A stretch of DNA of 64,000 nucleotides from Mimachlamys varia (Eukaryota; Mollusca; Bivalvia; Pectinida; Pectinidae): positions 27,458,201 through 27,522,200 of the forward strand of contig OX392527.1 of the NCBI GenBank assembly GCA_947623455.1, given 5' to 3'. The notes beneath the pieces were generated by a model, which saw nothing but the letters and a program-made list of their open reading frames with translations, had not been told where the DNA came from and ran no database searches. Below, piece by piece: positions 1 to 64,000 of the stretch (position 1 is its first letter; every line of letters begins with the position of its first letter). The position numbers were made by a program, and so were the translations under genes.

Positions 1-215
1 ATTTAAGACTTCTTGCGATAGTCCGGATCTTTTGCCGATTTAAAGTGCTATTGCTCTCAGGTATACTACCGAAAGCCCCCGGCGGCAGAACACCCCAACC
101 AGTCACTGCATAATGACAACGGGTGTACCTGTCTTTCCACTCCCGTAATGCTGAATGTGAAGCAGGATGTTGTTACAATCTGCCTGGGGACATGACCCAT
201 GGCCTTCATTTAGTA
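1..215 (+). repeat. Interspersed repeat fragment of bivalve type
   Basis: The first 80 bases match the region around 11560-11600 (shared words GCCGATTT, AAGTGCTA, GTATACT.CCGAA), so this is a dispersed family rather than unique DNA. The following part (ACTGCATAATGACAACGGG, then CTTTCCACTCCCGTAATGCTGA) resembles a tail I recall as common in bivalve genomes. No coding capacity is seen. The element runs off the left edge, so its true boundary is unknown. Confidence 0.5.
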
Positions 216-1849
216 TCAAGTGAGGCATTAGGAAGAAGAAATTGTTTAGATAGAATGAAAAAGATAATATCTCAAATTTAGTGGCCTTTTACGATCATAC
301 AATGGGGGTAGCAGGTACGATTCTTACGCCCACCTCCTTAACAATATATTCATGTCCTACATTAGCAACAGTCTTCTACTTACCTAAACACAGTATGGTT
401 TCTGAGAAAAGTACGATAAAGTTGACTCGGGCAATGCTACTTCTTATGCTTTCCAGATTTGTATTTACCAAATTCCCGTCATTTCATCTTGTTTGATACA
501 CCACTAGGGAATCAGAAGAAACTATGATGAACAATCTGATTACTTTTTTTCGATGAAATAGAAAACGTCGTCATAGGAAGCATTTTATCTGGAGTTCTCC
601 GGGTTTATTTGCACCCACGTTCGGTAAAGGACGAGTCTGAAGTGAGAATTTTGCTGCCAACTTTATAGCTCCTGTGTCATTAAATCAGAAAAAATAAAAC
701 TGGTTTACTGAAAAAATATGTTTTACAACACCGGGAGATCATAGGAGAGATGTATAGATCCTAATGTTTAACCATGCACTTATCGAGATATAAAGTGAAA
801 ATATCTTTTAATGTTATTTAATAGGATCGCACTGGAAGAAATCTAAACCAGCAAGCTCTTCGTGTCATCTTCAGCATGAATCACACGTTAATACCAATGT
901 GTCAGCATAACTGTTTATCAGACTCAAAATTATAAATATATCATATGACCAACATATGAACAAATGAAAAATGAACAAAATTTACGGAGAAACTTTGAAA
1001 AATTACAGACAACGCAATTGCGAGCATAAAACGTGCAAATTGTCTAGATCCCTTAGAGCTTGTTCGAAAGATGTGACGTCACTACCCTGCATAACTGGTT
1101 GAAGAACGTTTCAACACACCAGATATGGCGGCTCCCAGCCAAGGTCTGACTATCCTACACCATTTTTCCCAAATGTAGACATAATGATGAAAATATACTA
1201 AACTGGCATTTGTCGAGCAATATGAAACCAAAATAAGGCCCAATATACTTAAACACCGGGGTGAGAAAAAAATAAAATTGAAAATCACCGTTTTGTACTG
1301 TTCTATGTATGTTCACCGATGGTTTATAAGACGTACACAATGCATCACTTAGTTGTACTCAGAATAGCCATCCAGCGAGAAAGATTATTCATTATCAACT
1401 ATCCATGGATCTCAAGTTGTGTCTTTAACATGGAATTTAGTTGAAAATAAAAATAACTTTTAAGTCCAATATACCGTGAATTACATAATGAAGAAGTAAG
1501 TTAAATGTCAAATTTCACGCTTCACTTACACCTTAAATCTTCCTGCAATAGCAATGTTAATTCTAGCGCAAAGGATATTTCCTCATGGATAAATTTGCTC
1601 TTGTTTTCAGGATTTCAAGGTGTAAAGTATACATAATATGTAGATGGCTGTTCGTGGGACTTTCAAACCTTCGAACAAATACACTTACCTAAAGCTATCT
1701 GTGATTTTTTATAAACTAGATGTGTTTTGTGATAAACTAGGTGGGAGGTTTACTGGAGCATCCATAGCCACAGTTATCTCATTTGAGTATTGGCATGGTT
1801 CATAATATACACACTTTCGTAGTACACGGTTTGATGTTATGCAGTAATG
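216..1849. other. No gene seen; AT-rich intergenic DNA
   Basis: Short open frames only (under 75 codons), without codon bias, splice-consistent neighbours or recognisable domains. No repeat structure stands out. Confidence 0.5.
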
Positions 1850-2040
1850 AGTTATTTTTTCCTCTAATTTCATATATTAAAGGGGTTTTACGCACCTGAC
1901 CCTTCTGCTTCTACATTAGTGTAGACAATTTTGGGTTCCAATCTTTTAGCTCCTAGCATCACTGAAGAGTCCTATGAGGACGAAACAGCTGTATGATGCA
2001 GTTTAAAAGGTACATCATGTGTGTGTTATGTCATCTCTTG
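1850..2040 (+). repeat. Ribozyme-bearing retroelement repeat, copy 1
   Basis: This segment shares a long block with 21930-22090 (same strand) and 11640-11750 (opposite strand). The shared words include GGTTTTACGCACCTGACCC, TTCTGCTT and CATCACTGAAGAG. In all copies a hammerhead-like core follows the block. Hammerheads with very short stem III are known from Penelope-like retroelements and related small elements in animals; assigning this copy to that class is inference. Confidence 0.65.
1956..1999 (+). ncRNA. Hammerhead ribozyme, intact core, minimal stem III
   Basis: All conserved hammerhead parts are in order. Stem I is GCATCA (1956-1961) pairing perfectly with TGATGC (1994-1999). The core CTGAAGA is at 1962-1968. 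Stem II is GTCC, loop TATGA, GGAC (1969-1981). GAA follows at 1982-1984. Stem III is the self-complementary ACAGCTGT (1985-1992), then A at 1993, the expected cleavage base. A palindromic stem III with no loop is the form reported to cleave best as a dimer in Penelope-associated hammerheads. Cleavage activity itself is not shown here. Confidence 0.85.
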
Positions 2041-2569
2041 GTAAGATTTTAGTGGACGAGGCTGAGGTTAACCAATAAACATGAACGTTTGAGTGAGTAT
2101 CATAGTTGATTATTTATATACCTACATAACGCATGCGATGGTGTAAGCTTGCATATATTTCCTACAAGTGTTCGGTCTATGCGGATACCTATATATAGCA
2201 AAGATCAATGTTTCAGATTGGTAGAACGTGTTCATCAATCAAACAGGATATCACATGACGATCTTGGTGCCACCATTTCAAGATCGTGAAATGTTGCTGA
2301 TATGTCGATTTTTTTTTCTTTTCCGTTTCTCTGTGATAGCTCTTCTGGAACAAACATATGTACAAGTCCCAGGGAAACCAAACCAGGATGCAATATGATC
2401 ATTGAGGGGTTTGTTCTATACCAGATTTCCAAATATACCGCATATTGGAGAAATCACATAAAGGTATTAAGGGAATCGTACATACCATGCTTCATCATAT
2501 CCTTTCGTGCTTTCCGGGACACTGTAATAATATTCTGAATATGCAATATCCATACAGCATTATCATAAA
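2041..2569. other. No gene seen
   Basis: Only short overlapping open frames on both strands; nothing recognisable. Confidence 0.4.
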
Positions 2570-3440
2570 TTGATATGTTTTGACACTTTCTGATTGGCTA
2601 AAACGTGGTCACGTGGAGGTCAATATTTTGTGATATTGACCTGATGTTTCTATTTTTAGAAACACCCGGTCAATATTGCCTTTTTGACGTCAGAATTATT
2701 GTGACGTCACAGTGTGCAACTGCAAGTCTCATGCAGTTTCAAAAATATCAATTTATTTCAAAAATATCGATTTATTTTAAAAATGTCAATTTTTATTTTA
2801 ATCTCTCACTTCTTGAGCTTAGTAAAGTCTGACTGCGAATACATTAGCGTATACGCCATGTACAAAGGCTCGGCGGATTTATATTTGCCCGGCAGTTGTG
2901 ACGTCCGACATCGGACCGCGTCACAACCAGATCACTGTGTCAATGCGTGAACATAAATAGTGTTGTTCACTGTGTATTTTCTAAACTTACCAATTTAGTG
3001 GGACTATGTTATCTTAGCAACCACGGCCATCGTAGTAACTGTCGTAGCAACCCACTTCGATTGTTTTTTTTCTTTGTATAAGACTTGAGAATTAATAATG
3101 ATGTAAATGTAAGGATTGTACCACATTTTGACCACGTATACGGTAACGCGCTCCATATTGAATATGTTCGTTGCCAACTGCGGGCATACTACCGTATACA
3201 GTCAAAATGAGGTACAATCCTTACATAATAAAACTCTTATGCAGATTTCATGCAGATTCAAAATCATCAATTTATTTCAAAAATATCAGTTGATAATAAA
3301 ACTCTTATTGGCTTTTTATTTCGGTCGATATATTTGTTTAATCGACATGAGAAAAAATATCAACCTCGGCTTCGTCCTCGGTCGATATTTGTTCTAATGT
3401 CGATAAAACCATGTATCGATCTTATCGAAAGGCTGTAATT
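2570..3440. repeat. AT-rich repeated segment with related sub-blocks
   Basis: Two sub-blocks share the words CATGCAG, ATCAATTTATTTCAAAAATA and GTCGATAT around 2730-2790 and 3240-3400. They also share GTCAATATT-like motifs. The second block is preceded by a 116-bp foldback. This looks like a degenerate dispersed element rather than a gene; the class is unknown. Confidence 0.4.
3109..3224. mobile_element. Small foldback element
   Basis: GTAAGGATTGTACC at 3109-3122 is the exact reverse complement of GGTACAATCCTTAC at 3211-3224. The inner parts (CATTTTGAC, GTATACGGTA versus TACCGTATAC, CAAAATGAG) continue the pairing, leaving a short central loop. This fits a tiny non-autonomous DNA transposon. 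No clear target-site duplication is visible. Confidence 0.55.
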
Positions 3441-5132
3441 GTATATTGAAGGTGGCCTTTCAGTCATTTTTATTTTTTTGTTTTCTCGTACGTACTTGAT
3501 TTGGGAACAACTCGGATATTATTTTAATCCTGAAACGATTTCTTGGGTTGATCTCTTAAATAGTTTTGAGATGAAACAGCAATAATCTGGACATACAATA
3601 TACAAGATAGCTGCCTGGTGGCCATTTGCTTTTTTAATCAATCTTAAAATGAGACAGGTACAAATACGGACCGCGATCTTCATAGCATACCAGTGTTTAT
3701 GATAAATCAGCAGTTTCTAAAGAAACTACGTAACAAACAGAATTTGTTAACAAAAGATCGAGTGACTGACTGAATGAAGGACTGACAAACGGACGGCCGC
3801 TAAAGAATGAACAAAAGTCAATTGGGACTGGTCAACAGTTGTTACGTAATGGTGTGCTAAATAGCAAAATGTCCAATAAACAAGTAATTATCAATTGTCA
3901 AATCATGTGGCTGATCATGTGGTGATATTCAGTGGTATATGAGGATGCTCATGCATTGTAACACATGTGCGGGTTGTCATCGTAAACCATTTCACCGAAG
4001 CGACACATGAGTGGCAGCCCGCGCAAACCGTTTAACCAAGTGTTGCTTAACAAACCTAAATGATATGCCCGTATGGAATACTACTTCTCTTGGGGAGTAA
4101 CCCCAATAACCCAGTCGTAATCCCACTAAAAGTGTGAACCACTAGTTGGGAATGTAATGGCGGACGACACCTTTCCCGTTCCTATGAAGTATATTGACTA
4201 CGACATCCTGCGTCATCAGTGGGACGGTCATGCTATTTTCTACTTGATTCGTTGAAATGTCTTCAATCAATAGCTGTACTTTTCCGCCTGGTAAAATGCC
4301 CCCTCGTGACCATGACGTCACCAGGCCCGCCACTTCACAGTGCCGTCGGAAGTCAACAACACTGATATTAAATGCCAATAAGCCCTCAAAGATTAATGCT
4401 ATCAAACTGTTTGAGTAATGACGTGTGGCCTCTTGGTGCATTGCTAAAACCTAACAGATATGTACGTTTGTTTAACTGTGGATGACACTTTTGCACATAA
4501 CTCTTGGGTAAGCTATTGTTGACTGTAAAGAGATTTAACTGGTGGTGTTTGTGAAGTCGAAAACAACATAAGTATATTCATCGCAAAAATTTCAAAGATT
4601 AAAATACTTGAATACATGAACATTCTAAAGACTTTCTTCGTGTTGATTTGGAAAGTATAGATTGTGGACGACGACTATTGCATTCGTTTACTATTATCAT
4701 ATAAATTATAACTGAAGTGTATGTACACAACGGTTTAACATATACTTTTACGAGATCACGATATGATCGCCATCAATTCGACCGAAGGGTACAGTATGTG
4801 CACTTAGTTGGTACACATTTATTAAAGTCCAATCGATAAATTAATTGGGCTTTACAATTTTAATATTGGACATAGTTGTGCGAGAGTCCATGAGCCCCCT
4901 GATCTCTGTTCATGATACAAAGATGATACGTTTTATTAAGCATATATGAAATCTTATATATGATATAAAAATACTATATTTATAAGATATCATGTGTCAA
5001 AGCATGTGGTATTTCTTTAATAGCTATATTAATATGATACTCGATATATCATCTTATATATCTAAGATAGAATATGTAATTGAAATATGGTTTATATATA
5101 CGTAAAACTGTGATGCAAAACTTAACAGAAAT
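3441..5132. other. No gene supported; one unassigned 99-codon frame
   Basis: The only sizeable open frame runs from 4441 down to 4142 on the - strand (99 codons, starting MHQEATRHYS). It has no domain I recognise and no flanking splice signals I could connect. The stretch 4920-5100 is rich in ATAT. Confidence 0.4.
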
Positions 5133-5157
5133 GTGTGGTGTAGGACTGTATTTGTAG

Positions 5158-5390
5158 CTTACCTTGATCTCTACTTAAACTATGACCAACATGGACAGCT
5201 TACTACTAAGCTATACGATAAACATAACGATCTAAATTTTCCTATCGTGGACTTTCCATTTCTTGATAGTAACATCCCTGCTTCTCCAACCTGTGTTTAC
5301 ATGTCGCAGTTGATTCATTATTATATGGCTTGCTCTAAATATCGAGATTTTCGTGATCGATGTCTACTGTTGAGGAACAAACAAGTATAT
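5158..5390 (+). pseudogene. Retroelement reverse-transcriptase C-terminal fragment
   Basis: The open frame reads YLDLYLNYD, then TKLYDKHNDLNFPIVDFPFL, DSNIP, VYMSQLIHYYMACSKY and LLLRNKQ. This is the segment that follows the YIDD catalytic motif in a reverse-transcriptase family widespread in molluscs and cnidarians, usually reading LYDKRDDFNF and SQLIRYARACS. The catalytic part is absent upstream and the frame ends at 5417, so this is a dead fragment. I suspect Penelope-like affinity but cannot prove it. The fragment near 21.6 kb covers the immediately preceding part of the same protein. Confidence 0.7.
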
Positions 5391-6056
5391 ATATTGAAAA
5401 TCATAATGTTTAAGTAAAGACAATTTCATGATGGTGCTTCAGTTCAACTTTTATAATATCATATTTCTAAACTGTTGTTTACACTGATTAATTTATCTTT
5501 TCTAAATTCCTTGTTCTTAATCGCATTATTTGTGATATTGATGGAATGCAGTACCATGACTGGAGCCCACAACTCATTAATAGGTGACCAATGGCTGGCA
5601 AGCCAATTTGGACATTTTTTTATCTGTATCCTATGAGTGGATGGAATCCAGACATGGACTCTGGATTCTAACTTATCCAACGTTTATCGCTTTAATACAC
5701 AATATGATTGAAAGACTCATTTTATATTATACCTCCTAAAAATTGTCCTTACTACTTAAACTGCTAAATCTGTAAATAGTATTTTATAGTGTTTATATAG
5801 TGTTAATATATGATATACTTCAAAGCAATATGCTGCATTACCCCGTTGTTCAATCAGTTTTCGTAGGAAATAAAATTTGATGAAATTAAAACAGTAAACT
5901 TACAACACGGGGATTGGAGAGATACAGATTAATCAGAAATATGAGCAAAATTTATGCTCGCGATTTTTGTCTCATTGAGAAATATTCGATAGCTTTGTGT
6001 GATATGAAAATGGACGTTTTTGAGTATGCTTATTAGTGTGCTTACTTGGATGTGAC

Positions 6057-6233
6057 CAAAATTTACATGGCGGGTGTCGTCGATGACACAGAAGACGCTT
6101 ACTCTTCCGGAACACCTGGTCTTATTCTCTTGTACTGTGACAAGGGTCTTCGTGTAAATCTTTCCTTTTTGTTCATATTCTGTCCCCATTTGATTTTGCG
6201 TTCGAACTATGGTTTTGTTAACGTTTCGGTTTT
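6057..6233 (+). repeat. Retroelement 3' tail repeat, copy 1
   Basis: This block has the words TTACATGGCGGGTGTCGTCGA, GAAGACGCTTACTCTTCC and ACACCTGGTCTTATTCTC and ends near GTTAACGTTTCGGT. It recurs at 6667-6816 on the same strand and at 36438-36617 inverted. In my recollection such sequence lies just downstream of the reverse transcriptase described at 5158-5390, so it is best read as that element's 3' end. Confidence 0.6.
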
Positions 6234-6397
6234 CTCAAATTTTCTCCTCTTTTTTTTTTTTTTTTGCTAAATTATACATTATTCACAGTTGGACGTAGTA
6301 AGTATCTTTTTTAAAGTCATTTCGAACAATTTCGACCCGCAAACCAAGTGTTTACAAACATGAAATTGATGACCTCACAATAGAGACTTTTCCAACT

Positions 6398-6475
6398 TAT
6401 GGTGTTTACATGTCGCAGCTTATTCGTTACTATAGGGCTGGCTCTAAATGCTGACGAACAAACTTACGTCATAGG
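6398..6475 (+). pseudogene. Second reverse-transcriptase C-terminal remnant
   Basis: The frame reads YGVYMSQLIRYYRAGSKC and then meets a stop. It is a shorter, independently decayed copy of the motif at 5295-5350 (VYMSQLIHYYMACSKY). It precedes the second 3' tail copy, which gives the same order as the upstream fragment: protein C-terminus, then tail. Confidence 0.6.
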
Positions 6476-6666
6476 GATTCGAGTAAATCTATGAGCAAAG
6501 TTTATGGTCGCCATCTTGGTATCATTAAGGGATATATGTTTCCTTGTATGATAAATTGATATGATTGTGGACGGCTTTGAATATGATCATTAGTATGCCG
6601 ACTTGTTCCGTTAGAGAATGATGTGTTATATTTATCATTTTGAGGATTGATGTTTACTTGGATGTG

Positions 6667-6816
6667 GCCTAGATTTACATGGCGGGTGTCGTCGATGAGG
6701 CGGAAGACGTTTAGTCTTTCAAAACACCTGGTCTCCGTGATAATCTTACCTTTGTTTATATTTGGCCATAGTTTAATCGATTTTGAGTTCTCATTGTGTT
6801 GACGTTTCGGTATTAT
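6667..6816 (+). repeat. Retroelement 3' tail repeat, copy 2
   Basis: It repeats the TTACATGGCGGGTGTCGTCGA, GGAAGACG and ACACCTGGTC words of the copy at 6057 and ends at GTTGACGTTTCGGTA. The sequence upstream (GAGCAAAGTTTATGGTCGCC near 6490) also has a partner near 5942, so about 300 bases are duplicated as a block. Confidence 0.6.
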
Positions 6817-8109
6817 CTGATGATGTATTTTTATTGATTACGTTACAAAAGTTAATATTAAATTCTAAAACAACATTTGCCTTTTCAATACATTAGTGCG
6901 GTGTTACATTTGGGTCACCGCTTTCATATATTCTACATTATATATGTCTAGCAACTGACTTAATGCAAAGTATATAAATATTACAGTTTGTACGGCTAAT
7001 ATATATATTTATATACAGGCTGATTCGGTATGATGTTCCAGAATTATATGTATTTGTAGCATTTTTTAATTGCGCTTCGCACATTTACTAAAACCGTATT
7101 GTATTACTTACACTTACCAGTATAACTACGTTATACAATCACCATTAAATAGTAAAACCTTATTACATCATCAAACCGTATCGCTATACTGCATCATTTA
7201 ACAGTAAAGCAACATTATATTGTTTTCATATGCCTATATAAGCACTAAAAAGACATCGTTATATACCATCACTTAACGGCAAACCTTGGACTTACTGTCA
7301 TAAATAAATAGGGCAATTTCGTTATACAGTCATCATGAAACGGTAAATATCCGTTAAACTGTCAGCATAACACAGTTAAACTCTGTTACACGGTAATCAT
7401 GAAATAATTAGACCTAAAGAGCTGCCGCCATTGAAAACTAAACCTCGTTGTAGTGTCACAACTAAACATCAGTTAATGTTATACTATACCACTATTCCCT
7501 AATATTCCTGATTTTACAACCGTTTTTAGTTGTAATGAATTAAGGGATTTGGAACCGCGCGTCACTATAAAGTGATGCAGTTATGTACAGATACGAGCGA
7601 GTTGAGCATTACAGCAAGTAAGGTATAGTCCCTTAGCTTACCAGGAACACTACCTAGCTCCAACGATCGTTTCATTTAGCCAAAAATTCGATACGTTCCA
7701 CAGCGTATGCACACCATTACATGTAACTGTATGTGTCAGGTAGACATAAAACAGGGGACATTGATCACTGGGAATAAGGCTTCCTTTAGATTTAATGATC
7801 CACATTATATACACGGAATGTCAATTACATCTACTAGTAATCAGCCATTTACAGAATAACGACAACTTGACACGTGTTTGTGTACAACAGTCACGAGTTT
7901 GTTTCATAAGCATAGCCGATCGTTTACGAACAGTTCCACCGATATCAGGTCTTCTACTGTACACAAATTTTAGCTACGACTGAAATAGCATTATGTTAAT
8001 ACTGTGTAATGTTTTTTGCAGATCTTTCAAATAAAATATGTCGATAGATTGCTTTTGCTGATCTCTTTTTTGTCGGTCTCAAACAAAATTAATCAAGATG
8101 TTAATCTAC
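6817..8109. other. No gene; degenerate short repeats
   Basis: Between about 7090 and 7420 the words TTATACAATCACCATTAAA, ATACTGCATCATTTAAC, TATACCATCACTTAAC and TATACAGTCATCATGAAAC follow each other at loose spacing. This suggests an old, degraded tandem repeat. The remainder shows nothing recognisable. Confidence 0.4.
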
Positions 8110-8740
8110 ACTTTCTGGTTATCAATTTGGATGTTTGTCCCCGCTCCCACTCCCTTTCGTCGTGTCTCTCTAAGGTCTGTTCTGCTTTGGTCTGTCTGTC
8201 GTAAGTCCACTCCTTCTTCTTGGTCTGTTTAAGTCTACCTGTCTTCAGTTCGCTTTTTTTCGCCTGGTCTGTCTAAGTCTATCTATCCTCAGTTCGCTTC
8301 TTTTCGCCTGGTCTGTCTACGGTATGTTCTGCTTTCATCAATCTGTCCCAAATCCGCTCCCTTTTTGTCTGGTCTGTCTAAGTCTTTCTGTCCTAAATTA
8401 CCTCCCCATTTGTCTGGTCTGTCTAAGTCTATCTGTCCTAAATTCGCTCCCCTTTTGTCTGGTCTGTTTAAGTCTATCTGTTCTAAATTCGCTCCCCTTT
8501 TGCCTGTTCTGTCTTAGGTCTGCTCTGTTTTGATCTGTCTGTCGTTAGTGCACTTCGGTTCAGTTTATTTTCATTAGTCTGCTATCGTTCTGTATGTATT
8601 TAGTCATCAACAGATCTATTTTGTCTGACTCAATTCGTCGTATATTTGTTTTGTTTGTCTGTCTTGTGTTCGCTTCTCTTTGTTGTTCTTTCTGTCTAAT
8701 ATTCGCTTCTTGTTTGGCAATCTCTACTGTGATTATCCTT
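8110..8740 (+). repeat. Pyrimidine-rich degenerate minisatellite
   Basis: The phrase GGTCTGTCTAAGTCTATCTGT, followed by CCTAAATTCGCTCCCCTTTT, recurs with variation about eight times between 8220 and 8540. Looser GTCTGTC motifs continue to 8740. The open frames over it (SVLNSLPFCLVCLS repeats) are artefacts of the repeat. Confidence 0.65.
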
Positions 8741-11439
8741 AAACATGTCTGCCTTCGTGAGAACAAATGTAGCTCGATGATGAACGCGCGCTCCGTGTCA
8801 GTGGTGTAGTATATTGTATTCGATTGTGTTTCTTCGAACATTGCATAATATTCTTTGAAACTACGTCCCCAACTGAATACGCATTAGACATTACTTTGGA
8901 CTGCTGCTCCCCCGTCGTTCGACACTGCCATCTGTCGGCCTACTCACAGGGCATTGGGGCCCGGTATTTTGTGACAGCATCGGTAGAACTGACAAATATG
9001 ACAGTCTTTATGCAATAAAACATCAATACACAGTAACAACATGACATCCCAAGGTTTTAGTGGTGTTCCATTAACTTACCAGACCGATTACCAATTCTAA
9101 ATATATCGAAATGACAATCTCTCAAACAAAAAGGACAGGTTTGACGTGTTTCTGCGTCTGATACTTGCCTCTCCGGAGGTTAGTTTTACATGGTAAGCGG
9201 TGCCAGGATGTCAGGAATACGTGTAGGGCACTGTCATTCACAGATAACGACAGTGACTGGTGTGGAGCCTTTCAGACATAAATATATTACGATTGTCAAA
9301 CTCTATCAATTTTCCGAAAACATGCCATTCCTGACGCATTTAACATTACCTATTGAGGTGTGCGTGTTGAGAAATATTCTGGTAGCGGGAACGTGCTTTA
9401 TTAGCAGAAAGGAAATACACCTAAGATAAAAGCACCTGACAGAAACTAGACACGTTCCAAAGAACATATAAGTACGATGGTACATTAAGGACATATAATT
9501 GTCTACCTTGATTATCTCGAGCCCTCCACATAATTTGACTTCTCGGTCGCTCGACAAAACTTCTCGATAGCGCAACATATTAATAAGGGATGTTTTGTAG
9601 TAGAAGCAAATATTCCAAACAGGCTGCCAATCTTATATTATTTCCCCTACATCAGCTGACAAAATATCTTTGTTTAATCCTATATATATATTTATATTTT
9701 AGACATTAACTGCAATGCTCAAATGAGTTGTTCTGCAAAAGAAGTTGGGTGTTGAACAAAAGTTGTAATATCTTATGAACTGGGTTTTATTAATGTTTCA
9801 AGTCAACTTGTTTCGCAGTCTACTTCATATTTGAATTTCTAGGACGACGAGACTTGACCCGAAGTTGCTGAAGCACTAGCCGCACCATTGCATTGACCAA
9901 CCTTTAAGACTTGTCATTGAAACTCTGAACGTCTATGATGACATAATATATTCATGGTTGACTAGTTCATATTCGCTAAAGAGAGACATTGTTACGTTAT
10001 GTACAAATACTATATTTGTTTGGAACACGCACCAGTTGTACTTCGCTATTTACTTTTAATTTTTCATGTGTTTTTATTTGATGAGGTTTAACCTGTTGTT
10101 TGTATTTGGCGTATTGCTGTTCTGTCGAACACGATTGTAGTTAAGAAGCGTCAGAATGTTTTGGCTTTTACGGTCCCTTCCACGCCTACCCTTTAAAAAG
10201 ATGAATGTTAAAATCTGCCGAAATATGCATGGAATAGACGCTCGGAATCACGTGTTTATTTGACGGTGCTTGACTCGCGTGATTAAGGTCACTAACGACA
10301 ATTTCATCATTACAGATCATCAAGTAACCATAGCAACATTTCCCTCAATTCTTCATCATCAACACCAGAAACTGAAATTTAATTGGGCTGTTTAACGTTA
10401 TGAGAAACATTGCAAATCCCGTCTGTGGCCCTAGTTAGGCCCCTGTCATCAGTATTGATAGTTTGAGGATTCTATGATGGCAGTTTCAAATCAGGTCTAA
10501 CAAATGGTGAACCGTCAGTTATACCTCCAGATATTTAATAGCCATCTCCAAATAACATTTTCTGTTTCCTAATGAAAACACAACGTCAAACGATATAATT
10601 ATCCCCTTAATACACTTCATTGTACATATAAATCAATATCTGTTTGCATACCTATGGCATCACCGGAAGCCCATGTGGCATTGCTTTTACGTTTGTGTCG
10701 TAAGAACAGTGTCACTAGGGTTTCCGACCATGTACCTATGTATGCAGGAATGGTGTACCGTCAATAGCCAATGTACTTCCGGTCTGTTATATCGATATGT
10801 TCTCATGCTCCTTTATATTTCCGGTAATTGTCACATGTCAACACACTGATGTCACTTGGTAGATATACCGTCACCTTTCAATTCACTTTCGGTTACTCGA
10901 AACGATATAGTCATCTACCAGTTCACTTTCGGTTAGTGGAACTGCATACCGTCAATATTCCGCCATTTACCAATACTATCACCCCGCCTACCAATACACC
11001 CTCCGGTTACTGGACATAAACTAGCACACTTCAATGTACTAGTATACTGAATATATGATGGTAGTGAACAGTGGACGTGAATATTTCGAACCATGAATAT
11101 TTGTTTACTATCGTACCGGCTTCAGTCGGAAATACGATATTAGTACCGTCTCTTTAAATTACTCTTTCCCACATTTGAACAAATCACTCGGAAGGTGCTG
11201 CCAATTTCACACATATGTGCCAAGCTTGATAACGTGACCCTATTATGATATGGTAATGCTAAAGAAAGTGATCACCTGTCAAGGCGTGATCCTATTGTGA
11301 ACTTGTGACTTTTTTGTACTGCTGCGTGTGTGAGCTGTCCGATCTTATCAAGGGAAATATATTTTATACCACCTCTGTGTACAATACACGTATCCTACTG
11401 GACCAGTAAGCCCATTTTATACACAGGAGTGAAGGTTAA
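8741..11439. other. No gene seen
   Basis: There are no open frames above 90 codons and no recognisable domains. From 10640 to 11030 the words TACCGTCA, CACTTTCGGTTA and CAGTTCACTTTCGGT recur loosely, again suggesting a decayed tandem repeat. An ATATAT run lies near 9680. Confidence 0.4.
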
Positions 11440-11745
11440 AGATTTGGTTTGGTTTAGATTTATTATTTTTACGTCCTATTAATAGCCAGAGTCTTTTAAG
11501 GGCTGTATCCTGGTTCATGCGATGGAGGCTGCGGCATGTTCGCTAAGCCAGTCAGGATATTTTGCCGATTTGAAGTGCTACCATACTGAAGTATACTGCC
11601 GAAGCCACATACATACAGTATGTCGAAAAAATGAATCAAACTGCATCATACAGCTGTTTGGTCCTCCTCGGACTCTTCAGTGATGCTAGGGGCCAAAAGG
11701 TGGGAATCCAATTTTTTGTAGAAGGGTCAGGTGTATAAAATTCAT
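11440..11745 (-). repeat. Ribozyme-bearing retroelement repeat, copy 2
   Basis: Read on the - strand this copy has the block ACACCTGACCCTTCTAC, then a hammerhead-like core. It continues through CATACTGTATGT, a CGGCAGTATACTTCAGTATG segment and CGGCAAAATATCCTGACTGG, ending in a CTATTAATAGGACGTAAAA then AAACCAAACCAAA tail. It is the longest copy and links the ribozyme family to the sequence at positions 1-80. Confidence 0.65.
11643..11686 (-). ncRNA. Hammerhead ribozyme copy with a mutated core base
   Basis: Same layout as the + strand copy at 1956: stem I GCATCA/TGATGC perfect, core CTGAAGA intact, stem II GTCC-GAGGA-GGAC perfect, stem III ACAGCTGT palindromic. The conserved GAA after stem II reads CAA here. 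The invariant guanine is part of the catalytic centre (general base), so this copy is predicted inactive or very weak. The stems are kept while the loop differs from copy 1. Confidence 0.75.
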
Positions 11746-12825
11746 TTAATCTATCAATTTAGAAGTAAAATTAAACTAATTCTGTATAATTTCAAATCGT
11801 GTGCTACTTAAAATCATCGCTACCTACACTATCAAAATAGTGGAGAAAAAAAACATCAATCAAACAATTCTCATCCGGAATACCGCATTATCAGACCACC
11901 ATCATGAAATATAATGCATATGCATCGATTGCACGTGCCAAATATGGGTTACCAAGGTCACCATGGTCTTATAGCAGCCGTCTACTGGGCGCGCGTCCAG
12001 CAAACCTTTGCCCTTATTTCTATCAGTATGCAAGAGAAAATCTCAAAGATTCAGACTAGAAATATATTGTATATCAAGTATAATTCATCTTATAAGTTCT
12101 GACGCCTTCCCTAGCTCTCTTGGCAACCATGTATACAACCTTACTTCTAATACACTTATAAGCAAGAGTAGTTCTTTACATCGTAGCAATGGTGTTGTAC
12201 GCGTTCAATTCCTATTCATTTTCATTAAAAAATGTGTTCACAAAAGTCAAGGTTATATGATTTAGCATTGGAACGCAAATCAGTGTTCAGCACAGTATGA
12301 CACTTAGGTATCTTGGTATATCTCCAAAACGGAGACATCGGGAGGATAAGAGAACTTGATTCGTCCAGTTTCTCTTTTGATATTCGTTTTCTCAGTTTTC
12401 ACAATGAAATAAGAGCGATTGATTGCCTGTGGCTTCTGATGGCGGAATGCAGACCGTTGCCGACCAACTTTCCCGGAGACTACTAACACACGCTGCCTTT
12501 GTGTCAGAAATTCAGAGCAATACACTTTATGACTACTCTAAAGGGCATTATGTCACGGGAAATAAACAGCATATCATCCATTTTGCACAGGAAATGCTAT
12601 GAAAGCCACAAAGGAATATCAAAGTTTGCATTGTAAATGGTCATGTCCGATTCCAGGACAAACTAAAGAGATTCCTTTCCCAAACCTTAATAAAATGTAG
12701 ATATCAAGTAATAAAAGGCGATAATGTGTCACAGGGCAGACATTTACAACTCCTCGACTCTTTATGAAGTGTTAAGGGACTGCTTTGGCCTTGGCGTTCC
12801 TAGCGCCGACGTCTGTCTACCACAA
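11746..12825. other. No gene seen
   Basis: Short open frames only. Nothing identifiable between the retroelement repeat and the satellite border. Confidence 0.4.
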
Positions 12826-15800
12826 CGTGGTGTACCAGTGGTGTACCGGTAATGTTACAGTGGTGTAACAGTAGTGTTACAGTAGTGTTACAGTAGTGTA
12901 ACAGTGGTGTAACAGTAGTGTAACAGTGTTGTGATATTAATGCTGTATTGGTGTAATAGTAGCGTAACAGTAGTGATACAGTGGAGTAACAGTGGTGTAA
13001 CATTGGTGTAACAGTAGTGTTACAGTGGTGTTACATTTGTGTAACTGTGGTGTTACAGTGGTGTTACAGTGGTGTTACAGTGGTGTTACAGTGATGTAAA
13101 AGTAGTGTAAAAGCAGTGTTAGAGTGGTGTTACAGTGGTGTCACAGTGGTGTTACAGTGGTGTTACATTGGTGTTACAGTGGTGTAACAGTGGTGTAACA
13201 GTGGTGTTACAATGGTGTTACAGTGGTGTTAGAGTAGTGTAACAGTAGTGTTACAGTGGTGTTACAGTGGTGTTACAGTGGTGTAACAGTGGTGTAACAG
13301 TGGTGTTACAATGGTGTTGCAGTGGTGTTAGAGTAGTGTAACAGCAGTGTTACAGTGGTGTTACAGTGGTGTCACAGTGGTGTTACAGTGGTGTTACAGT
13401 GGTGTTACAGTGGTGTTACAGTGGTGTTACAGTGGTGTTACAATGGTGTTACAGTGGTGTTACAGTGGTGTTACAGTGGTGTTAGAGTAGTGTAACAGCA
13501 GGGTGACAGTGGTGTTACAGTGGTGTCACAGTGGTGTTACAGTGGTGTTACAGTGGTGTAACAGTGGTGTTACAATGGTGTTACAGTGGTGTTACAGTGG
13601 TGTTACAGTGGTGTGACAGTGGTGTCACAGTGGTGTCACAGTGGTGTAATAGTGGTGTTACTGTGGTGTTACAGTGGTGTCACAGCAGTGTTACAGTGGT
13701 GTTACAGTGGTGTCACAGTGGTGTTACAGTGGTGTAACAGTGGTGTTACAGTGGTGTCACAGTGGTGTAACAGTGGTGTAACACTGGTGTAACAGTGGTG
13801 TAACAGTGGTGTTACAGTAGTGTAACAGTAGTGTAACAGTGGTGTTACAGTAGTGTAACAGTAGTGTAACAGTGGTGTCACAGTGGTGTAACAGTAGTGT
13901 AACATTGGTGTAACAGTGGTGTAACAGTGGTGTTACAGTAGTGTAACAGTGCTGTAACAGTAGTGTTACAGTAGTGGAACATTGGTGTTACAGTAGTGTA
14001 ACAGTAGTGGAACATTGGTGTCACAGTGGTGTAACAGTGGTGTAACATTGGTGTAACAGTGGTGTAACAGTGGTGTTACAGTAGTGTAACAGTAGTGGAA
14101 CATTGGTGTTACAGTAGTGTTACAGTGGTGTTACAGTGGTGTCACAGTGGTGTTACAGTGGTGTGACAGTGGTGTCACAGTGGTGTCACAGTGGTGTAAC
14201 AGTGGTGTTACTGTGGTGTTACAGTGGTGTCACAGCAGTGTTACAGTGGTGTTACAGTGGTGTCACAGTGGTGTTACAGTGGTGTAACAGTGGTGTTACA
14301 GTGGTGTCACAGTGGTGTAACAGTGGTGTAACACTGGTGTAACAGTGGTGTAACAGTGGTGTTACAGTGGTGTTACAATGGTGTTACAGTGGTGTTACAG
14401 TGGTGTTACAGTGGTGTGACAGTGGTGTCACAGTGGTGTCACAGTGGTGTAACAGTGGTGTTACTGTGGTGTTACAGTGGTGTCACAGCAGTGTTACAGT
14501 GGTGTTACAGTGGTGTCACAGTGGTGTTACAGTGGTGTAACAGTGATGTTACAGTGGTGTCACAGTGGTGTAACAGTGGTGTAACACTGGTGTAACAGTG
14601 GTGTAACAGTGGTGTTACAGTAGTGTAACAGTAGTGTAACAGTGGTGTTACAGTAGTGTAACAGTAGTGTAACAGTGGTGTCACAGTGGTGTAACAGTAG
14701 TGTAACATTGGTGTAACAGTGGTGTAACAGTGGTGTTACAGTAGTGTAACAGTGCTGTAACAGTAGTGTTACAGTAGTGGAACATTGGTGTTACAGTAGT
14801 GTAACAGTAGTGGAACATTGGTGTCACAGTGGTGTAACAGTGGTGTAACATTGGTGTAACAGTGGTGTAACAGTGGTGTTACAGTAGTGTAACAGTAGTG
14901 GAACATTGGTGTTACAGTAGTGTAACAGTAGTGTAACAGTGGTGTCACAGTGGTGTAACAGTGGTGTAACATTGGTGTAACAGTGGTGTAACAGTGGTGT
15001 TACAGTAGTGGAACATTGGTGTTACAGTAGTGTAACAGTGGTGTAACAGTAGTGTAACAGTAGTGTAACAGTGGTGTTACAGTAGTGTAACAGTAGTGTA
15101 ACAGCGGTGTAACATTGGCGTAACAGTGGTGTAACAGTGGTGTAACATTGGCGTAACAGTGGTGTAACAGTGGTGTAACATTGGTGTGTCAGTAGTGTAA
15201 CAGTGGTGTTACAGTGGTGTAACAGTCGTGTAACAGTGGTGTAACAGTAGTGTAATGGTGATGTTATGGTAGTGTAACAGTGGTGTAAAAGTAGTGTAAC
15301 ATTGGTGTGTCAGTAGTGTAACAGTGGTGTTACAGTGGTGTAACAGTCGTGTAACAGTGGTGTAACAGTAGTGTAATGGTGATGTTATGGTAGTGTCACA
15401 GTGGTGTAACAGTAGTGTAACATTGGTGTAACAGTAGTGTAACATTGGTGTAACAGTGGTGTAACAGTGATGTTACAGTGGTGTAACAGTAGTGTAACAG
15501 TGGTGTAACAGTGGTGTAACAGTGATGTTATGGTAGTGTAACAGTGGTGTTACAGTGGTGTTACAATGGTGTTACAGTGGTGTTATGGTAGTGTAACAGT
15601 GGTGTAACAGTGGTGTAACAGTGGTGTTACAGTAGTGTAACAGTGGTGTAACAGTGGTGTTACAGTAGTGTAACAGTGGTGTAACAGTGGTGTAACAGTG
15701 GTGTTACAGTGGTGTAACAGTGGTGTAACATTGGTGTTACAGTGGTGTAACAGTGGTGTAACATTGGTGTAACAGTGGTGTAACAGTGGTGTTACAGTGG

Positions 15801-18800
15801 TGTAACATTGGTGTGACAGTAGTGTAACAGTGGTGTAACAGTGGTGTAACAGTGGTGTAACGGATGTGTAACAGTAGTGAAACAGTGGTGTAACATTAGT
15901 GTAACAGTGGTGTAACAGTAGTGTTACAGTAATGTAACAGTGGTGTAACATTGGTGTGTCAGTAGTGTAACAGTGGTGTAACAGTGGTGTAACAGTAGTG
16001 TAACAGTGGTGTAACATTGGTGTTACAGTAGAGTAACAGTAGTGTAACAGTAGTGTAACAGTGGCGTTACAGTAGTGTAACAGTGGTGTTACAGTAGTGT
16101 AACAGTGGTGTTACAGTGGTGTAACAGTGGTGTAACAGTGGTGTAACATTGGTGTAACAGTAGTGTAACAGTGGTGTTACAGTAGTGTAACAGTGGTGTA
16201 ACAGTAGTGTAACACTGGTGTTACAGTAGTGTAACAGTGCTGTAACAGTGCTGTAACATTGGTGTAACAGTGATGGAACAGTAATGTAACAGTGGTGTAA
16301 CAGTGGTGTAACAGTAGTGTTACAGTAATGTAACAGTGGTGTAACAGTGGTGTAACAGTAGTGTAACAGTGGTGTAACAGTAGTGTTACAGTGGTGCAAC
16401 AGTTGTGTAACATTGGTGTTACAGTAGTGTAACAGTGGTGTTACAGTAGTGTAACAGTGGTGTTACAGTGGTGTAACAGTGGTGTTACAATGGTGTTACA
16501 GTGGTGTTAGAGTAGTGTAACAGCAGTGTTACAGTGGTGTTACAGTGGTGTCACAGTGGTGTTACAGTGGTGTTACAGTGGTGTTACAGTGGTGTTACAA
16601 TGGTGTTACAGTGGTGTTACAGTGGTGTTACAGTGGTGTTAGAGTAGTGTAACAGCAGGGTTACAGTGGTGTTACAGTGGTGTCACAGTGGTGTTACAGT
16701 GGTGTTACAGTGGTGTAACAGTGGTGTTACAATGGTGTTACAGTGGTGTTACAGTGGTGTTACAGTGGTGTGACAGTGGTGTCACAGTGGTGTCACAGTG
16801 GTGTAACAGTGGTGTTACTGTGGTGTTACAGTGGTGTCACAGCAGTGTTACAGTGGTGTTACAGTGGTGTCACAGTGGTGTTACAGTGGTGTAACAGTGG
16901 TGTTACAGTGGTGTCACAGTGGTGTCACAGCAGTGTTACAGTAGTGGAACATTGGTGTTACAGTAGTGTAACAGTGGTGTAACAGTGGTGTAACATTGGC
17001 GTAACAGTGGTGTAACAGTGGTGTAACATTGGCGTAACAGTGGTGTAACAGTGGTGTAACATTGGTGTGTCAGTAGTGTAACAGTGGTGTTACAGTGGTG
17101 TAACAGTGGTGTAACAGTGATGTTACAGTGGTGTAACAGTAGTGTAACAGTGGTGTAACAGTGGTGTAACAGTGGTGTAACAGTGATGTTACAGTGGTGT
17201 AACAGTAGTGTAACAGTGGTGTAACAGTGGTGTAACAGTGATGTTATGGTAGTGTAACAGTGGTGTTACAGTGGTGTTACAATGGTGTTACAGTGGTGTT
17301 ATGGTAGTGTAACAGTGGTGTAACAGTGGTGTAACAGTGGTGTTACAGTAGTGTAACAGTGGTGTAGCAGTGGTGTTACAGTAGTGTAACAGTGGTGTAA
17401 CAGTGGTGTAACAGTGATGTTACAGTGGTGTAACAGTGGTGTAACATTGGTGTTACAGTGGTGTAACAGTGGTGTAACATTGGTGTAACAGTGATGTAAC
17501 AGTGGTGTTACAATGGTGTAACATTGGTGTAACAGTAGTGTAACAGTGGTGTAACAGTGGTGTAACAGTGGTGTAACAGTGGTGTAACAGTGGTGTAACG
17601 GAGGTGTAACAGTAGTGAAACAGTGGTGTAACATTAGTGTAACAGTGGTGTAACAGTGGTGTAACAGTAGTGTAACAGTGGCGTTACAGTAGTGTAACAG
17701 TGGTGTTACAGTAGTGTAACAGTAGTGTTACAGTGGTGTAACAGTGGTGTAACAGTGGTGTAACATTGGTGTAACAGTAGTGTAACAGTGGTGTTACAGT
17801 AGTGTAACAGTGGTGTAACAGTGGTGTAACAGTAGTGTAACACTGGTGTTACAGTGGTGTAACAGTGCTGTAACAGTGCTGTAAAATTGGTGTAACAGTG
17901 ATGGAACAGTAATGTAACAGTGGTGTAACAGTGGTGTAACAGTAGTGTTACAGTAATGTAACAGTGGTGTAACAGTGGTGTAACAGTAGTGTAACAGTGG
18001 TGTAACAGTAGTGTTACAGTGGTGCAACAGTGGTGTAACAGTGGTGTAACATTGGCGTAACAGTGGTGTAACAGTGGTGTAACATTGGTGTGTCAGTAGT
18101 GTAACAGTGGTGTTACAGTGGTGTAACAGTCGTGTAACAGTGGTGTAACAGTAGTGTAATGGTGATGTTATGGTAGTGTAACAGTGGTGTAACAGTAGTG
18201 TAACATTGGTGTGTCAGTAGTGTAACAGTGGTGTTACAGTGGTGTAACAGTCGTGTAACAGTGGTGTAACAGTAGTGTAATGGTGATGTTATGGTAGTGT
18301 CACAGTGGTGTAACAGTAGTGTAACATTGGTGTAACAGTAGTGTAACATTGGTGTAACAGTGGTGTAACAGTGATGTTACAGTGGTGTAACAGTAGTGTA
18401 ACATTGGTGTAACAGTGGTGTAACAGTGATGTTATGGTAGTGTAACAGTGGTGTTACAGTGGTGTTACAATGGTGTTACAGTGGTGTTATGGTAGTGTAA
18501 CAGTGGTGTAACAGTGGTGTAACAGTGGTGTAACAGTGGTGTTACAGTAGTGTAACAGTGGTGTAACAGTGGTGTTACAGTAGTGTAACAGTGGTGTAAC
18601 AGTGGTGTAACAGTGGTGTTACAGTGGTGTAACAGTGGTGTAACATTGGTGTTACAGTGGTGTAACAGTGGTGTAACATTGGTGTAACAGTGGTGTAACA
18701 GTGGTGTTACAGTGGTGTAACATTGGTGTAACAGTAGTGTAACAGTGGTGTAACAGTGGTGTAACAGTGGTGTAACAGTGGTGTAACGGAGGTGTAACAG

Positions 18801-21582
18801 TAGTGAAACAGTGGTGTAACATTAGTGTAACAGTGGTGTAACAGTGATGTAACAGTAGTGTTACAGTAATGTAACAGTGGTGTAACATTGGTGTGTCAGT
18901 AGTGTAACAGTGGTGTAACAGTGGTGTAACAGTGGTGTAACAGTAGTGTAACAGTGGTGTAACATTGGTGTTACAGTAGAGTAACAGTAGTGTAACAGTA
19001 GTGTAACAGTGGCGTTACAGTAGTGTAACAGTGGTGTTACAGTAGTGTAACAGTGGTGTTACAGTGGTGTAACAGTGGTGTAACAGTGGTGTAACATTGG
19101 TGTAACAGTAGTGTAACAGTGGTGTTACAGTAGTGTAACAGTGGTGTAACAGTGGTGTAACAGTAGTGTAACACTGGTGTTACAGTGGTGTAACAGTGCT
19201 GTAACAGTGCTGTAACATTGGTGTAACAGTGATGGAACAGTAATGTAACAGTGGTGTAACAGTGGTGTAACAGTAGTGTTACAGTAATGTAACAGTGGTG
19301 TAACAGTGGTGTAACAGTAGTGTAACAGTGGTGTAACAGTAGTGTTACAGTGGTGCAACAGTGGTGTAACATTGGTGTTACAGTAGTGTAACAGTGGTGT
19401 TACAGTAGTGTAACAGTGGTGTTACAGTGGTGTAACAGTGGTGTTACAATGGTGTTACAGTGGTGTTAGAGTAGTGTGACAGCAGTGTTACAGTGGTGTT
19501 ACAGTGGTGTCACAGTGGTGTTACAGTGGTGTTACAGTGGTGTTACAGTGGTGTTACAATGGTGTTACAGTGGTGTTACAGTGGTGTTACAGTGGTGTTA
19601 GAGTAGTGTAACAGCAGGGTTACAGTGGTGTTACAGTGGTGTCACAGTGGTGTTACAGTGGTGTTACAGTGGTGTAACAGTGGTGTTACAATGGTGTTAC
19701 AGTGGTGTTACAGTGGTGTTACAGTGGTGTGACAGTGGTGTCACAGTGGTGTAACAGTGGTGTTACTGTGGTGTTACAGTGGTGTCACAGCAGTGTTACA
19801 GTGGTGTTACAGTGGTGTCACAGTGGTGTTACAGTGGTGTAACAGTGATGTTACAGTGGTGTCACAGTGGTGTCACAGCAGTGTTACAGTAGTGGAACAT
19901 TGGTGTTACAGTAGTGTAACAGTGGTGTAACAGTGGTGTAACATTGGCGTAACAGTGGTGTAACAGTGGTGTAACATTGGCGTAACAGTGGTGTAACAGT
20001 GGTGTAACATTGGTGTGTCAGTAGTGTAACAGTGGTGTTACAGTGGTGTAACAGTGGTGTAACAGTGATGTTACAGTGGTGTAACAGTAGTGTAACAGTG
20101 GTGTAACAGTGGTGTAACAGTGGTGTAACAGTGGTGTAACAGTAGTGTAACAGTGGTGTAACAGTGGTGTAACAGTGATGTTATGGTAGTGTAACAGTGG
20201 TGTTACAGTGGTGTTACAATGGTGTTACAGTGGTGTTATGGTAGTGTAACAGTGGTGTAACAGTGGTGTAACAGTGGTGTAACAGTGGTGTTACAGTAGT
20301 GTAACAGTGGTGTAACAGTGGTGTTACAGTAGTGTAACAGTGGTGTAACAGTGGTGTTACAGTGGTGTAACAGTGGTGTAACATTGGTGTTACAGTGGTG
20401 TAACAGTGGTGTAACATTGGTGTAACAGTGATGTAACAGTGGTGTTACAATGGTGTAACATTGGTGTAACAGTAGTGTAACAGTGGTGTAACAGTGGTGT
20501 AACAGTGGTGTAACAGTGGTGTAACGGAGGTGTAACAGTAGTGAAACAGTGGTGTAACATTAGTGTAACAGTGGTGTAACAGTGGTGTAACAGTAGTGTT
20601 ACAGTAATGTAACAGTGGTGTAACATTGGTGTGTCAGTAGTGTAACAGTGGTGTAACAGTGGTGTAACAGTGGTGTAACAGTAGTGTAACAGTGGTGTAA
20701 CATTGGTGTTACAGTAGAGTAACAGTAGTGTAACAGTAGTGTAACAGTGGCGTTACAGTAGTGTAACAGTGGTGTTACAGTAGTGTAACAGTGGTGTTAC
20801 AGTGGTGTAACAGTGGTGTAACAGTGGTGTAACAGTGGTGTAACAGTGGTGTAACAGTAGTGTAACAGTGGTGTTACAGTAGTGTAACAGTGGTGTAACA
20901 GTGGTGTAACAGTAGTGTAACACTGGTGTTACAGTGGTGTAACAGTGCTGTAACAGTGCTGTAACATTGGTGTAACAGTGATGTAACAGTAATGTAACAG
21001 TGGTGTAACAGTGGTGTAACAGTGATGTAACAGTAGTGTTACAGTAATGTAACACTGGTGTTACAGTGGTGTAACAGTGCTGTAACATTGGTGTAACAGT
21101 GATGTAACAGTAATGTAACAGTGGTGTAACAGTGGTGTAACAGTAGTGTTACAGTAATGTAACACTGGTGTTACAGTGGTGTAACAGTGCTGTAACATTG
21201 GTGTAACAGTGATGTAACAGTAATGTAACAGTGGTGTAACAGTGGTGTAACAGTGGTGTAACAGTAGTGTAACAGTGGTGTAACAGTGATGTAACAGTAA
21301 TGTAACAGTGGTGTAACAGTGGTGTAACATTGGTGTTACAGTAGTGTAACAGTGGTGTTACAGTAGTGTAACAGTGGTATAACATTGGTGTAACATTAGT
21401 GTCACAGTGGTGTAACAGTGGTGTAACAGTGGTGTTACAGTAGTGTTACAGTGGTGTTACAGTGGTGTTACAGTGGTCTTATATTCGTGTAACAGTGGTG
21501 TTACAGTGGTGTAACAGTGGTGTAACAGTGGTGTAACAGTGGTGTTATAGTAGTGTAACAGTTGTGTTACATTGTACATTGG
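12826..21582. repeat. 8.75-kb satellite of an 11-bp unit with higher-order repeats
   Basis: Almost the whole interval is a head-to-tail array of the unit GTGGTGTWACA (W = A or T; common variants GTAGTG, GTGTCACA, GTGATG, ACATTGGTG), roughly 790 copies. Rare variants mark longer duplications. TAATGGTGATG occurs at about 15253 and 15374 (121 apart, eleven units) and again at about 18158 and 18279, some 2.9 kb later with the same internal spacing. The variant CACAGCAGTG following TTACTGTGG occurs near 13657, 14205, 14460, 16813 and 19763. The - strand reading of the unit has no stop in any frame, so the long frames reading LLHHCYTTVTP are products of the repeat, not genes. Confidence 0.97.
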
Positions 21583-21602
21583 TGTTCGAGAGCATGTTGT
21601 GT

Positions 21603-21862
21603 CTTTAATCTCAAGTTAAATAGGGTATATACGATCGACTAGGTCAGCAAACTTCTTGTTGTTTATAGAAAACACATCGTCGATATACCTGAAAGTGAAA
21701 TTGAAAGATTTGGCAAAGTTTTTGTTATCCGTCTTGATAAGCCCCTCAAATCAGTCGTCTATCTTTTAAAGAACACTGAAAAATCGTTGGCGCTAATAAA
21801 TGGTACAACGCCTCCGCTCGATATCCTTTGTTGCAAACAGTACCTGGGGACAAAACCCAGTA
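21603..21862 (-). pseudogene. Retroelement reverse-transcriptase fragment with the YIDD motif
   Basis: On the - strand the frame reads LIKTDNKNFAKSFNFTF, then RYIDDVFSINN (YIDD codons at about 21673-21690) and KKFADLVDRIYPI. A stop follows, then LEIKDTT. This is the catalytic C box of a reverse transcriptase (YIDD for the usual YxDD) and the motif after it. A second reading shift lies upstream near 21760-21860. Homology ends where the 11-bp satellite begins. It is a broken copy of the family seen at 5158. Confidence 0.75.
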
Positions 21863-21929
21863 CAACTAAAACCAGAAGAGGCGGTGACAAGGACAAAATA
21901 GTACTGCACAGTACTAATTCAATTTTTCT

Positions 21930-22090
21930 TCTAAATTCATAAATTAAAGAGGTTTTACGCACCTGACCCTTCTGCTTTTGTATTAGTTAAGAACATGTCG
22001 ATTCCCACCTTATGGCCCCTTGCATCACTGAAGAGTTATATGATGCGGTTTAATTCATTTTTCTGCATACTGTATATTTCACTAAATTTA
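21930..22090 (+). repeat. Ribozyme-bearing retroelement repeat, copy 3
   Basis: It shares GAGGTTTTACGCACCTGACC, CTTCTGCTT and GGCCCCTTGCATCACTGAAG with copies 1 and 2 and continues to CATACTGTATATTTCAC, matching copy 2 downstream of the ribozyme. It sits next to the reverse-transcriptase fragment, in the opposite orientation. Confidence 0.6.
22022..22046 (+). pseudogene. Deleted hammerhead ribozyme remnant
   Basis: The 5' strand of stem I (GCATCA) and the core CTGAAGAG are present. Stem II, the GAA and stem III are missing. The sequence jumps through TTATA to the 3' strand TGATGC. The internal deletion removes catalysis while leaving both stem I strands. Confidence 0.7.
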
Positions 22091-23607
22091 AAAGGAGTAG
22101 CGTGTGTGTGTGTGTTACGTCATCTTTTTAGGGAGGAAAAAGCTGTTAAGAGGAGAAAAAATAATATCCCAAGTTTAGTCGCCTCCTTCGAATCATGCAA
22201 TCTGGCAGCTTGTGCCATCCTTTACAGAAGTGTGATGTTGTTATATTTTCCCGAAGTTACTAATTTGGAACCGGTAAGTCTAGAGATAAGTGCTATGTTG
22301 ATGTAGTATATTTTTTTAATTGCACTCGGAAATTGAAAAGCAATAACAACAAATTATAAAAGCTGTCCTTGAAGCAGGGATGAACGCGCTTTAAACCAGA
22401 TTATGGTTCATAATGAAACATTATACGGGTGACCACCATCATCACATTTCTCAAATTTAGAATTAACTTAAACTAATCAAATAGTTATAAGGGTACACGC
22501 ACTGCGGCAAAAGTTAAAATACACAAATTGATATGAACGTAGCATTTCATTAACCAAGAATTCGTTCCTCGTTACACTGAGATGGTGGTTTGTTAACTAG
22601 CGGTTTTGTGATATTTGTCCCCAGGTTTTCAGCATTAGTTCCCTCGGTATAACTAGGCATATCGCCTGTTCAGTCCGTTTGCACCATACGATTAAACGGT
22701 TCGATATAGAAGATATCAATAAGAAACAGATTTGTGAACATCAGCTGGATGTTGATTAGGTGATCTGCAAAATTCTTAGGTGTCTGCATTGAACTTCAAT
22801 TATGTAAGATTGATAAATAACTGAAGTCATACCTTTAATACAATGTTTGGCCTCAAGTATTACTTTGACAGGTAAAATATCACAAATTGGTGTGTCGGTT
22901 GAGTGCCTTTAGACACTGAGGAACAATTTATATAAAAATAAAAAAAGAATCAACTCATACAGAAGAGTAACCATTGTTTTTCTTTTCCGTCCTGTCCTCC
23001 TACCCAAGGAAAACACATTTCATGATACATTGTTGATATACTTTGACCGAGGGAAGCTTCACACCAAATTTTCCATCTGGCCGTTGTCATAGGTATTCAT
23101 ATAAAAATGGTATTATTCAAAATGGATCTTTGTTACAGTTAACAAAACCACTAAACATTTGTGAATTTTATTTGATCTGTGGTTTGTAATACATTCCTTC
23201 CTTAAGTGTTAATTGAATCATTAGAAATATGAAATCGCCTTTTCAGAACCCTGGCAGAAAGTATGGGCCAATTGTGACGATAGGAATGACATCGAAACAA
23301 AGTGAGTAGCAAATGTCGTGACTTATAAAGCAGCGCCCAAATTATTATCAACTCTTTCCACAGACGACAGAAATACACTGCCTCGCTGTTAGATATAACA
23401 TCAACTCCGTGAGTGCTGCCATCTTCACCCACGTTTACAGTGTGTTTACTACTTCAGAGAAACAGCAGATCTGTCAATCATACTGTCCGAGTATATATGA
23501 CGTAGTTCTGTAAACAGACTTTACCTGAAGGCATGGTCGTCAAGTCCTCATCATCATCCACAACCCAGAAAAAGTCGATTTAATGTGGCACCTTAGGGTA
23601 AGGGTAA
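22091..23607. other. No gene seen
   Basis: Open frames stay below 105 codons and are not supported by codon use or homology I recognise. Confidence 0.4.
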
Positions 23608-23609
23608 TA

Positions 23610-23852
23610 CTGTAAAAGCCAATATTTTCGCGAGTGGAATTTTTCGCTGAGACAGCCTCTAAACTGTTCGCGGTGTGGAAATGTTCGCGCTGAAGTCATG
23701 CTGTTTTGCACCGTGTACCTATAATACTATTATACATATAATACTTTATATAATATATATGGAGTTTTAGTGGTTTAAAATATATTCGCGGGAATTTAAT
23801 GTCAGTGAAATAAGCGAAAATATCCAAACCGCGAAATATTCCACTTTTACAG
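23610..23852. mobile_element. TA-flanked MITE
   Basis: Left end CTGTAAAAGCCAATATTTTCGCG and right end CGCGAAATATTCCACTTTTACAG (each given in part) are inverted copies with few mismatches. Both are flanked by TA. Internal TTCGCG words are typical of this small mollusc MITE type. The element has no coding capacity. TA target sites point to a Tc1/mariner-type transposase acting in trans. Confidence 0.7.
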
Positions 23853-23854
23853 TA

Positions 23855-26800
23855 TGGCAAATGATTCAATGTGGAGTTATTTACTGTTAGACATCAACTA
23901 ACCTTCTTAAAGAATATTTGATATCTGAAAAGTATTGATTTCCTTAAGTATAAAAATTTAAAATAAATAATCCACAGTAGTATTAATTTTGTATCCATGA
24001 TATATGTCGAACACTTTCTTCATTTTTAATCCCAAAAGCAATTTCCGAAAACTTTTAGAAACCGACCTTTGGTCTTCAATGACATTTTTGTACACCTGCC
24101 AGTTCACATCAATTATTTATGTAGCAATGTTATCGGGACCTGCCATACAGTTCCTGATCTATCATAGCACATGATGCCTGATATGTGCCTTCTTTTAATT
24201 TGCCGCGAGAAAAACAATGACAACGACTACTGAATCTTCGCCCTGTTGGTATCGTCTTACAACCTTCAACTCATCTAAGCCATATCATATATCATACTGT
24301 TATCTTTTTATGTTAAAAGGGTTTTATTCCAATAGGCTAAATAGAAACCAAACGATATGGTCTTAAGAAGAAACGCTTAAAGGAACAAGGTGATGGCGTG
24401 GGAGGATGCCGGAAACTGCGCTACGACACACGTGGTCTGGAACTTCATGTCTGGTAGGATAATACATTATTACATAAAACTAGATGAACAATGATTTGTA
24501 TCTACGTGAGACACATACATGGATCCATTCTTTCAAAGAAAACAAGTCACACAGATGTCAAATAAAACGTTTAATCACAGTGTAGGAACAAAACGACGAA
24601 CAACAGTATCTGACATTGGTAATTACGTGTGTTACATCTCATCCTTATACTGGTCCGTTAATCTCTGTGTTAAGTCATTACCCTGGTAAGCTCCTGTTAA
24701 TACTACAGGTAACATTGGTCATTATTGTAACAATTGGTCCCTGTCACAAACTTTACAAAACAAAAATACATGTTTGAGCTCTTCCATATTGAGTTTGTCA
24801 ACCGTTATTTATATATTTATGAGGCAATACATGTAACACCAAATAACACCACGAAAATGGAATTGCATCACGTGCATCCACTTTTTCCCCTTAACTACCA
24901 TAACGTCACGGAATTACCAAATTTCCATAAATATCTTCTATTTTAATTATGACCAAACGTTCCTGCTTTCTAGCTTAATTACGATCACCTTGATATTTGG
25001 CCTTTTGGCAAAATAAACCTTATTGACATTAAGCTTCATTAGATGTTATTGTTAACCATGTACCCGATAGTCATATGGAATGTGAAAGAAGGATTTGTAT
25101 ATAGTGTAACCAATAGGTTCAGGTAATTGTGATGTTTTGATTGTATTATATTCATATTTGTTGGAATAAAATTTGAATGAATCAAATAATGTTGTCTCGA
25201 AATATCAAGTACTAATTAGACAATGTAGTTTCAAATACATACTATATAAGAGTTGCACTCATTCTATATATAGTAATAATGTATTTCCCATAAAAAATTC
25301 TCAGACTTCTAAAAGAAATATTGATTTTCTTACTCACTGAAATATGGACCTCAGTCTCAGATTTTTTCATGGCCAGACTTCTAAAATAACATAATTATAA
25401 AATGTTATTATTCCTTTGCAGTGATAAAACATTATGTGTGTTTAATGGTACCGCTGGCGAGTCTATCCTATAAGACGCGGTTTGTGGCGGATGTCTGTAC
25501 GTAAGTTAACACAATGTTGTTACGGAACTATGTTATCATCTAATAGAATATCACCATCAACACCCAAAGGACAACAGTGATGCATAAACATGACAAAACT
25601 TTAACAAATTATCGACCACAAATACATATCATTGCATTTGTCCCTCAAAAGATGTCATTTAACAATAATATGTTTTAATACAATAATAATAAAGTTAATT
25701 TACGTTATAAGTTTAATCGACGCACAATCTAATTAAAACCATCTGTTACATGGTTCCGTTAACCTTGTACTATGCCTGCTCAGGTGTACTACGAAGTTAA
25801 CGTAGCCGTGTAGCGGATGCTTTTAGTCAGATTGCTCGACCTATTAAAAATCATCACAATAAATGGTATTGTACACCCTGTATATTTTAACAACTATTGG
25901 AGAGAAGAGGATCACTCAGAATCTAATAGTTCACAAAGAATTCAGCAGAGACAATATAACCAAGTATTGTGACTTTTAGAATCTTTATCAACAATGGACA
26001 ACATGAACAAGGATAATACGTATAACAATAACAATTTAATGACAGTAAGGGGCATTGGTAACACTGCTTTTTACAAATACTAGTGAGGTGCTATTCCATA
26101 GCGAAGGCTTGTCGTATAGTTCGCCGTATAATTATTTCTTGTGTGTCTGCATTTAAAGTACATGTACATTTAATGTCAATGAGTTTATAAGGATTCACAA
26201 TATTCACCAGAAAACAAGAAATGCCAATACGATAAACTGTTTTGAACATGCTGACATGTCATTCCAAATTCTAAGATAATTGAAGTCCCGGACACTAGAT
26301 TCTTTCCGGAATAACAAGCTTTCAGTGTTTGTCTCCCTTCATATTTCCAATCGACTTTAACTTATTGATACATGTTAAAATTCATTTGGTTACATGTATT
26401 TAACCCATTTTTACCATGAACAAACAGTACTAGTATGTATAACAGGTAGGACTAGAAACATGTATACGATGCAATATCTTCGTGTTCATGTACGCTGTAA
26501 AAATGAGACATTTTCAAAACAGAATTCATAAAATATCTCAACACTTTCATACAGGCTGTCTTCAAATTACATTAGAAGTTATTTAAGTTGCAAATAATGA
26601 TTATGATGCTAGTTAATGTCATCAGCAGAACAACTGAATTACATGGTAATCATTCACAAAACATCAGTGTAAAAGATACATTGCACATATAAAGTGTTGT
26701 ATATCCGTTATCCGAAAAATCCGATACACTTTTCATGCAAAATACTTTGAAATTCGGCAAAGCCAATTACGAAGTTTGTTTTGCAGTTTTTTAGATCATA

Positions 26801-27260
26801 ATTTCTTCGCATGTTTTGATGTTTTGCTAGTTTTCAGCAGTATATGGGTTTTGATATAATTCAAATTCTCAAATATTTTTGCAGTTTCCTGAGCTTTTCC
26901 CCATTTTAATACATATGTTTCAACAAAATTTCTTTCCATTTTTTTTCAAAATGGCTCATTTTATATACGCCATATAATCGTAAAAATGACAGAAAATTTG
27001 TTTATTCATTATTGGTCATTATCGAAAAAAGATTCCTCCCTTAAACTTCCAGGTATAGAGGTATTTTTAAAGTAAAATTCACTGACAAATCGACTATCCA
27101 TAAGAAATTGAAACAATTGTTATGAGTTTTGTGTTGGCAGGCCCAGCCGCTTAATATACACACAGTATGTAACGAATCTTTCGAATGACAGATGTATACA
27201 ACACAACACTTTCAAGCTTTGCCGAAAACTTTAAGTTGAACATGTAATACATAAATTTAA
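23855..27260. other. AT-rich DNA without a recognised gene
   Basis: No coding frame of note (the longest are about 70 codons), no RNA gene recognised and no ordered repeat beyond scattered AT tracts. Confidence 0.4.
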
Positions 27261-27271
27261 TAGCAAATAAC

Positions 27272-27290
27272 ATATATATATATATATATA
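27272..27290. repeat. (AT)n microsatellite
   Basis: A run of alternating A and T of about 19 bases. Confidence 0.9.
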
Positions 27291-28214
27291 CTACAGATAT
27301 ACTGAGGTTAACCTGATTTCTACCTGTCATACCAATATACAAGACGCCTGTATCGCTCACCTGGATATAAAAGAAACCTTGGAAAATCATTTTTATTACG
27401 TTCAACTATTTCTAAATATTGGCTCTTTTTATCAGCAACATTTGCCCCTCACAGGTCCCTCTTTCTGCCCTATAAAGGAAACACTCTATTTGGGGAAAAA
27501 CACACTTTTTAATGAACAGAAGAAAGATTTCGAAATTTAAACATAAAATTCCAATATCGGGCACTACTTGTTTGCATCCTGAGGAAATGAACCATAGAAA
27601 ACAAGATAATTCAACGAATTACAGTCCCCCACCGGGTTGTTATCTCGAGATCCAATAGCAATGAGTGTGAATCTCGAGATGCAATAAGGTCATGTATTTT
27701 CTTCAATGTATTGAAAGGTGAAGATGTAGTTTACAGAGACCCGCTTCTATACAGGAACCATCCCATTCTCACTAAATACATGTACACTGTAGGTATACTC
27801 TATAAATGATCTCTATATAAAGGACACAAGTCTATGAAGGACACCTTTAGTTTTTCTATTGGGTATCCTTTATAGACAGGTTTTACTGCAATAGACATGA
27901 AATTGTAATAATAATAACAAGATGTTGTTTGTTATGCTTACATTGAATTCAACAGTACTGTATATTGATTAAATGGTGATCTGAGAAGAACACAGGTTTG
28001 TTTGTCACTGGGAATAATTTGGATGAGAAGACCAAATCAAGAATTCCTCCAAGGCAATGGGTAGGCGTGGTCAGTTGTTGGTGAAGTTTACAAGATTTTT
28101 GAAGGCTGTCCATCTTTGCGAAGTCCATGTTGAAATCTCCAACAACAAGAATGTTTGTACACTTATGTAACTTTGCTTGTGTTGTGCATAGCTTGAATAA
28201 CTGTCGAAATAAAT

Positions 28215-29672
28215 GTCACAGTGACCCAGTTTTGGTACACGACACACCGTCTTCCCACGGGGAACCATACTACCAAGTATTAAGTTCTAGTGCTTTATAG
28301 TGTAGGAGATAGAGCCCGGACAAGGTATTTGTGTAACGTAGGTCAGAGGTCAAAATATTGGTCACTGTGACCCGGTTTTGTTACGCGACACACCGCCTTC
28401 CCATAGGGAACTATACTACCAAGTACAAAGTTATAATCCTTAATAGTGTAGGAGATAGAGCCCGGACAAACTTTTACTTTAATGTAGGTCAGAGGTCAAA
28501 ATATAGCAAAATAAAGGTCACAGTGACCCAGTTTTGGTACGCGACACACCGCCTTCCCACAGAGAACTATACTACCAAGTATAAAGTTCTAATCCTTAAT
28601 AGTGTAGGAGATAGAACCTGGACAAATTTTTCTTTCTTTAATGTAGGTCAGAGGTCAAAATATAGGTCACAGTGACCCAGTTTTGGTACGCGACACACCG
28701 CCTTCCCACGGGGAACCATACTACCAAGTATTAAGTTCTAGTGCTTTATAGTGTAGGAGATAGAGCCCGGACAAGCTTTTTCTTTAATGTAGGTCAGAGG
28801 TCAAAATATAGGTCACAGTGACCCGGTTTTTGAACGCGACACACCGCCTTCCCACAAGGAACCATACTACCAAGTATTAAGTTCTAGTCCTTTATAGTGT
28901 AGGAGATAGAGCCCGGACAAACTTTTACTTTAATGTAGGTCAGAGGTCAAAATATAGCAAAATAAAGGTCACAGTGACCCGGTTTTGGTACGCGACACAC
29001 CGCCTTCCCACAAGGAACCATACTACCAAGTATTAAGTTCTAGTCCTTTATAGTGTAGGAGATAGAGCCCGGACAAACTTTTACTTTAATGTAGGTCAGA
29101 GGTAAAAAAATAGCAAAATATAGGTCACATTGACCCGGTTTTTGTACGCGACACACTGCCTTCCCACAGAGAACAATACTACTAAGTATTAAGTTCTAGC
29201 GCTTTATAGTGTAGGAGATAGAGCCCGGACAAGCTTTTTCTTTAATGTAGGTCAGAGGTCAAAATATAGGTCACTGTGACCCGGTTTTTGTACGCGACAC
29301 ACCGCCTTCCCACAAGGAACCATACTACCAAGTATTAAGTTCTAGTGCTTTATAGTGTAGGAGATAGAGCCCGGACAAGCTTTTTCTTTAATGTAGGTCA
29401 GAGGTCAAAATATAGGTCACTGTGACCCGGTTTTTGTATGCGACACACCGCCTTCCCACAAGGAACAATACTACTAAGTATTAAGTTTTAGTGCTTTATA
29501 GTGTAGGAGATAGAGCCCGGACAAACTTTTTCTTTAATGTAGGTCAGAGGTCAAAATATAGGTCACAGTGACCCGGTTTTTGTATGCGACACACCGCCTT
29601 CCCACAGGGAACCCACACACTTAGTATGAATTTCCAGTGTCTTATAGTATGGGAGATAGAGCCCGGACAAAT
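28215..29672 (+). repeat. Tandem core repeats of element 1, about ten copies
   Basis: Each unit begins at GGTCACAGTGACCC (itself an inverted GGTCAC/GTGACC palindrome). It runs through CGCGACACACCGCCTTCCCAC, ACTACCAAGTATTAAGTTCTA, GTGTAGGAGATAGAGCCCGG and ends GTAGGTCAGAGGTCAAAATA. Starts are near 28216, 28361, 28516, 28663, 28811, 28967, 29122, 29271, 29417 and 29566. Spacing alternates between about 148 and 156 because some units carry an extra AGCAAAATA insert. The last unit is the most diverged. Confidence 0.9.
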
Positions 29673-29681
29673 AGTGTGCGG

Positions 29682-29712
29682 AAGGACGGACGGACGGACG
29701 GACGGACGGACA
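29682..29712 (+). repeat. (GGAC)n microsatellite of element 1
   Basis: About seven GGAC units lie directly before the terminal hairpin. An ACGG-phase tetranucleotide run at this position is a hallmark I recall for bivalve pearl elements. Confidence 0.9.
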
Positions 29713-29726
29713 CAACGCAAACCTAT

Positions 29727-29754
29727 AGTCCCCCCCGGATTCCGGTGGGGGACT
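29727..29754 (+). repeat. Terminal hairpin of element 1
   Basis: AGTCCCCC (29727-29734) pairs with GGGGGACT (29747-29754) around an inner CCGGATTCCGG. A GC hairpin at the 3' end is expected for Helitron2/Helentron relatives. Confidence 0.8.
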
Positions 29755-30464
29755 AATTAAGTCAGATATCCCTATTTGGCACCGCTGATTTGACCCAGAG
29801 GCCACATCCTAACACTGAGGCTAACAGTACTTTATCGAATGCTGTCCAGGCCAAATTAAGTTAAACACCATGAAGCTGTTCACAACTAGTAGCTTTTAAA
29901 AGGAAAGTTGACAGACGGACGGCGGACACTGCAGTATGGCCTTTGGATGAGGTGAGCTAATAAATACCACAGGTATATACAGATGTACATATAAAGTGAT
30001 ATATTCCAGTCTTACTGATAAATATTGCATCTGCCTGTCATTCTGATAAATACTGCTGGAAAACACTCGAGGTAAAACTGATATCGTCCCGTCTTATCAT
30101 GCAATCTCTTAAATGTAACATACCCTCCGTTATATTGTAAAAGTTTCTTTCATAAATATATCTACCATGATGTAAGTACACTGCCGCATTATTTAATTGA
30201 TTTCAAATAAAAGCTAAATTGTTTAAGAGAAATAGCCAGTGATCCAAACTGTATCATTTTAATAACAAAATAGCTTTACTTTTCCTTGAAAGGATTACAT
30301 AATTTGCAAATATTTGTACAGTTACCCGCTTTAAGATGATACGCTATACCTCAAAATATCTAATTATCTTTAAATAATATATAAAGATCTTTTACACAAT
30401 AGTAAATGGTAGTAAAAACGCTAATAAGGATCTCTGAACAACCTTATCCTAATCCATATACTGA
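29755..30464. other. No gene; dispersed repeat debris
   Basis: A segment near 29905-29965 (GACGGACGGCGGACACTGCAG, then GGCCTTTGGATGAGGTGAGC) resembles a repeat end I recall as common in bivalves. The rest is AT-rich without features. Confidence 0.4.
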
Positions 30465-31015
30465 GCAAATGTGTCCTAGTTAACTAAAAGTAAAACCATT
30501 TTTTCCTAATTTAATGTATAGATAAGGCGATCGTGTCCCAATTTATAAGTGAAGCAAGTGTGTCCTATTTTATAAAACAAATTATATCCTTGTTTATAAT
30601 CAACTCCTTGATTCCTATTTCATAAAACAGCAAACTGTGTCATGCCTTATAATTCAAGCACACGAGTCCTATTTTATAAATCTAGCAACTTTATCATGGT
30701 TTATAGAACAAACAACTCTGTCAAGTTTAAAAATCCAAAAACCATGTTCTGGCTTTATAAATAAGTTACTGTGTCTTGGTTTATAAATCAAGTAACTGTG
30801 TCCCGGTTTATAAATCGAATATTAATGCCCTAATTAATAATAGATCAATTGACTATGTCCTGATTTATAAAATTAACAATTGTGTCCTAATTTATATATC
30901 AAGCAACGATGTCCTTATTTATAAATCAAGCAAGTGTGTCATATTTTATCAAGCAAGCACTTATGATCTGATTTATAAAACAAGTAACTGTTTCCTGGTT
31001 TATAACTCTAAAAAC
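30465..31015 (+). repeat. Degenerate minisatellite of about 33 bp
   Basis: The phrase TGTGTCCTGGTTTATAAATCA, followed by AGCAAC or AGTAAC, recurs about sixteen times with heavy variation. Because the period is near 33, one frame stays open (30776-31120, reading VYKSSNCV, LIYKINNCVL, LIYKSSKCV). I treat that as a repeat artefact. Confidence 0.7.
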
Positions 31016-33851
31016 CTCATCACCAAATCCCAGTGTAATCTGAACATAACGAATGTATACGTATATATGTATATCTTAAAAGTATCTGAAACACTATTTA
31101 TGTTTAGGCTTTGTCCTTAAAATAATATACAGCACCAACCCTCTTAATGTTTTTATAAACACGCTAGTCCTGTTGATAGTCCTCTTCAATAAAGATATGA
31201 GTATTATGTGTCATTCAAATTAATAAGTCAATATATAAACAATTTAATCTTAGTATTCTAATGTACATCAAAACCCTAACGAAATACAAATTTGTGTCAT
31301 TAACCGGGTTTTATGGCCACCATGATGAGATATAAATCCATTTCAGAATATATATATTGTGGGTAGAAATATTAATAAGTTCGCAATAAAGCACCAAGGA
31401 TGACAGAAGTCAAGTTACAATACTTACAAGGGTGAACAAACATAATCATTGTATAGAATTTACATGTAATAGCGGGTATGTATTTATCACAATAATTGAG
31501 AATTATGACTACATCTATTTAACATTTACATATATCACATGGTACAATACATATTACTACTATCATCGTGATTAAAACCTTTTAATTAAACCTTCAAAGA
31601 GGTATCATTTCCATACATGTACATATAGTGTTACTATTAGCAAACATCCTATTGATATAAACAATAGAGAGGAAGGTTAATAATGTTGCACATTTACCCG
31701 CTAACAGTAAACAGTATTAACACAAACTTACTTTTTGGTTGTGTAGTTAAATTAAGAATTATTTTTAATATTTAATTTCAAACTAATAACTTTAATATGA
31801 TATATTACTTTTACCTCTAGCTGCCCTACAGAAAGAAATTTAAAAACAATAGATGTACCATCAGATGATAAGTTTTGTATTCTAGGAAATACTGTAGGGG
31901 TGACATGAACACTTTGTGTTTGGTAGGTAAGGCAGTAGTAGCGGTGGACAAGGCAGAGGTACAACTCTAGTTACAACCCAAACACAAACTTACACAAAAA
32001 TCATCAGAGCATCAATGTCTATTTCCTGGGTATGTAGATACAAGGTATAGATACGTTGATCCTGCTGTGATGGCAGATAAGAGTGTGTAATAAATCTATG
32101 GCAATGGGAAAACTTGTAAAAAAGAACTAGGAATGATTCTACCAGTGTTATTCATTTGTAAATGTGTGAGAGTACTGCCTGTTTGGTGCACTGGACAGTG
32201 TTAGCATAGGCTAGATTATCTCCCCTTATCCACACTAACGTGAAGTGAATTATCGCGAATTCCTTGACAACAAATTAAACTAGTAGGCTCTGAAACAGTC
32301 TGGTAGATATGGTTTTTATTTAACATTGCAGACAATAGTCACTCGATGTTTAGTGGCATCGAAACTAAAATTTCTGTTAAGACTTGACACCTATTTTAAT
32401 AAATCTCATGAAAGTCTAGTTTGTGAATGAAATGTTTTCCAATCTGTATTTTTAAGTTGATTCTTTTAAGTACATCGAATAAATATTGCTGAGAATATCC
32501 ATATCCTTATACTATTGCATAACCCATGATTTAATCAACCTATGAAAAATGGAATGTTTTTTAATGGGAAATACAAGACTAATCTCTGTATCTATCTTCA
32601 TCAAAAATAAACATAAGAACAATGTATATATACAAGTAGCTAAATATATCATATATGCACATGAAAAAGAACTTTGTTCCTAATCAACCTGGTCACATAA
32701 CAAAACCCTGTTAATAAGAAATTTATATGATTAATAGACAACACTGCTTACTAACAATAACTGTGAGCAATGCTTCAACTAAGATTAGCCGTCTTCTCCA
32801 GCACTTTCTTTTAAATCAATAATTTGAAATCCAAAGTGCTCCATAATTGAAAAATAAATATACAAAATGTACTAATGAAAGTAAACAAGGCAGTATTTTT
32901 CCTAGGGCAGCTGTTTGTAGTCAAAGTATTCTAGGATGATATTGAACATCATGTATAAATAAAAAAAAAAAATTGTTTTTTAGAAATTAACTTAAAGGCC
33001 CAATATACAATGTACGTAACTTTCGGCAAAACTTGAAGCGAAAATCAAGCCTAATAACTTATTATATTGATAGATTTAGCTAAGATTAACTGATATCAGC
33101 AATATTCAAGATGAATTCTTTCGCAGTTACCGGTACAGCAGCAGTTGAAACACGCTATTTGTAAACACCCGTCCATTTCAAACCGTCTTCTACCTTCGGT
33201 TTGTTGTTGAAGTGGGCCCCACCTGAATTATTTTCAATTCTTTTGATTTTTTTGTCCAGAGTTTGTTGTTAGTTACCGCTCAGGTTTACTTCGTTTTCGG
33301 CTTATTTTTGCATGGTTATCAACTGGATTTTTTCCCAGATTTTTTCATAATCACGAAAATTTCCCTGAAGTTACGTATATTGGGCCTTTAATACATTATG
33401 TATAGCCATGAACATTAAGTATCAATATGTACAACATCATGTTTCTTTCTACCGTTAGAATATCTGGTTACTCTACCAAAACATGTTTTAACTCACTTTA
33501 AAGTATCTTGCTTACACAACGTTATATAGGGTCCAAAATTTGAAGATATCAAATGGAATCTTTCCCTTTTTTGAAAATGTCCATTATTCATTATCTATCC
33601 AAGAATATCTCCAGGCATCTTTAACATTAGCAATAGTGAAAACACTACCATTAGTTTTTGAAAAACTATACAGCATTCCTTACATACTTCAGTGACCTAA
33701 GGTACAATACATGTTTAGAACATGTTTACAACATTTCTAGATTAAGTTGTGAGTATAATGATAGAGTGGTTTACCCAGACAACAAAATTACATTTCAAAC
33801 CCATTTAAATTATATTGCACTTTCCCTTGAAACACATATCTATGGATTTCA
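31016..33851. other. SNX19 3' flank, probable 3' UTR in part
   Basis: No further coding exon was found below the SNX19 stop at 33852. Several AATAAA or ATTAAA hexamers occur on the - strand (for example TTTATT on + near 32316), but none can be chosen as the real polyadenylation signal. The interval contains a TTAA-flanked MITE at 32996-33387. Confidence 0.4.
32996..33387 (+). mobile_element. TTAA-flanked MITE, copy A
   Basis: The ends AGGCCCAATATAC and GTATATTGGGCCT are inverted repeats, and TTAA lies immediately outside on both sides (32992-32995 and 33388-33391). The body matches copies at 44330-45763 (inverted, interrupted) and 53198-53582 (same orientation). TTAA duplication is characteristic of piggyBac-type transposition. 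There is no coding capacity. Confidence 0.85.
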
Positions 33852-33942
33852 TCATTTTAACAGATTTTCATGGTATTCTGGCGAGGAAGTCTCCGGAAAC
33901 AGCTTTTCAATGAGATGATCTAGAAATGAACACATGAAATTC
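33852..33942 (-). CDS. SNX19: SNX19 exon 10, C-terminus and stop
   Basis: After TTTTTTTTCAG the exon reads NFMCSFLDHLIEKLFPETSS and PEYHENLLK, then TGA (residues 1068-1097). It completes the R codon left by exon 9 and continues the nexin C terminal helix (vertebrate HLIYCLGDIILEFL). The 91 bases keep frame exactly. The exon sits 1.9 kb downstream of exon 9 because of the element in intron 9. Confidence 0.9.
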
Positions 33943-36900
33943 CTGAAAAAAAATCCGGAAGAATAATTAGGTGCAACATCTACAAGCAAATATATGCATG
34001 TTCATATACGACATTTAGGGTACGGCTTAATGCAGATAATAACAAGTGCTAATTGTAATGGGGTACCATTACAGATGTCCCCCAAACTACCCCTTTGGTC
34101 GGAACTGATGAGCCCAATGAACTCACAATGGAAATATAGCTGACACCCCATATATCAGCGGTCATGTTAAAGAATTAGGAAACGGAGGTTACGACAATGT
34201 CCGTGGTGTCCTACTACAGTTATATATAAAATTTCATTGAAATCGGACAATATATAAATTTCGACCAATCAGAAGCCAGGAAATAGCGGCCATGTTGACG
34301 AATCACGAAACGGAGGTTACGACAATGTCCGTGGTGTCCTACTACAGTTATATATAAAATTTCATTGAAATCGGACAATATATAAATTTCGACCAATCAG
34401 AAGCCAGGAAATAGCGGCCATGTTGACGAATCACGAAACGGAGGTTACAACAATGTTGTTTGTGTAATACTACACATATATATTAAATTTCATTGAAATC
34501 GGACAATATATAAATTTCGACCAATCAGAAGCCAGGAAATAGCGGCCATGTTGACGAATCATGAAACGGATGTGACGACAATGTTGTTGGTGTAATACTA
34601 CACATATATATTAAAGGACTATATATGGTTTGGGCCTTTTTTGGCCCCCAAATTATCAAATTTTGAAGCAGATTATTGAACTCTCAAATTGATGTATTTC
34701 AAATATGGAGTACATCGCTGATAAAACTGAAACGATAATTATTTGTTGTTTCAACTCTGGTTGTCATGGAAACCATCTAAAATATGCATAAATTAGGGAA
34801 ATTTGACCATTTAGTCAATTTTGGCCACTTTTTGGATAGTTTTTCTATTAGAAACTATTGAGCGCATTCTTGAACAAACTTAATATCAAATGAGAATATG
34901 TGGGCACTTATACCACATCTTTAGGAGAAATATAAACTTTGTTCAAGAATGCTCTCTATAGTAGCTGTGTGAAAATCTATGTAAAATTAACCAAAATAGA
35001 CCAAATATTTACATTTGCATAATTTATGCATATTTCGGATGGTTACCATGGCAACCATAGCATAAATAACAAATAAACATTATTACAAATGCATGATGGA
35101 TGTAATCTATATTTGAAATAATATTATTTGAGTGTTCAATAATGAAATTTAAAATTTGATGGATTTGGGGGCCAAAAACAGGCAAAACCATATATAGTCC
35201 TTTCATTGAAATCAGACAATATATAAATTTCGACCAATCAGAGGCCTCCATTTTCGTTTCGATGGCAACCAAACTTTACGAAAATGTTACCATGTTATTC
35301 AGCATCCCTTAAAACACCCATGTACCAATTTTTACTGAAATCGGAGACTGAATTTTGAAAACCGGAAATTAGCTCTGGCGGCCATCTTGGACTTCCGGTC
35401 GCGAAAAAACAACCCGTTTTCACACACCCCGCCCGTAATGAGTATGTGTGTGAAGTTTCGTGAAGATCCGTCCAGTAGTTTTTGAGAAAACGGTCGGAAA
35501 CCTCCGCGGCGGAAGAAAGTGGAAGAAACAAGAATAATAATAATAATAAGAAACCGAGCAAAAACAATATGTCCCCCCACTTCGTTTGGGGGACATAATA
35601 AACAGCATCTATTAACAATGAAGCCCCTGGGTTCCCTCTCCTACACCTACAAATCCTAGAATATTATGAATTGTAATTTAACCATGTTGCTAGCTTCGAA
35701 TCTATTACTGAAAGTGACTATAAAACTAATTAATTTTATGTCTAATTGTTGATATTGATAGAGAGAGACAATAATAATGCCTGGGTCCATTGTATATCTG
35801 ATCAGATCCTATTAAATTATCTATGGTTCAGAGGCTGGCATTTGGAGGTAAATGTATGTTACCTGTTCAGTTTCTGGTGTTCCATAGACTCTATGATCTC
35901 GTCTATACTGAACTGGTAGTCCTCTGATCCTACAAGCTGTTTCAGAATGTCTGCAACAAACAAAACTCACACTCAGATCAGTTAAATCAGTTAATATCAA
36001 AAAATCAATATTGATCTTATCAATTTGTTTGTTACATTTGCAATTTATCTACTGTTGGGAGATGGCTTAAAATAAGACCAAACTCTTGTTGTCAAATCCC
36101 TGTATATTAAAATATAGTATAAATTGACCTATGTATCATACATAATTGGTAATAAAACAAAAATCTAGCTGATGTTTTAGTGAATATTATTGCATATTGT
36201 ATAACAATGGCTTTTTGAAATTAACTGATTTCATACAATACAGCGATTGTTGGTATATTCCACATTTTTGAGTTTCGAAAAACCTTTTAAATCATCAATT
36301 TAGTCTTAATTACAGATTGTAGCAAGGTACATATAATGTACATATATGTTTTTAAACATATTGGTGTTGTATAGTATTAAGGTCTGTGAAAATGGGGATA
36401 GCACAGTGTTTTTTTGTGTCAGTAAAACTAAAATTAGAAAATACCGAAGCGTTACCAAAATCATAATCCGAACTCAAAATTGATTAACATAGGGGCAAAA
36501 TATGAACAAAGGAAAGATTTACATGGAGATCGTTGTAAAAGTACAACAGAATAAGACCAGTGGTTTCGGAAGAGTAAGCGTCTTCTGCTTCATCGACGAC
36601 ATCCGCCATGTAAATCCAAGCAAAACAAAACTGGCAATTAGGACATGACATTTGGTTAAAACTTTTCAGATCTACCGTCTGAAGTTCAAACAAACTTTCA
36701 TCTTCCAATTGACATTATAGCCATTCAAAACAACATACTTTCACCAAAATAAAGCATATTTACAAAATTACTTCTCTTTGTGAGAGAACATATAATTACC
36801 CGGAAAGAACTCTGCCAAGCACCTCCTAGCCTGCTCCTTAGTGGCTGCCTTCTGTTTGTCTGTTTTCACCATCCTTCCCTCCAGGGACAACTGTCCATTG

Positions 36901-39900
36901 GGCCAGAGTGTTTCCCGCAGCGTTCTGATGTAAAACACACACATCTTCTCAGATGTCAGGGTATCCAACTCCATCATCAGAAACCTACAGGATGTCAAAG
37001 ATTACAACAAAACTATAGCACATGTCAAAAACAAGACTCGAAATGGGCCTGCATCACTCACCTGGAATTAGTCTGTTACTATGAATGCCATGCAAGTGAT
37101 TCAATGGACACGTTAAAAAGAGTTTAACATTCTGACACCTGGGAGCATGAAAGTATATCAAGAGTAATTGTATTCACGTAGTTCAAGGAACCTTCCAACC
37201 AAATATGTTTCTAGTCCTTTAGGTATTGACATATTTGACCCCTGTTATCTTGAAATTAGGTCAAAGTTACTTTCTTTCGTAAAAATAGTTCTGCTTCTCC
37301 CAAGAAAGCTACCATCCACATATCATGTGTTGCGGCTTAATGGTATATTTCAAATGAACTACCATCTACCTGTGACTTTGAAAATAAGTCAAAGATGTCT
37401 TTTTTTTCTTTTTGCAAACTTGTTTGGCTCCTTCAAATAAAGCTTCAAGCCAATATAATGTCTATAGGTCTTTCGGAATTTTAGAAGGATTTCATTGAAT
37501 GTTTAACAGGTGTTTGGTTAGACTGACTGGTGAGGGGCAGTACCAGCCAGGTGTTTAGTTTAGACTGACCTGTGAAGGGCTGTACTAGTCAGGTGTTTAG
37601 TTAAACTCACCTGTGACCGGCAGTACCAGCCAGGTGTTTAGTTAGACTCACCTGTGAAGGGCAGTACCAGCCAGGTGTTTAGTTAGACTCACCTGTGAAG
37701 GGCTGTACCAGCCAGGTGTTTAGTTAGACTCACCTGTGAAGGGCTGTACCAGCCAGGTGTTTAGTTAGACTCACCTGTGAAGGGCTGTACCAGCCAGGTG
37801 TTTAGTTAGACTCACCTGTGAAGGGCTGTACTAGTCAGGTGTTTAGTTAAACTCACCTGTGAAGGGCTGTACTAGTCAGGTGTTTAGTTAAACTCACCTG
37901 TGACCGGCGGTACCAGCCAAATGTTTTGTTAAACTCACCTGTTAAGGGCAGTACTAGTCAGGTGTTTAGTTAAACTCACCTGTGAAGGGCAGTACCAGCC
38001 AGGTGTTTAGTTAGACTGACCTGTGGAGGGCTGTCCCAGTCAGGTGTTTAGTTAGACTGACCTGTGAAGGGCTGTACCAGCCAGGTGTTTAGTTAGACTG
38101 ACCTGTGAAGGGTAGTACCAGTCAGGTGTTTAGTTAGACTGACCTGTGAAGGGCAGTACCAGCCAGGTGTTTAGTTAGACTGACCTGTGAAGGGCTGTAC
38201 CAGCCAGGTGTTTAGTTAGACTGACCTGTGAAGGGTAGTACCAGCCAGGTGTTTAGTTAGACTGACCTGTGAAGGGCAGTACCAGCCAGGTGTTTAGTTA
38301 GACTGACCTGTGAAGGGCAGTACCGGCCAGGTGTTTAGTTAGACTGACCTGTGAAGGGCAGTACCGGCCAGGTGTTTAGTTAGACTGACCTGTGAAGGGC
38401 AGTACCGGCCAGGTGTTTAGTTAGACTGACCTGTGAAGGGCAGTACCGGCCAGGTGTTTAGTTAGACTGACCTGTGAAGGGCAGTACCGGCCAGGTGTTT
38501 AGTTAGACTGACCTGTGAAGGGTAGTACCAGCCAGGTGTTTAGTTAGACTGACCTGTGAAGGGTAGTACCAGCCAGGTGTTTAGTTAGACTGACCTGTGA
38601 AGGGTAGTACCAGCCAGGTGTTTAGTTAGACTGACCTGTGAAGGGTAGCACCAGTCAGGTGTTTAGTTAGACTCACCTGTGAAGGGTAGTACCAGCCAGG
38701 TGTTTAGTTAGACTGACCTGTGAAGGGCAGTACCGGCCAGGTGTTTAGTTAGACTGACCTGTGAAGGGCAGTACCGGCCAGGTGTTTAGTTAGACTCACC
38801 TGTGAAGGGCTGTACCAGCCAGGTGTTTAGTTAGACTGACCTGTGAAGGGTAGTACCAGCCAGGTGTTTAGTTAGACTGACCTGTGAAGGGTAGTACCAG
38901 CCAGGTGTTTAGTTAGACTGACTGGTGAAGGGCAGTACCAGCCAGGTGTTTAGTTAGACTGACCAGTGAAGGGCAGTACCAGCCAGGTGTTTAGTTAGAC
39001 TGACTGGTGAAGGGCAGTACCAGCCAGGTGTTTAGTTAGACTGACTGGTGAAGGGCAATACCAGCCAGGTGTTTAGTAAGACTGACCTGTAAAGGGCTGT
39101 ACTAGTCAGGTGTTTAGTTAGACTGACTGGTGAAGGGCTGTACCAGCCAGGTGTTTAGTTAGACTGGCCTGTGAAGGGCAGTACCAGCCAGGTGTTTAGT
39201 TAGACTGACCTGTGAAGGGCAGTACCAGCCAGGTGTTTAGTTAGACTGACCTGTGAAGGGCTGTCCCAGCCAGGTGTTTAGTTAGACTGGCCTGTGAAGG
39301 GCAGTACCAGCCAGGTGTTTAACTAGACTGACCGGTGAAGGGCTGTCCCAGCCAGGTGTTTAGTTAGACTGACCTGTGAAGTGCAGTACCGGCCAGGTGT
39401 TCAGTTAGACTCACCTGTGAAGGGCTGTCCCAGCCAGGTGTTTAGTTAGACTGACCTGTGAAGGGCAGTACCGGCCAGGTGTTTAGTTAGACTCACCTGT
39501 GAAGGGCTGTCCCAGCCAGGTGTTTAGTTAGACTCACCTGTGAAGGGCAGTAACAGCCAGGTGTTTAGTTAGACTCACCTGTGAAGGGTAGTACCAGCCA
39601 GGTGTTTAGTTAGACTCACCTGTGAAGGGCAGTACCAGCCAGGTATGTAGTTAGACTGACCTGTGAAGGGCTGTCCCAGCCAGGTGTTTAGTTAGACTCA
39701 CCTGTGAAGGGCTGTCCCAGCCAGGTGTTTTGTTAGACTCACCTGTGAAGGGTAGTACCAGTCAAGTGGTTAGTTAGACTGGCCTGTGAAGGCCTGTACC
39801 AGTCTGGTGTTTAGTTAGACTGACCTGTGAAGGGCAGTACCAGCCAGGTGTTTAGTTAGACTCACCTGTGAAGGGCTGTCCCAGCCAGGTGTTTAGTTAG

Positions 39901-42900
39901 ACTGACCTTTGAAGGGCTGTCCCAGCCAGGTGTTTAGTTAGACTCACCTGTGAAGGGCTGTACCAGCCAGGTGTTTAGTTAGACTGACCTGTGAAGGGCA
40001 GTACCAGCCAGGTGTTTAGTTAGACTCACCTGTGAAGGGCTGTACCAGCCAGGTGTTTAGTTAGACTGACCTATGAAGGGTAGTACCAGCCAGGTGTTTA
40101 GTTAGACTCACCTGTGAAGGGCAGTACCAGCCAGGTGTTTAGTTAGACTGACCTGTGAAGGGTAGTACCGGCCAGGTGTTTAGTTAGACTGACTGGTGAA
40201 GGGCAGAACCAGCCAGGTGTTTAGTTAGACTCACCTGTGAAGGGCAGTACCAGCCAGGTGTTTAGTTAGACTCACCTGTGAAGGGCAGTACCAGCCAGGT
40301 GTTTAGTTAGACTGACCTGTGAAGGGTAGTACCAGCCAGGTGTTTAGTTAGACTGACTTGTGAAGGGCTGTCCCAGCCAGGTGTTTAGTTAGACTGACCT
40401 GTGAAGGGCAGTACCAGCCAGGTGTTTAGTTAGACTCACCTGTGAAGGGCTGTCCCAGCCAGGTGTTTAGTTAGACTGACCTGTGAAGGGCTGTCCCAGC
40501 CAGGTGTTTAGTGAGACTGACCTGTGAAGGGCTGTCCCAGCCAGGTGTTTAGTTAGACTCACCTGTGAAGGGCAGTACCGGCCAGGTGTTTAGTTAGACT
40601 GACCTGTGAAGGGTAGTACCAGCCAGGTGTTTAGTTAGACTCACCTGTGAAGGGTAGTACCAGCCAGGTGTTTAGTTAGACTGACTGGTGAAGGGCTGTC
40701 CCAGACAGGTGTTTAGTTAGACTCACCTGTGAAGGGCAGTACCAGCCAGGTATTTAGTTAGATTGACCCGTGAAGGGCAGTACCAGCCAGGTTTTTAGTT
40801 AGACTGACTGGTGAAGGGCTGTCCCAGACAGGTGTTTAGTTAGACTCACCTGTGAAGGGCAGTACCAGCCAGGTATTTAGTTAGACTGACCTGTGAAGGG
40901 TAGTACCAGCCAGGTGTTTAGTTAGACTGACTGGTGAAGGGCTGTCCCAGCCAGGTGTTTAGTTAGACTCACCTGTGAAGGGCTGTCCCAGCCAGATGTT
41001 TTGTTAGACTGACTACTCGATCTCTAGTCACCCAACAGTCCCGACTCTGTAAAGCCTGTATGGCCAAGTCAATGACAGCCTCGGCCAAAGTAATCTCATC
41101 TGCATTGTTAGGATGGCCATCTAAAAATTAAAAAGGCACATATTAGCTCTCTCATATTCAGTAAATTTCAGTTTATTCACAGGTCTTGCAAAAAGCAAAT
41201 CAAGTACATTTCAGGTATTACTTTGATGACCTCCCATATCATAAAGTATCAATTTGTTTTTAAAAATATCTGTTAAAGAATTCTTGATCCTTTGAAATGT
41301 GTGTCTCAGATCTAATAGTCCTTTAAATTCTTTAATATTTATAACTGACATCTTCATCCGTTTTTAATTCACACTAAATCAGTGTATATCCGGTAATTTT
41401 TACGCTTCGCTATATTAGCATGTATATAAATATTACACAGTCATAATACTTTAAACATCATTAGTAATACTTGTGTTTACGGTAACTATACCAGCATTCA
41501 TTAATTACCTCCTTTTCATAAATTTGTATCCAAATACTACTGTCTGTGATAACTTATATATATGTGCTGCTGTCTTTTCCTTTCTTTTTTAGCTTTTAAC
41601 TTATCAAAGCTGAAGTTTCTAATTTCTGTGACACATGCTCACTGTTTTACTCATTTTGCTTTACCTGCATGTTGTTTTCCATGTCAGGTAAAGCAAAATG
41701 ACAGTCATGTTATTTATTAGTTGTATCCTTTAGTTTGTCGCAATAACAACATTACTGTGCTAATGTTTATTGTTTTAAATATGCGATTTTAAATAAAAAT
41801 TCTTGTTTCTTGTATCTCTTGTCCTGTTGATCAAGATCTCTGACAACCTTTTTTTTATTTGGTCTAATTAATCTAATATCCATAGCATACTACCTACCTG
41901 TGGCTCCTTCTCCACCTGTTGGGCTGGACTGTGCTGAGGGGTCAACTTGCTCATCTTCACACTTCAAGCCGTCCATCACAGTGTGTTTGATATCAGTTTG
42001 AACACCTGCATTCATTAATTCTTCTTTTAGTGATAAACTTGGTGTATCTATTCTGGAAGTAGACATGACTTCCTCCTCAGGACAAGAATGTTCACTCGTG
42101 GTGATCTCCATTTCCTCTGTGACTTCATAAGCCGATTCATCGGGCGATGGTGTTGTATGTGGTTCATGGGCCAGCTCTTCGTCCACATCACCAGTGCCGC
42201 TGTCAGCAGTGGGCGTGACTATACCCGTCACAGCCTCTTTACCCGAACCAACATCCTGTTGGCTTTGATCCTTATTTATAGGTGTGGTGGGACTTTCAAT
42301 GTCCAGGCAATCAGCATTGTCAAGCTTTCTCATGTAATGGTTCAATTTTCCTTGGAAGTTTGAAACCTAAGTGATTGAAATTGTTTAAATGCATGAAAAT
42401 AAGCAAAATTTCAATTCAATTATCCATCAATTGTTTTTCATATTAATCAATATCAAGTATACATTTGTTATTTCTTCTTCTATAAATAATATTTACATTT
42501 ATTACTAAATAAGCTACTGTTGAATTGATCCAGTAATCGCTATGTATTCTACAATCTACTAACTGTTTTAACTGCAGAACTTAGAAGATTCGGTTTTGAA
42601 GCAACTGTGTGTTTGTCAATTATTCTGTAAAATTTGGTTTTAACAATACATACTTTTGCCAATCACAATCATGAATGAATTAAATCTGACTCAATTAATC
42701 AGTTATGACATAACCACAGGAAATTGATTTGTTCTTCTAAAATGAAATGTCACTAACATAGGAAATTGCAATCATCTTAAACGTCTCTGTAAAATATTGG
42801 TCCTTTTGTCTTAAGTAAACACCATGTACCATGTCCATAAAATATGAACAACTTCTGCCCCGTAGAACTCAAGTTATAGCTATCAGAAGCTATGAAGACT

Positions 42901-45900
42901 AACTTCAATTCTGAATCATAAAAATACTATTTCCCCCTCTTTTAAGATTCAATGGAATCAGACAAAGAGCCATTGAGAAAATTGTTGGACAAACACACAG
43001 TTTTATATAATTGCTGTTATCTATTTTCAGAAATAATTTTCAATGGTTTCTTTTTTTTTTTGAAGATGAAGAGCATTCAATTGTGCTTAATTAAACTTTG
43101 TGAGTCTTGTGTGTGATCGACTTACCTTACTATCAGCACTGAAATCCACATTGATCAGGTCCAGGTCTTTCACTGGCTTTTCTTCGTCCTCTGACACATT
43201 CTCTTTTTTGCCTGGTAATTTTGGCAACACCTCTTGTGCCTTATTTGAAAGTTCTCCAATCTTATCAAATACATCTGACATGGTTTTCACAATCATCTGC
43301 AAATAAAAAAGAGGACCTTAATCAGATTGTCTTAATTATTTGTTTAGATTAAATTAAAATACCCTTAATTAGACACAATTCAGATATTATTTTCCAATAG
43401 TAGTATTAGAGGACTAATAATTAAATATAGCCTTTTTATCGTGAATTCACAACGGTTCAAAATCATGTGTACCACTTCCCTTCAAACATTGAATCATAAA
43501 CTGCTTTCAGATGCCCTTTATAGGCAATATGAATGCTCATTACATTTTAACCTGATCATAGAATAGACTACTTCTTGTAAAAAAAAAATCAAAAGAGATT
43601 CAAACCTAGTTTCCACTTTGTTGGTTTGCTTTCTGATCACAATTGTTTTAGTGCTTACTTTTGGTTCACATTATCATATTCTGAAATGCTGTTTCTTCCG
43701 TTTATATACTGACATTGCAAAGGAAATATAAATATCTTTTAATAGAAGATTTACCTTGTCTATTCTTGGCACTGACATTTCTGGTGCCTTCCTAACAAAT
43801 GCTATATGGCCATCCCCTTCATAAGCTAGGAACTCCTTCAGCTCTGATCCATTACAAATATCAAGCTTCTGGATCAATGACTACAAACAAAATAACGTTT
43901 TACAGCACTTTTTCAATAGTGAAATAAGGTGTCATTGTGGACTAAAGAGAGTTAAAAAACAGAACACCGGTATCGCACAATAGATCAGCAATTAACATTT
44001 CAACACCATACAAAGTTTTAAACTAATTTATGATGCAATAAATGGCATGTAATTAAAAATGCATGACATTTAACTGGAAATTTACTATAAGTAATTACCA
44101 GGCTTTAAAACATTGATTTCTTACTTTAAGGAATGTCTCTAGACTTTTCCTGCGACTCTCAACACTCCTCTTATCCATGTTTCCAAATGGTAGAGAAAGC
44201 CATCTCCTTGGCCCCTTCACATCTGTAGCAGTTAAAAACAAAATATTGATTTCAAATTATATAGCAATCAGGATATACCAACCTAATAATCACTGTGCAC
44301 TTACAAATACACAAAAGATGTGTGCTTAAAGGCCCAATTTACGTAACTTCAGGGAAATTTTCGTGATTCTGAAAAATTCTGAAAAAAAATCCAGTTGATA
44401 ACCATGCAAAAATAAGCCTAAAACGAAGTAAACCTGAGCGGTAACTAACAAGAAACTCTTGACAAAAAAATCCAAAGAATTGAAAATAATTCAGGTGGGG
44501 CCCACTTCAACAACAAACCGAAGGTAGAAGACGGTTCGAAGTAGACACATGTTTACAAATAGCGTGTTTCAAATTCTCCTGTACCGGTAACCGCGAAAGA
44601 ATTCATCTTGAATATTGCTGATATCAGTTAAGGACGCTCGACCCTACGTAATACACATTGAGTTTTGATTCTCGTTTTGTGGTGACGTGGCTTCCTATTT
44701 GTGTACCTGGAATTGGAAAACGGGGTATCAAATTCGTTCTACATGGTGATATGTCGCGATGTCAACAATGGCGAGATGAGAGGGGACGGTTCAAGTCTTC
44801 AACTCAAGATTACGAGCAAATAAAGTGTTATCACGACCACTCCTATTGCAAAACAACAACAAAAACAGATGTACACGATATCGACACATGGTCAAACACT
44901 GACAGCGACGGTAACAGTATAGAAACAGAATCGGAATGCAGGCCATAAGTACCGGTACAACTGGCCATGGTTTCTCAAACCGGAGAGAGAGTCGGCATGT
45001 GGTAAAATTATCCGTGTTGGCAGAACGTTTACACAAGGGCTGTGCCTGGTGTCATTATATATGCACTATTATGCTGTTGAAAATATAACACAGAACGCCG
45101 GTAGTTGTTATGTTCTAAAATGTTTTAGGCTTGTCGCATTCACAGTATATGTGTTATGTAAAAATACTACCCACTACAAAATTTCCTAATAGCATCAAGG
45201 GAGACAACATACCATAGACACAGTTTTACATCTAGTTTTCAATAAGTAGCATAAAAAGCTTGTCTGTGATATTTTGATTCGATTTTTTGCTTGTGCTTTA
45301 TGTAACTATACGGTATGTAAATAAATTGACTGTGAATAGTGAAATTTGTCCGCTAGATTTAAAATAATATAACACACTTGTTAAAATTGTTTTGTCCATT
45401 TTTCCACAAATAAAATATTTTTGATGTAACTATTTATTTCTTTTCTTTTATTTTATTGTATGTTTGTGATTTTCAACAACATTCACAAGAAAAAAAAATA
45501 GAAAAAACATTGAATTTTGAGAAAAATCATTTTTTGGTGTTTTTTACCAAAAATGAAACAAGTCATAGGAATGCTTAGATTTTCACAAAATCATCTCTAC
45601 CTGGTAGCATAATCAACATATGAAAGTTTTAAGGAAATCTAGCAGTTAATTGCGAAAGGGTCGAGCCTCCTTAATCTTAACTAAATCTATAACTATAATA
45701 ATTATACATTATTAGGCTTGATTTTCGCTTCAAGTTTTGCTGAAAGTTACGTATATTGGGCCTTTAATAAAACTATGTACATTAAAGTTTCCATGTGAAA
45801 TATTTTAGATTTTATAGGCAGATCAGTGAAGTAAGGATCTTATTGACAGGTTTAACTTAGCGCTCTCCATCTCTCTCGTTGATTTTACAAGCTTCCTTTG

Positions 45901-48805
45901 AAAAATTCATGTGATAATTTCTTTACACTATATAGCATCTCACTTAATGATAAATGTCATGTTCTGTTCAATGTACAATATAGAGTGATTACCTGGTGGG
46001 TAATATAGCCTGGCCTTAGTTTTACAGAACAACTTAAAATCCCTGTTCAATAGCTGTGGGATCTGTCCTATGTAGTATGTAATACCCTCACACTACTTAC
46101 ATGCACTTATTTGATCTGTTGATATTACTAACATATTAACAAGCAAAAGGATGTATCGCCATTGAACTTAGGAAAGTATTTTCCAATTTTTAATTTTCAT
46201 AAATTCCTAAATCAGTTGCCCCAGATATATATGGATATGAGACAAGGATTTTTTTTACAGTTAATACCTAAACTTAGAAAAAATTACAATATAACATTTA
46301 AATGTGTACTCTACCTGATAAGAAATAAAAAGGTTTTTCACTTACCTTTCAAACTTTTCCTGTAAGCTTCATTATCCTCCAATCGCGCCTGAAGGTTCAC
46401 AAACTCACGGAATCGCCTTTTTACACTTCTGGTGCGAAGCTCCACAGAGTTTGACTCTGTGCTGTACAAGGCATCATACTGAAAAGTATTGCGCATTTCC
46501 AAAACATCACAACTGTCATTCAAAGATAATGCTTTAATTTTTTTTTCAGCTTTGCATCAATATCTTATTAGGATTATGATCCACCACTTATATTTTAGCA
46601 CACAAGGAAAAACCAAATTTGATTCAAGTACAATTTAAAATGAATGGGACCTTGGAATTGCTTGATTATAAATATTCTAGGCATAACAGTCTGATGACAT
46701 ATAAAAAGGAAGGCAAGGTAATGGGATCCATTTCATATTCACCCAATTCTAGACAAAGTTATATATTAGTTACAAAAGATTAACAAAAGAACAAAACATC
46801 GTAAAAACAAGACTCAATTTCAACATCCACTTTCCCACAAGGTGATCAGTCAATAAAACTTTTGAGTATTCAAATTATGCTTTTTTGGACAAAGTGACGG
46901 AGTGCAAACCTACAATTATAATGTAATAACTAACTTTAGTCATACCAGTGGGAAATTTAATTTCAACAACAAATACAGTACATTTATTTTCATAGTTTGG
47001 CAATAGGTCGAAATACCAACCTGTATGTTGTACAGTGTATACTGTGTGGAACTTCTCATCTCCTGTCTCGTCTCTGTATCTATAATGGCTACCTCGACAA
47101 ACAACATACTGGGTGGTTCTAGCGGTTCTAGCTTTTCAATTTGGATTTCCTCACTATCCAGGTATATTTGTACTTTTGATGACATGTCTTCATCATCTGT
47201 AGCACTGCTCTCAGCACTGAAGTCTTCCGGGTCAGAGATCCCTGATGCTGAAACAATACCAAGGTCACTAGGACAACTACGGGCCAATGAAGATTGGCCT
47301 CTATCACAATATAAGGAGTTGCCATGGTCCCCATTTCCAACACTAAGCATGGAGCTTTCTTCACCATACTCATCTAATTGGTCTTTTCTCGGATTAGATA
47401 GATCCGCTCCACACAGAAAATTTTGCAAATCATGTCTGCTTGATGCTGAGCTTGACCTTCTCATGCCTAAATCTGACCTGTGTGAGCGATTCCCAGGTAG
47501 ATGATTCTCTGATGAACCGAGTCTGTTTTGATCTTGAATGTCAGTATTTTTCTGTTGGTCAGATAAGCATATTTCAACATCTTGCTGAACTGCATTTTGA
47601 TAGGCAGTGACTTTGGCACTTTCAAGATTTCTGTCCAACAGGCTTTCTGATATTTCATTGTCATCTACAGAGCATGACACCTTCTCATCAGAGAGTATCT
47701 TTATTATGCATTCATACAAAAAGTCAGAGTCTGACAGTAGCTCTATCACAGGTAAAAATATATTGCATGTAAAAATCTCAACAAAAAGTAGATATGAGGT
47801 ATTACAAAGGTGGAGATGATCAGAAAGAAGCTGGGACAGCAAAATTTGAACTATTGATCTGAAATATATAACCTCATTTTCCACTCCCCAAACTGCTGAA
47901 TGATAGGAAAACTTGATCTCAAAGGCATCTTCTACAGAGTTAATTCTACGCGAGGCATACAGATGTTGATTTGATGACAATCTACGCTGACTCAAGCGTC
48001 TTCGAGGCTGAGTTTTATATAGTGTGCGAGCTACTTGAAACATGCGGAGGTGCTGCCTATACTGCTGGAGAATGTCAGCAAATAAATTGTATGTATCAAG
48101 GTTTTGGAATCTTTTGCATAATTGAAGAAAGCATGTGTTGATAATGCCATGTGTGTCCTCAACTACAGAATCACTTGCAGAGTAGAATGTACAATACCAA
48201 GGTTCTACAAAGTCTTTAGAAACGAGGCATGAGAATAGCTGGACCTCGTCCGTCCACCTACATGTAACGATTTCATCGCTAGGCTTCCCAACTTCCTCGT
48301 GCATATTGTGGTCATCAGAGGGTTTCTGACCGACTTCCTCTTCCGAACCATTGGGTGCGTCTTTCCCAATAGAAAGGATGAGTTCAGCATTTTTAACAGT
48401 GTCCTCGTCATGCTCCTGTGCATCATGAAACTCCTCGTCTTTGGCCTCTTTCGGACCAGGGCCTTGCCAGCCTCCTGCAGTTGATCCAGGTTCATAGTTT
48501 ATTTTCAATAATTTTACGAGCCGAAATATATGTTTGAACAACGATTCATGTTTTGTTACAAAAAGCAAGATAGAAACACCAAATGAAAAATTTGTTTGCA
48601 CAGACGTCAGAACATGACATGCGACTACTGAGGCAATGACAGCCAAAACGTAAACAAACACAACTGTCAACAGACGGACATAAAAGATGGAAGCAAATCC
48701 AACAAACAGGGAAATTATCACTATCTTTTGGAAAGACGAGAATCTATTATGGTATCCATAGATATCTTTGATACGTCCCCAGGCCTTTACAATCTTTTCA
48801 TCCAT
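33852..48805 (-). CDS. SNX19: Sorting nexin 19, ten coding exons, complete
   Basis: The spliced product is 1,097 residues (human SNX19 is about 990). Order: hydrophobic membrane hairpin at about 25-70, PXA domain at about 185-363, Ser/acidic linker, PX domain at about 568-700, acidic linker, nexin C domain at about 935-1065. There is no RGS domain between PXA and PX, which separates SNX19 from SNX13/14/25. Diagnostic matches include RRFREFVNLQARLE, VKGPRRWLSLPFGNMD, GHIAFVRKAPE, PRIDK and ETLWPNGQL. All nine junctions have GT-AG ends and keep frame. The start ATG has A at -3 and G at +4, with an in-frame TGA 18 nt upstream. In vertebrates SNX19 is an ER protein whose PX domain contacts endolysosomes via PI3P; the same role here is inference. 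The introns carry an unusual transposon and repeat load. Confidence 0.93.
34170..35260 (+). repeat. 128-bp tandem core repeats of element 2
   Basis: The unit TTCATTGAAATCGGACAATA, then TTTCGACCAATCAGAAGCC, GCGGCCATGTTGACGAATCA and CGGAGGTTACGACAATGTC starts at 34233, 34361 and 34489 (period exactly 128). A fourth start follows the foldback insert near 35202. A truncated unit precedes the first. Confidence 0.9.
34616..35200. mobile_element. 585-bp foldback transposon nested in element 2
   Basis: The left end GGACTATATATGGTTTGGGC and right end AAAACCATATATAGTCC are inverted, and the similarity continues inward. GGCCCCCAAAT, ATGGAAACCATC, AATATGCATAAATTA and GCATTCTTGAACAAA all have inverted partners, so each arm is about 270 bp with a short centre. 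Removing it restores an uninterrupted 128-bp unit (ATTAAA joined to TTTCATTG). No target-site duplication is evident. There is no coding capacity. Confidence 0.8.
35863..35950 (-). CDS. SNX19: SNX19 exon 9, nexin C domain
   Basis: Residues 1039-1068, DILKQLVGSEDYQFSIDEII and ESMEHQKLNR, match the vertebrate segment ending LINR. The acceptor is GTTTGTTGCAG and the donor AACAG|GTAACAT, phase 2. Confidence 0.93.
36438..36617 (-). repeat. Retroelement 3' tail repeat, copy 3, in SNX19 intron 8
   Basis: Read on the - strand it has TTACATGGCGGATGTCGTCGA, GAAGACGCTTACTCTTCC and CACTGGTCTTATTCTG, the family of 6057-6233. It lies in the sense orientation of SNX19, between exons 8 and 9. Confidence 0.65.
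36800..36984 (-). CDS. SNX19: SNX19 exon 8, nexin C domain
   Basis: Residues 977-1039, FLMMELDTLTSEKMCVFYIR, then TLRETLWPNGQLSLEGR to CLAEFFPG. It aligns with vertebrate SNX19 around LLLLQESIWPGG. The acceptor is ATCCTGTAG and the donor CCGG|GTAATTA, phase 1. Confidence 0.95.
37508..41013 (-). repeat. 41-bp minisatellite made of the SNX19 exon 7 splice-donor region
   Basis: About 85 head-to-tail copies of a 41-bp unit, on the - strand CACCTGGCTGGTACTGCC, CTTCACAG, GTGAGTCTAACTAAA. The unit reproduces the exon 7 end (HLAGTALHR codons) and the intron 7 start. The copy at the exon edge extends to 41013 in coding sequence. I count roughly 30 units with CAG|GTGAGT, many with CAG|GTCAGT and some with CCAGTCAGT. 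The array makes up about 3.46 of the 3.99 kb of intron 7. Because 41 is not a multiple of three, units shift frame. Confidence 0.95.
40973..41120 (-). CDS. SNX19: SNX19 exon 7, start of nexin C domain
   Basis: Residues 928-977, DGHPNNADEITLAEAVIDLA through WVTRDRVVSL to TKHLAGTALHR, open the nexin C domain. The acceptor is AATTTTTAG. The donor is CACAG|GTGAGTC, phase 2. The last 35-40 coding bases are one divergent unit of the 41-bp minisatellite that fills the next intron. Reading past the donor gives AGG TGA, an immediate stop. Confidence 0.95.
41898..42366 (-). CDS. SNX19: SNX19 exon 6, acidic disordered linker
   Basis: Residues 772-928 run from VSNFQGKLNHYMRKLD to SSPTGGEGAT. They are rich in Glu, Asp, Ser, Thr and Pro and probably disordered. 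The acceptor is TCACTTAG and the donor CACAG|GTAGGTA, phase 1 (GAT codon split). Confidence 0.92.
43126..43296 (-). CDS. SNX19: SNX19 exon 5, linker
   Basis: It encodes residues 715-771, MIVKTMSDVFDKIGELSNKA to VDFSADSK, an amphipathic start followed by acidic, low-complexity linker. The acceptor is TTTGCAG and the donor AAG|GTAAGTC, phase 0. Confidence 0.92.
43755..43880 (-). CDS. SNX19: SNX19 exon 4, end of PX domain
   Basis: It encodes SLIQKLDICNGSELKEFLAY, then EGDGHIAFVRKAPEMSVPRI and DK (residues 673-714). The vertebrate counterpart reads IAFVKK and SRIDK. The acceptor is TTTGTAG and the donor AAG|GTAAATC, phase 0. Confidence 0.95.
44125..44222 (-). CDS. SNX19: SNX19 exon 3, PX domain
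   Basis: It encodes DVKGPRRWLSLPFGNMD, then SRRKSLETFLK (residues 640-672). The RRKSL segment provides the second basic patch typical of PX domains. The acceptor is TGCTACAG and the donor AAA|GTAAGA, phase 0. The exon has no G at its last base, a slightly weaker donor context. Confidence 0.93.
44330..45763 (-). mobile_element. TTAA-flanked MITE, copy B, split by an insertion, in SNX19 intron 2
   Basis: The ends AGGCCCAATTTACG and CGTATATTGGGCCT are flanked by TTAA (44326-44329 and 45764-45767). The body is the inverted form of copies A and C. It is interrupted between 44631 and 45671 by another TTAA element; joining the two outer parts restores the MITE sequence across ATCAG-TTAA-TCTTAAC. 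Confidence 0.85.
44632..45670. mobile_element. 1.04-kb TTAA element nested inside MITE copy B
   Basis: The ends GGACGCTCGACCCT and AGGGTCGAGCCTCC are imperfect inverted repeats. TTAA is duplicated on both sides (44628-44631 and 45671-45674), the piggyBac-type signature. Inside is one 96-codon frame at 44658-44948 (+) with a Cys/His-containing and acidic C-terminal half. I do not recognise it as a transposase, and the element is far too short to be autonomous. Confidence 0.75.
46346..46478 (-). CDS. SNX19: SNX19 exon 2, PX domain core
   Basis: It begins after CTTTTCAG and reads YDALYSTE, then KRRFREFVNLQARLE (residues 596-640). RRFREF at 616-621 carries the arginine expected to bind the 3-phosphate of PI3P. 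The donor is AAAG|GTAAGTG, phase 1. Confidence 0.95.
47021..48805 (-). CDS. SNX19: SNX19 exon 1 (residues 1-595)
   Basis: One very large exon encodes the membrane hairpin, the PXA domain (LVSKDFVEPWYCTFY at about 194; FVEIFTCNIFLPVIELLSDS at about 341), a Ser-rich linker and the first PX strands ending YTLYNIQ. The donor is CAG|GTTGGTA, phase 0. An internal stretch QPRRRLSQRRLSSNQ inside PXA is basic and looks like a loop insertion. Confidence 0.95.
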
Positions 48806-49640
48806 TCTTATGGCAAATAGTCACAATCCATGTCAAAATAGTTATCATCATAATTTTTGTGAATGGAGGTCGCCATACTTAATCCCGCAGCAAATTTCAT
48901 CCGATCATGTGATCTATCACATGACATTGACATAACAAAAGCTAATAAATAAAGCTAAAAAATAATACTTATAAAGAAAATGAGTTGGGGAAATAACGCT
49001 GAAGTAAATAGTTACTTTTATCTGTATTGCATTAGCGACTGAAAAACAGCGGCAGATAACGAGTTACCTTTGTGATCAAGGGAGATAACTGTTACATGAC
49101 CGCTAGCTTACTTTTAATGGAGCATTTAATGGCCAAGTAATGGATGCAGACTGAAAGCCTCTATATCCATATCATAAAGTAACAAATATCAGTAAACATA
49201 TTAATCAGGTGTGGTATAAAATTGACATTATTATTATCATTATTGGTACAATAGTTGAAACAATTATTATCTAGAGCTATATCTCAAATATAGTGTACAT
49301 GTACATGTACTGTCCGCCTCTACAGCTATAAACTGTTCCATGTATCAGTAATTCGTTGAATGTTTTTTTTTCTTATAGGCCTATCCAGGCGACATCTTTT
49401 CTTATATATTTTCTTGGATGGCCCCTGGTTCTGCGTTGTCCATTTGAAAATAATCTCTAGTTACTCTGAAATCATATACGGTTTAGGATTTTGTTGACAG
49501 GAAGAAGCTTAATTAGTTGTATGGAACATATTCAACTATATTGCAAGAAAGATGAAAGATTTGGCTAAAACTTCTGCTTTATCAACATCCGGCCATCTGT
49601 TTTTCATTATCGTTTAATCCTTCAAGTCCGAAATTTCTGT
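48806..49640. other. SNX19 upstream region
   Basis: The interval upstream of the SNX19 start codon should hold its 5' UTR and promoter, but no TATA box or initiator can be assigned. The segment 48806-48910 is the likely 5' leader. No gene is seen here. Confidence 0.4.
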
Positions 49641-49644
49641 TTTT

Positions 49645-50070
49645 TACCCCCGCAACGAAGTTAGAGGGTGTATATATATACTGGATTCAGGTTTTCTGTC
49701 CGTCTGTCTGTCTGTAGACACATCTTATTCGAACAACTTCTCCTTTACATGTGGATCGATTTTCACACAGGTATGCTAGGGAACATGAGCAGATGTGCAT
49801 GCAGCTGTTTAAATTCCAAAAATTTAATTGCCAAGATAACAGGTCACTATTAACAGGGTTTTCTTGTCCGCAAAACTCCTCCTTTTCTTGCGGACCGATT
49901 TTCACAAAACTTCACAGATATACTAGATATAGGGAACGTGTAGATGTGCTGCAGCTGTTTGAATTCCACAATTTTAGTTGGCATGGTAACTGGTTATGAT
50001 TTTATTTTGGTTGCCATGGTAACTGGTCACTTTTAACGGGTTTTTAATGTCATGCTGATTGCGGGGTTAT
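49645..50070 (-). mobile_element. Pearl/Helentron-like non-autonomous element 3
   Basis: Read on the - strand it begins TAACCCCGCAAT and ends TTGCGGGGGTA, an inverted pair. It contains two imperfect tandem repeats (each with GATTTTCACA, GTAGATGTGC or GCAGATGTGC, GCAGCTGTTT and CATGGTAACTGG-like words), a CAGA/GGAC microsatellite and a 3' hairpin-like CCCTCTAACTTCG...GGGGG end. It is the same architecture as elements 1 and 2 with different sequence. Confidence 0.6.
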
Positions 50071-50297
50071 TAGTTACTTTTCGTTTTGAATTTCCATAAA
50101 TCACTTCGAATGTGTTCTCCCCCAATCCCTATCTCAGATAACTCCCTTTTCCTGGACCACTCATATGTATTGTTGATTAGTTTATTTTAGGCTATTTTTT
50201 TTTTTTATCCCTAACTCACTTTTTTGCGGTAGGTAAATAGATATAGTTTCAGGATTATCAGTTTTCTTGTTAGATTATATTCACGAGAGAACCAATC

Positions 50298-50434
50298 AAT
50301 CTGATTAAAATACAGATCCTCGCTATTACTATCGTGTGTAGGATCGTAATAGTGAGGATATGTATTTTAATCAGATTGTGTAAGGATCCTACACACGTTA
50401 GTAATAGTGAGGATTTGTATTTTAATCAGATTGA
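50298..50434. repeat. Nested palindrome
   Basis: The arm AATCTGATTAAAATAC, then GATCCTC and CTATTAC, is followed by an inverted arm (GTAATAGTGAGGAT, TTTTAATCAGATT) and then by a second copy of that inverted arm. The two spacers, CGTGTGTAGGATC and GATCCTACACACG, are exact reverse complements of each other. No coding potential is seen. Confidence 0.75.
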
Positions 50435-50499
50435 GAATCAATGTGCCTGTTGTGAATCGCTCACTTGCTAGTGACCTATAATACAGCCAAAGAAAAAAT

Positions 50500-51760
50500 A
50501 TCGGCGTCAAATATTCTATTGAAAAGTATTAAGATATGAAACCCGTTTTCTGGTCTTTCATTTGAACACACTTGTACTGTCCAGTACCCTTGCTACAGCT
50601 GTAATCGAGAAGAGGTTGTTTTTAGATTTTCAACACATGTAACCAATATAACCCTGAAAACGGGTCTAGGTCACTCATTTGAACAAAATGATATTACTTC
50701 ATCCCTATATATTGCTACATTTCAAATATCAAAACTCAGGACTTTTTAAGTTATTGGGAAGAAAATTTGAAGACATGACCCCTGTGACATTGAATGTCAT
50801 TCAATTCAACAATTTGGTAGCCCTTTATCCAAAAAATGTTCATGGTCCAATATCAGTACTTTGGACCTTCTGGTTATTCAGAAAAAAATCTCTCAATCTC
50901 TTTGACACTGGGTCAATGTCGTTCTTTTAAACAAGTTTGATAGCTCTTCATGCCAGCATGTATACATACTCCATGAAAGTATCCGATGCTTTTGGGTTTT
51001 TGAGAAGAAACTGTTTGAAGGTTTTAAGACCTTTTACCCCAGTAATCTTGACAATAGGCCAGGGTCATCCATTTGAACAAACGTGGTAGGCCTACATTCC
51101 AGCATGTGACTTGCCCAATATCAGTACTCTGTGCCTTTTGGTATTGAGAAGAAGTCGTTAGAATATTTCAAACAAATTTGACCCATGCCCATAAGACCTG
51201 TAAGCCTGTAGCGTATCTCAAGGTCACAAGGTTCAAGTATGCTAAACTTGTTATCAATAGCAAAAAGGCTCGACATGTAGAAAGCTAGAATTAAAGGGCT
51301 ACCAATTTTGTTCCAAGTAAATGACCTTGCTCAGCTTTCAATGTTACAGGGGTCAAATTTGTTTTAAATCTTTAACTTCTGAATAACATAACGGCCCATG
51401 GTATTGCTATTTGATAAATGGTTAAGAGTAATCATGTTTGCTCCAATCAATGACCTTAAGCCACTGCCAAGGTAATAGATCAAATGTCTTAAAATCTTCA
51501 TAGGACTATATAGCTGCTTCTCAATAACAAAATGGTAGAGAGTACTGAAAGGCCTACCAAGTTTGTTCAAATAAATGACCTTGACGTACATTCAAAGTCA
51601 CATTGATCAAATGTAGTAAACCTTCAAAAGGTGTCGTCTCAATAACCCAAAGGCCAAGGGTACTGGATATCAGGAGATGTATGTTAAAATCTATTGAAAT
51701 GTATGTCAGTAGCTTTTAGCTTATCATGGTTTATTTTAAAGAGTATAGATACTGTCATAC
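50500..51760 (+). repeat. Degenerate tandem repeat of about 130-140 bp
   Basis: The words GGTCACTCATTTGAACAAA, TTGGTAGCCCTTTA, CCAATATCAGTACT and GACCTTCTGGTTATT recur with variation near 50560, 50670, 50790, 50900, 51060, 51220 and 51320. I recall this as a common bivalve repeat type. Open frames here are short and unsupported. Confidence 0.6.
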
Positions 51761-53193
51761 TGAACACCTCACCTCAGTTTGACGGACTTTAAGCAATGAC
51801 AGACACTTTCAAAATCCAAATTGGTCGCCTTTTCAAAATAATGGACCAAGGAGAGTCTGCGAATGGATTTTCATAAAGATCCTTACAGTAATGTTTGACA
51901 AGTGGCCATAAGCATGGGCAAAGCATGATTTGATTGGGCTTAAAAGCTCCAATCAGAGAGGTAATTCCCTTTTTGCTTTTAATCACTAGATGACCTTTTT
52001 GAGCATTTGTTGACTTGATGTTAATGCATTTGGTTCCATACCAGTACAACTTTAAATGGTTTGCTTCATTGAACAGATGGTTAAATGATTCACAGGGATT
52101 TCTTCTGTGAGAAAAAATGCCAAATAAATTCATTTCAATTGGAAATTAAATATGAAACTAAACAAAGACATTGTGATTATCAGGTCCATTTTATTCAGTT
52201 TAATTCACACCGATTTGCGTTAAATGTACTTTTCTTATGATCATATACACAAAATTTGAAATGGTATGCAAAAATGTCCTATAATAATGTATCGTTTTAT
52301 AATTTCAGTTTCATCATCATGATCAGATTCCTTTTGTTCTTTACGCATCCATGTTTAAATTTCCAATACTATATCAACCCTCTAAATGAGGATATTTTAA
52401 CAATATGACTTTGATTACAAAAATAAAAATCAACTATGATAGCAGCTGAAATATTTTCAAAGCATATTACACATGCAATAATCTGAAGGAAATTCTATCT
52501 TAAATTTCATGATCTTAGGGTATTTAATTCCAATTCGAAGGTCAACCTATTCATATAAAGAACGAGAAACCTAAACTGCAATCCATGTTCACTTAGAAAT
52601 AAAGATAAGTTAACAAAATCAAATACACAGCCATTTTATGAAATAGCAGCACATTGTCAAATGTTAACAGATTAGTGTGTTGATGCCAATGTATATTCGA
52701 ACGTATTAAAAAGTAAAATCATGGTGTAATAGAACAATGTAAAAGCCCAAAAAGGGCTAGAATTTAGAGTATTGCTAAAATATGTTTGTTTTAAGGACGA
52801 CTCTATCACTGTGTCTCATTAAACCTCTAATATAGAATGTATGTTAATGCACACTATTCAACAGTATCAATGATTGGATGCTGAAAGGACTTCGGAATCA
52901 TATTCTGAATTTCATGATAACTTTTCTGAGATTCAAGACATGTACTGTAGTTATACAATTAATGAATCAGTTTCATATTTAAATCATATGTTAACAAACA
53001 CAATGATAAAAAAACACTCTCACACAACATATAATAAATGACTACATAAAATAATTTACAAGTAAACATTCTTTCATTCAGCACCACATTTATACAATAC
53101 TCAAATCTATCAAGCAAGGCCATTTCAGGATCAAGATTTAAAATCAGTTTTATACTCTAACTCGAGCAATGCGATTTCAATTAACAATACTAG
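51761..53193. other. No gene supported
   Basis: A 114-codon frame on the - strand (52133-51789) has no recognisable domain. The rest is AT-rich without ordered repeats. Confidence 0.4.
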
Positions 53194-53197
53194 TTAA

Positions 53198-53582
53198 AGG
53201 CCCAATATACGTAAATTTCGGTAAAACTTGAAGCGAAAATAAAGTCTAATAAACTTATTATATTTATAGATTTAGTTCAGATTAACTGATACCAGCAATA
53301 TTAAAGATGATTTCTTTCGTGGTTACCGGTACAGCAGCAGTTGAAACACGCTATTTGTAAACACGTGTCCACTTCGAACCGTCTTCTACCATCGGTTTGT
53401 TGTTGGAGTGGGCCCCACCTGAACTATTTTCAATTCTTTGGATTTTTCTGTCAAGAGTTTCTTGTTAGTTACCGCTCAGGTTTACTTCGTTTTAGGCTTA
53501 TTTTTGCATGGTTATCAACTGGATTTTTTTCCATAATTTTTAGAATCTCGAAAAATTTCCTGAAGTTACGTATATTGGGCCT
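53198..53582 (+). mobile_element. TTAA-flanked MITE, copy C
   Basis: The ends AGGCCCAATATACG and CGTATATTGGGCCT are flanked by TTAA at 53194-53197 and 53583-53586. It is nearly colinear with copy A and uninterrupted, so it can serve as the reference copy for the family (385 bp). Confidence 0.88.
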
Positions 53583-53586
53583 TTAA

Positions 53587-55396
53587 ATAGAACATATGTA
53601 ATTTGAAAATTGTCACTTTTTGTCAATTAATGAAATTAATATGAAATCTATTTAATTGACATTGGTAATTAAAGTTACTGTCATTAACAAATAATGTATT
53701 TATCTTGTTAACATTAAATGTTATACTTCAATATTATGAACATTAAATTGTAACCTTTGTACTTTACAGAATATAACATACTTTTAACCCCCCTCCCCCC
53801 ATTTTATTTTAATAATACAAATAATCTTTGAATGTGAACTATATTCACATCTTATGGTGTATAATTAGGAGAAGTATGCAAAGATATACATATACTAGCT
53901 TAATATAATCACATTTCATTTAGATTTCCATTCTGACCACTTCTACACTCACTCTGTCTCACATATATATGAATACAGGTACTTAGTAATTCATTTGATG
54001 ATGTTTACAATGTAACAATGATAAGCCACACCAATTCAATAGTTGTAGCTATTTATATAATACCCGGTAAAACAAGTGTTTGATGATTAAAACCAACTTT
54101 TCAAAACTGTTTTCTTTAGTGTATTACTGCATCTTCAACTGCCTTTTCCTGTTTTTTTTTTATAATAATGCAATTTCATGGCTCTTTTAATAAATCATAC
54201 TTGAATTATTAATCATTTAGAACCAAACAGAGTGAGGCAAGATTTTCCTTCTTATATATATAGCACTCCGCAAAGGCTGGGGAACTGTTAAATCTGAAAA
54301 TGTGTACTTAAGTATTAGCCTTTGTAAGACAAAAAGTTTTACCAATGAACACAACAAGGTGATTTTATGTACCCGGGTAAGCACCAAAAAAGAGAACTAT
54401 AGGGCTTTTCCATGAAGACTAGTTCTGAACTACTTCATCCTCTAACAATGTATGTTGGAGAACAGCATAGCTCGCCTATTGGTGATATATTTTGGTGTAG
54501 CAATTATCACTCCATCACCACCAACATATCCCTTAATAATGTTAAATTCCTTTTTATTACTCTTAAGTTATTGCCAAACCCATTTATAATGTCAACACAA
54601 ATGATCAGATATAAAAAAGATTTGCGGTAACTTAACATTTCAAAAGAAATAACAATGTTAAATAGTCAACATATTCATAGTGGTGACCGAACCAACACTG
54701 CATATACTGACTTGTCAAATAACTTGGACCAAGTCAAATTTACCAGTTTTTGCCCCCTATACTATGAAAATAGAGTGCAGCTAATGGCTTACATTCCACA
54801 TAAATACTTTAACCTTACAATAAACAGGATATTGATAGTACGATCAGACCCAACACTTCACAAAAACCTTGCCCAAAACTTAAAACCTCTGACATGGTAA
54901 CTAAATTATCCCCATTCTCTGGATAGGCAAGCTAATTATAGAGAACAAAAGCAGAAGTTTGTCCGAGGAAGGTGCTCTTTTTCTAATGCCAAACAAAAGG
55001 AAGTAAATATTTGGTTTCTATGTAATATAAAGGGGTATACTTATTTCAATTAATGGAGAAATTAAAGTTATTAATTTGTAAAAATAGATTTTCAGTAAAA
55101 ATGTAGACGTTTGTGGCAAGGACCCCCCCCCCCCCCCCCCCAGGAACATTTATACATCCCAAATTGTCCAACAAAAATAAATGCCAGTCATCTAAGAGAA
55201 ATTACCCTTTCAAATGAAAGATAAAATAATATCTAATTGAAAATCAAATCAGTGAAACACATTGTTTTGTCCATGATCTGAACTACTTTGTTAGCTTACA
55301 ACGCCAGTTCATCATTTGAAAATAAATACAGGAAAACATGTATACGACACTAAAACAACAACACTTTTTATAAGGTTGTTTTGATGTGACCTAATG
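53587..55396. other. Probable SAFB-like 3' UTR and downstream DNA
   Basis: No gene is seen. Candidate AATAAA hexamers on the - strand occur near 54552 and 53803, but none can be chosen. A 19-base C run lies at 55123-55141. Confidence 0.4.
55123..55141. repeat. Poly-C run of 19
   Basis: Nineteen consecutive C on the + strand, read as poly-G in the probable 3' UTR of the SAFB-like transcript, about 260 bases beyond its stop codon. Confidence 0.95.
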
Positions 55397-55620
55397 CTAG
55401 TATCTCCTAGCATTGTGATTCATTCCTATGTGAGTGTTCATTGGTTGAGCTGCATGCTGTCCTGTCATTAATCGCTGGCCTCCCATCACCATACCAGGCT
55501 GCTGCATATTGGTCATATACGTACTAGCACCCATGTTGGAGGAAAGTCCTGACGCAGACTGTGACCCACTTCCCCAGTGACTAGATTGGTGGGCGGCATT
55601 GCGAGAGGCCGGTACAACAC
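55397..55620 (-). CDS. SAFB: SAFB-like last coding exon
   Basis: Reads GVVPASRNAAHQSSHWGSGS through GASTYMTNMQQPGMVMGGQR to HIGMNHNARRY, then TAG. The tail is rich in Gly, Met, Gln and Ser and ends in the family's RRY. The acceptor is CTTGATAG. Confidence 0.9.
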
Positions 55621-58600
55621 CTATCAAGAAAAAAAGACCAGAAAATACAATTCCAGAATTAATATATAGATTGAGATTTAGTGTTTCAGCCCAATAATGC
55701 TTGAAAAATGAAGAAGCAATAAGAAATCAGAACAATGCAAAAAAAAATGTCTAACTCAATTAATAAACATGGCTAAAAGTCTATGTAAATGTGAAAATAA
55801 AATTACCTCTGTCCATTTTTCTTTCACCTCTGCCATCAAAAGAATTCCTCTGAGGTCGTCTGTCAACATCGCGGCCTCTTTCCCCGTCCCTGTATCGTCC
55901 TACATCACCATCACGTCCTCCTCGTACAGGGTCTCTATTGCGATCACTGAATCTAAAATGTTCACAACAACTGCATGACTTTTTGATGTTACCAACAGAA
56001 AAGAGTAGCAAAGACAGTTATGCAATGCATAACGATTCTTATTGGAAACATTTGATATTTTCTCAGTAGGTCTGGATCAAACAGTGTAAACTATCGGACA
56101 GTAAATGGACCGTCACACAAATAACAAAAAATATGTGCTGATATTCATGTGTCTGAAATTTGCTATTTCAACAGATGATTAGTCAAAGGAAAGAAAACAG
56201 AAACCATGGTCTACAAATTTTTCACATCAGTTTTGTCTACAGTGATTTTATTTTTAATAGGAGGTAGAAAGAAAACCATACCTATCAAATCTATCTTCGT
56301 TTCTATCATCTCTCAGAGAAGAGCGTGAAGCTTCCCTGTCCCGTATGTCTGACCTGCCAAAGTCCTTTCTGTTGTAACGATCAGTCCTTCTGTTGTCGTA
56401 GGCATCCCTATCAAGTCTGGTGTCGTCTAACCGGTTGGGACGTAGGTCTCGGGAGTCTAGCTCTCTGTAGCTGTCAACAAGGAATATATTCAACTTTTCT
56501 TATTTCACCTGTTCATATGACATTTTTTTAATGTTTCGATTATGTAACAGCTAGCGTAAAGTTTCTCTTGAAATCACAAACTGCTGATGTTCAATATATG
56601 AACACCATTAAAAACTACATGTAAAAACATTCTTCCTTATCTACACAATGTCCGTTTAGAGGAGCATCAATATAACCCAGTTGTTGATTATGTTAACATA
56701 CATACCGATCTCTTTGAAAAGAATCTGACATCAAAGATCTTTTGTTGTCCAACCATTCATCTTCAATAGATCTTTCAAACATTCGCTTCAATGCTCTTCT
56801 ATCCCTTTCTTCTTCCAACCTATTCAATAAACATTTACACATGTTTATGACACAAATTTCACCACAATTATCAATCTAAAAGTCAACAGTATGAAAAAAA
56901 ATAATCTATTATGCGAGTTGTTCTTGTTACTGACTAAAACTGTAATCGGGTATAAATGTAAGACCTGGTGATTTTGTTAAAATATAGTTTAATGCGAGTG
57001 ATTGCTAATATAATACAGAAATATTTGTATTTATTTTTCATTGCCATGCCTGTACATATGAAATTTAGTAGTTTACCTACTGTACTTCTGTAAGAAGATG
57101 ACTTTGGGTCTTACCACATGTATTTGCACATGATACTATTAAGACTAATGATTGCTATAATTTATAGAAGTTCAGCAACTTCCTTTATAATCATTGTCTT
57201 TTGATGAGGGACACCATGAAGAGCAAACAATTTTTATGTCTTTTTTTTATCATCCTGTGATGTGGCTTTTCCGGGTTTCACAAACATTCTTAAGTATGTT
57301 CTCATTCATTGGTGAGAACCACCAATGAAAAATGTTGTCACATTATATAACTGCATTTCTGATTGGTTGTTCCCAAATTTGAGAATGAGAACGTACTTAA
57401 GAATTTTTTGTGAAACTGGGTCTGAACTGTGTCAGTCGAAGTCTGACACTTCATCATTAGTGTTAAGTTGTATTAAAATAATTGAAATGTGGGGTCACCT
57501 TAAAAGTATGCCGGGACAAGTAATACACTACCAACATCAGAATGTACAGTGTATAAGTAGCTGGGCACCTGCTGGTTGTTCTAATGTTTATTTTTGGTAC
57601 AAATGCTAAAACAGATTATGAAGATAATTCCATCTACTATATTGTATGTTCAAAACAACAGGTATTACTGTGGTAAGTGTTTTCTGATCTGAATCTTATA
57701 TCAGAACAGTTTGTGCTAATAACATGTTGAGCTTGATGTCTTACTGATTCAATTAAGTATCTTACTGTTGGAGTTTTATCAGACTTTGTGCCATCTTTTT
57801 ATATATTTTTGTTCGGTAACAAACATCAGCCATGTACAGTTATCGTTTGTCATTGGGCTTAATAGAATATTTGCAAAATACTTTTTAAAAATGTCATTGA
57901 ATGGTAAGATTGTCATGCTACTAAACCAAGGGCTGAAACTGTAACCCAACTGCCATGACGATGAACTTACCGTCTAAATAAAGAGTTTTTACCTTAGGCG
58001 TTCCAGTCGGAGCCTTTCTGTTCTCTCCCTGTCTATCTTGTCTCTCTCTAACTGTTCTAATCTCAGAAATTCTCGTCTCTGGGCAGCAAGTCTTTCTCTC
58101 TCCAGCCTCTGCCTCTCTCGTCTAAGTATTCAATAACAAAAGCAATGACTGATGACGCTCATTATACATTCTGGTATGAACTTTCATAAAACATATATAA
58201 TTATTACAATTCAGATGTACCTTGTAATTACTATTCTGATATAAATAAAACACTGAAGTCCCCTTCAGATTCTTCCCCTATAGATCATTTATGTTCTAGG
58301 TTTTGCATTATGATGAAGTATCTTTTTTGCCTTGATTTTTTCGGGCTTGACAAATGAAATTCAAATTCATCAACACAATCGGAGGAAAAATTTTGGAATG
58401 ACAGAATCACAATATATTCCTCATATAAATGACAACATTCATTGCAATATCCCACCTAAGTTTTTCCCGTTCTCTGCTTAATTTCAGTGACTCCATCCTT
58501 TGTCTGATGTGAATATCTTTTTGGCGTTTCTTCTCCTGCTGTATCTCTTTCCTCTTCAGATCTTCTTGTAATGACTTTCTCTTTTTCAGTTTTTCCCATT

Positions 58601-61600
58601 CTTTCATCTTTTCTTCCTAGTTAAGATTAAAAGATACAAAAATTATAAAATTCCATTACACAAATCAAATCTATAAAGTACAAGTTCAGATTTGATAGTA
58701 AGTACATTATAACATAATAGCAAACCTAACTTGCAGATAAACAGCAGCACTGCATAGCTTGTAAGTTGAATATGTATTTTATCAGTCTGCTTTCTTGAGT
58801 CTTGAAGGGCAGCCTCATTGGTGAGGAAACATGTTAACATGACGGTAAACCTTAATATGTCTTCCGTGTAAAATACCAACAGGGCTGCTTGCTACAGTCT
58901 TTTTCTTCAGCTTTAATACCAGATCTTTGACTCTAGCAGAGGTATTAGGAAAATGGTGATCTGCATCACAATTAAAAGATAACTAATGCAATGCCTGAAA
59001 CATATCACAGTGCGTGCCAAACTTTCAAATCCTTCACAGGACATTCGGTCTGGTGAAATGGAAATTTTTACCAAACCGGACAAGATTTTACCAGACCAAA
59101 AGCCTGTCTGTAGATAAAAAGTCAAAGTCCACTTTAATAAGGTTTCAAATTTAAATCATGTTTAATTCAACAATAATTCAATAAAATTTTAAAGCTTTAA
59201 ACTATGTTACAAAAATAACAACAATTCCAAAATTGCAGCCAAGAAAATTTCAAAGTTATGAAATATATCCAAAATTTTACAAAGGAACAGCAAACAAGCA
59301 TTAAGATATGCATTCCCTGGAAAACGAACCAGACTGCTTCTTCACTAATAAAGTCATCAGAGAATGAATCAAAGAGTGATTTATCAGGGTACCGTTACTG
59401 ACAGTAGCGCTGTGAACTGTCCTCACAGTACCATCATACCTTACTCCTATAACATAAGAGGCCGCTGGTCAGCCTTTTTATTATCAGGTATGATTTTGCC
59501 GACTGCGACCTCTTATTTCCGAAGCACTAATTCTTTGATGCAGATTCCGCCTTCGATTTAAGGGGAATGAAATCGGCTTGAAAAAACCTACTTCAGTGAT
59601 TGACAGTTCATAAAAACAGTGTCTACTCACGTTTTATGTAATTAAGATCCCATATGTATGTCAAAGATACAATTATATAGAATATTACGGACCGTCAAAC
59701 GCGAAATACAAGACCAAGCGGCTGAAGCACCTCTCCGGCTTATTTTTCAACATGGCTTCCTCGGTTGGTAAAAAATAGTACAGGGTTTTTTATATGGAAC
59801 GAAATGAGTCAGAACCTGGTTGTATTCCGCTTGTAGAACATCGATGTATTTCCTTTATTGTAATAATCGCAAAAACCACGTGATATTTAAATTTACTTCC
59901 GACAATGTTGTCTGCTTCACTTCGACATAAGAAAATCATTATTTGTATAAAATTGAGTGTTTGACACAAAATTCTCCTGATTTCATGATGGATTTATGGA
60001 AAGGAATGCTATTTGGACTTTGCTGATCATTTAAATGTAAGTGACATGCTATATTTTTTTCAAAATCCTGACTTTGAAAAATTGATCGTCAGCATCGGGA
60101 AAATCAGCTAGCCTATGGGCAGTTAGAGGTGTTGGAGTATATCACACCTCACCCACTTGCGCCCTACACACCACTTCGGCAGAAATTTCGAGCGTGGGTC
60201 AGAAGCAACAGAATTATTTTTACGTCTTAAAATCTTGCCCGGCAGGGCACCAGGGACATATTTCAGTTGCGAGAACATCGTCCAGAAGTCAATCCGGATC
60301 GGACATTCGGTCCGGCGATACTAATTACTGAATCGGACCGATGGCAGTTTTACCGGAATTGTCCGTCGGTCCGACGTAGTTTGGCATGCACTGATATCAG
60401 GGTATGGTAATTGTATAAAAAAATGTGTAGAGTCAATCTGTTAAAATAATAAGCCAAGTAAGTTAATGTTACACAAGATATTCAAGAAAACGTATTGAAT
60501 ATCATTTGTGAAAATCTGAAAATAATCAATGAATAACTAGTTAAATGTTTCATTAAATTCATAAAACACACCTTCATCTGATCGAAAGGTACAATGTCCT
60601 TTTCAGAGCCTTTAGTCTCTGATGTAGCAGTTTCACCTGCAGTTGTCGTTTCAGTATCTTCACCTACAGCATCAACAACAATTTTTTCCTCAACCTCTTT
60701 CTCCTCAGCTACATTAGCACCCTCTTTTGAGTCTTCAGCAGTTTCAGCAGCATCCTCAGGCTTCTCTGTGGAAGTGGATCCTTCAGGTTTCTCTTTCTTC
60801 ACAGGTTTAGTACTTGAAGCCTTCTTGTCACTTTCCTTCTTTGCTGGTGACTTGTGTGTCTTGTCACGCGAGCTGGACTGCCTGTGGTCCTTAGAAGTGT
60901 GAGTACCAGATGATCTGTGGGAGGATGTCCTTGACCTAGCGGAGTAGGAGGAACGACTCTGCTGGCTGGACCGTAAGCTGCTGTGTTGAGATGTGCGTAA
61001 TCTACTACTGGACGACACACGATTATTTCCTGATCTGGAGTCTCTGTTGGTGTTACCACGGGACCTGTTCCTGTCACCTGAAAAGCAATATATTACAATT
61101 GAAATACATGAAAATTCATAAGAGACTAAATAGGAATGTTTAGCAGAATAATCTGAAATCAGTTTTTGACAATTGGCAAAAAACCTTAGGGGGGGAGGGG
61201 GGATGATATAAGGTGACATTGTCTTTAGAATACCCATGAAAAAGTCCTGAAGGGGATGTGCAAGAAAAAACTTGATGCAGATAAGATATTTTAGTAAAAA
61301 TGGAAAAACTTAATATGATGTTGACTTTGAAATGGACAATCTACTTGTGTCTGCATGTTAACATTATGAGCCATCAGCATTTCACTTGATAAAATTCTTT
61401 TACTATCTGTACAATGTCCACATAGTAAGCTTTATGATGTATTTCAATAAGGTATAAAGTATATACAAGCAGAATTAATCTAAAATGTATGGAATTTTTG
61501 CAGAATCCTGAATTAACAAACACACATCTGTATAACAAATGGTGGAAGGTATCTTAAATGATCACCTGAATCTCTGCGGCTGCTGCTGCTGCTATCCTGG

Positions 61601-63037
61601 GTTGATCGGGGTCGGTAAGATCTTCGTTCTGTAATTTTTCTCTTGTTTTTATCCTGGTCTTTTTTATCTCCACTTTCAGACTTTTTATCTTCAAAATTTA
61701 ATAACATAACTGTTCATAAAACAAGATGAGTTATCAAAGTTACATGTAAATTTTGAACTTCTTTTAGGTTACCTGTTTTTATCAATTTCATTCCACTTTC
61801 CATTTTATTTCAAATAACGCTCTTGTTAAGAAATGGTCCAAACTTGATGTTAAAGGTTAAATTTAAATTAAATATGAGGTTGCATCATCAAGGAAAGCAT
61901 TTTCTGAATATTTTGAAACATATTGGTACTGGTGTAGACTTTGCTCCTGCACCTTAATAAGAAAGAACTGAGCCTGACGTCGATATTGGACTCAACAAGT
62001 ATAAGAATGAATCATAGACATATATATGGAATTCCTGATTCAAGTGCAGTTTGCATTTCCTCTGAACCTCTGTCACTTAAAAGTGCATATTAGGTATAAT
62101 AATAGAAGGAGCTACCAATACTTCTGTGAAACAGGGTATGCATACCTGCAGTTTTCGCATCAGGCTTTTTTGCAGTGTTCTTTTTCGGTTCTTTCTTTGT
62201 CTGAAAACAATTTAGGTTTAAGTTAATATAAAATCATAAACTGACATAGCTTATGGATATTTTTATCACCACATGTACATTAGCAAATGGATTATGGTGT
62301 CTTAATAGATTTACACATACAGTGTACCCACATTATATCACCATTTTTGTCCACAGCAATTATCTATGGTCTATTAACGAAAGTGGCATTAGTATAGATT
62401 AAAAAATTCCACCCGAGGGGTCACAAAATGTGGTGAAACCCGAGGCATTACAATTATGAGAAAGGAAGCAAAATTTTACTGAAATTTCAATGATCAAACA
62501 CTTAAGACAGTACATATTCATCATTTCAATCCAAATTATAATTAAAAATATTGGAATGTACATATTTTCATGTAACCACTAATCAATAAGAAGTATCCAT
62601 GTGAAAAAAATAAATCACTAAAGACAACAACCAAATTGGCAATAAAATCGTGGGAATTGCATAGAGATTTCAGACTTTTGTATTTTGAAGTACATGGGAA
62701 ATGATAGTAAGTTGAGGGCGACAAACTTATCAGGGTATTCATAAAGGAAGGAAATCTATTCTAATGGTTAAGTTGTCGATATGCGAGTTCAGACAAAATA
62801 AATGTATAAACATCCACTTAAAAAAAAATCTGTAATGTGAATCATACTGTTGTTGTTATTTCACAAAAATGTTTTTTTTTATTTACTCACCACTTGAATG
62901 ACATGTTTGCCATGCATCTTTGTTCCGTTCAGGTGCTGCACACTGTCGGTGGCTTCCTTTGAGTTTGACATGGTCACAAAACCGTAACATTTGGCACCAC
63001 AGACTTTAGAACTAGCCAGAACTTTAGTTACCATTAC
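55397..63037 (-). CDS. SAFB: SAFB/SLTM-like scaffold attachment factor, 3' ten exons (5' end outside window)
   Basis: The window holds 604 C-terminal residues. Order: second half of an RRM with RNP1 KCYGFVTM, Lys-rich linker, Ser/Arg-rich then Glu-rich region, long Arg/Glu coiled coil, Arg/Asp-rich segment and a Met/Gly/Gln-rich tail ending NARRY-stop (human SAFB ends RRY). This order is that of SAFB, SAFB2 and SLTM: nuclear proteins binding matrix-attachment DNA and RNA and acting in transcription and splicing. The SAP domain and the first RRM half lie beyond 64000. All nine junctions are GT-AG and keep frame. Whether it is the single invertebrate SAFB or an SLTM form cannot be decided from this part. 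Confidence 0.9.
55807..55952 (-). CDS. SAFB: SAFB-like exon, Arg/Asp/Gly-rich segment 2
   Basis: Reads FSDRNRDPVRGGRDGDVGRY, then RDGERGRDVDRRPQRNSFDG and RGERKMDR. The RGG-like spacing suits RNA binding. The acceptor is CATTTTAG and the donor ACAGAG|GTAATTT, phase 1. Confidence 0.88.
56282..56470 (-). CDS. SAFB: SAFB-like exon, Arg/Asp-rich segment 1
   Basis: Reads YRELDSRDLRPNRLDDTRLD, then RDAYDNRRTDRYNRKDFGRS and DIRDREASRSSLRDDRNEDR, FDR. It aligns in character with the RRPYDLDRRDDAYW region of vertebrate SAFB. The acceptor is TTGACAG and the donor GATAG|GTATGGT, phase 2. Confidence 0.88.
56706..56819 (-). CDS. SAFB: SAFB-like exon, end of coiled coil
   Basis: Reads LEEERDRRALKRMFERSIED, then EWLDNKRSLMSDSFQRDR. 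The acceptor is TTGAATAG and the donor GATCG|GTATGTA, phase 2. Confidence 0.88.
57272..57420. mobile_element. Small foldback MITE in a SAFB-like intron
   Basis: CGGGTTTCACAAACATTCTT followed by AAGTATGTTCTCATTC is inverted at GAGAATGAGAACGTACTTAA, then GAATTTTTTGTGAAACTGGG. The total is about 149 bp with a short centre and no coding capacity. Confidence 0.65.
57993..58121 (-). CDS. SAFB: SAFB-like exon, coiled coil 2
   Basis: Reads RERQRLERERLAAQRREFLR, then LEQLERDKIDRERTERLRLE and RLR. It corresponds to the ERERLERERM-type stretch of vertebrate SAFB. The acceptor is AATACTTAG and the donor CCTAAG|GTAAAAA, phase 2. The donor exons on both sides end in AG, so this 129-base exon could be skipped without a frameshift. 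Confidence 0.9.
58456..58616 (-). CDS. SAFB: SAFB-like exon, coiled coil 1
   Basis: Reads EEKMKEWEKLKKRKSLQEDL, then KRKEIQQEKKRQKDIHIRQR and MESLKLSREREKLR. It is a highly charged helix. The acceptor is TAACTAG and the donor CTTAG|GTGGGAT, phase 2. Confidence 0.9.
59008..60393. mobile_element. hAT-like non-autonomous element in a SAFB-like intron
   Basis: The ends CAGTGCGTGCCAAACT and AGTTTGGCATGCACTG are inverted with one mismatch, and ATATCA flanks both sides (59002-59007 and 60394-60399). Subterminal GGACATTCGGTC and CGGTCCG words occur near both ends. CAGTG termini fit hAT elements, although a six-base direct repeat is shorter than the usual eight. No transposase is encoded. Confidence 0.65.
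60572..61077 (-). CDS. SAFB: SAFB-like large exon, SR-rich then Glu-rich
   Basis: The 5' third is Ser/Arg-rich (SSSSRLRTSQHSSLRSSQQ), the middle Lys-rich (SPAKKESDKKASSTKPVKKE), the end acidic (EEKEVEEKIVVDAVGEDTE), closing with DIVPFDQMK. The acceptor is TGCTTTTCAG and the donor AAG|GTGTGTT, phase 0. Confidence 0.9.
61566..61709 (-). CDS. SAFB: SAFB-like exon, Lys/Asp/Ser-rich
   Basis: Reads VMLLNFEDKKSESGDKKDQD, then KNKRKITERRSYRPRSTQD and SSSSSRRDSG. Two in-frame acceptors are possible: GAACAG before VMLL (chosen for its better tract) and TTGAAG seven codons later. The donor is TCAG|GTGATCA. Confidence 0.8.
62146..62200 (-). CDS. SAFB: SAFB-like small exon, Lys-rich linker
   Basis: Reads TKKEPKKNTAKKPDAKTA (55 bases). 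It is basic and probably includes a nuclear localisation signal. The acceptor is TTTTCAG and the donor GCAG|GTATGCA, phase 1. Confidence 0.85.
62891..63037 (-). CDS. SAFB: SAFB-like exon, second half of the RRM
   Basis: Reads VMVTKVLASSKVCGAKCYGF, then VTMSNSKEATDSVQHLNGT and KMHGKHVIQV. KCYGFVTM is RNP1; the vertebrate version reads ARCYGFVTMSTSEEATKCI. The acceptor is TTTTTTTGTAG and the donor AAGTG|GTGAGTA. Confidence 0.95.
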
Positions 63038-63215
63038 CTACAAAAAAATTAAAGTTTCACCAGGGAGAAACAAATTTTAATCAGGTTTTTAACAAGATTT
63101 CCAAACAAAATAAATTTACTGATGCTTATGTGTTTTGTTTGTTTGTTTGTCTCGCCTTACTTGCTCTGCCAATATCAGAGAGCTGATACTGATAGAGAAT
63201 ATAATACAGTGTAGT

Positions 63216-63671
63216 ACAGTGGATTCCACTCAATATCACTCCTGCTCATGTCACATTCCTCTTTATATCATGTTTTTCAAATTGCCAAGCACCATTTTTC
63301 CCTTTAATATATGTCATTTTATTTAATAAATATCATGTATTTTTAGGTGAATTCCTCTAAATATCATGTTTTTTTAACCAATCACATAAAATATTCAGAA
63401 AATGATGTCATTTCTATTGATTTCAGATACAACTTGTACAAAATATTGCGTAGAAAATAAAAAATAACCCCCAAAAATTATTTTGAATTGAAATAATATG
63501 ATATATATTGAAACACCTTCATATGTACATTGAATAGTTTACTTTTAGTTGATATGGAGATTGGAAATGCATTAGATTAAGTGGAACAATATGTTTCTCT
63601 TAATGTTATATTTCTGTTATTATCATGTTTTTTTCTGACAAATGCAACATAATATAAAGAGGAATGCACTG
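63216..63671. mobile_element. TA-flanked MITE in a SAFB-like intron
   Basis: The left end CAGTGGATTCC and right end GGAATGCACTG are inverted with one mismatch and flanked by TA. The motif ATCATGTTTTT recurs inside on the + strand. It fits a mariner-type non-autonomous element. Confidence 0.55.
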
Positions 63672-64000
63672 TACAACAAAGTACACACAGTATATTTGAT
63701 GGTAGAAGTAACCTTGCCAGGTTTCAATTCAATCCAATATCAATAACATTATGTGAAAACTGAACTTTAAACAAATTCATGAAAAATCTGTAAAAAGTAG
63801 ACTTTAAATTAAGCAAGTTCTCCAAATCCAGATGTTTTTACCACAAAACAATAGAACCCCTTCAAATTTAGGCTAGGTGTTCTGTATGATAGTATCATTA
63901 ACCTTGCAAAAGTTTTCTATTCAATTGGATATCATTAACACTAAATAGTGGACTATAACACAGTTGACCCCATCGCCAGAAAAGAAACATCTTAGTCTTG

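Follow-up and report, generated by a model that had tools for sequence, protein, structure and literature searches.

The human IFI6 gene (also G1P3 or 6-16) contains a minisatellite with a 12-bp unit. This minisatellite reportedly 'provides multiple splice donor sites' (Turri 1995). In amphioxus, minisatellite-like tandem duplications termed 'mirages' lie at exon-intron boundaries in Adh3 and in the globin genes BflGb6 and BflGb9 (PMC3087553, citing Canestro 2002). According to that source, many mirages carry AG/GT signals, regular splicing is reportedly undisturbed and boundary units escape homogenization, with units of 10-72 bp in Adh3 and of 150-160 bp in BflGb6, which has 3 or 6 copies depending on haplotype (PMC3087553). 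Other accounts describe two downstream repeat units of IFI6 that serve as donors (PMC4526556), repeats in UBC and VCX3A in which an AG|GT junction acts as donor or acceptor and added units can splice out (PMC10809524), boundary repeats in human paralogues that may form novel introns (PMC2812944), and Drosophila recursive sites in which an acceptor is directly followed by a donor, (Y)nNCAG|GTAAGT (PMC5126111). The array described here had been put forward as a splice-donor satellite of a kind not previously described; the amphioxus mirages and the IFI6 minisatellite are prior art.

Within the 64-kb window (the whole 64,000-nucleotide stretch of Mimachlamys varia DNA analysed), one tandem array of period 41 occupies positions 37507-41013, from the end of exon 7 into intron 7 of a predicted SNX19 gene, with 85.5 copies and 92% matches as scored by TRF, in agreement with an original prediction of about 85 copies of a 41-bp unit at 37508..41013. 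The gene and array are arranged as follows:

33852..48805, minus strand: SNX19 coding region, 10 predicted exons, with PXA, PX and Nexin_C domains
40973..41120, minus strand: predicted coding exon 7 of SNX19, 148 nt, acceptor TTTTAG and donor CAG|GTGAGT, from the gene model and scallop homologues
40973..41013, minus strand: unit 0, the terminal coding unit of the array, encoding VSLTKHLAGTALHR with its last codon split
40967..40972, minus strand: GTGAGT, predicted as the true donor of intron 7 and formed by bases 1-6 of unit 1; its predicted duplex with U1 has -12.2 kcal/mol
37570..40972, minus strand: units 1-83, the 41-bp copies within the intron, all in perfect register and comprising 42 distinct sequences
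37507..37569, minus strand: units 84-85, the irregular far end of the array, with one inserted base and likeness ending after CACCTG
36985..37506, minus strand: the 522 bp of intron 7 not occupied by the array, including the acceptor of exon 8 (CTGTAG) and one further CAGGTGAGT
36800..36984, minus strand: predicted coding exon 8 of SNX19, with a Nexin_C match (PF08628, E 3.3e-11)

The 10-exon model is open over 1097 aa and shares 85% identity with the full-length homologue P0001 over 1117 positions, and the reading frame of exon 7 carries on in exon 8 (R-FLMMELDTLTSEK). Domain content and full-length homologues identify the host gene as SNX19, with PXA (5.6e-24) and Nexin_C (3.3e-11) each above the cut-off; the PX domain is divided between two exons and each part falls below the cut-off in an exon-by-exon scan. 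Comparison of the C-terminal region with solved structures gave no convincing match.

Unit 0 is the end of predicted exon 7 and units 1-83 continue from it without an indel, bearing out the earlier proposal that the true exon end is the terminal unit of the array, and the nonapeptide HLAGTALHR that had been assigned to it is contained in VSLTKHLAGTALHR. Intron 7 is 3,988 bases long, of which units 1-83 and the short irregular end account for 3,466. The 83 intronic units have a mean identity of 88% to the exon end, likeness to the exon shows no trend from one end of the array to the other (Spearman -0.08, P 0.48), and the 41-bp unit has no exact match in viral contigs. Like the mirages, the array repeats an exon-intron boundary in tandem, and one of its copies is the authentic one used by the gene. 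The SNX19 array probably works like an amphioxus mirage minisatellite, differing in that its unit is wholly exonic: whereas the BflGb6 mirage unit, as described in PMC3087553, comprises intron and exon, the SNX19 unit is wholly coding, 41 bp long and present in 83 in-register copies.

A chance likeness between the exon 7 end and the intron 7 array is excluded, because the last 41 bases of exon 7 find a counterpart in the following intron that is identical at 39/41 positions, whereas the same segments of the eight other SNX19 exons with a following intron reach 19-22/41 and the best match of the exon 7 segment elsewhere in the window is 22/41. The array consensus agrees with the exon end at 37 of 41 bases, and all four differences (positions 12, 18, 27 and 30) are synonymous third positions; the probability of this is about 0.005 by two ways of counting, in a post hoc test on four changes only. 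Read in the frame of the exon, 38 of the 83 intronic units have retained the unchanged peptide VSLTKHLAGTALHR. The unit had been described as the exon end plus the donor and the bases that follow it; instead, a complete unit sits in the exon, with a coding counterpart for every base including the GTSAGTCTAAC part.

That whole unit, common to exon and array, could also be explained if the repeat were older and the exon end had been recruited from it afterwards, and two exon-specific bases are indeed present in unit 75. This order of events is extremely improbable, since the exon-end segment has aligned residues in 60 of 61 SNX19 relatives, rodents included (P0035 is without the region and P0060 has one gap), and every exon/consensus difference is synonymous. 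The GT..R pattern of the exon end is recognisable in oysters and rodents, with few residues in common with spiders. Because the differences are all synonymous and the coding segment is older than the scallops, these comparisons support an exon end that predates the array, and with it the earlier claim that the array was built out of the exon end and amplified into the intron. The exon-specific bases in unit 75 (positions 12 and 18) and in unit 31 (one base) would require either conversion or a history less simple than this.

Amplification of the exon end has multiplied the sequence of its predicted donor. About 30 units with CAG|GTGAGT and many with CAG|GTCAGT had been predicted, and the 83 unit starts comprise 31 CAGGTGAGT (CAG|GTGAGT, one being the true donor) and 35 CAGGTCAGT (CAG|GTCAGT), the other 17 being 8 CCAGTCAGT, 3 CAGGCCAGT and 6 single variants. 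Outside the array, CAGGTGAGT occurs once on the minus strand (37056-37064, within intron 7), and in the 64-kb window it is absent from the plus strand. The 30 decoys are identical to the true donor over nine bases and are predicted to pair with U1 equally well (-12.2 kcal/mol), a strength equalled by only 2 of 655 GT sites outside the array on the gene strand, in a set that includes the intron 6 donor (-13.4). Masking of donors by RNA structure was considered and rejected, as four units fold with a z of -1.28 and 23 of 200 shuffles fold as well; CAGGUG:CACCUG hairpins are possible in the units, with energies of -7.8 kcal/mol at the true donor, -7.1 kcal/mol in one GTG unit and -4.2 kcal/mol in one GTC unit of variant sequence.

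Decoys so closely matched to the true donor, and so rarely equalled elsewhere in the gene strand, are what would be expected of an active splicing rheostat in which downstream donors are partly used, transcripts retaining units stop, and array length sets SNX19 output, a modified form of the situation in IFI6, where two downstream units do act as donors. We consider this quite unlikely. Reading beyond exon 7 into the array gives AGG TGA, an immediate stop, and unlike IFI6, in which distal units lead to different isoforms, a retained SNX19 unit would end the reading frame at once; gene and unit also differ. Transcripts keeping a unit would thus stop at the exon end, and the distal donors would offer one product with little to tune but loss. 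The amphioxus mirages, moreover, are reported as not disturbing regular splicing (PMC3087553).

The 31 strong and 35 weaker U1-like sites in 3.4 kb might alternatively act as a U1 decoy, or as a U1 platform that protects the transcript from being cleaved and polyadenylated prematurely. This is very unlikely: AATAAA and ATTAAA are absent from the gene strand of intron 7, the region checked, and polyadenylation shielding would therefore have no obvious target there; no more than 31 of the 83 unit starts have the strong form, and the motif has no sign of maintenance. Twelve of the 83 units are without a terminal AG (eight CCA, and CAA, CGG, CCG and CTG once each) and three begin with GC, so that the sequences give no sign that splice motifs in the array are maintained. 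Most likely, the array regulates nothing and is carried along as a passenger.

Misassembly is frequent in tandem arrays of such length, and the array could have been inflated or collapsed in the record. The 83 units, however, include 42 distinct sequences in a blocky order of variants, unlike a single copied unit, and such an artefact is highly unlikely. As a mark of turnover by local exchange, adjacent identical unit pairs number 11, against 3.0 in shuffles (0 of 5000 shuffles reach 11), and a search for higher-order repeats in the array found exact recurrence of only two heterogeneous two-unit blocks.

The unit junctions also have the appearance of acceptors. Among the 82 internal junctions, 67 read AG|GT, and all 67 have a YTNAY motif 31-35 nt upstream, with no AG between motif and junction in 44. 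The strong donor GTGAGT is present at 30 of the 67, only 16 of which lack an inner AG; in the others the inner AG could disturb use as an acceptor. The mean pyrimidine fraction before the AG is 0.65 in the units, compared with 0.48 for 44 other AGGT sites of the gene and 0.50-0.88 for eight SNX19 acceptors (one acceptor taken one base off); set beside the Drosophila recursive pattern, the pyrimidine tract is short and interrupted. With a branch-like motif and a pyrimidine-rich CACAG in the units, these 67 junctions look like dual-specific 3'/5' splice sites, as judged from predicted motifs. The array repeats an AG|GT junction as do UBC and VCX3A; in those genes (PMC10809524) the stretch that is removed has repeat junctions at both ends and the UBC units are coding, whereas the SNX19 intron has an ordinary acceptor outside the array.

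The extra copies of the splice signals are likely to be harmless, since any splicing from one to another would restore an identical junction. Precedents are the mirages, with regular splicing reportedly unaffected, and repeat expansions with dual-specific sites, for which removal by splicing has been argued (PMC10809524). In its most far-reaching form, intron 7 would be a self-erasing splicing ladder of up to 67 predicted tandem dual-specific sites, in which each 41 nt of former coding sequence holds a branch motif, an acceptor and a donor, and the spliceosome would take the array out in randomly chosen steps, every route leading to one exon junction. Were this unlikely and tentative reading true, the codons of the gene itself would have been turned into a self-propagating satellite that splices itself out.

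We favour, as the probable account, an array that derives from the exon end, was born by mispairing, grew through unequal exchange between neighbouring units and is predicted to leave the transcript silently on splicing. At its birth, an exonic GTCAGT would have paired wrongly with GTGAGT, the donor lying 41 bp from it. The likeness ends at the exonic GTCAGT, upstream of which agreement with the exon falls to 5/20 for the unit 3 end and 7/20 for the unit 1 end (counted by eye), so that the distance from the donor to this edge of the array is exactly one unit, the spacing that mispairing predicts. GTC-type units would then descend from the exonic codons for Val-Ser and GTG-type units from the original donor, and growth was likely by local unequal exchange. 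In the present gene, the first donor would be used for mature mRNA, splicing would proceed stepwise within the array, with AG|GT junctions acting as either splice end and the same donor rebuilt, and transcripts keeping a unit would be lost; we infer that the array is tolerated because such in-array splicing would be silent. The far edge of the array lies about 21 bp inside a unit, a position that the simplest mispairing model does not predict. Exonic segments copied in tandem, joined at AG|GT and read as intron also recall the human-paralogue boundary repeats, but unlike the introns that those may form (PMC2812944), the SNX19 intron, with its own acceptor, was most likely already present and was enlarged rather than created.

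To the extent of our literature searches, four features are new: the host is a mollusc, the copy number differs from earlier cases, the unit is wholly exonic and the sites have a dual geometry. The array would extend mirage-like minisatellites from amphioxus to molluscs. It offers a natural experiment in which the spliceosome chooses one donor among 31 identical nine-base sites in 3.4 kb, and likewise one on the spread of decoy splice-site arrays within a conserved gene. The suggested route of birth is that a donor-like coding hexamer mispairs with the donor, such that new copies automatically bear a splice site, and the dual-site geometry perhaps gives those copies the means of their own removal.

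Tandem Repeats Finder reports one 41 bp array at 37507-41013 (85.5 copies, 92% matches) and, when the minus strand is cut each 41 bases from 41013, units 0-83 are in perfect register, unit 0 being the end of predicted SNX19 exon 7 and units 1-83 lying in intron 7. This regularity is lost in units 84 and 85, where likeness to the array stops past CACCTG. The array accounts for 3,466 bp of the intron, with a remainder of 522 bp, and the tandem run of about 85 copies at the end of exon 7 put forward in the original prediction is confirmed as a large, clean exon-end minisatellite.

Predicted SNX19 features and longer-unit arrays in the window
41120-40973, minus strand: SNX19 exon 7 (predicted)
Between predicted exons 7 and 8, minus strand: SNX19 intron 7, 3,988 bp
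36984-36800, minus strand: SNX19 exon 8 (predicted)
28203-29671: array of a 146 bp unit, 9.8 copies
34157-34615: array of a 128 bp unit, 3.6 copies, within SNX19 intron 9

SNX19 is encoded on the minus strand, and the model predicted from homology, open frames and splice signals has ten coding exons and nine GT-AG introns (1097 aa). Profile matches identify a PXA domain in the long first exon (E 5.6e-24) and Nexin_C in the exon just after the array (E 3.3e-11), with partial PX matches in two exons, each under the family cut-off. The closest homologues are scallop proteins of Mizuhopecten yessoensis (85% identity), Pecten maximus (74%), Ylistrum balloti (72%) and Argopecten irradians (68%), so the window probably comes from a scallop. 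Elsewhere in the window, an 8.7 kb array (12827-21571) has ~795 copies of an 11 bp unit (GTGGTGTTACA / GTGGTGTAACA), and its minus strand contains long open frames with a repeated HHCYTTVTPLL-like peptide. Open frames with R/E-rich segments at ~55400-63040 (minus strand) form an apparent second gene, presumably resembling a SAFB-like scaffold attachment factor; one frame matches an RRM (PF00076, E 6.7e-05, six frames of the window scanned).

The whole unit has an exonic counterpart in the predicted coding end of exon 7: GTC AGT CTA ACA AAA CAT CTG GCT GGG ACA GCC CTT CAC AG, encoding VSLTKHLAGTALH and a split R codon. It differs from the consensus of units 1-83 only at positions 12, 18, 27 and 30, and all four differences are synonymous. 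Of the 41 possible transitions 15 are synonymous, as are 19 of the 82 transversions, which gives a probability of 0.0046 that one transition and three transversions are all synonymous (0.0051 if matched by exact base change); the test is post hoc and based on four changes. Identity to the exon averages 88% (best units 39/41), and 38 of the 83 units, read in the exon frame, retain the identical peptide VSLTKHLAGTALHR.

Two homologue searches, one of them scored among the 7993 candidates sharing most words, gave 61 proteins, and we aligned each of these to the query. Aligned residues over the 14 exon-end residues are present in 60 of the 61; of these SNX19 relatives, P0035 is without the region and P0060 has a single gap in it. 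Conservation of the segment is high in scallops (VSLTKHLAGTALHR in three of four, VNLTKHLAGTALHK in Ylistrum), and it is recognisable in oysters (ISLAKHMLGTAVSR, Saccostrea) and rodents (..FGTLVQR); conservation is weaker in clams and gastropods, and spiders share few residues. Because it aligns well beyond scallops the coding segment is older than scallops, and we take the array to be derived from it, in keeping with the proposed amplification from the exon end.

In the exon sequence upstream of GTCAGT, agreement with the array falls to 5/20 bases (unit 3) and 7/20 (unit 1), counted by eye, so the array starts exactly at a hexamer resembling the donor that follows 41 bp later. Had this GTCAGT mispaired with GTGAGT, exactly this 41 bp unit would result, and the occurrence of both C (52/83) and G (31/83) at position 3 would be accounted for. 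Against the simplest version of this mispairing, the far array edge falls inside a unit and two exon-specific bases are also present in unit 75. That the array later grew by local exchange is supported by 11 identical neighbouring units against 3.0 expected, with none of 5000 shuffles as high.

The suggestion that no splice-donor satellite of this kind had been described does not hold, as a human IFI6 minisatellite reportedly provides multiple splice donor sites and amphioxus has its own examples. The amphioxus examples, called mirages, affect globin genes and Adh3, in which exon-intron boundaries are duplicated in tandem in the manner of a minisatellite (PMC3087553). Other papers describe dual-specific splice sites in UBC tandem repeats (PMC10809524), tandem duplication of AGGT as a route to introns (PMC4974935), and repeats located where exons and introns meet in human paralogues (PMC2812944). 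No mollusc case of an exon-intron boundary minisatellite was found in the open-licence papers searched.

At the unit starts (-3 to +6), CAGGTGAGT occurs 31 times including the true donor, close to the roughly 30 consensus CAG|GTGAGT units anticipated; CAGGTCAGT occurs 35 times, matching the many CAG|GTCAGT units expected, and 17 have other sequences. Predicted U1 pairing of the nine SNX19 donors ranges from -4.5 to -13.4 kcal/mol; the true donor of intron 7 and its 30 decoys share a value of -12.2 kcal/mol, and outside the array only 2 of 655 gene-strand GT sites (exons, introns and real donors pooled) are predicted to equal the true donor in pairing. The only CAG|GTGAGT outside the array, on either strand of the whole window, is at 37056-37064 (minus strand), in intron 7 ~70 bp before exon 8 begins. 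The predicted true donor could form a CAGGUG:CACCUG hairpin inside unit 1 (40951-40975, minus strand; -7.8 kcal/mol); the array CACCTG corresponds to CATCTG in the exon, and array units thus contain both a sequence like the donor and one nearly complementary to it.

No positive sign of array function was found among splice motifs, polyadenylation signals and RNA folding, the last of which is ordinary. Splice motifs are not visibly maintained, since 12 of 83 units lack the terminal AG and three start with GC. Neither AATAAA nor ATTAAA occurs on the gene strand of intron 7, which weakens, for this intron, the idea that U1 recruitment shields the transcript from polyadenylation.

AG|GT is present at 67 of 82 internal junctions, all 67 with a YTNAY motif upstream at the same unit position, and 44 have no AG between motif and junction; GTGAGT is also present at 30 of the 67, 16 of these without an inner AG. 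Pyrimidine content before the AG averages 0.65 in the units (0.56-0.75), compared with 0.50-0.88 at eight SNX19 acceptors (that of exon 9 read one base off) and 0.48 at 44 other AGGT sites. By these features the junctions resemble recursive or dual-specific sites, but the pyrimidine tract is short and interrupted. Such dual-specific sites are used even if one side is weak, according to Duan et al. (PMC10809524). Joining of exon 7 to an AG|GT within the array would rebuild the same CAG|GT and leave the mature junction unchanged, and use of a distal donor with units retained would, for every choice of donor, bring a translation stop in the second codon (AGG TGA). This self-silencing geometry is plausible but unproven; because splicing within the array would be silent and any distal donor would introduce a stop, we would expect selection to favour the first donor and to be indifferent to events within the array.
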